A stretch of DNA of 64,000 bases from Pseudomarimonas salicorniae. GTDB taxonomy: Bacteria > Pseudomonadota > Gammaproteobacteria > Xanthomonadales > Xanthomonadaceae. The stretch lies in assembly GCF_023156535.1 (NCBI RefSeq), contig NZ_JALNMH010000010.1:1-64000 (forward strand), in the 5' to 3' direction. Made by a program: the position numbers and the translations under genes. The first letter of the stretch is position 1; each line of letters begins with the position of its first letter. The notes below the pieces were generated by a model. The model saw nothing but the letters and a program-made list of their open reading frames with translations, was not told the DNA's origin and searched no databases. Below, in pieces: positions 1 through 64,000 of this stretch.

Positions 1-93
1 ATGAGAAAGCTGCTCACCGCTGCCTGGACCCTCGTCAAAAGCCCAGAAAAGTACGACGGGAGCAGGCTGTTCCCGAGCCAAGAAATCGCTTGA
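1..93 (+). CDS. C-terminal fragment, possibly IS110-family transposase
   Basis: Thirty in-frame codons run from the first base of the window to a TGA at 91-93. The peptide begins MRKLLTAAWTLVKSPEKYDG. An MRKLL-like helix followed by a short tail is typical of the extreme C-terminus of IS110/IS1111-type transposases. The gene most likely starts before the window, so the ATG at base 1 is probably internal. Only 30 residues are visible, so the family is a guess. It is followed directly by repeat-rich non-coding DNA. Confidence 0.35.
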   Translation: MRKLLTAAWTLVKSPEKYDGSRLFPSQEIA

Positions 94-205
94 CAGGGAA
101 CAGAGTGTCTACATTCGGGTTTTACGGAAGGACTGCTTCGCGCACTGCTGGCGCGTCTACATCCCGCCCCTTCGACCGCATTCTCGCCCCTCAACGAGCC
201 CCGAC

Positions 206-302
206 TGTGGGAGCGCCCTTGGGCGCGACCGCAGCGCTTCGGATTCACCACAGACCCCGGCCAGAGCGGATCTCCACGCTCGCGCCCATGTGCGCTCCTA
301 CA
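206..302. repeat. TGTRGGAGCG hairpin element, copy 1
   Basis: An imperfect palindrome of about 97 bases. The left arm starts TGTGGGAGCGCCCTTGGGCG and the right arm ends GTGCGCTCCTACA, with a CAGACC...GGCCAGAGCGG centre. The same layout recurs at 461, 2619, 4278, 7505 and 7785, always between genes, as expected for REP-like elements. No mobilising gene is visible in the window. Confidence 0.75.
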
Positions 303-332
303 ATCGGACTTCGTTGGGCGTCAGCCAAGCCC

Positions 333-404
333 CATAGGGTGTGCCTTGGCGCACCGATACGGGCGTTCGGACGGTATGCCCGGTGCGGCCAGCCGCACCC
401 TATG
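333..404 (-). repeat. CATAGGGTG hairpin element, copy 1
   Basis: A 72-base element bounded by CATAGGGTG and CACCCTATG. Its interior contains GGCGTTCGGACGGTATGCCC. Relative to the copies at 2516, 4175 and 7682 it is read on the opposite strand. It could form a long RNA hairpin in either direction. The function is unknown. Confidence 0.75.
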
Positions 405-460
405 AATGTCTTTTCTGTGCCCGAATCGGGCATCGCCATCGGCTTCGCAACGAAGCGCGA

Positions 461-560
461 TTGTAGGAGCGGGCTTGCCCGCGACCGCGGCGCCAAGGAT
501 CTTCCCGGTTCGCGGCCACAGCGGCCTCGCTGCGCTCGCGCCCATGTGCGCTCCTACAAT
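461..560. repeat. TGTRGGAGCG hairpin element, copy 2
   Basis: The left arm is TTGTAGGAGCGGGCTTGCCC and the right arm ends GTGCGCTCCTACAA. The left arm (GGGCTTGCCCGCGA) is the typical REP core known from pseudomonads and xanthomonads. The right arm carries the CATGTG variant, so the two arms are not fully complementary. This suggests recombination between sub-variants. Confidence 0.7.
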
Positions 561-588
561 CGGACTGCGTTGGGCGTCGGCGAAGCCC

Positions 589-660
589 CATAGGGTGTGC
601 CTTGGCGCACCGATACGGGCGTTCGGACGGTATGCCCGGTGCGGCCAGCCGCACCCTATG
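589..660 (-). repeat. CATAGGGTG hairpin element, copy 2
   Basis: Nearly identical to the copy at 333-404, including the interior GATACGGGCGTTCGGACGG. Together with the adjacent TGTRGGAGCG element it forms a duplicated block of roughly 200 bases. Confidence 0.75.
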
Positions 661-765
661 AATGTCTGCTTCGCGCCCACGGCGGCCGGATTCACCCCGG
701 CCGTGCCCGCGCGCCGGGGGGGCGCTGGCTGTGCACCCCCGCGGCGCGCGGGTCTTGCCTACGGC

Positions 766-1698
766 TCAGGCGAATCCGCAGCGCAGTTCTGTCGTTCCGA
801 CCACTTTCTGACCGACCTCGGCGCCGCCAAGGAAGCGCATGCCAGCGTCGATGATGCGCGGCTCGCCGACGATCCTGTGATGGCCGAGGCCCTCGACGCT
901 CAGCAGTCTCGCTCCCGGCCAGTTGCGCGCGTAGCGCTCGCCATCGGCCCAGGGCACCTCGCGGTCCTCGAGGTCATGGATGATCAGGGCCGGCACGCCC
1001 AGCGCCGGGGCCTGCGCCTCCACGGCCACCGCTTCCAGCGGCACGCCGGCCCGCTCCACCACCGCCCGGCGCATGCGCTGCAGGGCGCGACGGCCGAGCC
1101 CGATGTGCTCGGCGAAGCGGCGTACCGCCGCCGCCGCTTCGGCGGGCGGCGCGATCAGCACGACGCGTCCGGTGCGTGCGCCCTGCAGCAGGGCCATGCC
1201 CACCGCGGCCCCGCCCAGCGAATGGCCGATGATTGCCGCCGAGGGACCAAGGTGCCGGGCCACGGCGGCGAGCACATTGCCGAATCCCGGCAGGGTGGCG
1301 TGCCGGCCGCTGCTGCGGCCGTGGGCGATCTGGTCGAAGCTGGCCACCTGGTAGCCGGCGGCCAGCAGCGGCCCCACCCAGGGGCGGACGCGCAGTCCGA
1401 AGCTCGACCAGCCGTGGGAAAACAGCACCAGGGGACGATCCCGCGCCCCCCATCGGTAGAGGGTCACCGTTTCACCCAGCACCGGAATGGTCTCGATTGC
1501 GGCGCCATCCAGCGGCGCCTCCAGCGCGCGCCGGCGGCTGGCCCCGAGGGGCGAGGTGAACAGCGACTCGGCCCGTCGGCCGGTGGTCTCGGGGGCAAAC
1601 AGATTGCCCAGCGCAACGCCGATACGTAGCGCCCAGGGCAGCCCGGCGGGCCTCTTGGAACGAACGGTCGTGCTATTAGTGGGGATGACGGCGGCCAT
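766..1698 (-). CDS. alpha/beta-fold hydrolase
   Basis: A 310-residue cytoplasmic alpha/beta hydrolase with no signal peptide. Visible motifs are the oxyanion strand LFSHGW (about residue 92), the nucleophile elbow GHSLGG with Ser160, a HDLEDREV strand carrying the likely acid Asp245, and LGHHRI with the likely catalytic His273. The order and spacing fit the superfamily. The substrate cannot be told. The gene starts 21 bases after the end of a TetR regulator on the same strand, so the two are probably co-transcribed and the regulator probably controls the hydrolase. The N-terminal 60 residues are poorly conserved in character, so a shorter start is possible. Confidence 0.88.
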   Translation of the reverse strand: MAAVIPTNSTTVRSKRPAGLPWALRIGVALGNLFAPETTGRRAESLFTSPLGASRRRALEAPLDGAAIETIPVLGETVTLYRWGARDRPLVLFSHGWSSFGLRVRPWVGPLLAAGYQVASFDQIAHGRSSGRHATLPGFGNVLAAVARHLGPSAAIIGHSLGGAAVGMALLQGARTGRVVLIAPPAEAAAAVRRFAEHIGLGRRALQRMRRAVVERAGVPLEAVAVEAQAPALGVPALIIHDLEDREVPWADGERYARNWPGARLLSVEGLGHHRIVGEPRIIDAGMRFLGGAEVGQKVVGTTELRCGFA

Positions 1699-1719
1699 GG
1701 CAGGACTCCTCTAGTGGCC

Positions 1720-2325
1720 TCAGGCGAGATGGCGCTTCAGCAGCGCCTCGAAAGCCCGCTCGGCGCGCGGCGCGGCCGCCTCGCTGCCGAACAGGCGAAG
1801 ATCGTGATGGGTGCCCAGCACCAGGGCGTACAGTTCGAAGGCGATCTGCGCGGCATCGCTGTCCGGGCGCAGATCGCCCGCGTCGATGGCCATTTGCACG
1901 GCGCGCTCAAGCTCGCCGCGCAGCCTGCGCTGCATGGCCTGCACGCGGTCGCGTACCGGGCCCGGGCGGTCGTCGTACTCGCTGGCGGCCGCCATCAGGA
2001 TGCAGCCGCCCTCATCGGCACCCATGCCGCGCAGGAAGTCCAGCCAGTGGCGGGCGATCGCGCGCAGACGTGGCAGCCCGCGGCGCTCGCGCAGGGCAGG
2101 GCGGAACACCCGGTCCGAGAAAGCCGCCGAGGCCGCATCGAGAATGCTGAGCTGCAGATCCTCGCGGGAGCCGAAGTGGGCGAAAACGCCGCTCTTCGAC
2201 ATGCTCGCCGCACCGGCGAGGTTGCCGATGGTCAGACCTTCCAGGCCCTCGATGCGGGCCAGGCCGGCACCGATCCGGATCAGCCGGTCGCGGGTCTGGT
2301 CGCCTTTGCTGGGAGCACTGTTCAT
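1720..2325 (-). CDS. TetR/AcrR-family transcriptional regulator
   Basis: The protein has 201 residues from ATG at 2325 (MNSAPSKGDQ). The N-terminal helix-turn-helix covers about residues 10-55, with the segment LTIGNLAGAASMSKSGVFAH typical of TetR proteins, followed by FGSREDLQ. The C-terminal ligand/dimer domain is alpha-helical and includes a GCILMAAASEYDDRPG segment seen in the TetR_C_6-like group. I chose this start over the upstream ATG at 2361 because a good promoter overlaps the longer version. It is the first gene of a unit with the hydrolase at 766-1698 and probably represses its own promoter. The ligand is unknown. Confidence 0.9.
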   Translation of the reverse strand: MNSAPSKGDQTRDRLIRIGAGLARIEGLEGLTIGNLAGAASMSKSGVFAHFGSREDLQLSILDAASAAFSDRVFRPALRERRGLPRLRAIARHWLDFLRGMGADEGGCILMAAASEYDDRPGPVRDRVQAMQRRLRGELERAVQMAIDAGDLRPDSDAAQIAFELYALVLGTHHDLRLFGSEAAAPRAERAFEALLKRHLA

Positions 2326-2331
2326 GCCTCC

Positions 2332-2361
2332 ATTACAAAATAGCACGCCCGTTCGTGTCAA
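2332..2361 (-). promoter_or_regulatory. Sigma-70-like promoter of the TetR gene
   Basis: On the minus strand a perfect -35 TTGACA (2361-2356) is followed after 18 bases by TGTAAT (2337-2332). The spacer holds a small CACG-N6-CGTG dyad (2344-2357), a possible operator. A start 6-8 bases past the -10 would fall on or next to the A of the ATG at 2325, so the mRNA would be leaderless or nearly so. Confidence 0.5.
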
Positions 2362-2515
2362 TGCCCCCCGGCTTGCCGGTATCGATCCGTTCAGCCAGAC
2401 CGGCGCGCCCAGCGCCCCGATCTGAATGCGGCTTGCTCAGTCCGCCCTCCCTCCGGAAGCACCGCGGCCGTCTGTCCCCAGGGCGACCGTGAACAACGGG
2501 CGCAAACAAGACCTC

Positions 2516-2588
2516 CATAGGGTGCGGCTGGCCGCACCGGGCGTACCGTCCGAACGCCCGTATCGGTGCGTCCAAGACGCACCCTATG
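2516..2588 (+). repeat. CATAGGGTG hairpin element, copy 3
   Basis: Bounded by CATAGGGTGCGGCTGGCCGC on the left and CGCACCCTATG on the right, 73 bases long. It is in the opposite orientation to the copies at 333 and 589. Confidence 0.75.
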
Positions 2589-2618
2589 GGGCTCCGCCGA
2601 CGCGCAGCGAAGCCCGAC

Positions 2619-2715
2619 TGTAGGAGCGCACATGGGCGCGACCGCGGCCCGGCATATTCACCACCGACCGCGGCCAGAGCGAATCTCCGCGGTCGCGGCC
2701 ATGTCCGCTCCTACG
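2619..2715. repeat. TGTRGGAGCG hairpin element, copy 3
   Basis: The left arm is TGTAGGAGCGCACATGGGCG and the right arm ends ATGTCCGCTCCTACG. It follows the CATAGGGTG element by 30 bases, the same pairing as at 4175-4375 and 7682-7884. Confidence 0.7.
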
Positions 2716-2811
2716 AAGAGCCCGCCCGATCGGGGGCGGTGGCGAATGTCCGCTGCGCGCCCTGAACCGCCCTCCGCGACGACCCGACGACGCCCGGGCT
2801 AAGCTTCGAGC

Positions 2812-3660
2812 ATGCGCTGTTCTCGCCTGCTCCCCCTGCTGCTGGCGCTCTCCGCCTCCGTCGCGGCCGAGGTCCGACTCGCCACGCCGGCCACGTCGGA
2901 TATGGCCGATCGCGAGCTGGCGGAGGCGCTGCAGGCCGCGGGCTCGCTCGAGCGTGCGGCGGGCGCGGTCAATGCCCGGGTCCAGCTCCCGCAGATCGTG
3001 ACCCTGCGCTACGCCAGCTGTGCGGACGCCAATGCCTGGTACCAGCCGGAGCAGGGCGAGGTGCGGATCTGCCTGTCGCTGGCCCGCCATCTCGCAGCCC
3101 TGCTGGCCACCCAGGTCGACGACGAGGCGCAGATGCTCGAAGCGCTGGACGGCGCCCTGCGCTTCATCACCCTGCACGAGCTGGGTCACGCCCTGGTCGA
3201 CGTGCTGCAGCTGCCGGTCACCGGCCGCGAAGAGGATGCCGTCGACCAGCTCGCCGCCTGGCTGCTGCTGGCCGAGGGCGAGGGCGCCGGCGTGCTCAGC
3301 GCGGCCAGCGTATTCGGCAGCGAACTGAGCGGCAGCGACGACCTCGCCGCCGTCCATTCGCTCGATCGTCAGCGCTTCTTCAGCCTGCTTTGCTGGGTCT
3401 ACGGCAGCGATGCCAGCCGCCGCGACAGCCTGCTCGCCGACTGGTCCCTGCCGCCGGAGCGCGCCGCCGGGTGCGAAGAGGAATACGCCCAGCTCGGCCG
3501 CAGCTGGCAGCGGTTGCTGGCAGCGCATGCCCCGGCCGCGCCCGAGTCTGCGCCGCCGGCGCCGGGTGTGGGGCCCGATGCCGGGTCAGAATCACACGCG
3601 AGCGGGTCGAAAAGCCCCGATCAGAACGCCGGTCCAGCCGCGGACGGACCGGTGCCCTGA
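2812..3660 (+). CDS. Secreted DUF4344-type zinc metallopeptidase
   Basis: A 282-residue protein. It starts MRCSRLLPLLLALSASVAAE, a clear Sec signal peptide with cleavage near residue 19. The metal site is HELGH (His122, Glu123, His126), and the downstream GREEDAVDQ (about residue 138) probably gives the third ligand, as in DUF4344 proteins. The last 45 residues are Pro/Ser/Gly-rich and probably disordered. The stop TGA shares its last base with the ATG of the PIN gene (TGATG), so the two are translationally coupled. The substrate is unknown. Confidence 0.85.
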   Translation: MRCSRLLPLLLALSASVAAEVRLATPATSDMADRELAEALQAAGSLERAAGAVNARVQLPQIVTLRYASCADANAWYQPEQGEVRICLSLARHLAALLATQVDDEAQMLEALDGALRFITLHELGHALVDVLQLPVTGREEDAVDQLAAWLLLAEGEGAGVLSAASVFGSELSGSDDLAAVHSLDRQRFFSLLCWVYGSDASRRDSLLADWSLPPERAAGCEEEYAQLGRSWQRLLAAHAPAAPESAPPAPGVGPDAGSESHASGSKSPDQNAGPAADGPVP

Positions 3661-4109
3661 TGCGGCTGCGCGTGGTGCTCGATACCCAGGTCTGGCTCGA
3701 CTGGCTGCATTTCCGCGACCCCCGCTGCGAGGACCTCGCCCGCCGCTTCGACCGCGGCGAACTGGCCCTGCCCAGCAGCGCGCCCTGCAGGGATGAGTGG
3801 CAGAGGGTGCTGGGCTATCCCGCCCTGAACCTTGGCCCCGCGGAACGCGAGCGCTTGGCCTCCGCCTACGACCAGCGCTGCAGTCCATGCGCCGAGCCAG
3901 ACACCGAGGCCCCGCTGCCCCGCCTGCCGCGCTGCCGCGACCCGGACGACCAGAAGTTCATCGAGCTGGCCGTGCGCGCCGGCGCCAAGCTCCTGCTCAG
4001 CCGCGACCGCGCCCTGCTCGACCTGCACCGCCGCCTGCATCGCGAATTCGGCATCGCCGTCGCCCCTCCGCAGCCACTCGAGCGCCTGCTGCACTCCGAA
4101 GCGCGCTGA
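3660..4109 (+). CDS. PIN-domain putative ribonuclease (toxin-like)
   Basis: A 149-residue protein starting MRLRVVLDTQVWLDWL. The N-terminal VVLDTQ gives the first PIN acidic residue. A second acidic cluster sits in CRDPDDQKFIELA, followed by the alternating strand AKLLLSRDRALLDL with a further Asp. This matches the single-domain PIN group annotated as putative toxin of a toxin-antitoxin pair (COG1569-like), which cleaves RNA with Mg2+. No antitoxin gene is adjacent. The start overlaps the stop of a secreted peptidase, an odd partner, so a toxin role is uncertain. Confidence 0.82.
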   Translation: MRLRVVLDTQVWLDWLHFRDPRCEDLARRFDRGELALPSSAPCRDEWQRVLGYPALNLGPAERERLASAYDQRCSPCAEPDTEAPLPRLPRCRDPDDQKFIELAVRAGAKLLLSRDRALLDLHRRLHREFGIAVAPPQPLERLLHSEAR

Positions 4110-4174
4110 ACCTGCGCCACCGCCCCCGCCTCGGACCGAAGCCGAGCACGAGCCCTGCGCGCGAGAAAGACACT

Positions 4175-4247
4175 CATAGGGTGCGGCTGGCCGCACCGGG
4201 CGTACCGTCCGAACGCACGTATCGGTGCGTCCAAGACGCACCCTATG
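4175..4247 (+). repeat. CATAGGGTG hairpin element, copy 4
   Basis: A 73-base copy in the same orientation as 2516-2588. It differs at one visible base in the interior (GAACGCACG instead of GAACGCCCG). Confidence 0.75.
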
Positions 4248-4277
4248 GGGCTTCGCTCACGCCCAAAGAAACCCGAT

Positions 4278-4375
4278 TGTAGGAGCGCACATGGGCGCGA
4301 CCGCGGCGTGACGTGATCTCCACAGGCCGCGGGCAGAGCGAACCTCCGCGGTCGCGGCCATGTCCGCTCCTACGA
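4278..4375. repeat. TGTRGGAGCG hairpin element, copy 4
   Basis: The left arm is TGTAGGAGCGCACATGGGCG and the right arm ends GTCCGCTCCTACG, with a CACAGGCCGCGGGCAGAGCG centre. Confidence 0.7.
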
Positions 4376-4548
4376 AAATCCCGCCCATCCGAAGCCGCGG
4401 CGAACGTCCGATCGGCCCCCCACATGGACCTCCAAACTCCCCGCCCACCGACGCCTGTCCCTGCCACTCCGGTAGGCTGGCCCAGCCCACGGTCGCCACC
4501 CATCCGCTGCGCCTGCCGCCGGGCCGCCCCAGAACGGACTCCCACGCC

Positions 4549-4938
4549 ATGGACCTGACCCTTTCCACGCCCGCCCTGCTGTTTCCGGCCATCTCCCTGC
4601 TGCTGCTGGCCTACACCAACCGTTTCCTCGCCGTGGCGCAGGTGATCCGACAGCTGCATGCCCACCTGTCCGAGAGCAATGGCGAATACCTCGAGGAGAT
4701 CCACAGCCTGCGCCGGCGGGTCTCGCTGATCCGGGCCATGCAGGGCATCGGGGTGCTCAGCCTGTTCTGCTGCGTGCTGTGCATGTTCCTGCTCTTCGCC
4801 GGCTGGGTGCTGGCCGGAAAGTACGTGTTCGGCGCCGCGCTGATCCTGCTGCTCTGGTCGCTGGCGCTCTCGGTGCGCGAGATCCAGCTCAGCGGCGAGG
4901 CGCTGAACCTGCATCTGCGGGATCTGGAAAAGCGCTAG
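4549..4938 (+). CDS. DUF2721-type inner-membrane protein
   Basis: A 129-residue protein from ATG at 4549 (MDLTLSTPALLFPAISLLLL). It has one hydrophobic segment at about 7-25, a charged middle (HSLRRRVSLIRAMQ) and two further membrane segments at about 68-105. This is the usual size and layout of DUF2721 proteins. They are small membrane proteins of unknown function, sometimes encoded near thiol or sulfur genes. It lies 176 bases upstream of cystathionine beta-synthase on the same strand. Upstream in-frame codons to 4360 lack membrane or protein character, so this start is preferred. Confidence 0.82.
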   Translation: MDLTLSTPALLFPAISLLLLAYTNRFLAVAQVIRQLHAHLSESNGEYLEEIHSLRRRVSLIRAMQGIGVLSLFCCVLCMFLLFAGWVLAGKYVFGAALILLLWSLALSVREIQLSGEALNLHLRDLEKR

Positions 4939-5114
4939 TTCCGCCCGCTGCGTGACGCGGCCTGGGCGGCCCGGGTCAGGCTGGCGAACGGGGGGCAGGC
5001 TTGAGGATCCAGCGACGGCGCGACGCCACCCGGCGGGGCAGGGCGCGCCCTACGCTATCATTCACGCCCCCTTTGCACTCCGCGACCGGCCAAACCGGTG
5101 CGTGCCTGCCTGCC

Positions 5115-6485
5115 ATGCCCATCCACGACAGCGTCCTTGAACTGATCGGCAACACCCCGGTGATCCGCGCCCAGCGTCTCGACACCGGTCCCTGCGAACT
5201 GTTCCTCAAGCTGGAATCACAGAATCCCGGCGGCTCGATCAAGGACCGCATCGGCCTGTCGATGATCGATGCCGCGGAGAAGGCCGGGAAGATCAAGCCA
5301 GGCGACACCCTGGTCGAGGGCACCGCCGGCAACACCGGCATCGGCCTTGCGCTGTCCGCGCAGCAGAAGGGCTACAAGCTGATCCTGGTCGTGCCGGACA
5401 AGATGAGCCGCGAGAAGATCTTCAACCTCAAGGCCATGGGCGCCGAGGTGGTACTGACCCGCAGCGATGTCGCCAAGGGCCATCCGCAGTACTACCAGGA
5501 CATGGCCGAGCGCATCGCGAAAGAGACGCCGAACGCCTACTTCATCAACCAGTTCGGCAACCCCGACAACCCGCGCGCCCACGAGTTCGGCACCGGGCCG
5601 GAGATCCTGCGCCAGATGGACGGCGACCTCGACGCCATCGTCTTCGGCTGCGGCAGCTCGGGCACGATGACCGGCCTGTCGCGCTGCTTTGCCGAGCATT
5701 CGCCCAAGACCGAGCTGATCCTCGCCGACCCGGTGGGCTCGATCCTGACCCAGTACATCAACGAGGGCACGCTCAGCACCAAGTCCGGCAGCTGGATGGT
5801 CGAGGGCATCGGCGAGGACTTCCTGCCGCCGATCTCCGACTTCACCCGGGTCAAGAAGGCCTATGCGATCTCCGACAAGGAGAGCTTCCTCGCCGGCCGC
5901 GAGCTGCTGCTCAAGGAGGGCATCCTCGGTGGCTCCTCCAGCGGCACCCTGCTGGCCGCCGCGCTGAAGTACTGCCGCGAGCAGACCGAGAAGAAGCGGG
6001 TCATGGTCTTCGTCTGCGACACCGGCAACAAGTACCTGTCGAAGATGTACAACGACTACTGGATGCTCGACAACGGTTTCATCGAGCGCGAGACCCACGG
6101 CGACCTCCGCGACCTCATCCTGCGGCCGTACTCGCAGCGCGACACCATTGTCGTCTCGCCCACCGACACCCTGACCGTCGCCTACCAGCGGATGAAGCTG
6201 TACGACGTTTCCCAGCTGCCGGTGATGGAGGACGACCAGATCGTCGGCATCCTCGACGAATCCGACGTGCTGCTGCACGTCTACGGCAACGAGGCCCGCT
6301 TCCGCGACCCGGTCAGCACCGCCATGGTCAGCAAGCTCGACAAGATCGACGTGAAATCTCCGGTCGAGTCCCTGCTGCCGGTGTTCGACAAGGGCCACGT
6401 CGCCATCGTCACCCACGGCCCCCGCTTCCTCGGCCTGATCACCCGCATCGACCTGCTCAACTACCTGCGCCGACGGGTGCAGTAG
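5115..6485 (+). CDS. cbs: Cystathionine beta-synthase (PLP-dependent)
   Basis: A 456-residue fold-type II PLP enzyme that joins serine (or O-acetylserine) and homocysteine or sulfide. The catalytic lysine is in GGSIKDRIG (Lys43). The phosphate/substrate loop GTAGNTGIG follows near residue 74, and GCGSSGTMTG near 180 binds the cofactor phosphate. Residues from about 335 to the end form a pair of CBS regulatory modules, which separates it from plain cysteine synthase CysK. I chose ATG 5115, since the longer frame from 5001 adds only low-complexity Arg-rich sequence. The partner cystathionine gamma-enzyme is at 9962. Together they fit a transsulfuration route. Confidence 0.93.
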   Translation: MPIHDSVLELIGNTPVIRAQRLDTGPCELFLKLESQNPGGSIKDRIGLSMIDAAEKAGKIKPGDTLVEGTAGNTGIGLALSAQQKGYKLILVVPDKMSREKIFNLKAMGAEVVLTRSDVAKGHPQYYQDMAERIAKETPNAYFINQFGNPDNPRAHEFGTGPEILRQMDGDLDAIVFGCGSSGTMTGLSRCFAEHSPKTELILADPVGSILTQYINEGTLSTKSGSWMVEGIGEDFLPPISDFTRVKKAYAISDKESFLAGRELLLKEGILGGSSSGTLLAAALKYCREQTEKKRVMVFVCDTGNKYLSKMYNDYWMLDNGFIERETHGDLRDLILRPYSQRDTIVVSPTDTLTVAYQRMKLYDVSQLPVMEDDQIVGILDESDVLLHVYGNEARFRDPVSTAMVSKLDKIDVKSPVESLLPVFDKGHVAIVTHGPRFLGLITRIDLLNYLRRRVQ

Positions 6486-6494
6486 CCCCCCGCC

Positions 6495-6562
6495 TGTAGG
6501 AGCCAGCTTGCTGGCGATAGGCGCCTCGGCTGGAACCATCGCCAGCAAGCTGGCTCCTACAT
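6495..6562. repeat. GTAGGAGCCAGC hairpin, possible terminator of cbs
   Basis: The left arm TGTAGGAGCCAGCTTGCTGG and its reverse complement at 6540-6562 enclose a loop of roughly 20 bases. It lies 10 bases after the cbs stop and could end transcription in both directions, although no T run follows. A copy with identical arms lies at 7942-8009. This is the widely known REP type of pseudomonads and xanthomonads. Confidence 0.75.
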
Positions 6563-6750
6563 GACGAAGGCCTCGCCCGCGCTGGTGTACAGCAGAGCTT
6601 GCCCGGCTGCCTCCCCTTCATCGAGCGACAACCCGCGCCGCCACAGCGCAGCAAGTTGCGCTGCACGGACAGTTCTTTGTTTGTCGGTACCTTCGCCGTC
6701 GTCTCGTTTGCCGCTGGGCTAGACTTCGCATGGGAACTACGAGAACGATC

Positions 6751-7341
6751 ATGGGCCTCCCCAAGCGCGATCAGCAGTACCACACCTACGCCGACTATCT
6801 CGGGTGGCCGGAGAGCGTGCGCTACGAGCTCTTGGACGGCGTGGCCTTCATGATGGCGGGGTCTGACCTGGCCCACCAGGACATCGTTGGCGAGGTCTTC
6901 GCCCAGCTTCGCAACGCCCTCCAAGGCAAACCCTGCCGCCCCTTCGTCGCCCCCTTCGACGTCCGATTGCCCAAGCCCCGTCAATCCGACGAGCAGACCG
7001 ACACCGTCGTCCAGCCCGACGTCATGGTCGTCTGCGACCCAGCCAAGATCGACCGCCGCGGTATCCGTGGCGCGCCCGACCTGATCGTCGAAGTCCTCTC
7101 ACCCAGCACCGCCGGTCACGACCAGGTGCTCAAGCGGAGGGCTTACGAGCGCGCCGGCGTGCAGGAGTTCTGGCTGGTCCACCCCACCGACCGTGTGGTC
7201 ACCATCTACACCCTGGGTCAGGACGGCTACGGCAAACCGGAGATCCAGGAGCTGGTTGGGACCACGCCGGTGGGCGTGCTGGAAAACGTCGAGATCACCT
7301 GGGACGAACTCGTCGCCCGCCTGCCGAAGATCGAATACTGA
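6751..7341 (+). CDS. Uma2-family (DUF820) PD-(D/E)xK endonuclease-like protein
   Basis: The protein has 196 residues from ATG 6751 (MGLPKRDQQYHTYADYLGWP); an in-frame ATG at 6730 would add seven residues. Family landmarks are YELLDGVAFMM near residue 30, QPDVMVVCD near 87 and PDLIVEVLSPST near 108, which give the PD-D/ExK acidic residues, then KRRAYERAGVQEFWLV with the lysine. Uma2 proteins are abundant in cyanobacteria and scattered elsewhere. The DNA-cleaving role is inferred from fold, not proven. It stands alone between repeat blocks, so transfer is plausible. Confidence 0.87.
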   Translation: MGLPKRDQQYHTYADYLGWPESVRYELLDGVAFMMAGSDLAHQDIVGEVFAQLRNALQGKPCRPFVAPFDVRLPKPRQSDEQTDTVVQPDVMVVCDPAKIDRRGIRGAPDLIVEVLSPSTAGHDQVLKRRAYERAGVQEFWLVHPTDRVVTIYTLGQDGYGKPEIQELVGTTPVGVLENVEITWDELVARLPKIEY

Positions 7342-7504
7342 TCCAACAGGCAGTTCCGCTTGGGGCGAGGCGATTCCGCTATCCGAGCTGCAGGAACCCC
7401 CTTCGGCCCAACTGCAAGGCTGCGGTTCCCGCCCGGATCGTGGCCAGTGCGAACCTCGGGCGCCAAGTTCGCATTGGCCAGGATCCCTCGAACCGGCCGC
7501 TTCT

Positions 7505-7605
7505 CTGTGGGAGTGCCCTTGGGCGCGACCGCGGAGCCCCGCTCTGGCCTCGGTCTGTGGTGAAACCAAAGCGCCGCGGTCGCGCCCAAAGGCGCTCCTG
7601 CAGTC
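7505..7605. repeat. TGTRGGAGYG hairpin element, copy 5
   Basis: The left arm is TGTGGGAGTGCCCTTGGGCG and the right arm is CGCCCAAAGGCGCTCCTGCA. The arms are more diverged than in the other copies. Confidence 0.7.
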
Positions 7606-7681
7606 GGGCTAAGTTTCCAGTCGGAAACGCGGTCGGCCGAGCTGGGGTGAGAACGCGAAAGCAGGGCGCGAACCGGACATT

Positions 7682-7754
7682 CATAGGGTGCGGCTGGCCG
7701 CACCGGGCGTACCGTCCGAACGCCCGTGTCGGTGCGTCCAAGACGCACCCTATG
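7682..7754 (+). repeat. CATAGGGTG hairpin element, copy 5
   Basis: Almost identical to the copy at 2516-2588 over its full 73 bases and in the same orientation (CCCGTGTCGG for CCCGTATCGG inside). Confidence 0.75.
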
Positions 7755-7784
7755 GGGCTTCGCCGACGCCCAACGAAGCCCGAC

Positions 7785-7884
7785 TGTGGGAGCGTCCTTG
7801 GGCGCGACCGCGGAAATCCGCTCTGGCCGCGGTCTGTGGTGAATGCGTAGCGTCGCGGTCACGCCCAAGGGCACTCCCACAAAT
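7785..7884. repeat. TGTRGGAGCG hairpin element, copy 6
   Basis: The left arm is TGTGGGAGCGTCCTTGGGCG and the right arm is CGCCCAAGGGCACTCCCACA. It follows a CATAGGGTG element by 30 bases, repeating the pairing seen at 2516 and 4175. Confidence 0.7.
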
Positions 7885-7941
7885 TGACTGCGGCAAGGCC
7901 TGCTTTGGTGCGCAAACCGGACCTGGCAGCACCGTTGCGTG

Positions 7942-8009
7942 TGTAGGAGCCAGCTTGCTGGCGATAGGCGCCCCGAGTGGGATGATCGCCAGCAAGCTGG
8001 CTCCTACAG
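7942..8009. repeat. GTAGGAGCCAGC hairpin, second copy
   Basis: Arms identical to the element at 6495-6562 (TGTAGGAGCCAGCTTGCTGG and its reverse complement), with a different loop. No intact gene lies immediately on either side. Confidence 0.75.
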
Positions 8010-8056
8010 GCGGGTCCTGCGGAAGGTCTGCTTCGCGCCCAAATCTACCGATCCAC

Positions 8057-8547
8057 CTAAAGCCTGAACGGCGCCTTCGGCAACGGCGGCATGCTCTCGC
8101 TTCTCAGGTAAGCCGGTGATGTCCCCACCAAGCTCTCTGCTCGACACTGCACCGCCACCCACTCATCCAGCGAATGCGCCATGCGCTCGGAGGCCCCAAG
8201 GACCCGCCGAGGGGCCGGGGGCGGCAGCCTGCTCGAGGGGATTGTCGAGTTCATGGGCATAGCGATCTCCCAGGCCAACAACGGCTTGCTCGAGCCATTC
8301 CAGCCTCATCGGAGCGGGCATTCCCCGAAGCTGCGTAGGGATATCCACATGATCCTGAAGTCGTGCCGGCGCGTCGTTGCGGGCGATCAGCTTCATCAGG
8401 ATCAGCCCCTCGACCAATACCACCGCGAGCAAGCTCTGCTGCCATGGAATCGGCTGTTTGGCTGCCTGCTGCAACAAGCGCCGGCCGGTCGGTTGGCTGG
8501 CGCAGAGCAGATCCACCCATTTAGTCAGTTCGGGGAGGTCGGGCAGG
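8057..8547 (-). pseudogene. Broken, unassigned coding remnant
   Basis: Two minus-strand frames together look protein-like. From about 8547 to 8220 one frame reads PELTKWVDLLCASQPTGRRL and on through a hydrophobic SLLAVVLVEGLILMKL stretch. From about 8235 to 8057 the next frame gives SERMAHSLDEWVAVQCRAES and ends in KAPFRL and a stop. A frameshift near 8220 would join them. The upstream end meets an in-frame TGA without a good start codon, so the 5' end is missing too. I do not recognise the family. It may instead be chance coding in GC-rich DNA. Confidence 0.3.
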
Positions 8548-8968
8548 GGGCGAACAATTCACATGAATCCGGCGCGGGGCGTCTCGGAAAGGGCTGAAGA
8601 GCCAAGTTTTCGCAGGACGGAGGCGGCGACGTCGCATTCCCGCAAGTTGATTATGACATCCATAGCACTTGTTGACCTCGGGTTCCCGTGCGCCACAGCG
8701 CCCTGAAGCGCGCCTTGCTGGCTCGGCAGCACGACCTCCGGCGCGACGTGCTGCTCTTCCTCATGGTCTCCCTAAGGGAGGCGGACGGGTATGAAACTCG
8801 GCTTCCAATGGTCTCAGCTCGGGTAAGGTCTAGGCTTGGGAATCCAGTTCTGGCGTCAATCGGAGATCACGGATGCGACCGCCCCGTAGCTCCTGGAAGG
8901 ATGCTGACTTGCGAGATCATCGAGTTCCTGATGCACAACCGAGATGCATATCCGCCGCCGGAGCCGTT
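8548..8968. other. Stretch without a supported gene
   Basis: These 421 bases are less GC-rich than the surroundings. A plus-strand frame starting at 8688 runs on to 9140, but it covers the 3' end of the secreted-protein gene on the other strand and shows no recognisable motif. I see no promoter, terminator or repeat that I can defend. Confidence 0.5.
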
Positions 8969-9571
8969 CTACGGCGCCGGGCCGATTGCGGTCTCGAAGC
9001 CCGAGCCGAAAAAGAAGGCGGCAGACTTAACCAGAAAAGCGCCGGCACCGGGGTGTGAGTCGGAGTCGTTGCGAAACGTGGGCGACATGATGGACATGCC
9101 GATCACCACCAGAGTATGTGTCTCGCCCCCAAAGAAGTAGCTCGTGTGGTGCGCAGGGCCGGGTTCGTAAGGTAGAGCATATATCCCGGACGCACCATTG
9201 CCCGTGCTGCTGAGCGGATGGATCAGCGCGGTCAATTTGCGCGGGGCGTCACTAGGGGGCAGGTGTCCGTAGTATCCGTGGGGATATCCGAAGAACTGCG
9301 CCGGAATCAAAGCGGACTTGTACAGGGATCGCAACTCCTCGGCGCTGGCCAGCCGGAACTCCTCCAAGCTGCCGCCCGGGGCCAGCCGCGGCGCCAGCTC
9401 GACGAAGGTCAGCCCCAAGCTCGGAGTCAGATCCAGCCAATCAAGACCAGTGCGGGTATCACGCGTAATCAGCCCGTCGCCCACCTCAAGCCAGTCGACC
9501 GAGACCAATTCGGCGCAGGCCGAGGACGAAGTGGCCAGCAGGCCGGCCACCAGAACGGCCCTTGCGTTCAT
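8969..9571 (-). CDS. Secreted protein of unknown function (DUF1566-like segment)
   Basis: The protein has 200 residues. The N-terminus MNARAVLVAGLLATSSSACA is a signal peptide. A Cys near residue 19 could alternatively be a lipobox cysteine, but the preceding residues fit poorly. The mature start has a GDGLITRDTRTGLDWLDL segment followed by FVELAPRLAPGG and EFRLASAEELRSLY. This arrangement is common in exported proteins of the PEP-CTERM/VPLPA-CTERM type that carry a DUF1566-like domain. No C-terminal sorting signal or membrane anchor is present, so it should be released. Its role is unknown, and it has no operon partner. Confidence 0.78.
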   Translation of the reverse strand: MNARAVLVAGLLATSSSACAELVSVDWLEVGDGLITRDTRTGLDWLDLTPSLGLTFVELAPRLAPGGSLEEFRLASAEELRSLYKSALIPAQFFGYPHGYYGHLPPSDAPRKLTALIHPLSSTGNGASGIYALPYEPGPAHHTSYFFGGETHTLVVIGMSIMSPTFRNDSDSHPGAGAFLVKSAAFFFGSGFETAIGPAP

Positions 9572-9961
9572 ACGTTATTCTCCCCACGACCGGCGGCGAA
9601 AGTTATCGGCGTTGGATACTGTGGTCAAGCCGGAGCCCGAACGTTCCCCGGCAGGGGGAATCCCAACGGGCGGAGCGCTGACGAGGCGCTATGCATTGAG
9701 TTCGCGCTTCGGGTTGGCGGCCTCAGGGGACGGTGTCGCAGCGCGTCGGGGGAGAACCCTAAATCCTAAGCCGGGCAATTTGCCGGCGAGAAGGGCCCTC
9801 GAGCCGCGGCGCTCCGTCGTGGGCATCGCCAGCCGGCTGGCTCTCGACGTAGCTCGAAGCCGCAAGAGCCGCTTGGCCCCACTCCCCAGCCATGAAACAA
9901 TCCCGCGCCTGATGCGCTGCAGCATCCAAAGCGCGCCCACCCGATCATCCCGGCAGCACCC
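9572..9961. other. Intergenic region, no gene seen
   Basis: These 390 bases lie between the divergent secreted-protein gene and the PLP enzyme gene. Frames crossing it on both strands lack protein character. A partial GCCAGCCGGCTGGCTC palindrome near 9829-9844 resembles a decayed GTAGGAGCCAGC element. Promoters for both genes must be here, but I could not pick them. Confidence 0.5.
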
Positions 9962-11125
9962 ATGACCCAAGACACCTCCCACGGCCTCGGCACCCGCGCC
10001 ATCCATGCCGGCCAGTCTCCCGACCCCAGCACCGGGGCGGTGATGACCCCGATCTACGCCACCAGCACCTATGTGCAGCAGTCCCCCGGCGTCCATCAGG
10101 GCTTCGAGTACTCGCGCAGCCACAATCCGACCCGCTTCGCCTACGAGCGCTGCGTCGCCGCGCTGGAAGGCGGCAGGAACGGCTACGCCTTCGCCTCAGG
10201 CCTCGCCGCGACCTCCACCGTGCTGGAGACCCTCGACACCGGCAGCCATGTCATCTGCATGGACGATGTCTACGGCGGCACCTACCGCCTGTTCGAGCGC
10301 GTCCGCCGCCGCAGCGCCGGGCTCGACTTCAGCTTCGTCGACCTCGCCGACCTCAAGGCGGTCGAGGCCGCGATCAAGCCCAACACGAAGATGGTCTGGT
10401 GCGAGACCCCGACCAACCCCATGCTCAAGCTGGTCGACATTGCCGCCCTCGCCGAGCTCTGCCGCAAGCGCGGCATCAGGCTGGCGGTGGATAACACCTT
10501 CAGTTCCCCCATCCTGCAGCGCCCGCTGGAACTTGGTGCGCACCTGGTCATGCACTCCGCCACCAAGTACCTCAACGGCCACAGCGACATGGTCGGCGGC
10601 ATGGTCGTGGTCGGCGATGACACCGAACTCGCCGAGCAGATGACCTTCCTGCAGAACTCGGTGGGCGGCGTCCAGGGCCCCTTCGACAGCTTCCTCGCCC
10701 TGCGCGGCCTCAAGACCCTGCACCTGCGCATGAAGGCCCACTGCGAGAACGCCCAGCAGCTCGCCGAATGGCTGGAGACCCATCCCGCCATCGACAAGGT
10801 CATCTACCCCGGCCTCAAGTCCCACCCCCAGCACGAACTCGCCAAGCGCCAGATGAGCGGCTTCGGCGGCATGATCAGCGTCTACCTGAAAGGCGGCTTC
10901 GACGCCGCCAAGCGCCTCATGGAACGCACCCAACTCTTCGCCTGCGCCGAATCCCTCGGCGGCGTTGAGAGCCTGGTGAATCATCCCGCGGTGATGACGC
11001 ATGCTTCGGTGCCGAAGGAGCGCCGCGACGCGCTGGGGATCGCGGACAACCTGGTGCGGTTGAGCGTGGGGGTGGAGGACTTGGCCGATCTGAGAGACGA
11101 GATCCAGTCTGCTCTTGCTCGGTAA
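9962..11125 (+). CDS. Cystathionine gamma-synthase/gamma-lyase (Cys/Met PLP enzyme)
   Basis: A 387-residue fold-type I PLP enzyme of the Cys/Met-metabolism family, close to full length. The PLP lysine lies in SATKYLNGHSD (Lys202), the cofactor ring strand is AVDNTFSSP, and substrate-site motifs YSRSHNPTR (about 50) and ETPTNP (about 148) are intact. Sequence alone cannot separate MetB (cystathionine gamma-synthase) from MccB (gamma-lyase). With the CBS-domain cystathionine beta-synthase at 5115 nearby, gamma-lyase in reverse transsulfuration is plausible. ATG 9962 follows a weak GGCAGC ribosome site. Confidence 0.92.
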   Translation: MTQDTSHGLGTRAIHAGQSPDPSTGAVMTPIYATSTYVQQSPGVHQGFEYSRSHNPTRFAYERCVAALEGGRNGYAFASGLAATSTVLETLDTGSHVICMDDVYGGTYRLFERVRRRSAGLDFSFVDLADLKAVEAAIKPNTKMVWCETPTNPMLKLVDIAALAELCRKRGIRLAVDNTFSSPILQRPLELGAHLVMHSATKYLNGHSDMVGGMVVVGDDTELAEQMTFLQNSVGGVQGPFDSFLALRGLKTLHLRMKAHCENAQQLAEWLETHPAIDKVIYPGLKSHPQHELAKRQMSGFGGMISVYLKGGFDAAKRLMERTQLFACAESLGGVESLVNHPAVMTHASVPKERRDALGIADNLVRLSVGVEDLADLRDEIQSALAR

Positions 11126-11305
11126 AGGGGCTCGTTGTCTGGATGATCGAGCTGCTGTATCTCGGCGCGCAGGGGCGGCATCGTCACCACAAGGCGCCCT
11201 TCTCGTCGATCCGACACCTGTCACGGCTCCATGGCCAGGCCTTCACATTCCTGCCCGCCCCCTGATCCACGCTGAGCGGGACAATACAGAGGCATTAGAT
11301 CAGAC

Positions 11306-12106
11306 GTGAGTTTCATCATGTTCCGAGCGCTCTGGGCATACCGGGGCTACGTGTTGGGTGCGGTGGTCCGCGAGTTCCAACTCAAGTATCGGGGGTCCGT
11401 GCTTGGTGTCCTGTGGCCCGTGTTGAACCCGCTCGCCATGATTCTGGTTTTCACCCTGGTCTTTGCAGCGGTCATGAAGCCGTCGTTGCCCGGGCAGGAG
11501 GCCAATCCGTTTGCCTACAGTGTGTATCTGTGCTCCGGAGTACTCACCTGGGGGCTGTTTGCGGAAATGCTGACTCGGCTGAACACCGTGTTCATCGAGA
11601 ACGGCAACCTCCTCAAGAAGTCGAGCTTTCCACGCATCTGCCTGCCGGTCATCGTAACGCTTTCGGCCCTGCTGAACTTCTCGATCGTCCTTGGTCTGTT
11701 CGTCGCGTTCCTTTTCATTACGGACAACTTTCCGGGCGCAGTCGCCCTCGGGTTCTTTCCCGTTCTGGCCGTGCAGATCCTGTTCACGCTTGGATTGGGC
11801 CTGCTGACGGGAACGTTGAACGTTTTCTTCCGCGATGTCGGGCAGTTTGTCGGGATCTGCCTGCAGTTCTGGTTCTGGCTGACCCCGATCGTATACGTGG
11901 CAACTATTCTCCCCGCCCCGGTGGCCGGGCTTCTGGAGTGGAATCCCATGTGGCATGTCATCGACGCCTATCACCGGGTCTTCTCCGAGCAGGCCTGGCC
12001 CGACCTCACTGCGTTGATTCCCCTGGCAATCGGGTCGCTGATGCTGCTTGTGCTGGCAGGCATCACCTTCCTGAGGCTTGCACCCGAAATGGTGGACGAG
12101 CTATGA
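11306..12106 (+). CDS. wzm: ABC-2 polysaccharide export permease (Wzm)
   Basis: The protein has 266 residues from GTG 11306; ATG 11318 (MFRALWAYRG) is an equally possible start giving 262. It has six predicted membrane helices. The N-terminal amphipathic region ends in REFQLKYRGSVLGVLWPVLN, the hallmark of ABC-2 exporters of O-antigen and teichoic acid chains, and FWFWLTPIVY lies in the fifth helix region. With Wzt it would move a lipid-linked polysaccharide across the inner membrane. It opens the lower-GC locus. Its stop overlaps a 49-codon frame by ATGA. The cognate ATPase is not adjacent but lies 12 kb away on the other strand. Confidence 0.92.
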   Translation: MSFIMFRALWAYRGYVLGAVVREFQLKYRGSVLGVLWPVLNPLAMILVFTLVFAAVMKPSLPGQEANPFAYSVYLCSGVLTWGLFAEMLTRLNTVFIENGNLLKKSSFPRICLPVIVTLSALLNFSIVLGLFVAFLFITDNFPGAVALGFFPVLAVQILFTLGLGLLTGTLNVFFRDVGQFVGICLQFWFWLTPIVYVATILPAPVAGLLEWNPMWHVIDAYHRVFSEQAWPDLTALIPLAIGSLMLLVLAGITFLRLAPEMVDEL

Positions 12107-12252
12107 ACCTGATAGGTGCTGACAGTCCAAGCGGACGCGTAATCGCCTCCGGTAATTCGGCCCCCCCGCATTGCTGGAATATCGACGGTCTTCGTTCGAC
12201 GCGCCGTGCCGGACCGCCGTCGCGGCATCGCTTCGGACGGCTGCGCCCATGA
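12103..12252 (+). CDS. 49-residue translationally coupled small ORF
   Basis: ATG 12103 overlaps the wzm stop as ATGA, and the TGA at 12250-12252 overlaps the next gene's ATG, again as ATGA. The peptide starts MNLIGADSPSGRVIASGNSA and is Arg/Pro/Gly-rich at the end. It has no membrane helix and no family I know. The precise coupling on both sides suggests that ribosomes pass through it. The sequence could be a real small protein, a remnant of a removed gene (wzt normally follows wzm), or just a coupling leader. Confidence 0.4.
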   Translation: MNLIGADSPSGRVIASGNSAPPHCWNIDGLRSTRRAGPPSRHRFGRLRP

Positions 12253-14375
12253 GCCCCGAGGGTCCGCTGCAGCTGGACGCTCGGCAAATTGCGGAACGTA
12301 TCCGAGCCGAGATCACCCGCAGGCGGTCGGCCGTGCCTGCGGATGAGCTGTTTCCAACCCCCGAGCCACTGCCTGCGTCAGACAGCTACCTGCTGGCTGA
12401 CCTGCTGGCGATCCACGACGCCGATTTCGTAAGACAGGCGTACCTCGCAATCCTGCGACGCGAGCCCGACCCTTCGGGTCTGGCCCATTACACTCGCATG
12501 ATCCGCGAAGCCAAATTGACCAAGGTGGAGACACTTGGTCGCCTCAGGTATTCGCCAGAGGGCCGGTCGCGCTCTGTTCGCATAAAGGGGCTTCTCCTGC
12601 CGCTGGCGGTTCAGCAGGTGATCAGGGTGCCGGTCATCGGATACTTGCTCGCTCTCGCGGTCGCCCTCCTCCGCCTGCCCCTGCTCGTACGCGGCTTCGC
12701 CAGGCTGGAGGCGCATACTCTTTGGCTGCAGCGACAGACGGGCGAGGCCTTCCGGGCGGCGGCGAGCGCGGGTGATGTCCACACGGAAAGAGCCACCAGG
12801 CTGGAGAGGGCTGCTCGGCAGGCGGCCGCGGAAGTTGCATCCCTCCAAGTCACTGCCAACACGCACGCGCAAAGACTTTCCGCTGTGGAATCTACCGCTG
12901 CGCAAGAGCAGGGCCGCACAAGCTCAGCGATCGCCGGATTGTCCCGATCGTTCGAGGAAATGAAGGGCGAGATCGAGGCGCGCGTTGCGGCGCTTCAGGC
13001 CTCACTGGCGACTGCAGACGAGGCAGCCGAGATTCGTTCCTGGATGGCTGATTTGAAGCCGCGTATCGAGCAGTCGCTGGAGGGGTCGGTCACGCTCTCA
13101 AGAAGAATGGCCGATCTGGAAGATTCGTCTTCGAAATGGGCGCTCGCCTTGGACGAGGCTCGGGGGCAGGTCCGAAGCATCGAGGCAAAAGCGAATGGCT
13201 TCGCAGAAGCGGCAACCGTACGGGTATCCGCCGCAGAGGCCAGGACACTGCGCGTGGCCGAGCGACTGGGGCGACTGGAAGAAGGGTTCAAGGCCAACGT
13301 CTCCCAACTCGAGGCTGACCGGGCTGGTGCGGCACGGCATCGGCGTGAGATCGCGACGGATCTATCCGACCTCGTCGATGCACTTCGCAAGGAGAGGAAT
13401 GACCGCGAGCATCTTACTGAGGATCTAGCCTCCCGGTTGAGCGGCCTCGAGCTCGCCGCCACCAGTAGCGATGAGCGCGTCGAAGCCACGCTGCAGGCGA
13501 TAGGGCGGGTCCGAGCCCGCCTTGAAGAGATGCAACGGCAATGGATTGAGCAGCGGGCGGCCACGCTTGAAGCTCAGAGGCAGATCAGTCGACTGATCGA
13601 TAGCGGTCGACTGCAGGATGACGGGGAGTCCGGGACCGCTACCGCCGGCCCGGACAAAGGCAAGCCAGAAGCAGCGGGCAGTCTCGATGCCTTCTACGTG
13701 GATTTCGAGGACCGCTTTCGCGGAGGGCGGGAGGAGATCATGCGCCGGGCGGCGTATTACCTTCCCCTCCTTCGTAAGGCCAGTGCAGGGCTGGAAGAAG
13801 CCCCTGTTCTGGACATCGGTTGCGGGCGTGGGGAGTTGCTTGAGTTGTTGTCGAAGGAGGGCATGGAGGCACGGGGCATCGATTTGAACACCGAGATGGT
13901 GGCCTGTTGTGAAGACCGCGGTCTGTTTGTGGCCAGGGCAGAAGCATTGGCTTACCTCTCCCGGACGGAATCCGGCTCTTTAGGAGCCGTAACAGCGATG
14001 CATGTCGTGGAGCATCTTCCCTTCGAGCAGCTGGTGGCTCTGGTCGACGAGTGCCACCGGGTCCTTCGTCCCGGGGGGGTCATGATCCTGGAAACACCCA
14101 ATCCGGAGAACATCCTTGTCGGCTCTTGCTACTTCTACATGGACCCCACGCACCGTAACCCAATTCCTCCGGCCTTGCTCCAGTTCATCGCAGAAGCCAG
14201 GGGTTTCGCCGCCGCCGAGATCCACAGACTGTCGGAGCACCGGGGCGAACCCATGGTCCGCGCGAGGATCGGGGAGGATCTCGAGGGGGCAGAGCAGGTG
14301 AATGCGGTGCTGGGGCAACTCCACCATATGCTTGCTTCCGCACCCGACTACGCGGTCGTAGCGCGGAAGGCGTGA
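12249..14375 (+). CDS. DUF4214 / coiled-coil / SAM methyltransferase protein, putative chain terminator
   Basis: The protein has 708 residues from ATG 12249. Residues 56-106 match DUF4214 (FVRQAYLAILRREPDPSGLA). Residues 114-150 are strongly hydrophobic (GYLLALAVALLRLPLLVRGF), fitting a membrane hairpin or anchor. Residues 150-470 are long heptad-like helices rich in Glu, Arg, Ala and Leu. From about 490 comes a Rossmann methyltransferase with VLDIGCGRGE (about 520), GIDLNTEM, HVVEHL (about 586) and LRPGGVMILETPNP. WbdD of E. coli O9a also joins a terminal methyltransferase to a coiled-coil length ruler, but in the opposite order and with a kinase, which is absent here. A role in capping and sizing the chain is inferred. 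Confidence 0.85.
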   Translation: MSPEGPLQLDARQIAERIRAEITRRRSAVPADELFPTPEPLPASDSYLLADLLAIHDADFVRQAYLAILRREPDPSGLAHYTRMIREAKLTKVETLGRLRYSPEGRSRSVRIKGLLLPLAVQQVIRVPVIGYLLALAVALLRLPLLVRGFARLEAHTLWLQRQTGEAFRAAASAGDVHTERATRLERAARQAAAEVASLQVTANTHAQRLSAVESTAAQEQGRTSSAIAGLSRSFEEMKGEIEARVAALQASLATADEAAEIRSWMADLKPRIEQSLEGSVTLSRRMADLEDSSSKWALALDEARGQVRSIEAKANGFAEAATVRVSAAEARTLRVAERLGRLEEGFKANVSQLEADRAGAARHRREIATDLSDLVDALRKERNDREHLTEDLASRLSGLELAATSSDERVEATLQAIGRVRARLEEMQRQWIEQRAATLEAQRQISRLIDSGRLQDDGESGTATAGPDKGKPEAAGSLDAFYVDFEDRFRGGREEIMRRAAYYLPLLRKASAGLEEAPVLDIGCGRGELLELLSKEGMEARGIDLNTEMVACCEDRGLFVARAEALAYLSRTESGSLGAVTAMHVVEHLPFEQLVALVDECHRVLRPGGVMILETPNPENILVGSCYFYMDPTHRNPIPPALLQFIAEARGFAAAEIHRLSEHRGEPMVRARIGEDLEGAEQVNAVLGQLHHMLASAPDYAVVARKA

Positions 14376-14382
14376 GCAGACT

Positions 14383-15528
14383 GTGCGTCTGATCCTGAAC
14401 GTTGATGCGATCTCGCCTCCCTTGACGGGAATCGGCAGATACGCTTTGGAGCTCGCCCGGGGAGTGCGGGGCAATCCTCGAGTCTCCGACGTGAAGTTCT
14501 TCTCCGCCTACCGCTGGGTTGACGACCCCGATCAGGCGCTTTCGGCAAACCGGCTTCTGGCCTCGATCAGGCGAAGCGTTCCGCTAAAGGGGCTCGCGTT
14601 GAAAGCGTATCTCGCGGGTCGTGATCTATGGTTTCGTCGGAGCATGAAGGGGCGATTCGGCGACTACCTGCTCCACTCTCCCAACTACCTGCTGATGCGA
14701 CACGCGGGACCCAGCGTGGTGACCATCCACGACTTTTCCTGGCTGCACTTCCCTGAACACCATCCTCGGGAGCGCGTAGAACTGATGAACCGTGAAATGC
14801 CCAGGGTGTTCGCCGAGGCCACGTGCTTCATCACCGACTCCGAGTTTGTAAGAGGCGAGGTCATCAGCATCGGGGGCGTCCGGCCGGACAAGGTCTACAC
14901 CGTTCCCCTCGGCGTCGACCGCGCCTTCCGCCCGCTTCCTGTGGAGGAGACAGCCCCGATTCTGCAAAGGTATGGTCTGTGCGGGCGGGCTTATCTGCTT
15001 GCCGTTGCGACGATCGAGCCCCGAAAGAATCTTGCGCGGCTCCTTCAGGCTTACTCGACTCTTCCGGTCTCGTTGCGCAGGAAACATCCGTTGGTGCTGG
15101 TCGGGGTAAGGGGTTGGCACACGGAGGCCATAGAACAGGTGATGGCGCCGTTGCTGGCCTCAGGTGAACTGGTGGTTCTCGGATACGTGACTGAAGGGGA
15201 CCTGCCGGCGCTTTATTCCGGGGCGCATGCCTTCGCGTTCGTATCGTTGCATGAAGGGTTCGGGCTCCCGCTCCTGGAAGCAATGGCCGCTGGTGTCCCT
15301 TGCGTCACCTCCAATGTGTCGTCGCTGCCCGAAGTCGGGGGCGAAGCGGCATTGCTGGTTTCGCCCGAGCAGGTAGAGTCCATCCGAGAAGGGTTGATCG
15401 CTGTCCTCTCTGATGAGGGCTGGCGTGGAGAAGCCCGACTCGCCGGGTTGGCGCGGGCCGCGCAGCACTCATGGTCGGCGTGCGTGGAGAACACCATCGA
15501 CGTATACGAAAGGGCGATCGCCGCATGA
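14383..15528 (+). CDS. GT4-family glycosyltransferase
   Basis: A 381-residue GT-B enzyme. It starts with GTG at 14383 (MRLILNVDAISPPLTGIGRY); the glycine-rich N-terminal loop TGIGRY is typical of mannosyl/rhamnosyl GT4 enzymes. TIEPRKNLARLL (about residue 207) and HEGFGLPLLEAMAAGVP (about 289), the EX7E donor-binding motif, are intact. No membrane segment is seen, so it acts at the cytoplasmic face on a nucleotide sugar. GDP-D-rhamnose or GDP-mannose is likely because rmd and gmd follow. Its TGA overlaps the rmd ATG. Confidence 0.92.
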   Translation: MRLILNVDAISPPLTGIGRYALELARGVRGNPRVSDVKFFSAYRWVDDPDQALSANRLLASIRRSVPLKGLALKAYLAGRDLWFRRSMKGRFGDYLLHSPNYLLMRHAGPSVVTIHDFSWLHFPEHHPRERVELMNREMPRVFAEATCFITDSEFVRGEVISIGGVRPDKVYTVPLGVDRAFRPLPVEETAPILQRYGLCGRAYLLAVATIEPRKNLARLLQAYSTLPVSLRRKHPLVLVGVRGWHTEAIEQVMAPLLASGELVVLGYVTEGDLPALYSGAHAFAFVSLHEGFGLPLLEAMAAGVPCVTSNVSSLPEVGGEAALLVSPEQVESIREGLIAVLSDEGWRGEARLAGLARAAQHSWSACVENTIDVYERAIAA

Positions 15529-16427
15529 AGAGACTGCTGGTTACAGGCGCCACAGGATTCGTCGGGCAGTGGGTCACTCGCTGCCTATCAACAGATGCCA
15601 GGCATCAATTCGAGGTGGTTCCGATGCCTACACTGGACATTCGGAACCTGGAGGCCGTCGTCGACGCAGTCAGCGAAATTCGCCCGAATGCGGTACTGCA
15701 TCTGGCCGCGCAGAGTTTCGTTCCCCGTTCGTTCGAGGCGCCTCGAGAAACACTCGAGATCAACCTGTTCGGAACACTCAATCTTCTCCAGGCCCTGCAG
15801 AGGGTGGCGTTCCCCGGACGAATGCTCTTTGTGAGTTCCGGCGACGTGTTCGGCCGGGTTCCGGATGCTGCGCTTCCCGTGAACGAGGCGTGGCAGGCTG
15901 AGCCAAGAAACCCCTACGCAGTGAGCAAGCTCGCGGCGGAGAAGCTCTGCCTCCAGTGGCATCACTCCGAAGGTATGGACGTCTGCATCGCGCGGCCCTT
16001 CAATCATGTGGGGCCAGGCCAGGACGACCGCTTCGTGCTTCCTTCCCTCGCCAGGCAGGTCGCCGAGATCTCATCCGGAGCCCGTGAGCCGATTGTCGAG
16101 GCGGGTGATATCGACGTTTCCAGAGACTTCACCGACGTGCGTGATGTCGTCGAGGCCTACGCTGCTATCCTCACCCTCGGCGTGTCGGGGCGCACCTATC
16201 TGATTGGTTCGGGGCGGGAAAGGAGCATTCGGGAGCTCCTGGTCAGGATGTGCGAGTTGGAAGGTGTCGAGGTCAAGATCCATCAGGATCCCCGCCGGAT
16301 GCGCCCCTCGGAACAACGACGCATGGTCGCTGATCCTCGGCTTCTCTACGAGGATACGGGCTGGCGCCCGCAAACGCCGATGGATGTCACGCTCAGGGAT
16401 ATTTTGGACTACGCAAGGAAGGATTGA
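15525..16427 (+). CDS. rmd: GDP-6-deoxy-D-mannose reductase (Rmd)
   Basis: A 300-residue short-chain epimerase/reductase. It starts MKRLLVTGATGFVGQWV with the NAD(P) glycine motif TGATGFVG. The catalytic YAVSK (in NPYAVSKLAAEKLC, about residue 128) follows a Ser-Ser-Gly region (FVSSGDVFG). It reduces GDP-4-keto-6-deoxymannose to GDP-D-rhamnose. It sits just before gmd, which makes the substrate. I chose ATG 15525, which overlaps the previous gene's stop, over the upstream ATG 15471 that reads through the GT4 gene. The assignment of Rmd rather than GDP-fucose synthase rests on the length, gmd pairing and A-band-like context. Confidence 0.87.
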   Translation: MKRLLVTGATGFVGQWVTRCLSTDARHQFEVVPMPTLDIRNLEAVVDAVSEIRPNAVLHLAAQSFVPRSFEAPRETLEINLFGTLNLLQALQRVAFPGRMLFVSSGDVFGRVPDAALPVNEAWQAEPRNPYAVSKLAAEKLCLQWHHSEGMDVCIARPFNHVGPGQDDRFVLPSLARQVAEISSGAREPIVEAGDIDVSRDFTDVRDVVEAYAAILTLGVSGRTYLIGSGRERSIRELLVRMCELEGVEVKIHQDPRRMRPSEQRRMVADPRLLYEDTGWRPQTPMDVTLRDILDYARKD

Positions 16428-17402
<975 letters not shown>

Positions 17403-17987
17403 TTCACGTCGCCTGTGACCTGCCCTAGTACAGGATCGCTGCTTCGACGCTTCGCGTCGCGCGCGGTTCGGCCGCGTTTGCCTCGGGCGGGAAGCCAGGC
17501 TGCGAAGGATGGAAGATCATGCACGTTCGCCTTGAGGCAGCGGGTGAGTCGGCGCCGGAGCCGTTCGTTCCGAACCCTTCTCTTCGGATCGGTCGGGCGG
17601 TCCGCGACGTCGCTTGACGTTGCCCCGGGAGCGGATGCAAGCGCCCTCAGGGAGCTTGCCAGCGGGATGCTCGTTGACCGGCAGCCTTGGGCACTGGTCC
17701 TGAGCATTGCTGAGCACCCTTTCAGGTTGGAAGGGCGTGGTCGAAAGCAACGGGAGCAGGACGTCGGACAGGGGCTGGATTGCCTCGCCACGGTGCCTGC
17801 GACGGAGTCTGCTCTTCGGCCGTTAGAGCCGACAGTCCGGCAGAAGGGCCGCGCCCCCCGTGGGTTCCCAGCTGATGCGGCCAGAATCGCCGCGTGGAGG
17901 GGCGTTGAATCTGTATGGGGCGAGGCTGACCTGTTTCGGGCGTTCTCCGGGCTTCCTCGTCCAGGTCACCGCAGGAGTATGTGATCA
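17403..17987. other. 585-base stretch without a recognised gene
   Basis: A plus frame from 17415 to 17984 and several minus frames cross this stretch. None shows a known motif, and their Arg/Ser-rich translations look like shadow reading. The interval separates gmd from the DUF4214 gene and breaks the otherwise overlapping operon, so a gene may have decayed here, or a promoter may lie here. Confidence 0.5.
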
Positions 17988-18380
17988 ATGGCTGATGATC
18001 TGTCCGGTGAAGGAATCCGGATCGCCGCCGAGCTACCGAGCTTGCTCAGCCCGGAAGAGCGCGACTACCTTGATACCCTGGCCGACCGGACCTTCGTCGA
18101 CTTCGCCTACCGCGCCCTGCTGGGCCGGACCCCCGATCTTCCCGGGCTCCTTCACCATCTGGAGGTTCTGGAGAGGGGAGGGAGCAGGTGGCGGCTTCTC
18201 GGAGATCTCTCGTGCTGCGAAGAAGGCCGCCGGTTCTTTCGGCAGGAGGCCAGCTCCGCTGCGCCGCCCCGCGTTCTGCTGGACGCTGATCGATACCGAT
18301 CGATGACGCCTCGCGCCAGGCGAATACTGCGCGATCTTTCCAGCGCGATGGAATACCAACTGGAGGCCCAAGGTCGATGA
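17988..18380 (+). CDS. Small DUF4214 protein coupled to a glycosyltransferase
   Basis: A 130-residue protein starting MADDLSGEGIRIAAEL. The centre (FVDFAYRALLGRTPDLPGLL, about residues 35-54) matches the DUF4214 consensus seen at the N-terminus of the coiled-coil methyltransferase at 12249. No signal peptide or membrane segment is visible. Its last codons overlap the start of the 1,255-residue glycosyltransferase by ATGA. DUF4214 is often appended to glycan-modifying enzymes, so this may be a detached accessory module that holds the polymerase to a partner. That role is inferred. Confidence 0.72.
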   Translation: MADDLSGEGIRIAAELPSLLSPEERDYLDTLADRTFVDFAYRALLGRTPDLPGLLHHLEVLERGGSRWRLLGDLSCCEEGRRFFRQEASSAAPPRVLLDADRYRSMTPRARRILRDLSSAMEYQLEAQGR

Positions 18381-21300
18381 GAATCGTGCTCGACATGCAG
18401 GGCGCTCAAACGGAGAGCCGCTACCGCGGTATCGGCCGCTACGTCATGTCATTCGCGAAGGCAGTGGTGCGCAATCGAGGCCGGAACGAGGTCGTCCTCG
18501 CGCTTTCCGGGCTCTTTCCCGAAACCATCCAGCCAATCCGCGACGCTTTCGGCGGTCTGCTGCCAAACGAGTGCATCCGAGTCTGGTACGGTCCGCAGCC
18601 GGTTTGCGAGACGCAGCCGGGGAACGAGTCCCGAAGGAAGACATCCGAACTTCTCCGCGAGGCTTTCATTGAGAGCCTCGAGCCTGACGTCGTGCACGTC
18701 ACCAGTCTCTTCGAGGGCTATTGCGACGACGCTGTCACTAGTATCGGTCGAGTCGCTGGCAGGGCCAAGGTCAGCGTCACTCTTTACGATCTGATCCCCT
18801 TGCTCAATCCGGATCATTACCTCACTCCAAACCCTGCCTACAAGAAGTACTACGTGCGCAAGGTCGAGCACCTCCGCCGAGCCGACCTCTACCTTGCCAT
18901 TTCCCGCTTCAGTCGGGATGAGGGCGTCCAAGCGCTTGGCGTCGCGGACAGCAAGGTCGTGAACGTGTCCACCGCAGTCGACGCCGATTTTACGCCTCGT
19001 TCCCTCCAGCCTGAGGAGCGCGCAGCACTGCTGAGCCGTTTCGGTGTCCGGGACCGGTTCGTGCTCTATTCAGGGGGGGCGGACGAGCGGAAGAATCTCC
19101 CCCGGCTAATCGAGGCGTATGGAGCGCTGCCGTCCTCATTGAGGCGGCGATGCCAGCTGCTGTTCGCGGGCCGGATGCCCGAAGGCAATGTCGCTCAACT
19201 CATTGACGTCGCCCGCGGAGCGGGGCTTTCGCCCGATGAACTGCTCTTCACCGGCTACGTGAGCAATGAGGAGCTCGCGCAGCTGTACTCATGCTCCGAT
19301 CTGTATGCGTTCGCATCCTGGCACGAGGGATTCGGCCTGCCGGTCCTCGAAGCGATGGCATGCGGTGCCGCCGTGATCGGGTCGAACACTTCCAGTTTGC
19401 CCGAGGTCATTGGTCTGGAAGAGGCCCTGTTCGATCCCCACGATGTCTCCTCGATTGCGAACACACTTCGGAGGGGGCTGGAGGATGAGGCTTTCCGGAC
19501 CCGACTGAGGTCCCACGGCGCAGTACAGGCCCGAAAATTTTCCTGGGATGAGACCGCCCGGCGCAGCATCGAAGCTTGGGAGGCCCTCCACCATGGCGCT
19601 CAGCTACCTGCAGGGAAGCCAATCTCCGGGTTCGATTTCGCCGAACTCCGGGAAGCCCTGGCCGCTACCCTGAGCACCACCGGACTCGCCGATGTCGGCG
19701 CACTCGCGGTGATGCTGGCCAGCAACGAGAGCGCGGGTCTTCGTCGACAGCTACTCGTGGACGTCTCAGAACTATGCCAACGCGATGCGGCCACGGGTGT
19801 GCAACGCGTCGTCCGAAGCTATCTCAAACATCTGCTCAGGTCTCCCCCAGCGGGGTTCTCTGTAGAACCCGTCTTCGCTACCAGGGAGGAGGGCTATCGC
19901 TACGCGCGCAGGTTCACGGCGCGATTCATGGGATTGGACGAGGTCGCCGGGGAAGACGAGCCCATCTTCTGGCGCAGGGGAGATGTATTCCTCGGTCTCG
20001 ACATGCAGCACCACGTTCAACTGGCGCACCGGGACTTCATTCTAAAACTTGTCGAGCACGGCGTCTTGGTTCGATTCATCGTGCATGACCTGATTCCGGT
20101 CCGGTTCCCTGATCTGTTCAAGGATGGCGACGCCTCGGACTTGCATGCCAGCTGGCTTGAGATGATTGCCCGGACCGACGGTGCCATCTGCGTGTCCAGG
20201 GCCACGGCCGATGATTTTCAGGCTTGGATTGGCGAACGCTCCGGGGCAACCAGTCCGCGATTCAGGCTCGACTGGGTGCACAACGGGGCCGATTTCGATA
20301 CCGCTGCGTGCCCGGTCGGCTTGCTCGACATGCATGGGGCGCTGCTGGAAGGCCTTCGTGCTCGTCCGACCTTCCTGTGCGTGTCGACGATTGAGCCCCG
20401 GAAAGGTCAGGAGCAGATCCTCGATGCAGTGGAGATGCTCTGGAGTGAAGGCCGGGACGTCAACCTGGTCCTGGTGGGCAAGGAAGGCTGGAAGGTGGAG
20501 CGCCTTGCCACCCGTCTGCGAAACCATGTCGAGCAGGGGCAGCGGTTGTTCTGGCTGGAGGGGATCGAAGATGCCCTGCTGGAGAAGGTCTACCTCGCCA
20601 GCTCCTGCCTCGTTGCGGCCAGCATAAGTGAGGGTTTCGGGCTTTCGCTTATCGAAGCCGCCCGCCACGGCATTCCGATACTGGCCAGGGATATTCCGGT
20701 CTTTCGTGAAGTGGCGGGAGACAACGCGGCCTACTTCCGGGGAACGGATGCCGGGACTCTCGCTGAAGCGATGCGCGGACGGCTGGAGTCGATGGAAAGG
20801 GGCGACATGGTCTCGTCGAAGGGCATCGCGTGGTCGACCTGGGCCCAAAGCACCGAGCGACTGAAGAAGATTCTCGTTGGCGAAGGGTATCGGCCGCGCC
20901 AGCTGCTGGTCGATGTATCGGAGCTGGTCCAGCGTGATGCCAGGACCGGAATCCAGCGCGTTGTACGCGCCGTCCTGAAGGAGTGGCTCCGGGCACCGCC
21001 GGAGGGCCATATCGTCGAACCCGTCTACGCAACCGCGGGATCGGGATACCGCTATGCCCGGACATTCACTCGACGCTTCCTTGAACTCGATCAGCCGATG
21101 GGGGACGACGATCCGATCGATCACGCCCCGGGGGACACTTTCGTTGCCCTGGACCTGCAGCCGATCGTGCAGGTGGCGCGGCGGGACTGCTTCCGCCAGA
21201 TGCGCCGTGAGGGGGTATCCGTGCGGTTTGTTGTCTATGATCTGCTTTGTGTGCTGATGCCAAAGTTCTTCCCGGAGGGCGCGCAGGAGGGCTTCGAACG

Positions 21301-22144
21301 TTGGCTGGAGGTGGTGGCGGAGTCGGACGGTGCGGTATGCATCTCGGCAGCCGTTGCGCAGGAGCTTGAGCGCTGGATGGAGCAGCAGGCGGGCAGCCGC
21401 GCTTCTGCTTCCGCCTGCCGCGTCGACTGGTTCCATCTGGGGGCCGATGTCGACGCTTCGAATCCGTCCGTCGGCCTGCCTGCAGACGGAACCGAGGTGA
21501 TCGAGCAGCTTGCCGCGCGCCCCACCTTTCTGATGGTCGGAACGCTGGAGCCGCGCAAGGGACACGCACAGGTCCTCGCTGCTTTCGAGCACCTCTGGCA
21601 GTCAGGCGTGGACGTCAATCTGGCGGTCGTCGGCAAGCCGGGCTGGATGACCGAGCGCTTGGCCGACCGACTGGTGCGGCATGTCGAGACCGGCTCCAGG
21701 CTGTTCTGGCTCCCCTCCGCGAGCGATGAGTATCTCCAACTGATCTATGGGGCCAGCAGCTGTCTGATCGCGGCCTCTTACGGTGAAGGCTTCGGGCTGC
21801 CGTTGATCGAGGCTGCGCAGAACGGACTTCCGATCATCGCGCGCGACCTTCCCGTGTTCCGGGAGGTTGCAGGGGAGGCGGCGTACTACTTTGCGTCGGA
21901 TCATCCCAAGGGACTCAGTGATTCGATCGCCGACTGGCTCGGGCTCTACGCCCGAAACGCCCACCCCGTGTCGCAAGGCATGAGCTGGTTGACCTGGCGA
22001 GATGCGGCATCGCGACTGCGCGACCTTGTGATCCCTCTCGGTGGACGCGGGGATTCCCTGGCACTAGATCCCGGGATGGAGCCCGAGTCCCCATCGTCGC
22101 GCGTAGGGGGTAGAGTTCCGCGCGTCGGGGAACGAGTAGCGTGA
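18377..22144 (+). CDS. Three-module GT4 glycosyltransferase, putative polysaccharide polymerase
   Basis: This is a 1,255-residue protein with three GT4-like units. Unit 1 (about 1-413) starts MRIVLDMQGAQTESRYRGIG and has HEGFGLPVLEAM. Unit 2 (about 454-835) starts LLVDVSELCQRDAATGVQRV and has SEGFGLSLIEAA. Unit 3 (about 840-1225) starts LLVDVSELVQRDARTGIQRV and has GEGFGLPLIEAA. All three EX7E motifs are intact. Units 2 and 3 resemble each other closely and look like a tandem duplication, while unit 1 is a different GT4 subtype. Multi-domain GT4 proteins (for example WbdA) polymerise mannan or rhamnan repeats, one linkage per domain. The donor here is probably GDP-D-rhamnose. The 30-residue tail is low complexity. 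Confidence 0.92.
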   Translation: MRIVLDMQGAQTESRYRGIGRYVMSFAKAVVRNRGRNEVVLALSGLFPETIQPIRDAFGGLLPNECIRVWYGPQPVCETQPGNESRRKTSELLREAFIESLEPDVVHVTSLFEGYCDDAVTSIGRVAGRAKVSVTLYDLIPLLNPDHYLTPNPAYKKYYVRKVEHLRRADLYLAISRFSRDEGVQALGVADSKVVNVSTAVDADFTPRSLQPEERAALLSRFGVRDRFVLYSGGADERKNLPRLIEAYGALPSSLRRRCQLLFAGRMPEGNVAQLIDVARGAGLSPDELLFTGYVSNEELAQLYSCSDLYAFASWHEGFGLPVLEAMACGAAVIGSNTSSLPEVIGLEEALFDPHDVSSIANTLRRGLEDEAFRTRLRSHGAVQARKFSWDETARRSIEAWEALHHGAQLPAGKPISGFDFAELREALAATLSTTGLADVGALAVMLASNESAGLRRQLLVDVSELCQRDAATGVQRVVRSYLKHLLRSPPAGFSVEPVFATREEGYRYARRFTARFMGLDEVAGEDEPIFWRRGDVFLGLDMQHHVQLAHRDFILKLVEHGVLVRFIVHDLIPVRFPDLFKDGDASDLHASWLEMIARTDGAICVSRATADDFQAWIGERSGATSPRFRLDWVHNGADFDTAACPVGLLDMHGALLEGLRARPTFLCVSTIEPRKGQEQILDAVEMLWSEGRDVNLVLVGKEGWKVERLATRLRNHVEQGQRLFWLEGIEDALLEKVYLASSCLVAASISEGFGLSLIEAARHGIPILARDIPVFREVAGDNAAYFRGTDAGTLAEAMRGRLESMERGDMVSSKGIAWSTWAQSTERLKKILVGEGYRPRQLLVDVSELVQRDARTGIQRVVRAVLKEWLRAPPEGHIVEPVYATAGSGYRYARTFTRRFLELDQPMGDDDPIDHAPGDTFVALDLQPIVQVARRDCFRQMRREGVSVRFVVYDLLCVLMPKFFPEGAQEGFERWLEVVAESDGAVCISAAVAQELERWMEQQAGSRASASACRVDWFHLGADVDASNPSVGLPADGTEVIEQLAARPTFLMVGTLEPRKGHAQVLAAFEHLWQSGVDVNLAVVGKPGWMTERLADRLVRHVETGSRLFWLPSASDEYLQLIYGASSCLIAASYGEGFGLPLIEAAQNGLPIIARDLPVFREVAGEAAYYFASDHPKGLSDSIADWLGLYARNAHPVSQGMSWLTWRDAASRLRDLVIPLGGRGDSLALDPGMEPESPSSRVGGRVPRVGERVA

Positions 22145-22189
22145 GGGCTGGGTGGACCGAGACCCTCCGGGAGAGCGGAAGCTGGATGG

Positions 22190-23122
22190 GTGTCTAACCT
22201 GCGGTGCGAGCGCCGGGAATCGCAGCGGTTGGTAGCGAGTTTTCAATGGAAGGACTGGGTCCGGCGGATTCCAGAGATCCGCCGACTATTATTCTTGAGA
22301 CCCGTGCGCGGGGATAGAAAGGGGGGAGGGATGATCAGGGAGATTCGAATCGCCGGACAGCCACGGTTGGTGGAGTCGGACGACAGATATCTTGAACAGG
22401 TAGGGGTGGAGTTCGAGCCCCACATGGTCCAGCTGTTTCGTGCGCTGCTCGGAAATGACGAAGTTGTTTGTGATATCGGCGCCAATCTTGGTCTCACGGC
22501 CCTGTTCTTCAGTTCGGTCGCGAAACAAACCTATGCGTTCGAGCCAAGCCCAACCACGTTCAAGTTCCTCTCGCAGAACCTGAGTCGAAACGGCATCGGC
22601 AACGTCGAGGCGCTAAACATTGGTCTCGGGGAGTGCGAGGCTGAAACGTCGATCACCTTCGCGACCAACAACAGGTCCGGGGCATACGTGAGCGAGAAGG
22701 TGCGGCCCAGTCAGGGGCATACCACCGAATGCATCAAGATACGAACCTTGGACTCCGTATGCGGAGAGCGGAATCTGCGTCCCACGTTTCTCAAGCTGGA
22801 CGTTGAAGGCTTCGAGCAGAGCGTGCTGCGGGGTGCCCGGAGGGTGCTCTCTGACTGTCAGCCCACCGTCGTCCTCGAGATGAATCACTTCTGCCTGGAC
22901 GTACTGCAGCGCATTACGATTCCCGACTTCCTCGACTTCCTCCGGTCAGTGTTTCCTGTCCTGCATGCGGTCGATGCCGACAACAGGACGATTGTCGATC
23001 TCCACGTGCCAGATGGCGCTTACATGGTCATGCACGAACACGTCGTCCGGAACAGGTTTCCGAACCTTGTAGGGGGGTTCGACAGTTCGATGCGCAATCG
23101 TTTGCAATCGCTCTCGGGTTGA
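22190..23122 (+). CDS. FkbM-family SAM methyltransferase
   Basis: The protein has 310 residues from GTG 22190. ATG 22331 (MIREIRIAGQ), directly after a very purine-rich GGGGGGAGGG, would give 263 residues, and the start is uncertain. The SAM site is VVCDIGANLGLTALFF (about residue 92), followed by AFEPSP and LDVEGFEQSVLRGA (about 203), all FkbM hallmarks. FkbM enzymes O-methylate sugars or polyketides, and here a sugar hydroxyl of the chain is likely. It is the last gene of the plus-strand run and converges with the propeller-like gene. Confidence 0.9.
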   Translation: MSNLRCERRESQRLVASFQWKDWVRRIPEIRRLLFLRPVRGDRKGGGMIREIRIAGQPRLVESDDRYLEQVGVEFEPHMVQLFRALLGNDEVVCDIGANLGLTALFFSSVAKQTYAFEPSPTTFKFLSQNLSRNGIGNVEALNIGLGECEAETSITFATNNRSGAYVSEKVRPSQGHTTECIKIRTLDSVCGERNLRPTFLKLDVEGFEQSVLRGARRVLSDCQPTVVLEMNHFCLDVLQRITIPDFLDFLRSVFPVLHAVDADNRTIVDLHVPDGAYMVMHEHVVRNRFPNLVGGFDSSMRNRLQSLSG

Positions 23123-23158
23123 TCAAGTCGCCGGGCATGGGGCTCGATGTTGACGCGG

Positions 23159-23986
23159 TCACTCGAGTGTGTTGATGTCCAGCACCAACCCCACTTCCCC
23201 AAGATCATAGCGTCGGAGCTCTGACCAGCTGGCATCAAAGGCAACGATCTCCCCACGTGTCAGATCGCGCATTCCCCGCTCGGCGATCTCCGAGAGGCCT
23301 ACGTAGGTCACTCCGTCCGAGCGGCAGACGCCCCGGGGAAATTTCCCGGTCCGCACCTCATGGCCCCGTGTGCTCCGAAGACTTCCCTCCGCGGAACTGC
23401 ACAGGAAGAGGGCGTCTTCCTCCATCCAGAGGTCATGAGCCTGCTGCCCCAGAGGCAGCCGGTTCAGCAGGTTGAGGCTCGCCTCCTCGAAGAGCAGGAT
23501 CTCGCTGGGGCCGAAGTTGTGGGCGACCACTCCGATAGTCTCCCCGATAGGGTGAATGGTATTGAAGTGATTCACATCGCCGGTTCGATCGAGGTTCCGA
23601 CCCAGCGGATACCACCGAGTCCATTCCCCTGCCTGATGGACGGCCACGAAATTGTCGAATGAGCAGGTGACGTAGAGTCGTTCTCCGATCCTGCGAAGCT
23701 GATGCACGTCCCGCATCGGAAAGGGAGCAGTCATAGAGTCGGTCAGCGTCAGTTCCCGTGAGAAGACGAGGATCTCCGCTCTTTCATGCTCGCGGGGAAC
23801 CTCCGAGGAGACCATGCGGTTTCTAGCCGCCACCAATACGTCGTGGGGGCCTACATCAATGCCGTAGTACAGCCCCTTCCCGGAGTGCACGGTGTCCTGC
23901 TCTCCCGAGTGAGGGTCCAACAGCAGAAGCGACCGACTGGTGGTGACAAGGAGCCTCTTGCGCCGCGAGGCCGCCCCACTGGTCAT
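23159..23986 (-). CDS. Propeller-like protein of unknown function coupled to wzt
   Basis: A 275-residue soluble protein with no signal peptide. It is built of repeating strands with DVHQLRRIGERLYVTCSFDN, DVNHFNTIHPIGETIGVVAH and similar units, and reads like a six-bladed propeller of the DUF4915/TIGR03032 kind. The conserved His/Asn residues sit where such folds bind metal or ligand. Its ATG overlaps the wzt stop as ATGA, so expression is coupled to the exporter ATPase. The role is unknown; it could modify or sense the exported glycan. Family assignment is from appearance only. Confidence 0.68.
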   Translation of the reverse strand: MTSGAASRRKRLLVTTSRSLLLLDPHSGEQDTVHSGKGLYYGIDVGPHDVLVAARNRMVSSEVPREHERAEILVFSRELTLTDSMTAPFPMRDVHQLRRIGERLYVTCSFDNFVAVHQAGEWTRWYPLGRNLDRTGDVNHFNTIHPIGETIGVVAHNFGPSEILLFEEASLNLLNRLPLGQQAHDLWMEEDALFLCSSAEGSLRSTRGHEVRTGKFPRGVCRSDGVTYVGLSEIAERGMRDLTRGEIVAFDASWSELRRYDLGEVGLVLDINTLE

Positions 23987-25398
23987 GCTCCAGCCTCTCG
24001 ACGGTCATTCCAAGACACGGAGGGCGATAGATTCACCAATCCAGACCAGATCGGGTCCTCCAGATTCCGCGCAACCTTGAGTTTCGCGGCATTCTGCCGG
24101 CGGGACAGCATCGCCTCGAAACTGGCCTCGCCCAGCCCCCGGTTGGCCAAACCGACCGTGATCGAGTACTCGCCGGGCCCCAGCGGCAGGGCGAATCCGA
24201 ACCTCGTCACCCTGCGGCTTCCGGCGGACGCCGCGGGCATGGTCCGTCGCATGCAGTGGGTGTTGGTCATGAACACCGGTGACCCGAATCGATCGCGTAT
24301 CTGGAAGCCGACATGTGGCTCGTCCACCAGGCCGTGAAAGCTGGCCTCGATCTCGAGCTCAATGAACGCTCCGGAGGGTACAACTTCGGCCTCGACACCT
24401 TCCCACAGCAAACGGACCGACTCGATGGAAGCGAGATGGCTATGCACGTTGCCTCCGGAATCGTCGTCGGGGGCCTGCGGCCGCGGTTCTGGCGTGTTTA
24501 CTTCTCCGGTGTCCGGGACAGTCTGCGTCACAGTTTCGGGAGCCTCGGCAACCATCGCCGAGGATGTCGGCTGGGGCGAGGTGGAACGGAGCGCGATGGC
24601 CTGGAACTCGTCGATCACTTCCTTCGGAGTTCCGTCCCTAATCAGTCGGCCCTGGCCCAGAAGAATGGCGCGTTCGCACAGCGCATACACGGAGCCGAAA
24701 TCGTGCGTTACAAACAGGAGGGTAGTGCCTTCGGCACGAAAGCCACGAATCCTTTCAAAGCACTTCTGCTGGAAAAAGACATCACCCACCGAGAGTGCTT
24801 CGTCGATGATGAGAATATCCGGACGGACCTGCGTGGCGACGGCGAAAGCAAGGCGGACCTGCATTCCGCTGGAATAGGTTTTCAGTGGCTGCTCAAAATA
24901 GGTGCCAATCTGTGCAAACTCCTGAACGCCCTCCACGAGCGCAGGAGTGCCGGTGGGGTCGTGACCAAGCATTTGCAGCGCCATGATCGCGTTCTGCCGG
25001 CCTGTGAACTCAGGGTGGAATCCGATTCCGAGCTCCAGAAGTGCTGCGATCCGCCCGGCGACCTCAACGCGTCCCTCGCTGGGGTCGCAAGTACCGGCGA
25101 TCATCTTGAGCAGCGTGCTTTTTCCCGCTCCGTTGACTCCGATGATGGCCATGGATTGACCCTTCGGAACAGCGATGCTCACTCCGCGAAGAACCCAGGT
25201 CTCCTCGACGCCCTTCGACTCACCGAAGCCCAGCCAGTAGAGCAACCTCACCCAGCGATTCTGGAAGCGCCGATACACCTTGCCCAGCCCGCTGCAACGT
25301 ATCGCCAGGGGGAGCTGCGCGGATTCCGCGTCCTGAACGGCGTCCGCAGGAATCATGCCGCTCGGGTCGTTCGTGGATGTTTGTGGAGTCGAACTCAT
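23983..25398 (-). CDS. wzt: Polysaccharide export ATPase Wzt with carbohydrate-binding domain
   Basis: The protein has 471 residues. The ABC domain spans about 31-270, with Walker A GVNGAGKST (87), signature YSSGMQVRLAFA, Walker B ILIIDEALSVGD and the H-loop FVTHD. A Pro/Thr/Glu-rich linker (about 275-320) leads to a C-terminal beta-sandwich of the Wzt_C type (GAFIELEIEASFHG, VGFQIRDRFGSPVFMTNTH, LGPGEYSITVGLA). In E. coli O9a this domain recognises the capped chain end, so export depends on chain termination. The likely cap-making enzyme is the methyltransferase at 12249. The permease wzm is 12 kb away on the opposite strand. Confidence 0.94.
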   Translation of the reverse strand: MSSTPQTSTNDPSGMIPADAVQDAESAQLPLAIRCSGLGKVYRRFQNRWVRLLYWLGFGESKGVEETWVLRGVSIAVPKGQSMAIIGVNGAGKSTLLKMIAGTCDPSEGRVEVAGRIAALLELGIGFHPEFTGRQNAIMALQMLGHDPTGTPALVEGVQEFAQIGTYFEQPLKTYSSGMQVRLAFAVATQVRPDILIIDEALSVGDVFFQQKCFERIRGFRAEGTTLLFVTHDFGSVYALCERAILLGQGRLIRDGTPKEVIDEFQAIALRSTSPQPTSSAMVAEAPETVTQTVPDTGEVNTPEPRPQAPDDDSGGNVHSHLASIESVRLLWEGVEAEVVPSGAFIELEIEASFHGLVDEPHVGFQIRDRFGSPVFMTNTHCMRRTMPAASAGSRRVTRFGFALPLGPGEYSITVGLANRGLGEASFEAMLSRRQNAAKLKVARNLEDPIWSGLVNLSPSVSWNDRREAGA

Positions 25399-25405
25399 TG
25401 TTGTC

Positions 25406-26824
25406 CTACCACCCTCTCAGAACCAGTTCGCGGTTGAAACAGTAGGTGGGCGTGTTGGATGGGAAATCGGGTGTCTGGAAGCCCGTCAGCGGGCCCTCTG
25501 CGTGGAAGAAGTGCACGTAGGTAAGTGAGTCCGCCGCAAACATTCGGTAATCACCGAATGGCTTAAGTGGCTGACCGTTCAAGAGCAAGCTGGGCGGTGA
25601 GAAGAACTCACTGGACAGCTGCTGAGCTGAGGCTTGCCTGTCGAGAACCAATCCGGTGCTGCACCAGTCCGCTTCGCCCGGAGACGAGTTGCCGGCCACC
25701 GGCTGCACCCGAGCGAAGGCGGTAACAAGTGCGATGGAGACAGCGGCCAGCAGCACTCTGGGCGTGCCCGCGAGGAACAGGGCTGCGAGGCTGACTACGA
25801 ACAGCGTCTTTATATAGTGGAACAGGCCGTACTGGATGAAATTGTGTGGCCCGAGATCCGAGAAGGAGAGGTAGATGATCATCCACCCGAGGAGAAACAG
25901 CACGCCGAAGAGACCGCCGGACAGGGCGCCGGCAACAAGCACGACAAGCGCCACACTGCCCAGGATCGGGAACTCGGTCAGCAGACCCTTGTTCGTCCAC
26001 CCGTAGCTGGCATCACCTGTCATCAGGCCGACTGCCTTGAGCGGAACCAGACTGGGCACGAACGAATGCGACTGCCCGTAGCTGTTGCCTAGCGGAAAAC
26101 CCCAAAACCCCAGGACGATCAGTGATTCCACCACCACAAACCCGATGACCAGGGGGAACAGCAGGGGGCGCAGCGCGGCGTGCCGATACGCTTGAAGGCA
26201 AACCAGGATCCCTGTGCATGCCCCAAGGAGCACGAAATCCTGCGGGCGGGTGTGAAGTAGCAGGGCGAACGCAGCGCCAAGAATCACGAGAACCGAACGC
26301 GGCGTCCGTCTGGACTCCTGATTGTCGGCCAGTAGCCAGAATGCCAACGCGCCTACGACCAGCGTCAACGAGCTGCTCCAAGGGGCGACGAAGGCGGCCG
26401 AGAAGTACTGGACCGGGGCGATGAACAGGCAGAATGCCGCCAGGAACAAAGGGCCGCGAACGCGGCCAAGGCGAATCGCGATCAAGGACAAGGCCAGTGC
26501 GACCAGGCCAAGGTTTCCCAGAATCAGGGCCGCTTCAGCGCCGCCCAAATCAACTGCCCGTAGCAGCAGCGCCAGCGGCAGCAGAACGAGCATGAAGCCA
26601 GGAGGATAGGTGCCGGTGAATCCTATGTCCCGCTCTCCCCGCATCAAGGCCTGGAGCTGCTTCAGGTACTCGCCCTGGTCATACCAGCCGAACCATCCAA
26701 GAGGTGTTGCGGCCTGGCTTCCGGGAAATGCCGAGTGGCTTCGCGCCAGGGCCGCCAGCAGCAGCGCAACAAGGACAATGGTGCAGGCCATCGGCACCCA
26801 TCGGTAAAGAGTTCTATAGCTCAT
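25406..26824 (-). CDS. Multi-spanning membrane protein, putative GT-C-type glycosyltransferase
   Basis: The protein has 472 residues from ATG 26824 (MSYRTLYRWVPMACTIVLVA), with about 11-12 membrane helices. After helix 1 comes a periplasmic loop with WFGWYDQGEYLKQLQALMRG, whose Asp resembles the acidic loop of GT-C/ArnT-like enzymes that use polyprenyl-phosphate sugars. The last 90 residues are outside the membrane. The start overlaps the 3' end of the oxidoreductase gene by 11 bases; a longer frame to 26995 lacks membrane-protein character. With the GT2 gene at 28019 it could form a pair that makes and then uses a polyprenyl-linked sugar. It could also be a pure membrane protein of another type. 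Confidence 0.75.
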   Translation of the reverse strand: MSYRTLYRWVPMACTIVLVALLLAALARSHSAFPGSQAATPLGWFGWYDQGEYLKQLQALMRGERDIGFTGTYPPGFMLVLLPLALLLRAVDLGGAEAALILGNLGLVALALSLIAIRLGRVRGPLFLAAFCLFIAPVQYFSAAFVAPWSSSLTLVVGALAFWLLADNQESRRTPRSVLVILGAAFALLLHTRPQDFVLLGACTGILVCLQAYRHAALRPLLFPLVIGFVVVESLIVLGFWGFPLGNSYGQSHSFVPSLVPLKAVGLMTGDASYGWTNKGLLTEFPILGSVALVVLVAGALSGGLFGVLFLLGWMIIYLSFSDLGPHNFIQYGLFHYIKTLFVVSLAALFLAGTPRVLLAAVSIALVTAFARVQPVAGNSSPGEADWCSTGLVLDRQASAQQLSSEFFSPPSLLLNGQPLKPFGDYRMFAADSLTYVHFFHAEGPLTGFQTPDFPSNTPTYCFNRELVLRGW

Positions 26825-28013
26825 TCGCTGCCTCGAGCGCGGCGTGGGCCATGAAGGAAAGAGATGGATGAGCAACTGGCAGGTTTCGGACGCGAGACCC
26901 CCCCAGCACAACGAGGCCCGGGACCGGAGGCGCGCGCGATGCGACGGGATCGCCGTAATGAAAGCCCGCTCCCGCAGGCGTTTTCTTGCACGCAAGGGGC
27001 ATCCTTCCCCGAGCAGTCAGCCTGACGACAGTTCTCATGAGGTCTGCGATTGACGTGAGCGCCGACCCCGACTTCCATTGCACTCCGGTTCGGCGGGCCT
27101 TCGTGCGCCCGGTCCAACTCTGGGTCAACACGAGCGGAAGCCGCTTGGCCATCCAGGCCAGCAGGGGCGCAGGCGCACCGGCCATCTTCCGAAGGAAGTC
27201 CCCGGAAAGGTGGCGTACCCAGTAGTCCACGTCTATGGCGCCGCGTTGCCTGCTTATTTCGCCTACCAACTGATCCGACTTCCTGGCGAAGGGGGCGAAC
27301 TGGAGAATCTGGTAGGGCACGTGATCCGAAAGCGCTGCCGCCCCCCCGAAAATTCTCTGGTTGCCTGGCGAACCGGCAGCCAGGACCACTCTTTGAGCGG
27401 CGATTGATACCTGGTCACCATCCTTCTCCACTTGAGCCATCCAGCCGTCACCCTGCGCTGAGAGAGAAAGCAGCTTCGCGGGAATCCACAGTTCCGTGTC
27501 CAGTTCCCGACAGAGGCGTTCCACGCCCGGCCCCACCGAGAGCCCCCCGGTTTCCCAGGCGGACGGGTCCCGCCCACGAATGACGTGCACCTTCGGCTCG
27601 GAAGGGAACGTGTACTCACCGAGGACATGGTCGATGGACAGTTCTGCAATGACCGGGTCGTAGAATTGTTCGATGCGGCCGCCTTCGGGGCCATACATCT
27701 CCTCGAGCTCCTTCCGGTCCAGCGAGGCCAGAACTCCGCCCCACGCGTTCGAAAGGCCTCCGAAGGCGCTCGTGATCAGGACGGGTTGGGCGCCGTCGTG
27801 AAGCGAAACCGGGCCGGGTTCGACGATGAGCTGGCCTCGAACGGTGAGCTTGGGATGAAGTCCCGGCACCCGGGCGTCGGTGCTGGTGGTTGTGATGAGC
27901 AGCGACCGACACCTCCGTCGGGCGCACTTCTTGCCAACCAGATAGCCATAGGCGGAGGGGCCGCTACCGATGATCAGTTCGGCGACTTCCTCTGCGCGGC
28001 CTGATCCGGCCAT
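26814..28013 (-). CDS. FAD-dependent GMC-like oxidoreductase
   Basis: The protein has 399 residues from ATG 28013 (MAGSGRAEEVAELIIGSGPS). The dinucleotide motif IIGSGPSAYGYLVG lies at residue 14. GGLSNAWGG (about 88) and VVLAAGSPGNQRI (about 210) are typical of the GMC group, and the end VVLGGSRVRNLPVAHPSLSF resembles the GMC C-terminal catalytic/FAD segment. The in-frame codons upstream to 28376 overlap the GT2 gene and look artificial. It is five bases from the GT2 stop and overlaps the next gene, so it is within one operon. It probably oxidises a sugar or lipid-linked sugar, which is inferred. Confidence 0.83.
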   Translation of the reverse strand: MAGSGRAEEVAELIIGSGPSAYGYLVGKKCARRRCRSLLITTTSTDARVPGLHPKLTVRGQLIVEPGPVSLHDGAQPVLITSAFGGLSNAWGGVLASLDRKELEEMYGPEGGRIEQFYDPVIAELSIDHVLGEYTFPSEPKVHVIRGRDPSAWETGGLSVGPGVERLCRELDTELWIPAKLLSLSAQGDGWMAQVEKDGDQVSIAAQRVVLAAGSPGNQRIFGGAAALSDHVPYQILQFAPFARKSDQLVGEISRQRGAIDVDYWVRHLSGDFLRKMAGAPAPLLAWMAKRLPLVLTQSWTGRTKARRTGVQWKSGSALTSIADLMRTVVRLTARGRMPLACKKTPAGAGFHYGDPVASRAPPVPGLVVLGGSRVRNLPVAHPSLSFMAHAALEAANEL

Positions 28014-28018
28014 GGAGC

Positions 28019-28936
28019 TCACTTCAGCAGCGCTCTCTCGATTCGTCGGAGTCGGCTGTCGACACCGGAAAACAGGACGAACTGAGCGCCGACGATCAGG
28101 AACAACGCGGCTGCGACCGCCAGCGCAATCGCCGTGACGCGGCCTTGCGACAGATACTCCCAGATCACCCTGACCCCGAGTGCTCCCCCTACAAGGACCG
28201 AGCACAAGCCGAACATGAATCCGAGGCGCGAGGTCAACGAGAGAGCGGAGTTGAAGATCGCGAACTTCAGGATTCGGTAACCGTCGCGCAAGGTGTTGAG
28301 CTTGCTGGGGTTGTCCGCTGGACGATCGAGGAACTCGATCGGTAGCTCCCGGTATCTGAGCCCGGTTTTGCCGCAATGCACCGAGAACTCCGTCTCAAGC
28401 TGGAATCCGTCAGCCCTGTTCTGGAACGTTTCCAGAAACCTACGCGAGAAGACCCGCAGCCCACTCAGTGCATCCTGAACCTCGACGCCGCTGATAAAGC
28501 GCACGAATCGACTGATCGCCTGGTTCCCGGCGATGTGGCCGGGTCGCTTGTTGCTTCTCTGATAGCCACCAAATTCGAAACGGTTTCCGACGACCATGTC
28601 CAGGCGGTCGCGCCGGGCGGCAGCGAGCAGGTTGGAGAAGGCCTGAGCAGGATAAGTGTCGTCGGCATCGATCAGCCCCACGAACTCGTCGTCGATGCAG
28701 CGAGCGACGCCCGCTTTGAAGGCGTGGCCCTTGCCCTGCTCGGCGCACCGAACAAGTTCGAGTCGAGTTCCGAACTCGGGCAGCAGACCTTCCACCACCT
28801 GGCTGGTCTTATCGCTGGAATTGTTGTCGACCACGAGGCAGCGGTGCACTTCCGGAACGGCGAGAATGTCCCGGACTACCTTCTCGATCGTTTTCTCCTC
28901 GTTGTATGCGGGGACCACTACAGAGAATCTACTCAT
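28019..28936 (-). CDS. GT2 glycosyltransferase, polyprenyl-phosphate type
   Basis: The protein has 305 residues from ATG 28936 (MSRFSVVVPAYNEEKTIEKV). The GT-A fold nucleotide site is VVPAYNEE, the metal motif DADDTYP is near residue 95, and GNRFEFGG and QDALSGLRVFSR follow, as in DPM1/GtrB-type enzymes. Two C-terminal membrane helices (about 228-290) fit GtrB-like enzymes that load a sugar onto undecaprenyl phosphate. It lies upstream of the oxidoreductase and GT-C-like genes. A GtrA-like flippase is at 31543. Confidence 0.9.
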   Translation of the reverse strand: MSRFSVVVPAYNEEKTIEKVVRDILAVPEVHRCLVVDNNSSDKTSQVVEGLLPEFGTRLELVRCAEQGKGHAFKAGVARCIDDEFVGLIDADDTYPAQAFSNLLAAARRDRLDMVVGNRFEFGGYQRSNKRPGHIAGNQAISRFVRFISGVEVQDALSGLRVFSRRFLETFQNRADGFQLETEFSVHCGKTGLRYRELPIEFLDRPADNPSKLNTLRDGYRILKFAIFNSALSLTSRLGFMFGLCSVLVGGALGVRVIWEYLSQGRVTAIALAVAAALFLIVGAQFVLFSGVDSRLRRIERALLK

Positions 28937-28986
28937 CAATACTCCGGAAATCTTGGCTGAGTGGGGTGGTTTCCCCGTGGGCAAGG

Positions 28987-29586
28987 CTACTTTTTGGGGG
29001 TGTTGGCGGGCGGGGCGATGACGATTGAGCGAATCGCGAGTCCGAGCGGCCTGGTGTCATCGCCCACCCCGACAGAAAGCGGGGTGACCGCGGGAAAGCC
29101 GTTGAAGGAGAGTCGATTGGCAGCCCGCGGGTGCTCGTAGAGAAAGCTTGCACACGTCTCGGCAGGCTGGAACGTCCCAGGAAAGGGCTGGGGGCCGATA
29201 CGGACTTCACCGACAACGCCCGATGCACCAACGAACGCAGACGCGCAGACCGTCACCGTCGAGCCTGGATGGACGGGGCCTACGTCGTAGATGGTAGCGG
29301 GTGATCGGCCCGTCCACTGGCCAAACCCTTCCTCGCCGTGAAACCCTTCTGATCGCGTGATCATCCGGTTGCAGGCAGCCGAGACTCCGGCCTCGACAGC
29401 CAGGCAGAGGCTGATTTCACCAGGGGATGGGGGCAGGAGTGCGCCGTCAAACAGCTCCCCGGACTGAACTGAAGCTCTGAGGTTGGCGCCTATAAGCCAT
29501 GCAAGCCCGAGGAACACCAGGGCGAGCTCAATACGCGCGCTGAAATCCTTCCGGAGTTTGGATTTGTATGAGTGGTGCTTGCTCAT
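28987..29586 (-). CDS. Membrane-anchored periplasmic protein of unknown function
   Basis: The protein has 199 residues from ATG 29586 (MSKHHSYKSKLRKDFSARIE). A basic N-terminus is followed by one membrane helix (ALVFLGLAWLIGANLRASVQ, about 22-41). The remaining 155 residues are beta-rich with paired cysteines (SLCLAVEAGVSAACNR, VTVCASAF, ETCASFLY), suggesting a disulfide-containing periplasmic beta-sandwich. I do not recognise the family. It is the first gene of the minus-strand run (GT2, oxidoreductase, GT-C, wzt), 50 bases before the GT2 gene, and probably contributes to the same glycan. The longer frame to 29694 is not protein-like. Confidence 0.7.
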   Translation of the reverse strand: MSKHHSYKSKLRKDFSARIELALVFLGLAWLIGANLRASVQSGELFDGALLPPSPGEISLCLAVEAGVSAACNRMITRSEGFHGEEGFGQWTGRSPATIYDVGPVHPGSTVTVCASAFVGASGVVGEVRIGPQPFPGTFQPAETCASFLYEHPRAANRLSFNGFPAVTPLSVGVGDDTRPLGLAIRSIVIAPPANTPKK

Positions 29587-29945
29587 CAGACGCTTGCCAA
29601 CGCGCGTGCCTCGCGCACATGCGGGTCGCCCCGCGGATCGAATTCCGAGTCCAGATTCAGGCCCTTGGGTGGGGCCCGCGCCGAGCGGAGCCAAGTCCTT
29701 GACTCGGCGGCCAGGCTGTCGGGTTGGGACGCTCGCGCACGGCCTGGCTGGCTGGCGCGCGAGGATTCTACCAGCTGCGCCCGGTCATCTGCCCCGATTT
29801 GAAGCCACGGGCGCACTGGGCAGTCCCAATGATGCTTGCTACGATTGGAGTTTCGCCCACTGGCCCGGTCGATTGGCGTCGGGGTCAGGCATTGATCAGC
29901 AGCCGGGTCGCTGGGCTTTACCCGGCCGGGTGCGTTGCCGACCGC
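29587..29945. other. Divergent intergenic region with a longer frame of doubtful meaning
   Basis: These 359 bases lie between the divergent membrane-anchored gene and the epimerase gene. An in-frame extension of the epimerase to 29724 has no matching N-terminal fold. Promoters for both operons should lie here, but I could not define a convincing -35/-10 pair. Confidence 0.5.
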
Positions 29946-30752
29946 ATGAAGATTGCTGTTTTTGGAAGCTCAGGGTTCATAGGCAGCGCACTGATCGCTC
30001 GCAGCCACGCGCTCGGTCACGATTCGATCGCGTACTCCAGGCGCGGCAGGCCCGCCTCGGGGGCGGTCGCCAGGCAGTGGAGTCTCGGTGAGATTCCCGA
30101 CCTGGATCCTTGCGAGAATGCGGACGGTGCAGTGCATCTGGCGCACGATTTCGACGGCGAAGCGGGTGCGGACCGAACCTTTCGGGGCACTCTGAAGCTC
30201 ATCGATGCGTTGCGACAGCGCGGGGTCCGGCGTCAGGTGTTCGTCTCCTCGTTCTCCGCAGGGGAGCACCATCAGTCCCGCTACGGGCGGGTCAAGCACG
30301 AGCTCGAGAAGGTCTTGGGGGAGAGCGAGGACGTGTGGATCGTGCGCCCGGGCCTGGTCATCGGCGATGGGGGATTGTTCGGGCGAATCGCCAAGATTGC
30401 GCGCGCCTCCCCGGTGATTCCGCTGCCGGACGGCGGCAAGGGGGAGGTCTACTGTATCGATCTCGCGGAACTCTGCGACCTCTTCCTTAGAGTACTGCAG
30501 CTGGGGCCGGCCTCCCGAGTCCTCAATCTCTTCGAGCCGCGCCCTCGCGCCCTGAGGGATCTTGTGCTTGAAGTGGCCGCGCGCAATCGCCCCCGCCTGA
30601 TCATGAACGTGCCTTCTTCGTTGGCGCTGAGGATTCTTGATCTCAGCGAGCGCCTCGCTATTCCGCTTCCTGTCACCTCGGACAACCTTCGGGGATTTCT
30701 CGCCAACCAGCGCGCTGACCATCGGTCCTCAATCGGTGAACTCTCTACATGA
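29946..30752 (+). CDS. NAD-dependent epimerase/dehydratase
   Basis: The protein has 268 residues from ATG 29946 (MKIAVFGSSGFIGSALIARS). The Rossmann motif FGSSGFIG is at residue 6. SSFSAGEHHQSRYGRVKHEL carries the catalytic Ser and the YGRVK Tyr-Lys pair (about 119). The family epimerises, reduces or dehydrates nucleotide or lipid-linked sugars; it is shorter than UDP-glucose epimerases. It is coupled by ATGA overlap to a methyltransferase and then to GtrA, forming a three-gene unit. The actual sugar cannot be told. Confidence 0.87.
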   Translation: MKIAVFGSSGFIGSALIARSHALGHDSIAYSRRGRPASGAVARQWSLGEIPDLDPCENADGAVHLAHDFDGEAGADRTFRGTLKLIDALRQRGVRRQVFVSSFSAGEHHQSRYGRVKHELEKVLGESEDVWIVRPGLVIGDGGLFGRIAKIARASPVIPLPDGGKGEVYCIDLAELCDLFLRVLQLGPASRVLNLFEPRPRALRDLVLEVAARNRPRLIMNVPSSLALRILDLSERLAIPLPVTSDNLRGFLANQRADHRSSIGELST

Positions 30753-31546
30753 TGCAGACCTTCAGAAACTTCCTGCTTGACCCGCGCGTGCGCGGGATCG
30801 AGGTCGACGATAACGACCTGTTGGACGTCCATCGTCGATTGCTCTCGGAGAAGCGCCTTCTGCGATCGGCATTTGAGACCTTCTATTCGAACATGATCGA
30901 GGCTGCGGATCGGCACTGTTCCCCCGGTGGTATCGAACTGGAGCTGGGAACCGGAGCGGGCTTCATGAAGTCGTTACGGCCCGGGCTTACTACCTCGGAT
31001 GTACGGACTGCCGACAACATAGACATGCGGGTCGACGCGCTGGATATGCCCTTTGCCGACGGCTCCGTCCGCTGCGTGTACGCTATCAACGTGTTTCATC
31101 ACCTCAGTGATGTCGAGCGTTTCTTCGTCGAGCTGAAAAGGGTTCTGAAAGTGGGGGGCGCAGCTCTGCTCATCGAGCCCCACGGTGGCTTCGCGTCCGC
31201 TACGGTGCACCGCTACCTGCACAGCGACGAGACATACGACAAGACTCAGCGGGATTGGCGGCTCGACAGCGTGCGCGGACCCCTGTCCGGTGCGAATCAG
31301 GCGCTTGCCCACATCGTGTTCGAGCGAGACCGGCCGAAATTCGAAGCGCGTTATGGGGGCGCCCTGGAGATCGTGGAGCAGAGCTATCAGCTCAATGCGA
31401 TGCGCTATCTGGTTTCCGGTGGAGTGAATTTCCGCCAGCTTCTTCCGGATTTCACCGCGCCACTGCTTTCTGCGGTGGAGTCGGCAATCTCTCCCCTGGC
31501 GCGTCACTGGACGCTGCACCGGCTCACGGTGATCCGGAAGAAATGA
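30749..31546 (+). CDS. Class I SAM methyltransferase
   Basis: A 265-residue protein with tandem ATGATG start at 30749. The SAM-binding region is IELELGTGAGFMKSL (about residue 63), with DNIDMRVDALDMPFADGSV next and INVFHHLSDV after it, a Methyltransf_11 arrangement. LKVGGAALLIEPHGG ends the core. The C-terminal 90 residues are of the kind seen in sugar- or lipid-modifying enzymes in O-antigen loci. Overlaps on both sides (ATGA) place it in the epimerase-GtrA unit. Confidence 0.88.
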   Translation: MMQTFRNFLLDPRVRGIEVDDNDLLDVHRRLLSEKRLLRSAFETFYSNMIEAADRHCSPGGIELELGTGAGFMKSLRPGLTTSDVRTADNIDMRVDALDMPFADGSVRCVYAINVFHHLSDVERFFVELKRVLKVGGAALLIEPHGGFASATVHRYLHSDETYDKTQRDWRLDSVRGPLSGANQALAHIVFERDRPKFEARYGGALEIVEQSYQLNAMRYLVSGGVNFRQLLPDFTAPLLSAVESAISPLARHWTLHRLTVIRKK

Positions 31547-31968
31547 TCCTACGTCAGTACCTGAAGTTCTTTATCAATGGTGGGCTGCTCGGTCTGATCG
31601 CGTGGGGATTGCAGCTGCTCCTCTTTCGCTTCTTCGAAGATGCGCGGGCGCCCTACCCATACGCTCTTGCCTCGGCCTTGACCTATCTTCCCCTGGTGGT
31701 CCTGAACTTCGCGATCCAGAAGCGATTTATTTTCGGGGTCCCGGGCGCATTTCCACGGTTCGTCGTAGCGAACTTGGCCATCATGCTTCTGGTTGCTGCG
31801 TGCTCGCCGGTATTCAAGGCCCTCCTGGGGTCTTTGTTGGGAGCTTCCTGGGGCGAGCTTCTCGGATTCGCTGCTGCGGCGATTGTCTGCTCCGTCCCGT
31901 CTTTCCTGTTGAAGCGCAGCTGGGTGTTCGGCGTTCGCCGGGGTGTCCCGGGAGAATCGGAGGCCTAG
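31543..31968 (+). CDS. GtrA-family membrane protein, putative lipid-linked sugar flippase
   Basis: The protein has 141 residues from ATG 31543 (MILRQYLKFFINGGLLGLIA), overlapping the methyltransferase stop. It has four membrane helices with the GtrA hallmarks KFFINGGLLGLIAWG at the start, FAIQKRFIFG between helices 2 and 3, and FLLKRSWVFG at the end. GtrA proteins are thought to flip polyprenyl-phosphate sugars to the periplasm. The likely loader is the GT2 enzyme at 28019, and a GT-C-type user is at 25406. The frame extending back to 31255 is a shadow. Confidence 0.88.
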   Translation: MILRQYLKFFINGGLLGLIAWGLQLLLFRFFEDARAPYPYALASALTYLPLVVLNFAIQKRFIFGVPGAFPRFVVANLAIMLLVAACSPVFKALLGSLLGASWGELLGFAAAAIVCSVPSFLLKRSWVFGVRRGVPGESEA

Positions 31969-32075
31969 GCGGGCGCGTGGCGTTGCACGCACTGAAGACA
32001 GGGTGGTTTGTGGGTTTCCGGGTACTTCGATAACCCCGACATCTGGGGTCCGTCAGCGTGTACGACGGAGCCGAT

Positions 32076-32723
32076 TCATCGCTGCGGGGGGCGGAGGCAC
32101 GTGCCTTGGATATGCAGGACGACCTTTTTCCATTCCGGCCGGCGTGCGAACTGGGAGAGCAGTCCCGTGTTCTTCTTGAACGAAAAGACCTGCTTCGCAT
32201 CGATCCCGAAGGGCGGCCGGCGGAGGTCCAGATAGCGAAAAGCCCCCAGTGGAATGTCGACGTTCTCGGTTATCCCGCGCGGATTGACGCAGTTGGTTAT
32301 CAATGCGTGTTGGTACTTCTGCACGCAGGGCAGAAACCTGTGAATCGCATCGTGGGGAAGATGTTGTAGGACATCCTTCACCAGGAGCAGGTCCGCGGAC
32401 GGAAGATCCTGCGGGTTCCCCGAGTACAAATGGAAGGAAACGTTCGGTGCTGAGAATTGCTCCTCGTTGGAAGCGATGACAGACGGTACGACATCGTAGC
32501 CGCGATACTCGGCCGATCCCCAATCAATACCACGCGAGAACTGCCAGTCCCCGCAGCCCATATCGACAACCGAGCGCACGCGGTGAGCGCGGAGAAAGCG
32601 TTCGAGAAACCTGACGTACGATCGCGTGTGGACAGGCAGTGAGCCTTCCCCCGAACCATGCCCCCACTCGTTGCGTTCGTAGATTTCCTCAAACCGAGCG
32701 TTCAAGAACTCCCCTTGGATCAT
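32076..32723 (-). CDS. SAM-dependent methyltransferase
   Basis: A 215-residue protein starting MIQGEFLNARFEEIYERNEW. The SAM motif is SVVDMGCGDWQFSRGIDWG (about residue 52), followed by GYDVVPSVI and LLLVKDVLQHLP. This matches the methyltransferases often found in polysaccharide and glycopeptidolipid loci. It is a lone minus-strand gene that converges with GtrA and lies just past the terminator-like hairpin of the S74 gene, so it may have its own promoter or be read through. Confidence 0.87.
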   Translation of the reverse strand: MIQGEFLNARFEEIYERNEWGHGSGEGSLPVHTRSYVRFLERFLRAHRVRSVVDMGCGDWQFSRGIDWGSAEYRGYDVVPSVIASNEEQFSAPNVSFHLYSGNPQDLPSADLLLVKDVLQHLPHDAIHRFLPCVQKYQHALITNCVNPRGITENVDIPLGAFRYLDLRRPPFGIDAKQVFSFKKNTGLLSQFARRPEWKKVVLHIQGTCLRPPQR

Positions 32724-32730
32724 CGGTGAA

Positions 32731-32761
32731 CTGGACGGCCCGAGAGCGCCGGGCCGTCCAG
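32731..32761 (-). terminator. Hairpin terminator of the S74 gene
   Basis: A perfect 12-base stem (CTGGACGGCCCG at 32731-32742 with its complement at 32750-32761) and a 7-base loop lie 22 bases after the S74 stop on the minus strand. There is no clear U tract, so it may be weak. It also sits only 8 bases before the next gene's start. Confidence 0.6.
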
Positions 32762-32782
32762 TCGAACCGCATTGTCGGGCGC

Positions 32783-34423
32783 CTAGCGGGCGGCCTCAAG
32801 GATCAATGCGCGGAGTTCAGCAATCTGCGCCTCCAGATCCGAGATCCGCTTCTCCTTCTTGTCCAGCTCCGCGTTCAACTCCTGGACTGCAGCAATGGCG
32901 AGGCCGGATACATCGAGAGGCGCGATGCGGGTGTCGGACCCTCCAAGACCGAACGCCGAATAGAAATCCTGGGCCATCGGTCCAACGTGCCGCTCGCCAT
33001 TCGCGTCCCACTTGTAGCTCCAGCTGAAGATCGGCAGGCGCATCAGCTTGTTGAGCACGCTCGCACCATCCACTCGCTCAATATTGTTCTTCGTCCGGAC
33101 ATCCGAGCCTTGCGTGACCATTCCCGAGGCCGCGATATCCCCCACCACGTCCAGACTCACGGTGGGATTGAGCGTTCCGATGCCGATGTTTCCCGCGGCG
33201 TTCACCGCCAATCCCTTGGCCGCGCTGAAGCTGCGAATCTCGAGCACATCGGTGCTGAGCTCTCCGATCTGATAATCGAATGTGCTGCCTGTCGCAAACA
33301 GGATCTGCCCAACGTTTATTGAACCGGGGCGTACAATGTCCATGCGAGTATTTCCGGACGGATTCTCGATCACTGTCTGAGGAATCTGCGTGCTTCGGAC
33401 GTGGAGGCCGCCAGATGGGGACGTTGTCCCCAGACCTACCCTGCCGGTGGACGCAATGAACAACGCGTTGTCCGGCGCTCCCGGCTTGATCTTGAACGGC
33501 AGCTTCGATCCGTTGGTCGCGTCACGGATGAAGAAGTTCGCCTCGTTCCCCGCCACATCCCAGGTCTGCGGAGTAAACCCGCTGCTGCCGTCCTGCTCGA
33601 GGCGCAGGGTGGGGGTGTTGCCGTCGACGGCGTGCAGGTTGACGACGGGGTTGGCGGTGCCGAAGCCGACGTCGCCGTCGTTCTCGACATAGAGGCTGTT
33701 GGTCCGGGCGCCGGCTTCGATGGTGAAGGGTGTCCGAGCGCCGTCGATGTCGTCGATGGAGAACTTGTTGGCGCCACCATTGGTGGAATCGTTGATGGTG
33801 ATCTGCCAATCATTGGTCGGGAAGGACGCGCTGTTGGAGGTGTCCTGGAACTTGATGCGGAGATTGTTCTCCTTCAGCCGCAGGGTGTCGAAGCCGAAGC
33901 TCTCGCCGTTCACGCAGTCCTGGCCGATGCAGGCGCTGCCGTCGACGATCAGGTCGTCGAGGATCACCTGGTCCTTCATGCGAACGCCATAGTCGAGGTC
34001 GCTGCCCGCGACGACGGCCTTCTCCTCGGTGTCCTGGGCGTCGCCGGCGAAAAACAGGCCCTGGCGCACGCGGAAGGTGCCCGACTGCGAGGCGACGGGC
34101 TCGGCCTTCGGGGTTTCGACTGCCTCGTTGTCGCCGCGCTGGGCGAAGCCGAGGATCGGGCGGAGTTCGTACTTGTACAGACCCTCGGCGAGCGTGCCGC
34201 CGGGGCTCTTAGGTTCGATGGCGATGGTTTCGCCGGCGAGGATCTCGCGCTCGGTCAGCCGACCGTCGGGGAAGGCGATGCGCAGCGAATACGCGGGGGC
34301 GGCGGTGCCGGCCTCGATGGCGCCGCGGGCCGCGTCGAACTTGGCGTCCTCGGCGACGGCCATGGTGCAGAAGCCCATGGCGATGGCGGCGGTGATGGCT
34401 CGGAGTGCTGGTGTCGTACGCAT
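32783..34423 (-). CDS. Secreted tail-fibre-like protein with S74 chaperone domain
   Basis: The protein has 546 residues. MRTTPALRAITAAIAMGFCTMAVAED is cut here in description as a 24-residue signal peptide. The middle holds repeated beta units with GTANPVVNLHA, GLGTTSPSGGLHV and GIGTLNPTVSLDV, the pattern of phage tail-fibre stalks. The end is a Peptidase_S74 intramolecular chaperone: GSDVRTKNNIERV supplies the Ser/Lys dyad (about 439 and 443), then PIFSWSYK, HVGPMAQDF and a C-terminal coiled coil (ELDKKEKRISDLEAQIAELR). Such domains trimerise the stalk and then cut themselves off. No phage genes are near. Codon use changes from strict G/C endings in the first half to mixed in the second. Confidence 0.88.
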   Translation of the reverse strand: MRTTPALRAITAAIAMGFCTMAVAEDAKFDAARGAIEAGTAAPAYSLRIAFPDGRLTEREILAGETIAIEPKSPGGTLAEGLYKYELRPILGFAQRGDNEAVETPKAEPVASQSGTFRVRQGLFFAGDAQDTEEKAVVAGSDLDYGVRMKDQVILDDLIVDGSACIGQDCVNGESFGFDTLRLKENNLRIKFQDTSNSASFPTNDWQITINDSTNGGANKFSIDDIDGARTPFTIEAGARTNSLYVENDGDVGFGTANPVVNLHAVDGNTPTLRLEQDGSSGFTPQTWDVAGNEANFFIRDATNGSKLPFKIKPGAPDNALFIASTGRVGLGTTSPSGGLHVRSTQIPQTVIENPSGNTRMDIVRPGSINVGQILFATGSTFDYQIGELSTDVLEIRSFSAAKGLAVNAAGNIGIGTLNPTVSLDVVGDIAASGMVTQGSDVRTKNNIERVDGASVLNKLMRLPIFSWSYKWDANGERHVGPMAQDFYSAFGLGGSDTRIAPLDVSGLAIAAVQELNAELDKKEKRISDLEAQIAELRALILEAAR

Positions 34424-34616
34424 GGTGACCCCCTGTCATGTGCGTTGGCGAGTGGCCAACGGGACAGGAACTCCCCGCCGGCAGCTGCCGGAGCGGCCCG
34501 CCCGGAATGGATGCACGCGGTCGCGCGCTGGGTGGCCATTTCCCGATTGTGCGACTAACCGGCCGCAACTGCAAAGATTGCGCCGCTGGTTGGTCGCCGA
34601 TCAGGGCTGGATTGGA

Positions 34617-37600
34617 CTAGCGCCACAGCCTCAGCTGCTCCGGCAACAGACATACGCGGTCGTTGCAGGCCTGGATGCGCAGCGTTGCCGACACGGCTTC
34701 CCCGCTGATCTCCAACACCACGCGTTCCGCGTACAGCCGCTGCGGTTCGTCGAAGACCGAGAGAAGGGTTTCGGCGCCCTGCGGATAGCGGACGTCGAGA
34801 GACTCGCCGCCGGCAGACAGCGCCATCAGACGGGTGGCGATCAGTCGCGGGTTGCCCGGCTCTGCCGCATTGATATGCCAGCCGGGTTGCAGGTCGATCT
34901 GGACGCGCGATCCGTCTGCGCCCGGGGTCGCCAGCATGCGGGCCCTTCCGGCGCCCTCGGCGAAGAAGACGATGGGCGGCGGGCCGTGGCTCTCGGGCAG
35001 ATGGATCACGCGCTGCGCGGTCCAGTCATCGCCTGCGCTGTCCAGCGGCAAGGCGGCAAGTGCCTCTGCGCAGCGGCTCGCGGCGCTTTGCCAGCGCTCA
35101 TCGAAGCGGCGACTGAGCTGGGCCTGCAGGGCCAGGCAGAGGGCGCCCAGCGGTGCGCTCTGCTCGCCGTCGCGCGCCAGGGCGTCAAGCCGGCTGGGTT
35201 CGTTGCCCAGATAGCGCTGCACCGCGGCCTGCAGCAGCTGGGCGCTGCGCTCGAGCAGGGCCGGCTCCAGGGTGCGGGCGTGCAGGTCCAGCAGGGCCTG
35301 GGCAAAGCGGGCGTAATCCTCCAGGCCGCCGTCGACGCGGCCGCTCTGGTCGCGGGCGATGCGACCGCTGGCGGCCTCGAAGCGCGGCCAGAGCGCGCTC
35401 AGGATGCGCTGGGCGTCCGTCTCGGCGCGTGGGTCGAGGCCCGCCTCGGCTGCGCTGAGCAGGGCCGAGGCAAGCCGGGCGTTCCAGCCGGTCAGGGTCT
35501 TGCCGTCGATGAACGGTCGATTGTCCGGGGGGGCGGGGGTGTCCTGCAGGGCCCTGAGCTCGTCGTCCAGTCGGGGCCGGGCAAGTGCGTCGCGGTGCAG
35601 CCGCAGCTGGATGCCGGCTTCCAGCGGATCGGCGTCGAGCATCGGATGCCGCGCCCTCACCTGCGCGGCCTCCGCGGTAGCGCGCAGATAGAAGCCGCCT
35701 TCGACGTCCTCGAAGCGTGCATCGACTGCGCTGGCATACAGCCCATCCGGCTGCCGCAGCCAGTGATCGGTGAAACGACGGGTGGCGGCGGCGATGGCCA
35801 GCCATGCCGGGCGGTTCCAGTGCTGGCCGGCCCTGGCATAGACATCCAGCAGCTGGGCCTGGGTGTACAGCATCTTTTCGAAGTGTGGATGACCCCAGTC
35901 GCTGCGCGTGGCATAGCGGAAGAAGCCGCCGTGCAGCGGGTCGAACAGCCCGCCCGTGGCCATGCGGTCGAGCTGCAGGGCAAGGGCCGCGGCCGCCGGG
36001 CTGTCGAAGCCCTCGCTCAGTGCACGGGCGAGCAGCCAGTCGAGCAGGCCGGGCTCGGGAAACTTCTGCGCGCCTGCGCGGCCCCCGTGGAGGCCATCCC
36101 AGCCGTCGTTGAGGAAGTCTTCAAGCGAGGTCGGCGGCAGGCGCTCGGCCAGCGCGCCCGAGCTGGGCGGGGCAGGGCGGGCGGCCTCCAGTGCGCGCAG
36201 CCCCGAGGCCATTGCGGCCAGTGCCGAGGGGGCGCGCTCACGCATCCGGTCGAGCCGCTGCAGCAGGGACAGCAGGGCATCGCGCTCAAGATAGGAGCCG
36301 ACGAACAGGGGCTCGCCTTGCGCCGATTCGATGACGGTGACCGGCCAGCCGACCTCGCCCCCGGCCAGGCGCTGCAGGCGGATGTAGCGGGCGTCGATCT
36401 CGGGGTGCTGCTCGCGGTCGATCTTGATGGCGTGGAAGCGGGTGTTCAGTAGTTCACCGACGCTTCGGTCGGAGAACGCCTCCTCGGCCATGCGGTGGCA
36501 CCAGTAGCAGGTGGAGTAGCCGATCGAGACCAGGCGCAGGCGATCGCTGTCTGATCCCGGATCCGTGAGCGAGCGCCAGTCGATGGGATTGAAGGCGTGC
36601 TGCAGCAGGTAGGGCGAGTCGGAGTGGATCAGATTGTTGAGGAAGGTGGGGCGCTCGGCGGCGCTGTCCGGCGCTGCCCGGTAATCGCGCAGCCAGGGGT
36701 GCTGGGCAAGTGCTTTCGCAGCGGCCTCGGTGCGCTGCGCCCAGGTGGCGGCGTCCGGTTCGGTGCCGGGTGGTGGAGCGAAGGGCCGGGTGGGCGTGGA
36801 AGGTGGGGCGTCAGGGGCTGGCCGGACCCTCTCCCCCGACCGCTCTCCCGGCGGGAGAGGGGAGCAGGTGGCGACCCGCGACCCGGCAGGCCGGTTGGCT
36901 TGCGATGGCAACGAAGAGCGTGCTTCTGCCGAGGCCTGGGGGTTCGCCCTTCGATACCTCAGGGCGAACGGGCCGTGGCCGGGCGTGGCGGGCTGTGTGT
37001 CCGGGCTTCGGACGGACGTGGCGGGCAGTGCATCCCCGCGTGGCTGAGCCTTGGCGGAGCGTGCGCCTGGGGCGTGAATCCGTGACTGGGTGCCGCCGAG
37101 GGGGCTGGGTTTGTTCCGAAGGTTGGGTGCCCGTTCTTGCTGAGGTATCGAAGTACGAACGGCGGCGGGAGCGTGGGGGTTCGCCCTTCGATACCTCAGG
37201 GCGAACGGTTTCTCGCCGGGTGTGGCGGGAAGCGGATCCAGGCTTCGCTTGGGCGTGGCGATGAGCGTGCCGGGATCGTGTTTCCTGGGCAGAGTGCTGC
37301 GGTTGGGGGTGGGCGCGTCCCCCGGGGTGGGTGACCGTTCGTGCTGAGGTATCGAAGCACGAGCGGTGGCGAGAGCGCGGTGGCTATGCGATTCGTGCCC
37401 GAGGGCGGAAGTGTCATCGCCGGCGTGGTTCGCCCATCGATTCCTCAGAGCCAACGGGTCTTTCCCGGGCGTGGCAAAGGGCGTGGCGATATGTGAGGCG
37501 ATGGGCGTGGCGGGGAGAGCGTCCGCGCCCGGGATCAAGGGCCGTTCGGCCCCGCCGGCGAAGGGGGGCAGCCAGGCGGCGAGGCCCGCATTCAGGGCGA

Positions 37601-37627
37601 GCAGCAAGGTGCCGGAGCGCAGCGGGC

Positions 37628-37631
<4 letters not shown>
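34617..37631 (-). CDS. DUF255 thioredoxin-fold / six-hairpin protein with repeat-derived insert
   Basis: The protein has 1,004 residues from GTG 37631, which overlaps the upstream stop as GTGA. The signal peptide MSPLRSGTLLLALNAGLAAW is followed by about 270 residues that are translated genomic repeats (FALRYRRANP, SIPQQERAP, SPLPPGERSGERV). The family core starts near 320 with LNNLIHSDSPYLLQHAFNPI. The thioredoxin-type pair lies in YSTCYWCHRM (about 374). The rest is an alpha/alpha barrel with GGFFRYATRSDWGHPHFEKM and KTLTGWNARLASALL, as in YyaL/SPATA20. Usual family length is 600-700. The extended frame to 37916 overlaps the neighbour and is rejected. Function in the family is not settled. 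Confidence 0.88.
36828..36863. repeat. CCCTCTCCC palindrome inside a coding sequence
   Basis: CCCTCTCCCCCGACCGCTCT pairs with the following GGCGGGAGAGGGG. This hairpin type is common between genes in xanthomonads. Here it lies inside the DUF255 gene and is read as SPLPPGERSGERV. Confidence 0.7.
36941..37460. repeat. Array of CGTTCGNNCTGAGGTATCGAA palindromes inside a coding sequence
   Basis: At least four palindromes centred on GAGGTATCGAA lie here: 36941-36972, 37133-37165, 37178-37209 and 37336-37371, plus a decayed one at 37428-37455. Flanks are GTTCGCCC/GGGCGAAC or CGTTCGTGC/GCACGA. All lie within the DUF255 gene, and each keeps the frame open. Confidence 0.75.
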
Positions 37632-40750
<3,119 letters not shown>

Positions 40751-40921
40751 CGGAGGGATTCCTCAATCGAATGGACAGCATGCCGGCCGGGCGCTACCGT
40801 GGTCGACGCTTTGCGGGCGTCTATCCGGCCGGCATGGGCGGATTCTCGCACGCCGGGTTCTCGTGCTTGCCCGCGGCCAGGCTGAGGGGCAGGGGCCGGC
40901 ACCAAACTTAGGGGGAACGTC

Positions 40922-43900
40922 ATGCGTAATGCATTGCTGGGACTGGCGCTCGTGGCAGCGGTTGGCGGCGCTCAGGCGGGCGCCGTGGGGCCGACCTTCA
41001 ACAAGGCGTTTGCGCCGGACACCATCGGGCCCGGCAGCAGTAGCGCGCTGACCTTCACCATCGACAACAGCGGCTTCCCGCAGGGTGCGACCTCCCTGTC
41101 TTTTTCCGACTCGCTGCCCGCTGGCGTGACCATCGCCGCCACCGGTGCCGTCAGCAATGGCTGCGGCGGCACATTGGTTGCGCCTGCAGGGACCAGCACG
41201 ATCAACTTCAGCGATGGCGTGGTGGGGGCCAACGGTGTCTGCACCATCGTGGTCGACGTCACTTCGGCCGCGGTGGGCACGCACACCAACGTGTCGAGCG
41301 TGCTGAGCTTCGACACTGGTTCCGGCGTCACTCCGGGTAATTCCGCAACGGATGACCTGGTCGTGGCGGCGGATCGGCCCGGCTTCAGCAAGAGCTTTTC
41401 TCCGTCCGGCGTGGCCTTTGGTGGACGCAGCACGCTCACCTTCCTGATCGACAACTCACTGAACGCTTCGACCGCCTTCAGTGCCCAGTTCACCGATTCG
41501 CTGCCCCTCGGCGTGCGGGTCGCATCGCCGTCCAATGTGTTTACCGATTGCACGGGCGGAAGCGCGGCGGCTGCGCCGGGTGGGTCGACGATTTCGCTTT
41601 CCGATGCAGTCTTGTCGGCGGGCACCCTCTGCACGGTGAGCGTCGATGTTGTGGCCGATGCCGCGGGAATGCTGAACAACCGGTCTGGCTCGCTCACCAG
41701 CCTGGACGGGGGCTTAAATTCGGTTGATTCCGGATTTGCCACCGCCGCGCTGCAGTCCACTGCCGGCGACCTGACCCTGGTCAAGCGTTTCCTCGATGAC
41801 CCGGTAGCCCCCGGCGGGCAGGTCAGGCTGCAGTTCGAGATCGCCAATCGCAGTCGCACCGACAGCGCTACGGCGATCAGCTTCAGCGATGATCTGGATG
41901 CGGCTCTCAGCGGCCTTGTCGTCTCCAGCAGCCTGCCGCTCAACCCGTGCGGTGCGGGCTCCAGCCTCTCCGGCGCCAGCACCCTGACCCTCAGCAGTGG
42001 CACGCTCGCCGCGGAGGCCAGCTGCACCTTCGAGGTCACGCTGGCTGTGCCGACCGGCGCGACGCCGGGCACCTACACCAATACCACCTCCAGTCTGACC
42101 GCCACGCTGGGTGGCTCACCGGGCACCTACTCGGCCGCATCGGATCTGCTGTTCGTGCAGGAAGTGCCGGTGCTTACCATCACCAGCCCCGCCGCTCCGG
42201 TGGCCGCCGGCGATACCTTTGTCGTGACCTACGCGCTGCAGAATGTCTCAACAAGCAACTCCGCGACCGACATTGCCTTCTCCCTGGCACATTCCGATCT
42301 GAGTCCTTCCATCACCATCACGACTCTGCCGGCCGCGGGGTCGTGTGGCGCTGGCTCAATCTTCTCTCAGCAGAATGACTTCCCCACCAGCGGCCAGAAT
42401 TCGTTCCGCGTCCAGTCGGCCCAGCTGGCCCCGAGCGCCAGCTGCAGCTTTGACGTGACCTACCAGGCGGGGGGCGACGCGCCTCCGGGAAACTTCTCCG
42501 CCATGAGCACCGAGGTCAGCGCGACGGTGGGGGGCGGCCCCGTCCAGGGCGGCGGCGATCAGCTCAACGTAACCGTGCTCGCCGCGCCAACCCTGACCCA
42601 CAGCTTCGACCCGAGCACCGTGCGCGCCGGAGATACGGTGGACATCACGTACACCCTGCAGCTGTCCGCCAACTCTCCGGGCGACGCATCGCTGGTCGGC
42701 TTCACCCACGACCTGAACAGCGTGCTGACAGGCCTCACCGCGGTCGGGCTGCCGCAGACGAATGCCTGCGGCACGATCTCAGGCACCGGAAACCTCACGT
42801 TCTCCAACGGCACGCTTGCCGCTGGTGACAGCTGCCAGTTCACCGTGACCGCCCAGGTGCCCTCGACCATTGCTTCGGGAAGCACCACAAGCACGACCTC
42901 GGTCATCACCGCGGAGGTGCTGGGCGCCAGCGTGACCTCGCCGGCCTCGGTGGCGAATCTGGTCGCGTCCAACCTGGTCTACTCTCAGGACGTCACCAAC
43001 GACCCGGTCCGCAAAGGGGACACGGTCACCCTCGAATTCACGTTCCAGAACCGGGGGGCAGACGCGATCACCGGCATCTTCTTCACCGAGGCGCTCAATG
43101 CGGACCTGACCGGGCTGGCGTCCACCAGCGGAACCTTGAATGACGTCTGCGGCTCGGGATCCTCCATCACCGGGACGACCTTGCTGATCTTCACCGGCGG
43201 TAACCTTGCGCCCGGCGGGCAATGTACTTTCTCGGTGACCCTGCAGGTCCCCGCGGGCGCTGCGGTCAACACTTACCCCCTGTCGACCTCGTCCGTCACC
43301 TTCACCGAGAACTCTACCGGCATCACGCTTCCTCCGATGAGCACCACGCTGGAAGTCACTGCCCTGACCTTCGACAAGGATTTCACCGATGACCCGGTGG
43401 CACCGGGTGGGTCCGTAACGCTGCAATACACTATCGAGAACCCCGCCGCGTCCGGCGCGGACGCAATGTCGATCAGCTTCTCCGACAATCTCGGTGCGGC
43501 ACTGTCCGGCCTTGCGGCCACGGGGCTGCCGCAATCGAACGTCTGCGGCACGGGTTCGACACTGTCCGGCACCGGCACCATCGTTCTATCGGGCGGCGTG
43601 CTGGCTCCGGGCGCCAGTTGTACCTTCCAGGTCACGCTCAGCGTTCCCACCGGTGTCGGCGGCAACTTCACCAGCACCAGCTCGGCGCTGGCTGTGGGCG
43701 CAACCGAGGAGGCCCCGCCGGCCAGCGACGTACTCTCGGTCAACCCGGTCACCTTCAGCGCCGCGGTACTCAGTCCCAGCGCCCCGGGAGGCACCACCCA
43801 GCTGCAGTTCACCCTGCAGGATCTGGGCGGCGCGGCACGCAGCAGCCTGGCCTTCTCGATCAATCTCGGCGCCTCGCTTTCGGGCCTGGTGGCCCAGGGG

Positions 43901-45766
43901 CCGCTTCCGTCCTCGCCCTGCGGTGCGGGCTCCACGCTCAGCGGCACCGGCCTGCTGCAGTTGAATGGCGGATCGCTGGCAGCATCGGGAAGCTGCAGCT
44001 TCACGGTGAACCTGGCTGTGCCGGGCGGCGCTGCGGCCGGCGTCTACCCGCTGGTCACCTCCAGCCTCACCGACGCCGGGCTTCAGGTCAGCGCCTCGGC
44101 CTCCACCAGCCTCCAAGTGGTGATTGCCGGCTTCAGCAAGGCCTTCGCGCCGAGTAGCGTCGTGCTGGGGGGCACTTCCACCCTGACTTTCACCATCGAC
44201 AACAGCGCAGCCTCGGTGGGCCTCACCGGGCTTGGCTTCACTGACGCCCTGCCTGCCGGCATGGTGGTCGCCACGCCGGCCAATGCCTCTTCGGGCTGCG
44301 GCGGCACGCTGACCGCAGCGGCCGGCAGCGGAACGGTCAGTTTCAGCGGGGGCACGGTGGGGGCGGGCAATGTCTGCACCCTGCAGGTCGACGTGCGCGC
44401 TAACGCGACGGGATCCCTGGTCAACACCACCGGTGCGCTGCAGACCGCGATCGGCAGCATGGGCAGCGCCTCGGCAACCCTGACCGTGTCTTCGCTGCCG
44501 ACCTTCTCCAAGGTGTTCAGCCCGTCCTCGATCGCCGTGGATCAGGTAAGCACGCTGATCTTCACCATCAGCAATGCCGGGTCGAGCATTGCCCTTACGG
44601 GTCTCGACTTCATCGATTCCATGCCGGACGGCCTGACCGTGGCGAATCCGCCCAATGCCAGCACCACCTGCACCGGCGGTTCGCTGGTGGCGCTGCCGGG
44701 CAGCAGTACGATCAGCTATGGCAACGGTTCGCTCGCGGCTGGCGCCACATGCACCGTCCAGGCCGATGTGCGCGCAGCCGGCGGTGGCACCTATGTCAAC
44801 ACCAGTGGCGACCTGGCTTCTAACGTCGGCAACCTCGGCAATGCGACCGCCACGCTGACCGTCTCCGACGTGCCGCTCAACTTCAGCAAGACGATCAGCC
44901 CGACCGCGGTCCTGCCCGGCGGGCAGGTGACGGTGGACTACCTGATCCAGAACAGCTCGACCACCGTCGCAGTGAGCGCCCTGACCTTCACCGACGACTT
45001 CGCCTCGCTGATCCCCGGCGCGGCTGCGGTGGGGCTGCCTCTGGCCAATCCCTGCGGTACCGGTTCGCAGATCAACGGCACGGGCCTGGTCACCCTCACC
45101 GGTGGCCAGATCGCTGCCGGCGGCCAATGCAGCTTCTCGATCACCGTCCAGCTGCCCGCTGGCGCGGTGCCGGGCAGCTACACCAGCACCAGCAGCGCGG
45201 TGACGGGCACCGGCGGCACCGGGACCGCGGCGGGTCCGGCAGCCAGCGCGCCCATCAACATCGTGGCCCTGCCGACCTTCACCAAGCAGATGCCGCCGTC
45301 CGCGCAGCCGGGCACCCTGATCCCGCTGACCTTTACGCTGAGCCAGCCGGCCAACGGTGGCAATGTCACCGGCCTTGCCTTCACCGACGACCTCGAGGCC
45401 TTCATCCCCGGCGCGCGGGCCGAGGGCCTGCCGCAATCGAACGTCTGTGGCGCCGGCTCGCTGCTCAGCGGAAGCGCGGTGGTGATGTTCCAGGGCGGCA
45501 GCCTCAACGCCGGCCAGAGCTGCACGTTCGTGGTCTCGGTGCGCCTGCCCGCCAACCTCGTCGGCACGAACTTCACCAACGTCACCAGCCCGCTGAGCGG
45601 GTCCTTTGGTGCCGTGGCGGTGAACGGCGGCCCGGGCAGCGCCGCCAGCAGCGGCCTGTCGCTCCAGTCCCAGCGCACCGCCATCATCCCCGTCGGCGGC
45701 TGGCCACTGGCCTTGATCATGGTCGGCCTGCTCGGCGCCATCGGTGCCGGTCGGCTGCGGCGGTAG
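40922..45766 (+). CDS. Large surface protein of twelve DUF11-like modules with C-terminal sorting signal
   Basis: The protein has 1,614 residues with signal peptide MRNALLGLALVAAVGGAQAG. It consists of twelve beta-sandwich modules of 120-135 residues, each opening with a line like FSKSFSPSGVAFGGRSTLTF (variants at about 25, 150, 285, 415, 555, 685, 815, 940, 1065, 1190, 1315 and 1450) and containing CGxGSxLSGTG and CTFxVTLxVP strands. This is the DUF11/DUF7933 type of repeat. The last 30 residues read IPVGGWPLALIMVGLLGAIG then AGRLRR, like an IPTL-CTERM tail: motif, membrane helix, basic end. A cell-surface or adhesive role is inferred. It stands alone and is followed by a strong hairpin. Confidence 0.88.
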   Translation: MRNALLGLALVAAVGGAQAGAVGPTFNKAFAPDTIGPGSSSALTFTIDNSGFPQGATSLSFSDSLPAGVTIAATGAVSNGCGGTLVAPAGTSTINFSDGVVGANGVCTIVVDVTSAAVGTHTNVSSVLSFDTGSGVTPGNSATDDLVVAADRPGFSKSFSPSGVAFGGRSTLTFLIDNSLNASTAFSAQFTDSLPLGVRVASPSNVFTDCTGGSAAAAPGGSTISLSDAVLSAGTLCTVSVDVVADAAGMLNNRSGSLTSLDGGLNSVDSGFATAALQSTAGDLTLVKRFLDDPVAPGGQVRLQFEIANRSRTDSATAISFSDDLDAALSGLVVSSSLPLNPCGAGSSLSGASTLTLSSGTLAAEASCTFEVTLAVPTGATPGTYTNTTSSLTATLGGSPGTYSAASDLLFVQEVPVLTITSPAAPVAAGDTFVVTYALQNVSTSNSATDIAFSLAHSDLSPSITITTLPAAGSCGAGSIFSQQNDFPTSGQNSFRVQSAQLAPSASCSFDVTYQAGGDAPPGNFSAMSTEVSATVGGGPVQGGGDQLNVTVLAAPTLTHSFDPSTVRAGDTVDITYTLQLSANSPGDASLVGFTHDLNSVLTGLTAVGLPQTNACGTISGTGNLTFSNGTLAAGDSCQFTVTAQVPSTIASGSTTSTTSVITAEVLGASVTSPASVANLVASNLVYSQDVTNDPVRKGDTVTLEFTFQNRGADAITGIFFTEALNADLTGLASTSGTLNDVCGSGSSITGTTLLIFTGGNLAPGGQCTFSVTLQVPAGAAVNTYPLSTSSVTFTENSTGITLPPMSTTLEVTALTFDKDFTDDPVAPGGSVTLQYTIENPAASGADAMSISFSDNLGAALSGLAATGLPQSNVCGTGSTLSGTGTIVLSGGVLAPGASCTFQVTLSVPTGVGGNFTSTSSALAVGATEEAPPASDVLSVNPVTFSAAVLSPSAPGGTTQLQFTLQDLGGAARSSLAFSINLGASLSGLVAQGPLPSSPCGAGSTLSGTGLLQLNGGSLAASGSCSFTVNLAVPGGAAAGVYPLVTSSLTDAGLQVSASASTSLQVVIAGFSKAFAPSSVVLGGTSTLTFTIDNSAASVGLTGLGFTDALPAGMVVATPANASSGCGGTLTAAAGSGTVSFSGGTVGAGNVCTLQVDVRANATGSLVNTTGALQTAIGSMGSASATLTVSSLPTFSKVFSPSSIAVDQVSTLIFTISNAGSSIALTGLDFIDSMPDGLTVANPPNASTTCTGGSLVALPGSSTISYGNGSLAAGATCTVQADVRAAGGGTYVNTSGDLASNVGNLGNATATLTVSDVPLNFSKTISPTAVLPGGQVTVDYLIQNSSTTVAVSALTFTDDFASLIPGAAAVGLPLANPCGTGSQINGTGLVTLTGGQIAAGGQCSFSITVQLPAGAVPGSYTSTSSAVTGTGGTGTAAGPAASAPINIVALPTFTKQMPPSAQPGTLIPLTFTLSQPANGGNVTGLAFTDDLEAFIPGARAEGLPQSNVCGAGSLLSGSAVVMFQGGSLNAGQSCTFVVSVRLPANLVGTNFTNVTSPLSGSFGAVAVNGGPGSAASSGLSLQSQRTAIIPVGGWPLALIMVGLLGAIGAGRLRR

Positions 45767-45775
45767 CAGGTAGAG

Positions 45776-45800
45776 GCCGGGCGCATCGGTTGCGCCCGGC
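45776..45800 (+). terminator. Hairpin after the large surface protein
   Basis: A perfect 10-base stem GCCGGGCGCA / TGCGCCCGGC with a 5-base loop (TCGGT), 9 bases after the stop. There is no T run, only TGTCTG. It is probably an intrinsic terminator or mRNA-end stabiliser. Confidence 0.65.
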
Positions 45801-46112
45801 TGTCTGCCCTTGGGGCGTCTGCTTCTTCGGTTACCGGTCAGACACGACGTGGATCTTGGTTGGCCAGCTTGGCGAACGGAGCCGTGTGGGCTACCTACCG
45901 GCTCCGCCAAACCGCCGCGAGGATGCCGGGCCCAAGGTGCATCGATTCCAGCCCTGACAGGCGTAAGCTGTCCGTTTCAGTCGCACCTGTGCACGCAGCG
46001 TGCCCGGCATTTGCACGCGAAATTCGTAAGCGTGCGGCAGCTCGGGCAGCGCGCAGCCGTGCCGAGCGCAATTTAACTGCCGCCCGGCATCCATGCAGGA
46101 AGACGTTTTGGT
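45801..46112. other. Convergent intergenic region, no gene seen
   Basis: These 312 bases lie between the surface-protein terminator and the 3' end of manC. A plus frame at 45860-46297 and other short frames show no motif. GC content drops after 46,000, which fits a junction between old and acquired DNA. Confidence 0.5.
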
Positions 46113-47522
46113 TTAGCCAGTGCGCCCGTAGACGTCTTCGAACCGCACGATATCGTCCTCGCCCAGGTAGCTCCCCGACTGGACTTCGATCAGCTCCAGC
46201 GGCAGCTTTCCGGGATTCTCCAGGCGATGAACCACTCCAAGGGGTATGTACGTACTCTGGTTTTCAGTCAGAAGCAGGGTTTCGTCACCACGGGTGACCT
46301 TGGCCGTGCCGCTCACCACGATCCAGTGCTCGGCCCGATGATGGTGCATCTGCAGGCTGAGCTGACCCCCCGGCTTGACCGTGATCCGTTTGACCTGGAA
46401 GCGTTCCCCGCTATCTATTGAATCGTATGCGCCCCAGGGGCGGTAAACTTTCCGGTGCCAGGTCGCGTGACTGCGCCCGCCCTGCTTGAGCTGTCCGACG
46501 ACGTCCTTGACCTTCTGCACCTGATCCCGATGCCCCACCATGATGGCATCGTCGGTCTCCACCACGACCACGTCTTCCAGACCCACCATGGCAATCAATC
46601 GCTGGCCGTAGGCGTAGGTGTTGCGGCAGTCGATGGCCAGGACATCGCCGCGGTGCGCGTTTCCGTTTGCGTCCTGGTCCGAGACCTCCCAGAGCGCAGA
46701 CCACGAACCGAGATCGCTCCAGCCGGCGTCGAGGGGCACGACTTCCACGCCCGAGCTGCGCTCCATGACCGCGTAATCGATCGAATCCGCCGGGCATGCG
46801 CTGAAGGCGTCGAGCTCCAGCCGGACAAAATCGCTGTCATGTTCCGCGCTCGACAGGGCTTCTCGACAGGCAGCGTGCATCTCCGGATGCAGCCGTTCCA
46901 GTTCGGCAAGGTAGTGAGAGGCCCGAAACAGGAACATGCCGCTGTTCCAGAAGTAACCACCCTCCGCCAGATATGCCTCCGCGGTGGTTGAATTGGGTTT
47001 CTCGACGAAGCGTTCCACCGGCATGGATTCGCCGGAGCCGCTGGCCTTGATATACCCATAGCCGGTTTCCGCCCTCGCCGGGACGATGCCGAAGGTGACC
47101 AGCGTTCCGCGTTCGTCGGCAGCACGGGCGGCGACCCCCACAGCGATGTGGAAGGCTTCCTCGTTCTTCAGGACATGGTCGGACGGGAGCACGAGCAGCA
47201 GGGGGTCTTCGCCTTCGGCCATGGCATGCATTGCGGCGACCGCAATGGCCGGTGCGGTGTTGCGTGCCACCGGCTCCAGCAGGATCCCCTGTGGCTTGGC
47301 ACCGACCTCCCGGAGTTGTTCGGCGACCATGAACCGATGTTCCTGGTTGGCGACGACGATCGGGCCGGAGGCCGTCAGCCGCGCTACCCGATTCCAGGTC
47401 GCCTGGAGCATGGTGTGCTCCCCGGTGAGGGGCAGAAACTGCTTGGGGTAGGCCTCGCGGGACAGCGGCCATAGCCGCGTGCCTGAGCCGCCGGAAAGGA
47501 TGACCGGGACAATGTTATGCAT
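46113..47522 (-). CDS. manC: Mannose-1-phosphate guanylyltransferase / mannose-6-phosphate isomerase
   Basis: A 469-residue bifunctional enzyme of full length. The N-terminal nucleotidyltransferase motif is GGSGTRLWPLSREAYPKQF (residue 11), with VLPSDH (about 113) and FVEKPN (about 171) further on. The C-terminal cupin (RPWGAYDSI, HHHRAEHWIVVSGTA, ENQSTYIPLGVVHRLENPG) holds the metal-binding isomerase site. It makes fructose-6-P into mannose-6-P and mannose-1-P into GDP-mannose, the precursor for gmd/rmd. The intermediate mutase step would be done by the enzyme at 55304. The gene lies 76 bases after the sulfotransferase-like gene on the same strand. Confidence 0.95.
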   Translation of the reverse strand: MHNIVPVILSGGSGTRLWPLSREAYPKQFLPLTGEHTMLQATWNRVARLTASGPIVVANQEHRFMVAEQLREVGAKPQGILLEPVARNTAPAIAVAAMHAMAEGEDPLLLVLPSDHVLKNEEAFHIAVGVAARAADERGTLVTFGIVPARAETGYGYIKASGSGESMPVERFVEKPNSTTAEAYLAEGGYFWNSGMFLFRASHYLAELERLHPEMHAACREALSSAEHDSDFVRLELDAFSACPADSIDYAVMERSSGVEVVPLDAGWSDLGSWSALWEVSDQDANGNAHRGDVLAIDCRNTYAYGQRLIAMVGLEDVVVVETDDAIMVGHRDQVQKVKDVVGQLKQGGRSHATWHRKVYRPWGAYDSIDSGERFQVKRITVKPGGQLSLQMHHHRAEHWIVVSGTAKVTRGDETLLLTENQSTYIPLGVVHRLENPGKLPLELIEVQSGSYLGEDDIVRFEDVYGRTG

Positions 47523-47597
47523 GGCTAAGAAAGCTGGACTCGTAAAGGACAGGCGCGAAAGGGTATCGCAATCGCCATCGCAGTGCGGAAGGCTGGG

Positions 47598-48830
47598 TCA
47601 AGCCTGGCTGAGAGCAGCCGCCGCCCGCGCAGCGCTATACACGTAGGTGGGAACATAGCTGTGCCCCTCAAACGCCCCCGGCCATCCGAAGCTGACGACG
47701 CTCAAGGTGGCCACCGACTGTTTCCAGTGCTGGCAGCTGTCCCTGTGGCTCAGTCCAGTGTGCAGGGATAGATCGATCTGGTAGTCGCCGGGACGCAGCA
47801 GGACATGAAACTTGATCGTCCACTCTGAGCGGCCAGCGGGAAGATCTATGGCTTCTCCGAGAAGCTTGCTGTTGGTGCCGAAGATGATCTGATCCTGGTG
47901 GTCCCGAAGCCCAAAGCCCAGGGTAGCCCCCTCCATGGGTCTGATTGCGTCGATGGTGATCCGGATTTCGCACCAATCTCCGCACTCGAAATGCGGCGAC
48001 TCGTCGCACGGCTTGCCATTCAGGCGAACGTCGGCAAACGCCGCCTCTTTCAGTCCGAAATCCAGCCGCGGGAGGAGAAGTTTCTCGTCGGCATCGGACC
48101 GCTCACGCGGATTCCCGGCCATGCTGAACGCGGAGCAATCGGACGAAACAGACAAGGCCCAATCGTAGAGGGCCCTGTCCATTTCGGTCAGCTCCTGCGC
48201 GAGTGCCAGATCTTCCTCACTCACCTCCTGCTTGTCGCCGGAGGCACTCACATTCAGTCGCGGTGCGCTCGCGGGACAGTCCGGGAGGTACTGGCGGAGC
48301 GCTTCACAGACGGAATCCAGCGACGACGTAAAGCCAACAATATCGAACTCGCACAACGCCGCCTTGGCGAAGTCGAGCTTCTGGGCGGGCGAGAGCGGCC
48401 CTGAGCAGGGGTCCTTCAGCGAGGAGAGCCAGTTGATGTAGAGCTGCCGGTAGTCGTGCTGCGGACGAACCCGCTGCGCCTCAAGGAATTCGGCTAGGCT
48501 CATTACACCCCCGGCTGTGACCAGCTCCTCGCGTTCATGGGGCGCCCCGCGGCGGATCTGGAAGTACTGGGAAATCAGCCGCTTCGCTGGATCGCGCAGC
48601 ACGGTGAGCGTGACGAAGCGCTGGCGAAGAACCGGCCACTCGCCCGGGAACACCGTGAGATGTCCCGATACGCTGCACGAAACTGGCAGCGTACCTAGGG
48701 CGGCCCGGATACTGACGAAATCTCGCTCAACGGCCTGGCCGTGGCTGCCGACGCGGATGGCATCCCTCAGCGAGGTGCCGCCAGTCTTTGGCATGTGGAA
48801 GAACAGGATTCTCGGAAGCAGTTTCGTCAC
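47598..48830 (-). CDS. Sulfotransferase fused to a Wzt_C-type carbohydrate-binding domain
   Basis: The protein has 410 residues. The N-terminus MTKLLPRILFFHMPKTGGTS contains the 5'-phosphosulfate loop PKTGGTSL (residue 14). TLTVLRDPAKRLIS (about 75) is the 3'-phosphate-binding segment, so PAPS should be the donor. From about 263 to 385 a separate beta-sandwich matches the Wzt C-terminal domain: FECGDWCEIRITIDAI, GFGLRDHQDQIIFGTNSKLL, LLRPGDYQIDLSLHTG. In Wzt this fold binds the polysaccharide end, so the enzyme may sulfate, or recognise, the exported chain. The gene is next to manC, and its composition is like locus A. Sulfation itself is inferred from motifs. Confidence 0.82.
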   Translation of the reverse strand: MTKLLPRILFFHMPKTGGTSLRDAIRVGSHGQAVERDFVSIRAALGTLPVSCSVSGHLTVFPGEWPVLRQRFVTLTVLRDPAKRLISQYFQIRRGAPHEREELVTAGGVMSLAEFLEAQRVRPQHDYRQLYINWLSSLKDPCSGPLSPAQKLDFAKAALCEFDIVGFTSSLDSVCEALRQYLPDCPASAPRLNVSASGDKQEVSEEDLALAQELTEMDRALYDWALSVSSDCSAFSMAGNPRERSDADEKLLLPRLDFGLKEAAFADVRLNGKPCDESPHFECGDWCEIRITIDAIRPMEGATLGFGLRDHQDQIIFGTNSKLLGEAIDLPAGRSEWTIKFHVLLRPGDYQIDLSLHTGLSHRDSCQHWKQSVATLSVVSFGWPGAFEGHSYVPTYVYSAARAAAALSQA

Positions 48831-49077
48831 TGCGGCCTCTCCGATTGGTTCGATAAGAGTTCGGCTTTCCCCGTCTCAATGTTCCCTCCAAGACACATTG
48901 CTGATCCGGGTCGATCTGACCGGGAAGGGGCAACCCAAGCTCAGAAGAAAATGCCAGGTGGGGCCATCTGTACGGGCGGGCCAGGGGCTCAGTCGGAAGG
49001 GGCCGGAGCATAACCGCGAACAGCACATGCTTCGAGTCCCGCAGCAACTACCCTTCCGCTCCGCGGCCCGTCGTCAA

Positions 49078-49485
49078 TCAGTCATGAGCCTTGCTCTGCC
49101 TGAAGGTTAGATGCCTGTGCCCAATGTAGCTAGTTACTACCGGCACTACTACGCCAATGGCATGAGCGACAGTCTCCGGATGGAAGGACATCCCTGCGGC
49201 AGGAAAGAGGAGTCGTGCAAGGAACAGGCTTACCATAATGGTTTGCGCCACGGCCGCGAGGTTGATCAGCACGAACCACATTCCCTGCTCGATGATCGGG
49301 TTGGTAGCGGCCTTGAATACGAACAGCCGGTTAAGCAAGAAGGCGACGACCATTCCGATGCAGTAGGCGATGACGATGGCCGAGACATAGGGCATCCACC
49401 AGCTCAGCACGATCCGCGATCCGAAGTTGGCGAGCGCGGAGATACCGCCTGCGACCAGAAAAGCCATGAACTGCGTAGTCAGCAC
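49078..49485 (-). CDS. GtrA-family membrane protein
   Basis: The protein has 135 residues from GTG 49485 (VLTTQFMAFLVAGGISALAN); ATG 49467 would remove six residues of the first helix. Four membrane helices carry GtrA marks: FMAFLVAGGISALANFGSRI, FLLNRLFVFKA and SYIGHRHLTF. It probably flips a polyprenyl-phosphate sugar, here the D-arabinofuranose-type donor made by the upstream genes. The preceding gene's stop overlaps an ATG that starts a 14-codon frame (MSEFTAQQAVPVLC, stop) in another phase. That frame may be a leader, or the true N-terminus broken by a small indel. Confidence 0.8.
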   Translation of the reverse strand: MLTTQFMAFLVAGGISALANFGSRIVLSWWMPYVSAIVIAYCIGMVVAFLLNRLFVFKAATNPIIEQGMWFVLINLAAVAQTIMVSLFLARLLFPAAGMSFHPETVAHAIGVVVPVVTSYIGHRHLTFRQSKAHD

Positions 49486-49519
49486 AGGACGGGGACCGCT
49501 TGCTGGGCTGTGAACTCGC

Positions 49520-50824
49520 TCATGCTGCCGCTCGGGTCGTGTGGGCCAGCCGCTGACCCACCGCCAGACTCTCCGAAATCGAACGATCTTCCGGATAGTA
49601 GTACGCCGTATCCGCCATGTAGAACCCATCCAGCGGGGTACGCATCGGGGGCAGCATCTCCTGGAAGCCCGGGGGGCAGATGGTCTGGGCGAACTCGTAG
49701 CGATGGCAGTGCGTGGCGAGCACCCAGTCGCGGTGGAAGGCCGGGTTCAGTCGGCCGAGGTAGCCGATGACCTCTTCGATCAGTTCAGAGTTGGGGCGCG
49801 TCCACTTGGGGTGGGTCTTGGGCATGTAGAAGGGGGCGTAGAGGATGTGCTCGCCTTCACGGGTGCCGGGGTTGAGATTTGTGTACTCGATGACGCCGGG
49901 AATCTCGATCGCGGGGTCGCTGATGTTCATCCAGAAGTTCCGGCTGATCGGCTGGCGCAGCTTGAGGATGACGCAGGCGACGGGGATGTTCTCGATGCGG
50001 CGGATCCGCTCGGCAAAGTCTGCCGGCAGGGCGGGCACCATGCCGGGCACGTACTGGATGGGGGCGGTGGACAGCACCGCATCGGCCGGATGGAAATCGC
50101 CGCCTGCGCGCACGCCGGTCACCTTGCCGTCCTGCGCACACACCTCCTCGATGGGGGCGGAGAGGTGGATCCTGCCGCCGCGCCGTTCGATCTCGGCGAC
50201 CATGGCGCTCAGCAGGGTGGCTGAGCCGCCCTCGAGGTAGCCCAGGCTCTCGTTGAACAGGTTTCGTCGGGACAGGGCGATGCGCTTGATCCGTGTGCCG
50301 ATCCACGAGGCCGACAGCTGGTCGGTGTACTCGAAGAACTTCAGCCGGAAGGCGCGCTCCCACATCACATCCCAGGCCTGCTTGCCGACCCAGCCCTGGA
50401 TCCACTCCCGTGCGTTGCGCTTGTCGAGTTCGCTCCAGTCCTTGATGCCCTTGGCGTGCATGACGTGCCGGGCATAGCGGATCTTCGAGACCAGGCTCAG
50501 CTTGGGGAAGCGCAGCAGGGCGATCGGGTTGCCCCAGTCATAGAGCTGGCCGTCGACGAAGTAACCCATCTTGGTGTCGGTCCACTTCAGGCGGTCCGAC
50601 AGTCCCAGCTCGGCCAGCAGGTTGAACAGCGGGTAGTCGGTCTTGCAGATGAAGTGGTAGTAGCGCTCGATGTGCAGACCGTCGAAATCGAAGTGCGCAG
50701 ACATGCCGCCTATGCGGTCGTCGCGCTCGAAGATCTCGACGTGGTGACCAGCCTTGAGCAGTTCGAGGCCGGCCATCAGGCCCATGGGGCCGGAGCCGAT
50801 GATGAGGTGACGTTGGGTGGGCAT
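49520..50824 (-). CDS. NAD(P)/FAD-dependent oxidoreductase, protoporphyrinogen-oxidase/UGM-like
   Basis: A 434-residue flavoprotein. The N-terminal FAD motif is HLIIGSGPMGLMAGLELLKA (residue 6), with the Glu of EIFERDDRIGG ending the second strand. A second FAD-contact region, FYMADTAYYYPEDRSISES, is at the C-terminus. The middle contains HIERYYHFI as in amine-oxidase-like enzymes found next to glycan-lipid genes. It lies one base downstream of the epimerase stop, within the locus B operon. It probably acts on a lipid-linked or nucleotide sugar. Confidence 0.86.
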   Translation of the reverse strand: MPTQRHLIIGSGPMGLMAGLELLKAGHHVEIFERDDRIGGMSAHFDFDGLHIERYYHFICKTDYPLFNLLAELGLSDRLKWTDTKMGYFVDGQLYDWGNPIALLRFPKLSLVSKIRYARHVMHAKGIKDWSELDKRNAREWIQGWVGKQAWDVMWERAFRLKFFEYTDQLSASWIGTRIKRIALSRRNLFNESLGYLEGGSATLLSAMVAEIERRGGRIHLSAPIEEVCAQDGKVTGVRAGGDFHPADAVLSTAPIQYVPGMVPALPADFAERIRRIENIPVACVILKLRQPISRNFWMNISDPAIEIPGVIEYTNLNPGTREGEHILYAPFYMPKTHPKWTRPNSELIEEVIGYLGRLNPAFHRDWVLATHCHRYEFAQTICPPGFQEMLPPMRTPLDGFYMADTAYYYPEDRSISESLAVGQRLAHTTRAAA

Positions 50825-50825
50825 A

Positions 50826-51815
50826 TCAGCGCTTCAGGATCACGGAACTGTAGGTCGGGTCGGTATAGCTTTCGCGGATGGCTGCCTCGAAGGGGGTCTG
50901 CTTAACGCCGAAGACCGCTTCGGTGTCCACACCCTTGAAATCGTCCCCGGCGCTCAGCGCCTTCAGCTGATCCGCGGTGAACGGGGGCTTGCGCGAGAAG
51001 AGCGCATACGTCCTCAACAGGAAGGCGAAGAAGCCGATCGGGATGTGCACGATCAGCGTGCGCAGCTGCTTGACCTGCTTGATCGTGCGGATGATATCGA
51101 CATAGTCGATGCGGGTATCGCCGACGATGTCGTAGATCGCGCCTTCCGGCTGGTGGGCGATGCAGGCGGCAATGCAGCGGCAGAAGTCGCGCTCGTAGAG
51201 CGGCTGGCGCATGAAGCGGCCATCGCCGGGGATCGGGAACACCGGCGTGCGGGCCATGAAGCGCGACAGCCAGCCGAGGTGCTTGGGGTCGAACCAGCCG
51301 AACATCAGGGTGGGGCGCAGGATGCAGTGGGGCAGGCCGCTCTGAACCACCAAGGCTTCCTGGGCCTTCTTGGTCTCGGTGTAGTCGTCCTTGGCCACCG
51401 AGTTCACCACCGAGGAGCTGATATGCACCAGGTAGGGCACCTGATGGCGGTGGCAGGCATCGAGCACGTGTCGGGTCGCCTCGATATTGTTGCGGTCGAA
51501 CAGGTCGCGGGTCTTGCCGGTGATCTGCGCATGCAGTTGGACCACCACGGCGGCGCCTGCGAAGGCCTCTGCCCAGGCGCCGGGCTCGGCGAGATCGGCC
51601 TCGATCACCTCAACGTCAGGGTGTAGCCGCCGGAGGATGCCGAGGTTGTGGGCGTGCTTGTCGAGGGCGACCAGCCGGGTATAGCCCTGGGCCTTCAGCT
51701 CGACCACCAGGTTCTGGCCGACCAGGCCGGCGGCGCCGGTCAGCACGATACGCGCGTCCTTGGCGGCCTTGGCCGGCAGTGCCGTGACCGGGGTGGGGGG
51801 GTGGACGTCGCTCAC
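50826..51815 (-). CDS. NAD-dependent epimerase/dehydratase
   Basis: The protein has 329 residues from GTG 51815, overlapping the upstream stop as GTGA; the frame further upstream to 52193 is a shadow. The Rossmann motif is VLTGAAGLVGQNLV (about residue 25), then SSSVVNSVAKDDYTETKKAQ with the Tyr-x3-Lys pair. The C-terminal 60 residues include a hydrophobic IVHIPIGFFAFLLRTYALFS segment, which could bring the enzyme to the membrane, sensible for a lipid-linked substrate. It is part of the DprE1/DprE2 unit, and its precise reaction is unknown. Confidence 0.87.
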   Translation of the reverse strand: MSDVHPPTPVTALPAKAAKDARIVLTGAAGLVGQNLVVELKAQGYTRLVALDKHAHNLGILRRLHPDVEVIEADLAEPGAWAEAFAGAAVVVQLHAQITGKTRDLFDRNNIEATRHVLDACHRHQVPYLVHISSSVVNSVAKDDYTETKKAQEALVVQSGLPHCILRPTLMFGWFDPKHLGWLSRFMARTPVFPIPGDGRFMRQPLYERDFCRCIAACIAHQPEGAIYDIVGDTRIDYVDIIRTIKQVKQLRTLIVHIPIGFFAFLLRTYALFSRKPPFTADQLKALSAGDDFKGVDTEAVFGVKQTPFEAAIRESYTDPTYSSVILKR

Positions 51816-52540
51816 AGCTTGATCCTGCGGAACACGAACTCGGGGATATGGGTGATCACCTGCATGATGGCCCACCAGAAGCCGGGCAGATAGGCGACGC
51901 TGCGCCGCTTGTCGATGGCGCGGAGGATGCCGCGTGCGACCTGCTCCGGCTGCGCCCACAGTGCGCCCTTCTTGAAGGCTGCGGTCATCGGCGTGTCGAC
52001 GAAGCCGGGCTTGATGGTCAGCACGTTGACGCCGCTGCCGTTCAGGGCCTGGCGCAGGCCGCTGGTGAAGGCGCTGACCGCGGCCTTGGCGCTGCCGTAG
52101 AGATAGTTGCTGGCCCGCCCGCGGTCGCCGGCGACCGAGGAGATCACCGCCAGGGTGGCCGGGGCCTGCAGACGCTGCGCAAGCAGGGTGCACAGCGCGA
52201 TCACCGAGGTGCCATTGACCGCGAACTCGGTCAGCGAGGTCTCCACCGAGGCGGCGCAGTCGGCCTGGTCGGGCAGGGTGCCGTGGGCGATCAGGGCCAC
52301 ATCGATCACGCCCAGGGACGCGATGGCGGCCTCCACCAGGGCGGCGTGGGCGGGCACGTCGGTGGCCTCGAATGCGTGCGTGCCGACCTCGGCGCCGCGC
52401 ACTTCAAGGTCTTTCGCCATGACGGCCAGACGCTCGCTGCTGCGTGCGGCGAGGAACAGCCGGGCGCCGCGTTCGGCGTACTGGCGCGCGACGGCTTCGG
52501 CTATCGCCGAGGTGGCACCGATGATCAGGATGCGTTGCAT
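51812..52540 (-). CDS. DprE2-like short-chain dehydrogenase
   Basis: The protein has 242 residues from ATG 52540 (MQRILIIGATSAIAEAVARQ). The cofactor motif is GATSAIAE, the catalytic serine region is VISSVAGDRGRASNYLYGSA, and the YGSAK lysine follows. In mycobacteria DprE2 reduces the 2-keto intermediate of decaprenyl-phospho-ribose to the arabinose product. The immediately upstream DprE1-like gene overlaps it by 16 bases, so the same two-step epimerisation at C2 is inferred. The end (PEFVFRRIKL) is basic, as in membrane-associated members. Confidence 0.88.
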   Translation of the reverse strand: MQRILIIGATSAIAEAVARQYAERGARLFLAARSSERLAVMAKDLEVRGAEVGTHAFEATDVPAHAALVEAAIASLGVIDVALIAHGTLPDQADCAASVETSLTEFAVNGTSVIALCTLLAQRLQAPATLAVISSVAGDRGRASNYLYGSAKAAVSAFTSGLRQALNGSGVNVLTIKPGFVDTPMTAAFKKGALWAQPEQVARGILRAIDKRRSVAYLPGFWWAIMQVITHIPEFVFRRIKL

Positions 52541-53841
52541 GAGGGCTCCATGACCCGCCTCCAGAACGAGGAGGAGAAGGCCGGGTCGATATGTGGGATG
52601 AACTCGTCGAGGCGCGGCTGGCCGGCGCGGAACATCGCCGGGCTCATCCGCGCGTCCTTGGCCGGATAGACCGCGCCGCCGGCCTCCATCACGATGGCGT
52701 CCAGGCGCTGCAGCAGGGCCAGGGTGGCCTCGCTGCGCGGGAAATCCAGCGCCAGCGTGGTGCCGGGCCGACAGAAGCTGAGCAGGCCGGGGGCGGGGCG
52801 ATCGCCGAACTCCTTGAGCACGGCGAGGAAGGAGCCCTGCCCGCTGCGTGCAATGGCGTCGAGCAGGGCGCGCACGCCATCCTCGGCCGTCGCGGGCGGC
52901 AGCACGCACTGGTTCTGCAGGAATCCCTTCGGCCCATACATGCGGTTCCATCCACGAATCGCGTCCAGCGGATAGAAGTAGGGGCGGAAGTGCTCGATGC
53001 GCCGAACCCTCTCTCGCCGCTGGCGGTGGAAGTACAGGATGTTGAAGGGGCGCAGGCTCAGGCGGTTGACCAGCGAAACCGGGGGCGTGACCGGCAGCGA
53101 CCTAGAGCCAACCGGAAGTCGGCCCGTGGCTCCCGGCTCGGCGTGACTTGCGCGCAGAAAATGCCCGCGTCCGAGCGCCGCACCGCGGGCCAGGCAGTCG
53201 ATCCAGGCGACGGTGTAGGCGTGGGTGCGGGCCGATTCGCGTGACAGGCCGAAGAAGTCGCCAAGTCCGGCCATTCGGATGGATTCGACATCCATCCACG
53301 GCCCTGTCACCGGCAGCAGTCGAAGACGGGCATGGGTGATCAGACCCGTGAGGCCGAGCCCGCCGACGGTGGCATGAAACAGCGGCTCGCCCGGCCTGAT
53401 CGATGTACGGCCGTCACTGCGCACGAGTTCAATCTGCTCGACATGCTCGCCGAAGCTGCCGGCGACATGGTGATTCTTGCCGTGGACGTCATTGGCGATG
53501 GCGCCGCCGACCGTCGCAAACTGGGTGCCGGGCGTGACCGGCAGCAGGTAGCCGCGACGCACCGCGAAGTCCTGGATCTCGCCGAGGGTGATGCCTGCCT
53601 CGCACTCCAGCACGCCGGTGTCTGCATCGAAGGACAGGAAGTGGTCCAGTCGCCGGGTCAGCAGCAGGCTGCCGCCGGCATTCAGGCAGCTGTCCCCGTA
53701 GCTGCGTCCGTTGCCGAAGGCGAGCATCGGTGCCGCGCCGTCGGGCAGCCGGTCAGGAGCAGTGTCCAAGGGCAGGCAGCGCTGGCCCTCGACCCGCGGC
53801 CAGCGTCCCCAGGACAGTCCGGGCGTGTAGTCGCCGATCAC
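52525..53841 (-). CDS. DprE1-like FAD-binding oxidoreductase
   Basis: The protein has 438 residues. The FAD-binding domain carries MLAFGNGRSYGDSCLNAGGS (about residue 39), GTQFATVGGAIANDVHGKNH (about 105) and VGGLGLTGLIT, all as in decaprenylphosphoryl-ribose oxidase. The second half (YGPKGFLQNQCVLPP, LDFPRSEATLALL, YPAKDARMS) forms the substrate domain. It would oxidise the 2-hydroxyl of a polyprenyl-phospho-ribose. The start ATG 53841 overlaps the UbiA-type gene stop by ATGA. The Cys targeted by benzothiazinone drugs in mycobacteria was not mapped here. Confidence 0.9.
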   Translation of the reverse strand: MIGDYTPGLSWGRWPRVEGQRCLPLDTAPDRLPDGAAPMLAFGNGRSYGDSCLNAGGSLLLTRRLDHFLSFDADTGVLECEAGITLGEIQDFAVRRGYLLPVTPGTQFATVGGAIANDVHGKNHHVAGSFGEHVEQIELVRSDGRTSIRPGEPLFHATVGGLGLTGLITHARLRLLPVTGPWMDVESIRMAGLGDFFGLSRESARTHAYTVAWIDCLARGAALGRGHFLRASHAEPGATGRLPVGSRSLPVTPPVSLVNRLSLRPFNILYFHRQRRERVRRIEHFRPYFYPLDAIRGWNRMYGPKGFLQNQCVLPPATAEDGVRALLDAIARSGQGSFLAVLKEFGDRPAPGLLSFCRPGTTLALDFPRSEATLALLQRLDAIVMEAGGAVYPAKDARMSPAMFRAGQPRLDEFIPHIDPAFSSSFWRRVMEPSCNAS

Positions 53842-55298
53842 AGGTAGGTCGCAGAGAGCGCAATCACCGCGCCGATCGCCGCCACCAGCAGGCTGAAGCG
53901 GTCGGTGGCGGCGAACACCACGGGATCATCGTGCATGGTGCCGCGATGGGCCTTCATCCAGGCCCGGCTGATCCACAGCATCAGCAGCGGACAGAGCAGC
54001 CAGAGCGCCTCGGGGCGGGTGTAGAGGGCCTGGCTCTCCGGGCTGTTGATGTACAGCGCCAGCACCAGCACCGACAGGTAGCCGGCGCTGCCGCCAAGGG
54101 CCAGCAGCAAGGGCTGATCGTCCAGATGGTAGCCGCGCCCCGCGGCCTTTACCTCGCCGCGCTGGGCCAGGCCAACGAACTCGATATAACGCTTGAGCAG
54201 GGCCAGGCTGAGGAAGATGAACATGGAGAAGGCCAGCAGCCAGAACGAGGGCACCGAGCCGATGGCCGCCGCGCCGCCGATAATGCGCACCGTGTAGAGC
54301 CCGGCGAGCAGGATCACGTCGAGGATCGGAACCCGCTTCCAGCCCAGCGAGTAGCCGAGGGTGAGCACGTAGTAACCGGCCAGCACCGTGGCGAAGAGGG
54401 GGGCCACCAGCCAGGCCAGGGCAAGCCCGACGAGCGTCAGCAGCGGCGCAGCCACGAGGCCCGAGCGCAGGCTCATCGTGCCGGCGGCGAAGGGCCGCGA
54501 TCTCTTGCGCGGGTGGGCGCGGTCGGCCTCCAGGTCGAGCAGATCGTTCAGCACATAGACGCCCGAGGCGCTGAGGCCGAAGGCCAGGAAGGCGAGGCAA
54601 GACAGCAGGATAGCGTCTGGGTCGGTGAATCGATGCGCCGCGAGCAGGGGCACGAAGACCAGCAGGTTCTTCAGCCACTGGTGCACTCGCAGGGCCTTGA
54701 TCCAGACCCGCAGTCCGGCGCGCTGCCCCGGGAGATGCTCGACGTCGTTGCAGACCTTGCGGGCCTGACGGGCGAGAGACTCCCCGGCGTTGACGACCGT
54801 CGCCTTGGCCGCATGCCGCCACACCTTCAGGTCCACCGGCGCATTGCCGAGATACTCGAAGCCGCGGTCGCCGAAGCGCTCGACAAGGGCGGCTGCCTTG
54901 CGAGAGCCGGCCAGGTTGTTCTGGCCGTCACTGGCCAGTACTTCCTCGAAGCAGCCCAGGTGCCGCGCGATCGGCTCTACCAGACCGGCGTCGGAGGCCG
55001 TGCATAGCACGCGATGCCTATCGGTCGAGCGCTCCAGCAGCGCCAGCGTACACTGGTCGTAGGGCAGCAGGGCCGGATCGACGGGCCCGCGCAGCGCGAT
55101 CTCGCGCTTCAGGCGAGCCTTGCCACCCAGGAGCCAGAACGGCAGGCACAGGGCCAGCCAGGGCCGGCGCGCCAGCATCGAGAGCAGCGATTCGAACAGC
55201 AGGTCGGATTTGAGCAGCGTGCCGTCGAGGTCGACGCAAAGTGGAGCAGAAGCTTGTGCCTCTGAGCTCTCCGGCCTGTCTGATGCCCCGATTTCCAT
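53838..55298 (-). CDS. HAD domain fused to UbiA-type prenyltransferase (DPPR synthase-like)
   Basis: A 486-residue protein. Residues 20-190 form a HAD-like phosphatase: CVDLDGTLLKSD with the nucleophile Asp (about 23), then CTASDAG and FGDRGFEYLGNAPVD. From about 200 a UbiA integral-membrane domain follows with the aspartate motif NDLLDLEADRAHPRKRSRPF and a second one near LLLAGLYTVRIIGG; about nine helices. Related UbiA proteins transfer 5-phosphoribose from PRPP to polyprenyl phosphate. The HAD half may then remove the 5-phosphate, a step done by a separate protein in mycobacteria. That coupling is inferred. Confidence 0.88.
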   Translation of the reverse strand: MEIGASDRPESSEAQASAPLCVDLDGTLLKSDLLFESLLSMLARRPWLALCLPFWLLGGKARLKREIALRGPVDPALLPYDQCTLALLERSTDRHRVLCTASDAGLVEPIARHLGCFEEVLASDGQNNLAGSRKAAALVERFGDRGFEYLGNAPVDLKVWRHAAKATVVNAGESLARQARKVCNDVEHLPGQRAGLRVWIKALRVHQWLKNLLVFVPLLAAHRFTDPDAILLSCLAFLAFGLSASGVYVLNDLLDLEADRAHPRKRSRPFAAGTMSLRSGLVAAPLLTLVGLALAWLVAPLFATVLAGYYVLTLGYSLGWKRVPILDVILLAGLYTVRIIGGAAAIGSVPSFWLLAFSMFIFLSLALLKRYIEFVGLAQRGEVKAAGRGYHLDDQPLLLALGGSAGYLSVLVLALYINSPESQALYTRPEALWLLCPLLMLWISRAWMKAHRGTMHDDPVVFAATDRFSLLVAAIGAVIALSATYL

Positions 55299-55303
55299 GC
55301 GCG

Positions 55304-56647
55304 TCAGGCAATCATCTGGCGCAGCGCGTCAACCTGGCGGGCCAGCAGGCCTTCCTGCCCTCGGGTCTCCACATTCAAGCGCAGAACCGGCTCGGTGTTG
55401 GAGCCACGTAGATTGAAACGCCACTCGTCGAACTCGAGGGAGAGGCCGTCGGTGGAATCTACCCCCTTCGCCGCTGGCGCAAACTCGGACTGGACCCGGG
55501 CGATCTTCGCCTTGACATCTGCCACCTTGAAGTTGATTTCGCCGCTGCAGGGGAAGGCGGCCATCCGGGCCTCGACCAGGTTGGCAAGCGGCTTGCCGCT
55601 CCGAGAGATCAGAGCGGCAATCAGCAGCCAGGGAATCATTCCGGAGTCGCAGTAGGCGAAGTCCCGGAAGTAGTGGTGCGCGCTCATCTCACCGCCGTAG
55701 ACGGCATCCTCGGCGCGCATGCGCTCCTTGATGAAGGCATGACCGGTCTTGCTCTGCACGGGGACGCCGCCTGCGGCCTTCACCTGCTCGATGGTGTTCC
55801 ACGTGAGCCGCGGGTCATGAATGATCTTTGCGCCAGGGTGGCGGGCAAGCAGCGCTTCGGCCAGCAGGCCCACCAGGTAATAGCCCTCGATGAACCGCCC
55901 TGTGTGGTCGAAAAAGAAGCAGCGGTCGAAATCGCCGTCCCAGGCAATGCCGAAATCGGCGCCATGGGCCAGCACGGCATCGCGGGTGGCGTCACGACAC
56001 TCGGGCAGCAGCGGATTGGGGATGCCGTTCGGAAATCGCCCGTCGGGCTCGTGTTGAATGCGCACGAAGTCGAAGGGGAGGTGCCGGGCCAGCTGGTCCA
56101 CGATAAGGCCGGCGCCGCCGTTGCCCGGATTGCTGACGATCTTCAGTGGACGAAGCTCGGAAGGTTCCACGTAGCCGAGCAGATGGGCGATGTAGGCCGA
56201 TTTGTCCTCATCAACGCGCAACTGTCCGCGCTGGGCCGCGGGGTTCGGCAGGCCTGCTGCTGCGGCGTCGCGGATGGCAAGGAGGCCGGAGTCACCGGAA
56301 ATCGGACGGCTCTCCTCGCGAACCAGCTTCATCCCGTTGTAGCCCATCGGATTATGGCTGGCGGTGACCATCACGCCGCCCGCAGCACCCCGGTGCCAGG
56401 TCTGGAAGTACACCTCCTCGGTACCGCCAAGCCCGATGTCAATGACCTCCCGGCCCTGACGAATCAGGCCCTCTGCCAGAGCAGCCTGCAGACCCGGACT
56501 GGTCAGGCGGACGTCGCGGCCCAGCACCACGGGGCCCGGCCCCATCTGCGAGGAGAGAGCTGCGCCGATGCGCAGGGCGAGGTCCTCATTGAGCTCATCC
56601 GGCACTCGGCCGCGGATGTCGTAGGCCTTGAAACAGGGCAGGGTCAT
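55304..56647 (-). CDS. cpsG: Phosphomannomutase (CpsG/ManB type)
   Basis: A 447-residue alpha-D-phosphohexomutase of full length, starting [20 protein letters not shown]. The phosphoserine loop is [14 protein letters not shown] (Ser about 96), the metal loop DGDFDRC is near 240, the sugar loop [13 protein letters not shown] near 320 and the phosphate loop [14 protein letters not shown] near 420. The GEMSAHHYF form points to phosphomannomutase rather than glucosamine mutase. It converts mannose-6-P to mannose-1-P for ManC, and perhaps glucose-6-P to glucose-1-P. Five bases separate it from the UbiA gene, so it may head the locus B operon. Confidence 0.92.
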
Positions 56648-56785
56648 GCGATTTCCGGTCGCTAGGGCGGCGCATAGGGTAGGGGAAGCGGTTCGTCCGG
56701 GCGAGTTTCACCTGTCCGTTCGGACACTGTCGCTGCAGTGCACAAACGGTACACTTCGCGGCCTGCCTTCCTGGGAGATCACGAG

Positions 56786-57514
56786 ATGGGCGCAGCGACG
56801 GCCGCGGTGGGCGGCAAGGACAAGGTGTTCGGTTCGGCGGCGGAGGCCCTTGCGGGGCTGGTGGCCGACGGGCAGACGCTGGCGGTGGGGGGCTTCGGGC
56901 TCTGCGGAATTCCCGAGGCGCTGATTGCCGCGCTGCGCGACTCCGGGGCCAAGGGTCTGACGGTCATCTCGAACAACGCAGGTGTCGATGGCTTCGGCCT
57001 TGGCCAGCTGCTCTCGACGCGGCAGATCAGGAAGATGATCTCGTCCTACGTCGGCGAGAACAAGGAGTTCGAGCGGCAGTTCCTGGCCGGTGAACTCGAG
57101 CTCGAGTTCAATCCGCAGGGCACGCTGGCCGAGCGCCTGCGGGCCGGTGGCGCCGGCATCCCGGCCTTCTTCACCCGCACCGGCTACGGCACGGTGGTGG
57201 CCGAGGGCAAGGAGACCCGCCAGTTCGGCGAGCATCACTACGTGATGGAAACCGCCCTGGTCGCTGACGTGTCCCTGGTCAAGGCCTGGAAGGCGGACAA
57301 GGCGGGCAATCTGGTTTTCCGCAAGACCGCGCGCAATTTCAATCCGGCCTGCGCCATGGCCGGCAAGGTCTGCGTGGCCGAGGTCGAGGAGATCGTCGAG
57401 GTCGGCAGCATCGACCCGGATCACGTCCACCTTCCGGGCATCTACGTCGACCGCATCGTGCTGAACGCGACGCCGGAGAAGCGCATCGAGCAGCGCACGG
57501 TGCGCGCAGCGTAG
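56786..57514 (+). CDS. scoA: 3-oxoacid CoA-transferase subunit A
   Basis: The protein has 242 residues from ATG 56786 ([20 protein letters not shown]), with GGGAG-like bases at 56773-56777 as ribosome site; a longer frame to 56738 is unlikely. The family I glycine-rich CoA-binding motif is [16 protein letters not shown] (about residue 29), and [20 protein letters not shown] (about 110) matches the subunit A signature. With subunit B it moves CoA between succinyl-CoA and acetoacetate or a similar acid. It is divergent from cpsG. Confidence 0.93.
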
Positions 57515-57552
57515 GGTGCGCTTTGGCGTATCGCCTGCCGCTTGCTTCCTCG

Positions 57553-57632
57553 ACGTCATCCCCGCACAGGCGGGGATCCATCGGGAGTGACGCGGGCGAA
57601 GAAGCTGGATTCCCGCCTGCGCGGGAATGACG
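57553..57632. repeat. CGTCATNCCCGC palindromic repeat between scoA and scoB
   Basis: CGTCATCCCCGCACAGGCGG at 57553 and, inverted, CTGGATTCCCGCCTGCGCGG ending GAATGACG at 57632. Each half is itself a hairpin, and together they make an 80-base nested palindrome. This type is widespread in xanthomonads and other proteobacteria. It separates two genes that are normally adjacent or overlapping. Confidence 0.75.
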
Positions 57633-57695
57633 AATTCGAGGACCGTGGCCTTCAAGGCCACGATCGGACACGCAGACAAGACAGGAATCACGAGC

Positions 57696-58322
57696 ATGCC
57701 CTGGAACCGCGACGAAATGGCCCAGCGCGCCGCGCAGGAACTCAGCGACGGCGCCTACGTGAACCTCGGCATCGGCCTGCCGACCCTGGTGGCGAACTTC
57801 ATCCCCGATGGCATGGACGTCTGGCTGCAGTCGGAGAACGGCCTGCTCGGCATCGGTCCGTTCCCGACCGAGGACGAGGTCGATGCCGACCTGATCAATG
57901 CCGGCAAGCAGACCGTTACCGCGCGCGAGGGCGCCAGCTACTTCGGCAGCCATGACAGCTTCGCGATGATCCGCGGCGGGCATATCGATCTGGCCATCCT
58001 CGGCGCCATGCAGGTCACCGAGAAAGGCGACCTCGCCAACTGGATGATCCCGGGCAAGATGGTCAAGGGCATGGGCGGGGCGATGGACCTGGTCGCCGGC
58101 GTGAAGCGGGTGGTGGTGCTGATGGAGCACACCGCCAAGAACGGCGACCACAAGATCCTGCCCGAGTGCTCCTTGCCGCTGACCGGCGTCGGCGTGGTTG
58201 ACCGGATCATCACCGATCTCGCCGTGCTCGACGTGACCGATGACGGGCTGAAGCTGGTCGAGATGGCGCCGGGGGTGACCCGCGAGGAGCTGGCGGAAAA
58301 GACCGGCTGCAAGATCGGCTGA
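57696..58322 (+). CDS. scoB: 3-oxoacid CoA-transferase subunit B
   Basis: The protein has 208 residues from ATG 57696 ([20 protein letters not shown]), with AGGA at 57682-57685. The catalytic glutamate is in [10 protein letters not shown] (about residue 43), the family SENG motif. [11 protein letters not shown] precedes it, and [12 protein letters not shown] and [20 protein letters not shown] follow. It pairs with ScoA as an (AB)2 enzyme. The 181-base gap to scoA holds a palindromic repeat. The frame continuing back to 57627 is inside that repeat. Confidence 0.93.
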
Positions 58323-58434
58323 GGCGGGATTGGGGCCTGCGGCGCAGGGACTAGAGACTAGGGCTCAGGGTTCGGCCGCTTCGCGGCAACGGCGGCTGCG
58401 CCGCCTGCGCCTTCGCTGCGCTCGGTCAGGGCTC

Positions 58435-58455
58435 AGGGCCTAGGGCCTAGGGCCT
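58435..58455. repeat. Heptamer AGGGCCT in three tandem copies
   Basis: Three perfect AGGGCCT units, preceded by AGGGCTC at 58428. The variant AGGGCTC is the reverse complement of the GAGCCCT heptamer that repeats at 61468-61495. Confidence 0.7.
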
Positions 58456-58681
58456 AGGACTGTCGGAGCGGAGATTGCTCCTCCCCTTGCGCCGGATGGC
58501 CGGGCGGTTGGGAGGGGGTGCCGGCGTGCGATGCCTTCCGCTTCGGCCCTCGCGGTGCGGGCCGGGCTGATCGTGGCGGGCGATTTCAGCGGTACGTACG
58601 GTGCGCCGGGGCGCACCCTATGGGGCGGGGCTCGGGGCTTGTCTCCTCCCTTTGCGCCGCGCAGCGGTGGAGGCGGGTGAG

Positions 58682-58733
58682 CAGGCTCGCGTGCCGAGGA
58701 ACGCCCGTAGGCTGCGCCGGAGGGCCGGGCGGT
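58682..58733 (+). repeat. Inverted repeat core, left copy
   Basis: These 52 bases are the exact reverse complement of 61351-61402. Similarity continues outwards on both sides (58643-58745 against about 61340-61465) with one indel of about 20 bases. The pair brackets gmk, yicC and rph. Confidence 0.8.
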
Positions 58734-58955
58734 CGGGAGTGGGTAGCGGCCCGCGGTGCAGTCCGCATCGGCCTTCGCGGTGTGCTTCGCGCTGATTGTC
58801 GGCGGAGAGTCGGGGCAACCTGAGCGGTACGTACGGTGCGCCCAGGCGCACCCTATGGCGGCCGCTTCGCCCGGTCGCGAGGGCGCGCGCGGGGTCGGGG
58901 CGATCGGCGGCACACATGGTGCGCCAAGGCCAAGGCGCACCCTATGGGCGGCGGA

Positions 58956-59573
58956 TCAGTCGTCTGCGAGCAGGCCCTGGACCAGCGCGGCGTGGCGCTC
59001 GAGCTGCTGGGCGCGGCGCAGGCGCGAGGCGATGAAGATGCTGCGCATCTCCTGCACGGCGGCGTCGAAGTCCTCGTTGACGATGACGTAGTCGAAGTCG
59101 TGCAGGTGGGACATCTCCTCGCGTGCGGCGGCCAGGCGCTGCTGGATCACCGCCTCGCTGTCCTGGCCGCGCTTGCGCATGCGCTCGTCGAGTGCGGCGC
59201 GCGAAGGCGGCAGGATGAACACGGTGATTGCCTCGGGGATCTTGGCCCGCACCTGGCGCGCGCCCTGCCAGTCGATCTCGAGCAGCACGTCGCGGCCGGC
59301 GGCCAGCTGCGGCTCCACCGACTGCCGCGCGGTGCCCTTGTAGTCCCCATGGACCACCGCGTGTTCGAAGAACTCGCCCGCTGCGATCATGGTCTCGAAC
59401 TCGTCCTTGCTGACGAAATGATAGTGCTGGGCGTGGCGCTCGCCCGGCCGCGCGCCGCGCGACGTGAAGGAGATCGACAGGCTGATCGTCGGCTCGATCT
59501 CCAGCACCGCATTGACCAGGGAGGACTTCCCGGCCCCGCTGGGGGCGGCGACGATGAACAGGTTTCCGCGCAT
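58956..59573 (-). CDS. gmk: Guanylate kinase
   Basis: The protein has 205 residues. The P-loop is VAAPSGAGKSSL (residue 8). The GMP-binding segment SISFTSRGARPGERHAQHYH (about 34) and YKGT follow, and the lid is RMRKRGQDSEAVIQQRL. It phosphorylates GMP and dGMP to the diphosphates. It lies 12 bases downstream of yicC on the same strand, an arrangement common in gammaproteobacteria. The usual next genes rpoZ and spoT are absent here; repeats and scoB follow instead. Confidence 0.95.
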   Translation of the reverse strand: MRGNLFIVAAPSGAGKSSLVNAVLEIEPTISLSISFTSRGARPGERHAQHYHFVSKDEFETMIAAGEFFEHAVVHGDYKGTARQSVEPQLAAGRDVLLEIDWQGARQVRAKIPEAITVFILPPSRAALDERMRKRGQDSEAVIQQRLAAAREEMSHLHDFDYVIVNEDFDAAVQEMRSIFIASRLRRAQQLERHAALVQGLLADD

Positions 59574-59584
59574 GCGTCGCTCCC

Positions 59585-60442
59585 TTACTCGATGTTCTGC
59601 ACCTGCTCGCGCAGCTGCTCGATCAATACCTTGAGTTCCACCGCAACCTGGGTGGTGCGGGCATCGATCGACTTCGAGCCCAGCGTATTGGCCTCACGGT
59701 TGAACTCCTGCATCAGGAAGTCCAGCCGCCGGCCGACCGGCTCGGACAGCTTGAGCACGCGGCGAGCCTCGGCGATGTGCACGCCAAGACGGTCCAGTTC
59801 CTCATCGACGTCGATCTTCGACAGGCCGAGCACCAGTTCCTGCTCAAGGCGCCCGTTGTCGGCGGCCTCGCGCAGGGCGGAGAGCTTGTCGCGCAGCCGC
59901 TGTTCCAGCGTCTGCCGGATCTCGGGCAGCCAGGCCCGCATCTGGGCGAGCTGGGCCTCCATCGCATCCAGCCGCTCGATCATCAGCGCGGCGAGCTTCT
60001 CGCCTTCGCGCTGGCGGGCTTCGGTGAAGGCCGAGAGCAGCTCGTCCACGGCGAGCAGGGTCTCCGCCTGCAGGGCCGTCGGATCGACCTCACCGCGCTG
60101 CAGCACGCCCGGAAACTGCAGCAGCTGGGCAAACTCCACCTTTAGCTGCGGAAAGCGCTTGTGCGCTTCGATGGCCATGTGGCCGAGCCGATCGAGCATG
60201 TCGGTGTTGAGGGCCATCTCGCCGCCGGCGTTGGCGCGGAAGCGCAGGCCAAGCTCGACCTTGCCCCGCTGCAGGCGCTGGGCGACCTTGTCGCGCACCG
60301 CGGGCTCGGCGGCGCGAAGCTCCTCGGGGGCGCGCAGCGAGAGCTCCAGATAGCGGTGGTTCACCGCCCGCATCTCGGCGGAGAGCGTGCCCCAGGGTGT
60401 GGCGCGCTCGACGCTCGCGTAGGCGGTCATGCTGCGGATCAT
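59585..60442 (-). CDS. YicC/YloC-family endoribonuclease
   Basis: The protein has 285 residues from ATG 60442 (MIRSMTAYASVERATPWGTL). The N-terminal MTAYA plus AEMRAVNHRYLELSLRAPEE is the YicC_N signature, and the C-terminal half has RLDFLMQEFNREANTLGSKS followed by VELKVLIEQLREQVQNIE, the DUF1732 signature. YicC proteins are hexameric endoribonucleases that affect small-RNA decay. The gene is divergent from rph with a 64-base shared region. The frame continuing to 60913 is a shadow of rph. Confidence 0.93.
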   Translation of the reverse strand: MIRSMTAYASVERATPWGTLSAEMRAVNHRYLELSLRAPEELRAAEPAVRDKVAQRLQRGKVELGLRFRANAGGEMALNTDMLDRLGHMAIEAHKRFPQLKVEFAQLLQFPGVLQRGEVDPTALQAETLLAVDELLSAFTEARQREGEKLAALMIERLDAMEAQLAQMRAWLPEIRQTLEQRLRDKLSALREAADNGRLEQELVLGLSKIDVDEELDRLGVHIAEARRVLKLSEPVGRRLDFLMQEFNREANTLGSKSIDARTTQVAVELKVLIEQLREQVQNIE

Positions 60443-60509
60443 CGGCGCTCCGGGTATCGGCTGAGCACGAATGGTAATCTTCGCCGCCCCGGATTCCCAA
60501 GGCGGCATG

Positions 60510-61238
60510 ATGAGCGAGACTTCCCGACCCAGCGGCCGACGCGCCGATGAGCTGCGCCCGATGGCGCTGCAGCGCGGCTTTACCCGGCACGCCGAAGGCT
60601 CGGTGCTGATCAGCATGGGCGACACACGGGTGCTGTGCACGGCCAGCGTGGAGAACCGCGTGCCGGGCTTCCTGCGCGGCAAGGGCGAGGGCTGGGTGAC
60701 CGCCGAGTACGGCATGCTCCCGCGCTCGACCCACTCGCGGATGGGTCGCGAGGCGGCCCAGGGCAAGCAGGGTGGGCGGACGCTGGAGATCCAGCGACTG
60801 ATCGGCCGCGCCCTGCGTGCCTGTGTCGACCGCGGGGCGCTCGGCGAGCGCACCATCACCCTCGATTGCGACGTGCTGCAGGCTGACGGCGGCACCCGCT
60901 GCGCGGCGATCACCGGCGCCTACGTGGCCCTGGTCGACGCCGTGCGCACGCTGCAGAAGCGCGGCGACCTGTCGCGTGATCCGGTCCACGGCGCGGTGGC
61001 CGCGGTGTCGGTGGGCCTGGTCGGCAGCACGCCGGTGCTGGATCTCGATTACGCCGAGGACTCCGGCTGCGATACGGACATGAATGTGGTGATGAACGAC
61101 GGCGGCGGCCTGATCGAGATTCAGGGCACCGCCGAAGGCCATGCCTTCCGCCGCAGCGAACTCGACGCCATGCTCAACCTGGCGGAGTCCGGCATCTCGC
61201 AGCTGCTGGCGGCGCAGCGGGCCGCGCTGGAGGGCTGA
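60510..61238 (+). CDS. rph: Ribonuclease PH
   Basis: The protein has 242 residues from ATG 60510 ([20 protein letters not shown]); the tandem ATG at 60507 would add one Met, and AAGG at 60499-60502 spaces better to 60510. [29 protein letters not shown] and [10 protein letters not shown] with the phosphate-binding arginine are intact, as are [19 protein letters not shown] and [19 protein letters not shown] with the metal-binding acids. It trims tRNA 3' ends using phosphate. The length is normal, so this is not the truncated K-12 form. Confidence 0.95.
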
Positions 61239-61504
61239 TTGCCGGAACGCCGGCGCCGTGGGGCGTTTCGTGGATCCCTCCGGCGCGGCATGCCGTCACC
61301 CCCTGCCGACCGCCCGGTCCTTCGGCACGGCACGCCGCCACCCCCTCCCAACCGCCCGGCCCTCCGGCGCAGCCTACGGGCGTTCCTCGGCACGCGAGCC
61401 TGCGGCTCGCAAGCGTGCCTCCTCACCCCCCTACGCCGCTGCGCGGCGCAAGGGGAGGAGAATATTTCTGAGCCCTGAGCCCTGAGCCCTGAGCCCTAAA
61501 CCCC
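61239..61504. repeat. Repeat block between rph and rdgB
   Basis: From 61285 to 61402 there are two tandem copies of an ACCGCCCGG-centred unit; the second contains the exact 52-base inverted partner of 58682-58733. A CCTACGCCGCTGCGCGGCGC hairpin follows at 61429, and then a heptamer run leads to the rdgB start. Confidence 0.75.
61468..61495. repeat. Heptamer CTGAGCC in four tandem copies
   Basis: Four perfect CTGAGCC units end 9 bases before the rdgB ATG. Because the unit is 7 bases, changes in copy number would alter the spacing upstream of rdgB. The inverse heptamer occurs at 58428-58455. Confidence 0.8.
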
Positions 61505-62095
61505 ATGCCCCGAATCCTGATCGCCACCGGCAACCCCGGCAAACTCGCCGAGTTCCGCGCCCTGCTTGGCCCGCGCGGCTTCGAGGTCGTGGGCCAGCGC
61601 GAGCTGGGCATCGACGATCCCGAGGAGACCGGGGCGACCTTTGTCGAGAACGCCCTGCTCAAGGCCCGTCATGCCAGCGCGCTGAGTGGCCTGCCCGCGC
61701 TGGCGGATGACTCGGGACTCTGCGTGGACGCGCTGGGCGGCGCGCCGGGGCTGTACTCGGCGCGCTTCGCCGGCCCGCAGGCCGGCGCTGCCGACAACAT
61801 GGCCCTGCTGCTGGAGCGCCTGGCCGGCGTCCCGGCCGAGGAGCGCTCGGCGCACTTCGTCTGCGTGCTTGCCTGGCTCCGCCATCCCGGGGATCCCGAT
61901 CCGCTGATCGCCAGCGGCCGCTGGCCCGGGCGGATCCTCGAGGCGCCGCGGGGCGAGGGCGGCTTTGGCTACGACCCGCTGTTCCTCGACCCCGCATCCG
62001 GGCTCAGTGCGGCGGAGCTGTCGGCCGAGGACAAGCATGCCCGCAGCCACCGCGGCCGTGCCCTGCGCCAGCTGATCGACGCCCTGCCGGACTGA
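61505..62095 (+). CDS. rdgB: XTP/dITP pyrophosphatase
   Basis: The protein has 196 residues. MPRILIATGNPGKLAEF holds the N-terminal substrate motif TGNPGKL. TGATFVENALLKARHA (about residue 43), LADDSGLCVDALGGAPGLYS (about 65), GEGGFGYDPLF (about 150) and KHARSHRGRAL complete the HAM1 signatures. It removes ITP, dITP and XTP from the nucleotide pool. It follows rph in the same direction, a common order. No good ribosome site is seen: the bases before ATG are the heptamer run and TAAACCCC, so initiation may be weak or coupled. Confidence 0.95.
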   Translation: MPRILIATGNPGKLAEFRALLGPRGFEVVGQRELGIDDPEETGATFVENALLKARHASALSGLPALADDSGLCVDALGGAPGLYSARFAGPQAGAADNMALLLERLAGVPAEERSAHFVCVLAWLRHPGDPDPLIASGRWPGRILEAPRGEGGFGYDPLFLDPASGLSAAELSAEDKHARSHRGRALRQLIDALPD

Positions 62096-62340
62096 GCCGG
62101 CGCGCTGCATCCTCCCTGCTGCCCGCTGCGTAAGGAGGGGAAAGGGCCGGCTCGCGTCGCAAGGCGTATGCTGTCCCGGTTGGGCAGGGGCGAGCAGATG
62201 GTCATCTTCTCCCAGTTCAGGCCGGTGTCGGATGCGCCATGCGTCCGGAGGTTCCGTGCCACCAGCGCGTCGCCCGCGCGGCGCCTTAGCTGCGCGCCTG
62301 CTCTCCGCCACGGTTCCCTGTGCCCAAGGAGGTCCTGGCC

Positions 62341-62964
62341 ATGCGCTCGAACGCACACCTGACTCGCGCCCTTCCCGCCTGCGGCCCCTGGCTGCGCGCG
62401 GGCCTGACCGTTCTGCTGCTGGCTGGCGCGCTGCTCGCCGCCCGCCCGGCGCTTGCCTGCGAGGCGCCGATCTATGCCCAGTACCGCTCGCAGTCGCCGC
62501 TCCTGGCCGAGCTGGCCGACAGCGCCCTGCTGGTCGCGGTGCATGCCGATGGCTGCGTGCTCGCGCGCTTCCCCAAGCACGACCTGCGCGCCGGCACGCG
62601 CCAGATGGGCCTGTCGAAAGCCGACTGGCGATCGTTGCGCGCCGAGATCGACGCGGCCGCGGTGCAGTCGATCGACACCCGGCAGCTGAAGCAGCGCCTG
62701 GCCGCCGCCGACGCGGCGCAGAGCAAGGCGCTGGATGCCGGGCAATCGGCGCGCTTCCACGCCAGCGCCGACGAGAACCTGATCGAGTTCGTCCTGCCCC
62801 CGTCGGGTGCCGACAAGCGTCCGCGCGCGCTGAGCTGGACCGGACTGCATGCCGACCAGCTGCGCCTGCCGGGCGATCCTGAACTGGTCAGGATCGCCGC
62901 GCTGCGCGGCCTGTTCGAGGATCTCGCCAGCCAAGCCCACGCGAAAGGGGAGGTGCAGCCATGA
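62341..62964 (+). CDS. Secreted protein of unknown function
   Basis: The protein has 207 residues from ATG 62341 (MRSNAHLTRALPACGPWLRA), preceded by AAGGAGG ten bases upstream. A signal peptide ends near ARPALACEAP (about 36). The mature protein is charged, alpha/beta in character, and contains a LRAEIDAAAVQSIDTRQLKQ helix. I do not recognise a family. The stop overlaps the ATG of the metzincin-like protease, so the two are co-translated, and this protein could be its inhibitor, chaperone or partner. That is inference from position only. Confidence 0.78.
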   Translation: MRSNAHLTRALPACGPWLRAGLTVLLLAGALLAARPALACEAPIYAQYRSQSPLLAELADSALLVAVHADGCVLARFPKHDLRAGTRQMGLSKADWRSLRAEIDAAAVQSIDTRQLKQRLAAADAAQSKALDAGQSARFHASADENLIEFVLPPSGADKRPRALSWTGLHADQLRLPGDPELVRIAALRGLFEDLASQAHAKGEVQP

Positions 62965-64000
62965 GCCGCCAGTTCCCGGTCCTGATGGTGTCCTCCGGCC
63001 TCGCCCTGTTGCTCTGCAGCGGAGCCGCGCAGTCCGGCACCTTCCTGCAGTTCAACAACCGTCCGGCCAACCAGGTCGTGCACCCGCAGGGCTACAACGG
63101 CACCGGAGGCACGCTGCCGGTGCGCGTCTGCCTGGATCCCGCGGCGCGGCCGGCCTCGGGCGATCCGGCCCAGTCCTTCCGCAATGCGATGGCGACCTTC
63201 AACCGCAACCAGCCGGTGCTGGGCAACGTGGTGGTGAACCCAGGGGGCGCGGCCGACTTCGAGTCGGTCCTGCTGCACGAGGTCGGTCACTGCCTCGGCA
63301 TGGGCCACAGCGCCGTCGGGCCCAGCGAGCAGGCCGCCGCCGGCGCCACAGAGGCGGCGCGCTACTACGCCAACGTGCAGACCGGCGGAAACGGGGTGCT
63401 CAATACCGATGCCGGCGCCGATGCCCGGCGCGGCAGCCGCGACGACGTGCGCGGAGACGACGTCAACATCAGCTGGTTCCGCAAGGGCGTGAACAATCCG
63501 TTCGAGTTGCCGCCCGCCACCGTCGACCGCGTCACCCACTCGGTGAGCCTCGGCGACCTGCCGATCGGCCACGCCTTCGCCGAGATCTCGACCTCGTTCG
63601 CGCCGTGCTCGCCCTCCTCGGCGAACACCAGCTCGCTGCGCGGGCAGCCGGCCACGCAGAACATCATGTTCCCGGTGATCTGCACCAACAACCACGTTCG
63701 CAACCTGGCTCCGGCCGACGTCACCCTGCTGCGCGTTGCGCGGGCCGGGCGTGACGGCGTCCAGGGCACGGTGGATGACTACACGCCACAGCTGCAGTAC
63801 GTCGGCGAGACGACCAGCGGCTGCGACATCGTGGTCCGCTTCTCGGCCGGCGCCGGCTTCGCCTTCTGTTCGGTGGGCGGCGTTGGCATCTCCGGCAGTT
63901 CGGACATCGCCATCAGCTCCGCCGAGGTCCGCTTCGAGCGTACGGTGAACTGGCAGTTCAACCAGCAGGACACCACCGGCACGCCGACGGCGGAGTCCGA
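62961..64000 (+). CDS. Secreted metzincin-type zinc protease, cut by window end
   Basis: At least 346 codons are open to the right edge. The start is MSRQFPVLMVSSGLALLLCS, a signal peptide with cleavage near residue 26. The zinc site is LLHEVGHCLGMGHS (about residue 97), the HExxHxxGxxH of metzincins. Many cysteines downstream (FAPCSPSS, MFPVICTNN, SGCDIVV, FAFCSVGG) suggest disulfides in a secreted enzyme. A SINDNIMFP-like turn appears as ATQNIMFPV and may carry the Met-turn. Matrixin-like or astacin-like placement is open. The ATG overlaps the upstream stop (ATGA). The missing C-terminus may hold a sorting or binding domain. Confidence 0.85.
   Translation, partial: MSRQFPVLMVSSGLALLLCSGAAQSGTFLQFNNRPANQVVHPQGYNGTGGTLPVRVCLDPAARPASGDPAQSFRNAMATFNRNQPVLGNVVVNPGGAADFESVLLHEVGHCLGMGHSAVGPSEQAAAGATEAARYYANVQTGGNGVLNTDAGADARRGSRDDVRGDDVNISWFRKGVNNPFELPPATVDRVTHSVSLGDLPIGHAFAEISTSFAPCSPSSANTSSLRGQPATQNIMFPVICTNNHVRNLAPADVTLLRVARAGRDGVQGTVDDYTPQLQYVGETTSGCDIVVRFSAGAGFAFCSVGGVGISGSSDIAISSAEVRFERTVNWQFNQQDTTGTPTAES

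Follow-up and report, generated by a model that had tools for sequence, protein, structure and literature searches.

A predicted sulfotransferase fused to a Wzt-type carbohydrate-binding domain in a polysaccharide locus of Pseudomarimonas salicorniae

Background

Why should an enzyme predicted to transfer sulfate carry the kind of domain with which an ABC exporter reads its polysaccharide? The question is raised by a gene found in the genome of Pseudomarimonas salicorniae, within the whole stretch of 64,000 nucleotides analysed here, hereafter the window. A preliminary description, made from the letters alone, had proposed that a sulfotransferase is joined there to a Wzt_C-like domain, and that the enzyme may act on the same chain end as the exporter, producing a sulfated terminus or a second termination signal.

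Domains of the Wzt type are known to recognize chain caps, and still work in trans when cut off (PMC9445017). In the Aquifex aeolicus domain, the 3-O-methyl-mannose cap is held by Asn313, His350 and Trp362, and Leu300, Thr346, Ala348 and Trp362 form the methyl pocket: plain mannose is not bound, and LPS binding is abolished by the W362L substitution (PMC9445017).

Results

The fusion gene and its product

Profile comparison and AlphaFold2/Foldseek agree on a sulfotransferase followed by a Wzt_C domain, as the preliminary description had it, Pfam giving a clear match for the second half and a borderline one for the first; its coordinates were also correct, and the gene lies on the minus strand (Table 1). 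The GTG start is preceded by a good ribosome-binding site, GGAGAGG. The AlphaFold2 model, of mean pLDDT 79, was matched by Foldseek to the Aquifex Wzt domain (8dky; TM 0.79 of target, E 1.7e-13) and to the heparan sulfate 2-O-sulfotransferase HS2ST (4ndz; TM 0.54). The protein has no Pfam match to the ABC ATPase domain ABC_tran, and is therefore not a Wzt exporter ATPase; no membrane segment was found in it (maximal 19-residue hydropathy 1.24), and the long coiled coil of a WbdD-type ruler is absent from the model. Origin as a chimera or by frameshift is excluded by the single intact frame, the ribosome-binding site and the same domain order in three other genomes. Since the architecture recurs in these, it can be ascribed neither to chance matching nor to faulty assembly.

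Table 1. Features of the fusion gene and of the surrounding glycan locus (window positions)
Feature	Coordinates	Strand	Remarks
Wzm (ABC2_membrane)	11306..12106	+	E=6.6e-20
DUF4214, coiled coil and methyltransferase	12171..14375	+	likely methyl chain terminator/ruler
Rmd-like reductase (GDP-D-rhamnose)	15471..16427	+	Pfam family and position
Gmd, GDP-mannose 4,6-dehydratase	16431..17402	+	
Multi-domain GT4 glycosyltransferase	18377..22144	+	polymerase candidate
Wzt of the window locus, divergent C-terminal domain	23983..25398	minus	lacks Trp362 and two cap-site His
manC, GDP-mannose synthesis	46113..47522	minus	next gene downstream of the fusion
Sulfotransferase-Wzt_C fusion gene	47598..48830	minus	410 aa, GTG start
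Wzt_C carbohydrate-binding domain, residues 257-380	47691..48062	minus	Pfam, alignment to Aquifex Wzt
Sulfotransferase domain, residues 7-235	48126..48812	minus	PAPS motifs, His57 alignment
Phosphomannomutase/phosphoglucomutase	55304..56647	minus	

The sulfotransferase half

By Pfam alone, the sulfotransferase half of the window protein is marginal: Sulfotransfer_2 (PF03567) matches residues 8-120 with E=3.6e-4 and 21.2 bits, just below the cut-off of 22. The fusions of two MAGs, one of Lysobacter (L106) and one alphaproteobacterial (L046), score 28.9 and 41.2 bits. A profile of 21 relatives, compared with the PDB, matches HS6ST (1.7e-27) and HS2ST (2.1e-21). The PAPS motifs already noticed in the preliminary description, as PKTGGTSL and VLRDP, were recognized as PKTGGT at residues 14-19 and RDPxxRxxS at residues 79-87, and His57 aligns with His142, the catalytic histidine of HS2ST, whose replacement by Ala leaves less than 1% of the activity (PMC6094399). 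Both motifs and His57 are invariant or nearly so among the 21 relatives. On the alignments and the model, the first half is predicted to be a PAPS-type glycan sulfotransferase, nearest to the heparan sulfate 2-O- and 6-O-sulfotransferases (PF03567; 4ndz, 5t05), with which it has in common the PAPS motifs, the catalytic-base His and the fold. The window protein differs from these enzymes in being bacterial, in having no detected membrane anchor, in its C-terminal glycan-binding domain and in the acceptor to be expected.

PAPS is a cytoplasmic compound; this, together with the lack of a detected membrane segment, would place the predicted sulfation before export. In both Lysobacter fusion loci, a divergent cysD-cysNC pair, whose product is this sulfate donor, adjoins the fusion (L047 7076-9786; L106 7171-9872), CysD being assigned from a PF01507 match and its position beside cysNC. 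As a second CysNC is encoded elsewhere in the L. silvestris genome, the pair, found beside two of the four known fusions, looks dedicated. In the window genome CysNC is encoded on another contig, and no cys genes adjoin the fusion.

The Wzt_C half and its sugar site

The preliminary description had made its reading of the tail depend on a profile match to Wzt_C (PF14524): the match is significant (E=1.4e-18), scoring 67.7 bits where the cut-off lies at 30.4. Among solved chains, the Aquifex Wzt binding domains come nearest in sequence (8dky/6o14; E=1.6e-15). The fold is shared at about 30% identity, the partner being an ABC ATPase in Aquifex and a sulfotransferase here. In the alignment, Asn320, His357, His362, His368 and Trp369 of the fusion correspond to Aquifex Asn313, His350, His355, His361 and Trp362, while Leu300, Thr346 and Ala348 are replaced by Gly307, Asp353 and Ser355, and Val380 is aligned with a Glu.

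The comparison extended to 62 exporter domains. The equivalents of Asn313, His355 and Trp362 are present in all four fusions, and that of Trp362 also in 60 of the exporters, the two lacking it being the window Wzt and one of the two found in the alphaproteobacterial fusion locus. Position 300, hydrophobic in 57 of the 62, is G, G, G and E in the fusions; position 348, Ala in 49, is Ser in all four. The His350 equivalent is Ile in both Lysobacter fusions. As read from the alignment, the fused domain has lost the methyl pocket and retained the other contacts, which suggests that it can still hold a sugar like that of Aquifex, probably without selecting the methyl cap. The pocket changes are common to four domains that form a single clade, and may thus reflect one event.

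The exporter of the window

The tail of the window Wzt, which the preliminary description had singled out for comparison, does share the fold of the fused domain (97% probability by profile comparison), but is not closely akin to it: BLASTP finds 25% identity over 80 residues, with E=6e-5 for this single comparison, and in the binding-domain tree the branch leading to the window Wzt is very long. Since the Trp and the two His of the sugar site are missing from this tail, the exporter and the fusion enzyme are unlikely to read the same end. The initial proposal, that the fusion acts on the end read by the exporter, is thus not supported, and the O3/methyl pocket of the fused domain is altered as well. 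What is supported is a transferase with the exporter's fold in a locus of the ABC-exporter type, in agreement with the retained ring-holding residues and with the cysD-cysNC pair beside two of the four copies. A sulfated terminus is a possible product; a second termination signal is unlikely, as the locus already encodes a coiled-coil methyltransferase.

The surrounding glycan locus

From its gene content, the locus would direct synthesis of a D-mannose/D-rhamnose polysaccharide, similar to the D-Rha/D-Man O antigen of Aquifex. A counterpart of the coiled-coil methyltransferase is also present in the L. silvestris locus; with such an enzyme in place, sulfate is hardly required to signal termination. 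Content and order of the segment 11306-25398 (wzm, methyltransferase, GT4, rmd, gmd, poly-GT) resemble those of L. silvestris (L025), where wzt lies between wzm and the methyltransferase; in the window wzt is missing from that place, and the divergent copy is found at 23983 on the other strand.

Two neighboring segments may be mentioned. Positions 49078-55298 encode a GtrA protein, a DprE2-like SDR, a DprE1-like oxidase (NCBIfam, below cut-off) and a UbiA-HAD prenyltransferase, and by analogy look like the three-component pentofuranose side-chain system described in PMC11127046. Positions 40922-45766 encode a 1614 aa protein, with twelve DUF7933 and six DUF11 repeats, which is probably located at the surface.

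Distribution and origin of the fusion

A domain co-occurrence search, proposed in the preliminary description, identified the same fusion in three more genomes, those of Lysobacter silvestris (G049, L047), of the Lysobacter MAG and of the alphaproteobacterial MAG; all four copies fall within glycan-synthesis loci. The architecture is present in at least four genomes among the matches listed in a scan of 84,980 species, two of the four being MAGs. Within the family, it was found in 2 of 249 genomes, the window genome and L. silvestris, and no further fusion was detected in samples of 369 genomes of the class, 399 of the phylum and 385 of a second class (centred on G708): these figures exclude a wide domain family. 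In each of the three genomes of the same genus a single, weak Wzt_C match was found, which indicates that the genus as a whole does not share the window cluster.

Some candidates were discarded. The larger Wzt_C proteins (open frames of 566-720 aa) could have been other enzyme fusions, and all six that were scanned are of the ABC-Wzt_C type; a planctomycete sulfotransferase (L058) has no Wzt_C match. On plasmids, the matches to sulfotransferases and to exporters were all separate. No published description of a sulfotransferase-Wzt_C fusion was found in the literature searched.

A wzt gene is located on the same contig in all four genomes, at 24 kb from the fusion in the window, at about 22 kb in L. 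silvestris, about 24 kb in the Lysobacter MAG and less than 2 kb in the alphaproteobacterial MAG. In the latter, wzm is followed by two wzt genes, one gene that matches nothing in Pfam, an FkbM methyltransferase, the fusion and then two methyltransferases; the tandem wzt pair (L046 5281-8152) consists of a first copy without and a second one with the cap-site Trp.

In the binding-domain tree the four fused domains form one clade beside the Aquifex-type domains (99/95), on long branches. The sulfotransferase-domain tree leaves the four fusions ungrouped, and the AU test does not reject a single clade (p=0.277). Two independent fusion events were discarded on the basis of this test and of the grouping in the binding-domain tree.

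Discussion

The fusion described here is a rare new combination of parts already known. Such a pairing suggests that the enzyme grips the growing chain during modification, and the mechanism that we consider on the whole probable, reading the sequence of the protein and of its locus, is that of a soluble, cytoplasmic, PAPS-dependent sulfotransferase, which would dock through its Wzt-type tail on a lipid-linked D-mannose/D-rhamnose O-polysaccharide before export. The tail would dock at or near the non-reducing end, binding a form devoid of the 3-O-methyl group, that is, the acceptor and not the product that already bears the cap; sulfate would then be transferred, in the cytoplasm, to a nearby hydroxyl, and would serve as a surface charge or epitope on the exported chain. 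Termination and export licensing would stay with the coiled-coil methyltransferase and with Wzt.

The nearest precedent, by analogy, for a fused module that attaches to unmodified O polysaccharide is ORF12 of Citrobacter youngae O1, a GT-C enzyme whose module binds the unmodified polymer and is dispensable (PMC11127046). Both proteins combine an O-polysaccharide-modifying enzyme with a fused carbohydrate-binding module; ORF12, however, is an extracytoplasmic glycosyltransferase, while the fusion is a predicted cytoplasmic sulfotransferase with a module of the exporter type. Following the same analogy, the tail of the fusion may be dispensable too. WbdD of E. coli O9a, a terminator with a coiled-coil ruler, likewise belongs to an ABC-dependent pathway and works on the chain while it is still growing and not yet exported, but its role in the window would fall to the coiled-coil methyltransferase, not to the fusion.

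Two Paraburkholderia sulfotransferases (L059 and L070) also feature a beta-sandwich tail and adjoin manC, wzm and wzt. Their Ig-like tail is not a Wzt_C domain, and matches instead a third domain found in the Lysobacter fusions: a shared tail of about 125 aa, with no Pfam match (L047 11291-11686, L106 11300-11695, L059 10796-11188, L070 6343-6738), whose fold resembles Ig-like and carbohydrate-binding domains only weakly. Taken together, the Paraburkholderia and Lysobacter tails indicate that tailed sulfotransferases recur in ABC-type glycan loci.

These proteins also bear on a different role for the tail, as a general anchor raising the local concentration of the enzyme, with sulfation of internal or side-chain sugars and no relevance of the chain end. 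We regard this as possible, if somewhat unlikely: the ORF12 module binds the backbone and can be dispensed with (PMC11127046), and equivalent loci of Paraburkholderia use a different beta-sandwich tail, the Lysobacter fusions having both; yet the residues kept in the fused domain are those which grip the terminal sugar in the Aquifex complex.

Sulfate might otherwise be the chain cap itself, in which case sulfation of the terminal sugar would stop elongation and Wzt would read the product. The cap-reading function known for Wzt-type domains (PMC9445017), the retained cap-site Trp and Asn, and the position of the alphaproteobacterial fusion close behind two wzt genes are all in line with such a cap. 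We consider it improbable, however, because a terminator-type methyltransferase is present in both the window and L. silvestris loci, the window Wzt domain is devoid of the sugar-site residues, and the fused domain clusters with Aquifex-type domains and not clearly with any local exporter; moreover, the Asp gained in the pocket would make sulfate unfavourable there, and the fusion is confined to so few genomes of the family.

The altered methyl pocket, and the loss of His350 in two of four copies, would also fit a relic, or a module retained for its fold and used in dimerisation, with no role in sugar binding. This is very unlikely, given that two bacterial classes, at about 30% identity, have conserved the equivalents of Trp, Asn, His355, Cys and His361. 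Hardly any weight can be given to the idea that the enzyme is both modifier and export licence, binding the end, sulfating it and presenting the chain to Wzm-Wzt in trans as a sulfate-coupled quality control, which stems from the fused domain being the only Wzt_C of the genome with an intact Aquifex-type sugar site, lost in the exporter. A lipid or other small molecule as acceptor, conceivable because sulfotransferase families are diverse and sequence does not reveal the acceptor, is most improbable in view of the best matches being polysaccharide sulfotransferases, of the carbohydrate-binding tail and of the glycan loci in which every copy resides.

Conclusions

Under the favoured reading, of an enzyme docked on the unexported chain, the fusion points to O polysaccharides of Lysobacter-type bacteria that are sulfated while still in the cytoplasm, ahead of ABC export, and to the reuse of the exporter's end-reading domain on a modifying enzyme. 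If the fused domain does bind the uncapped end, its comparison with the exporter domains would indicate which residues make Wzt read the cap.
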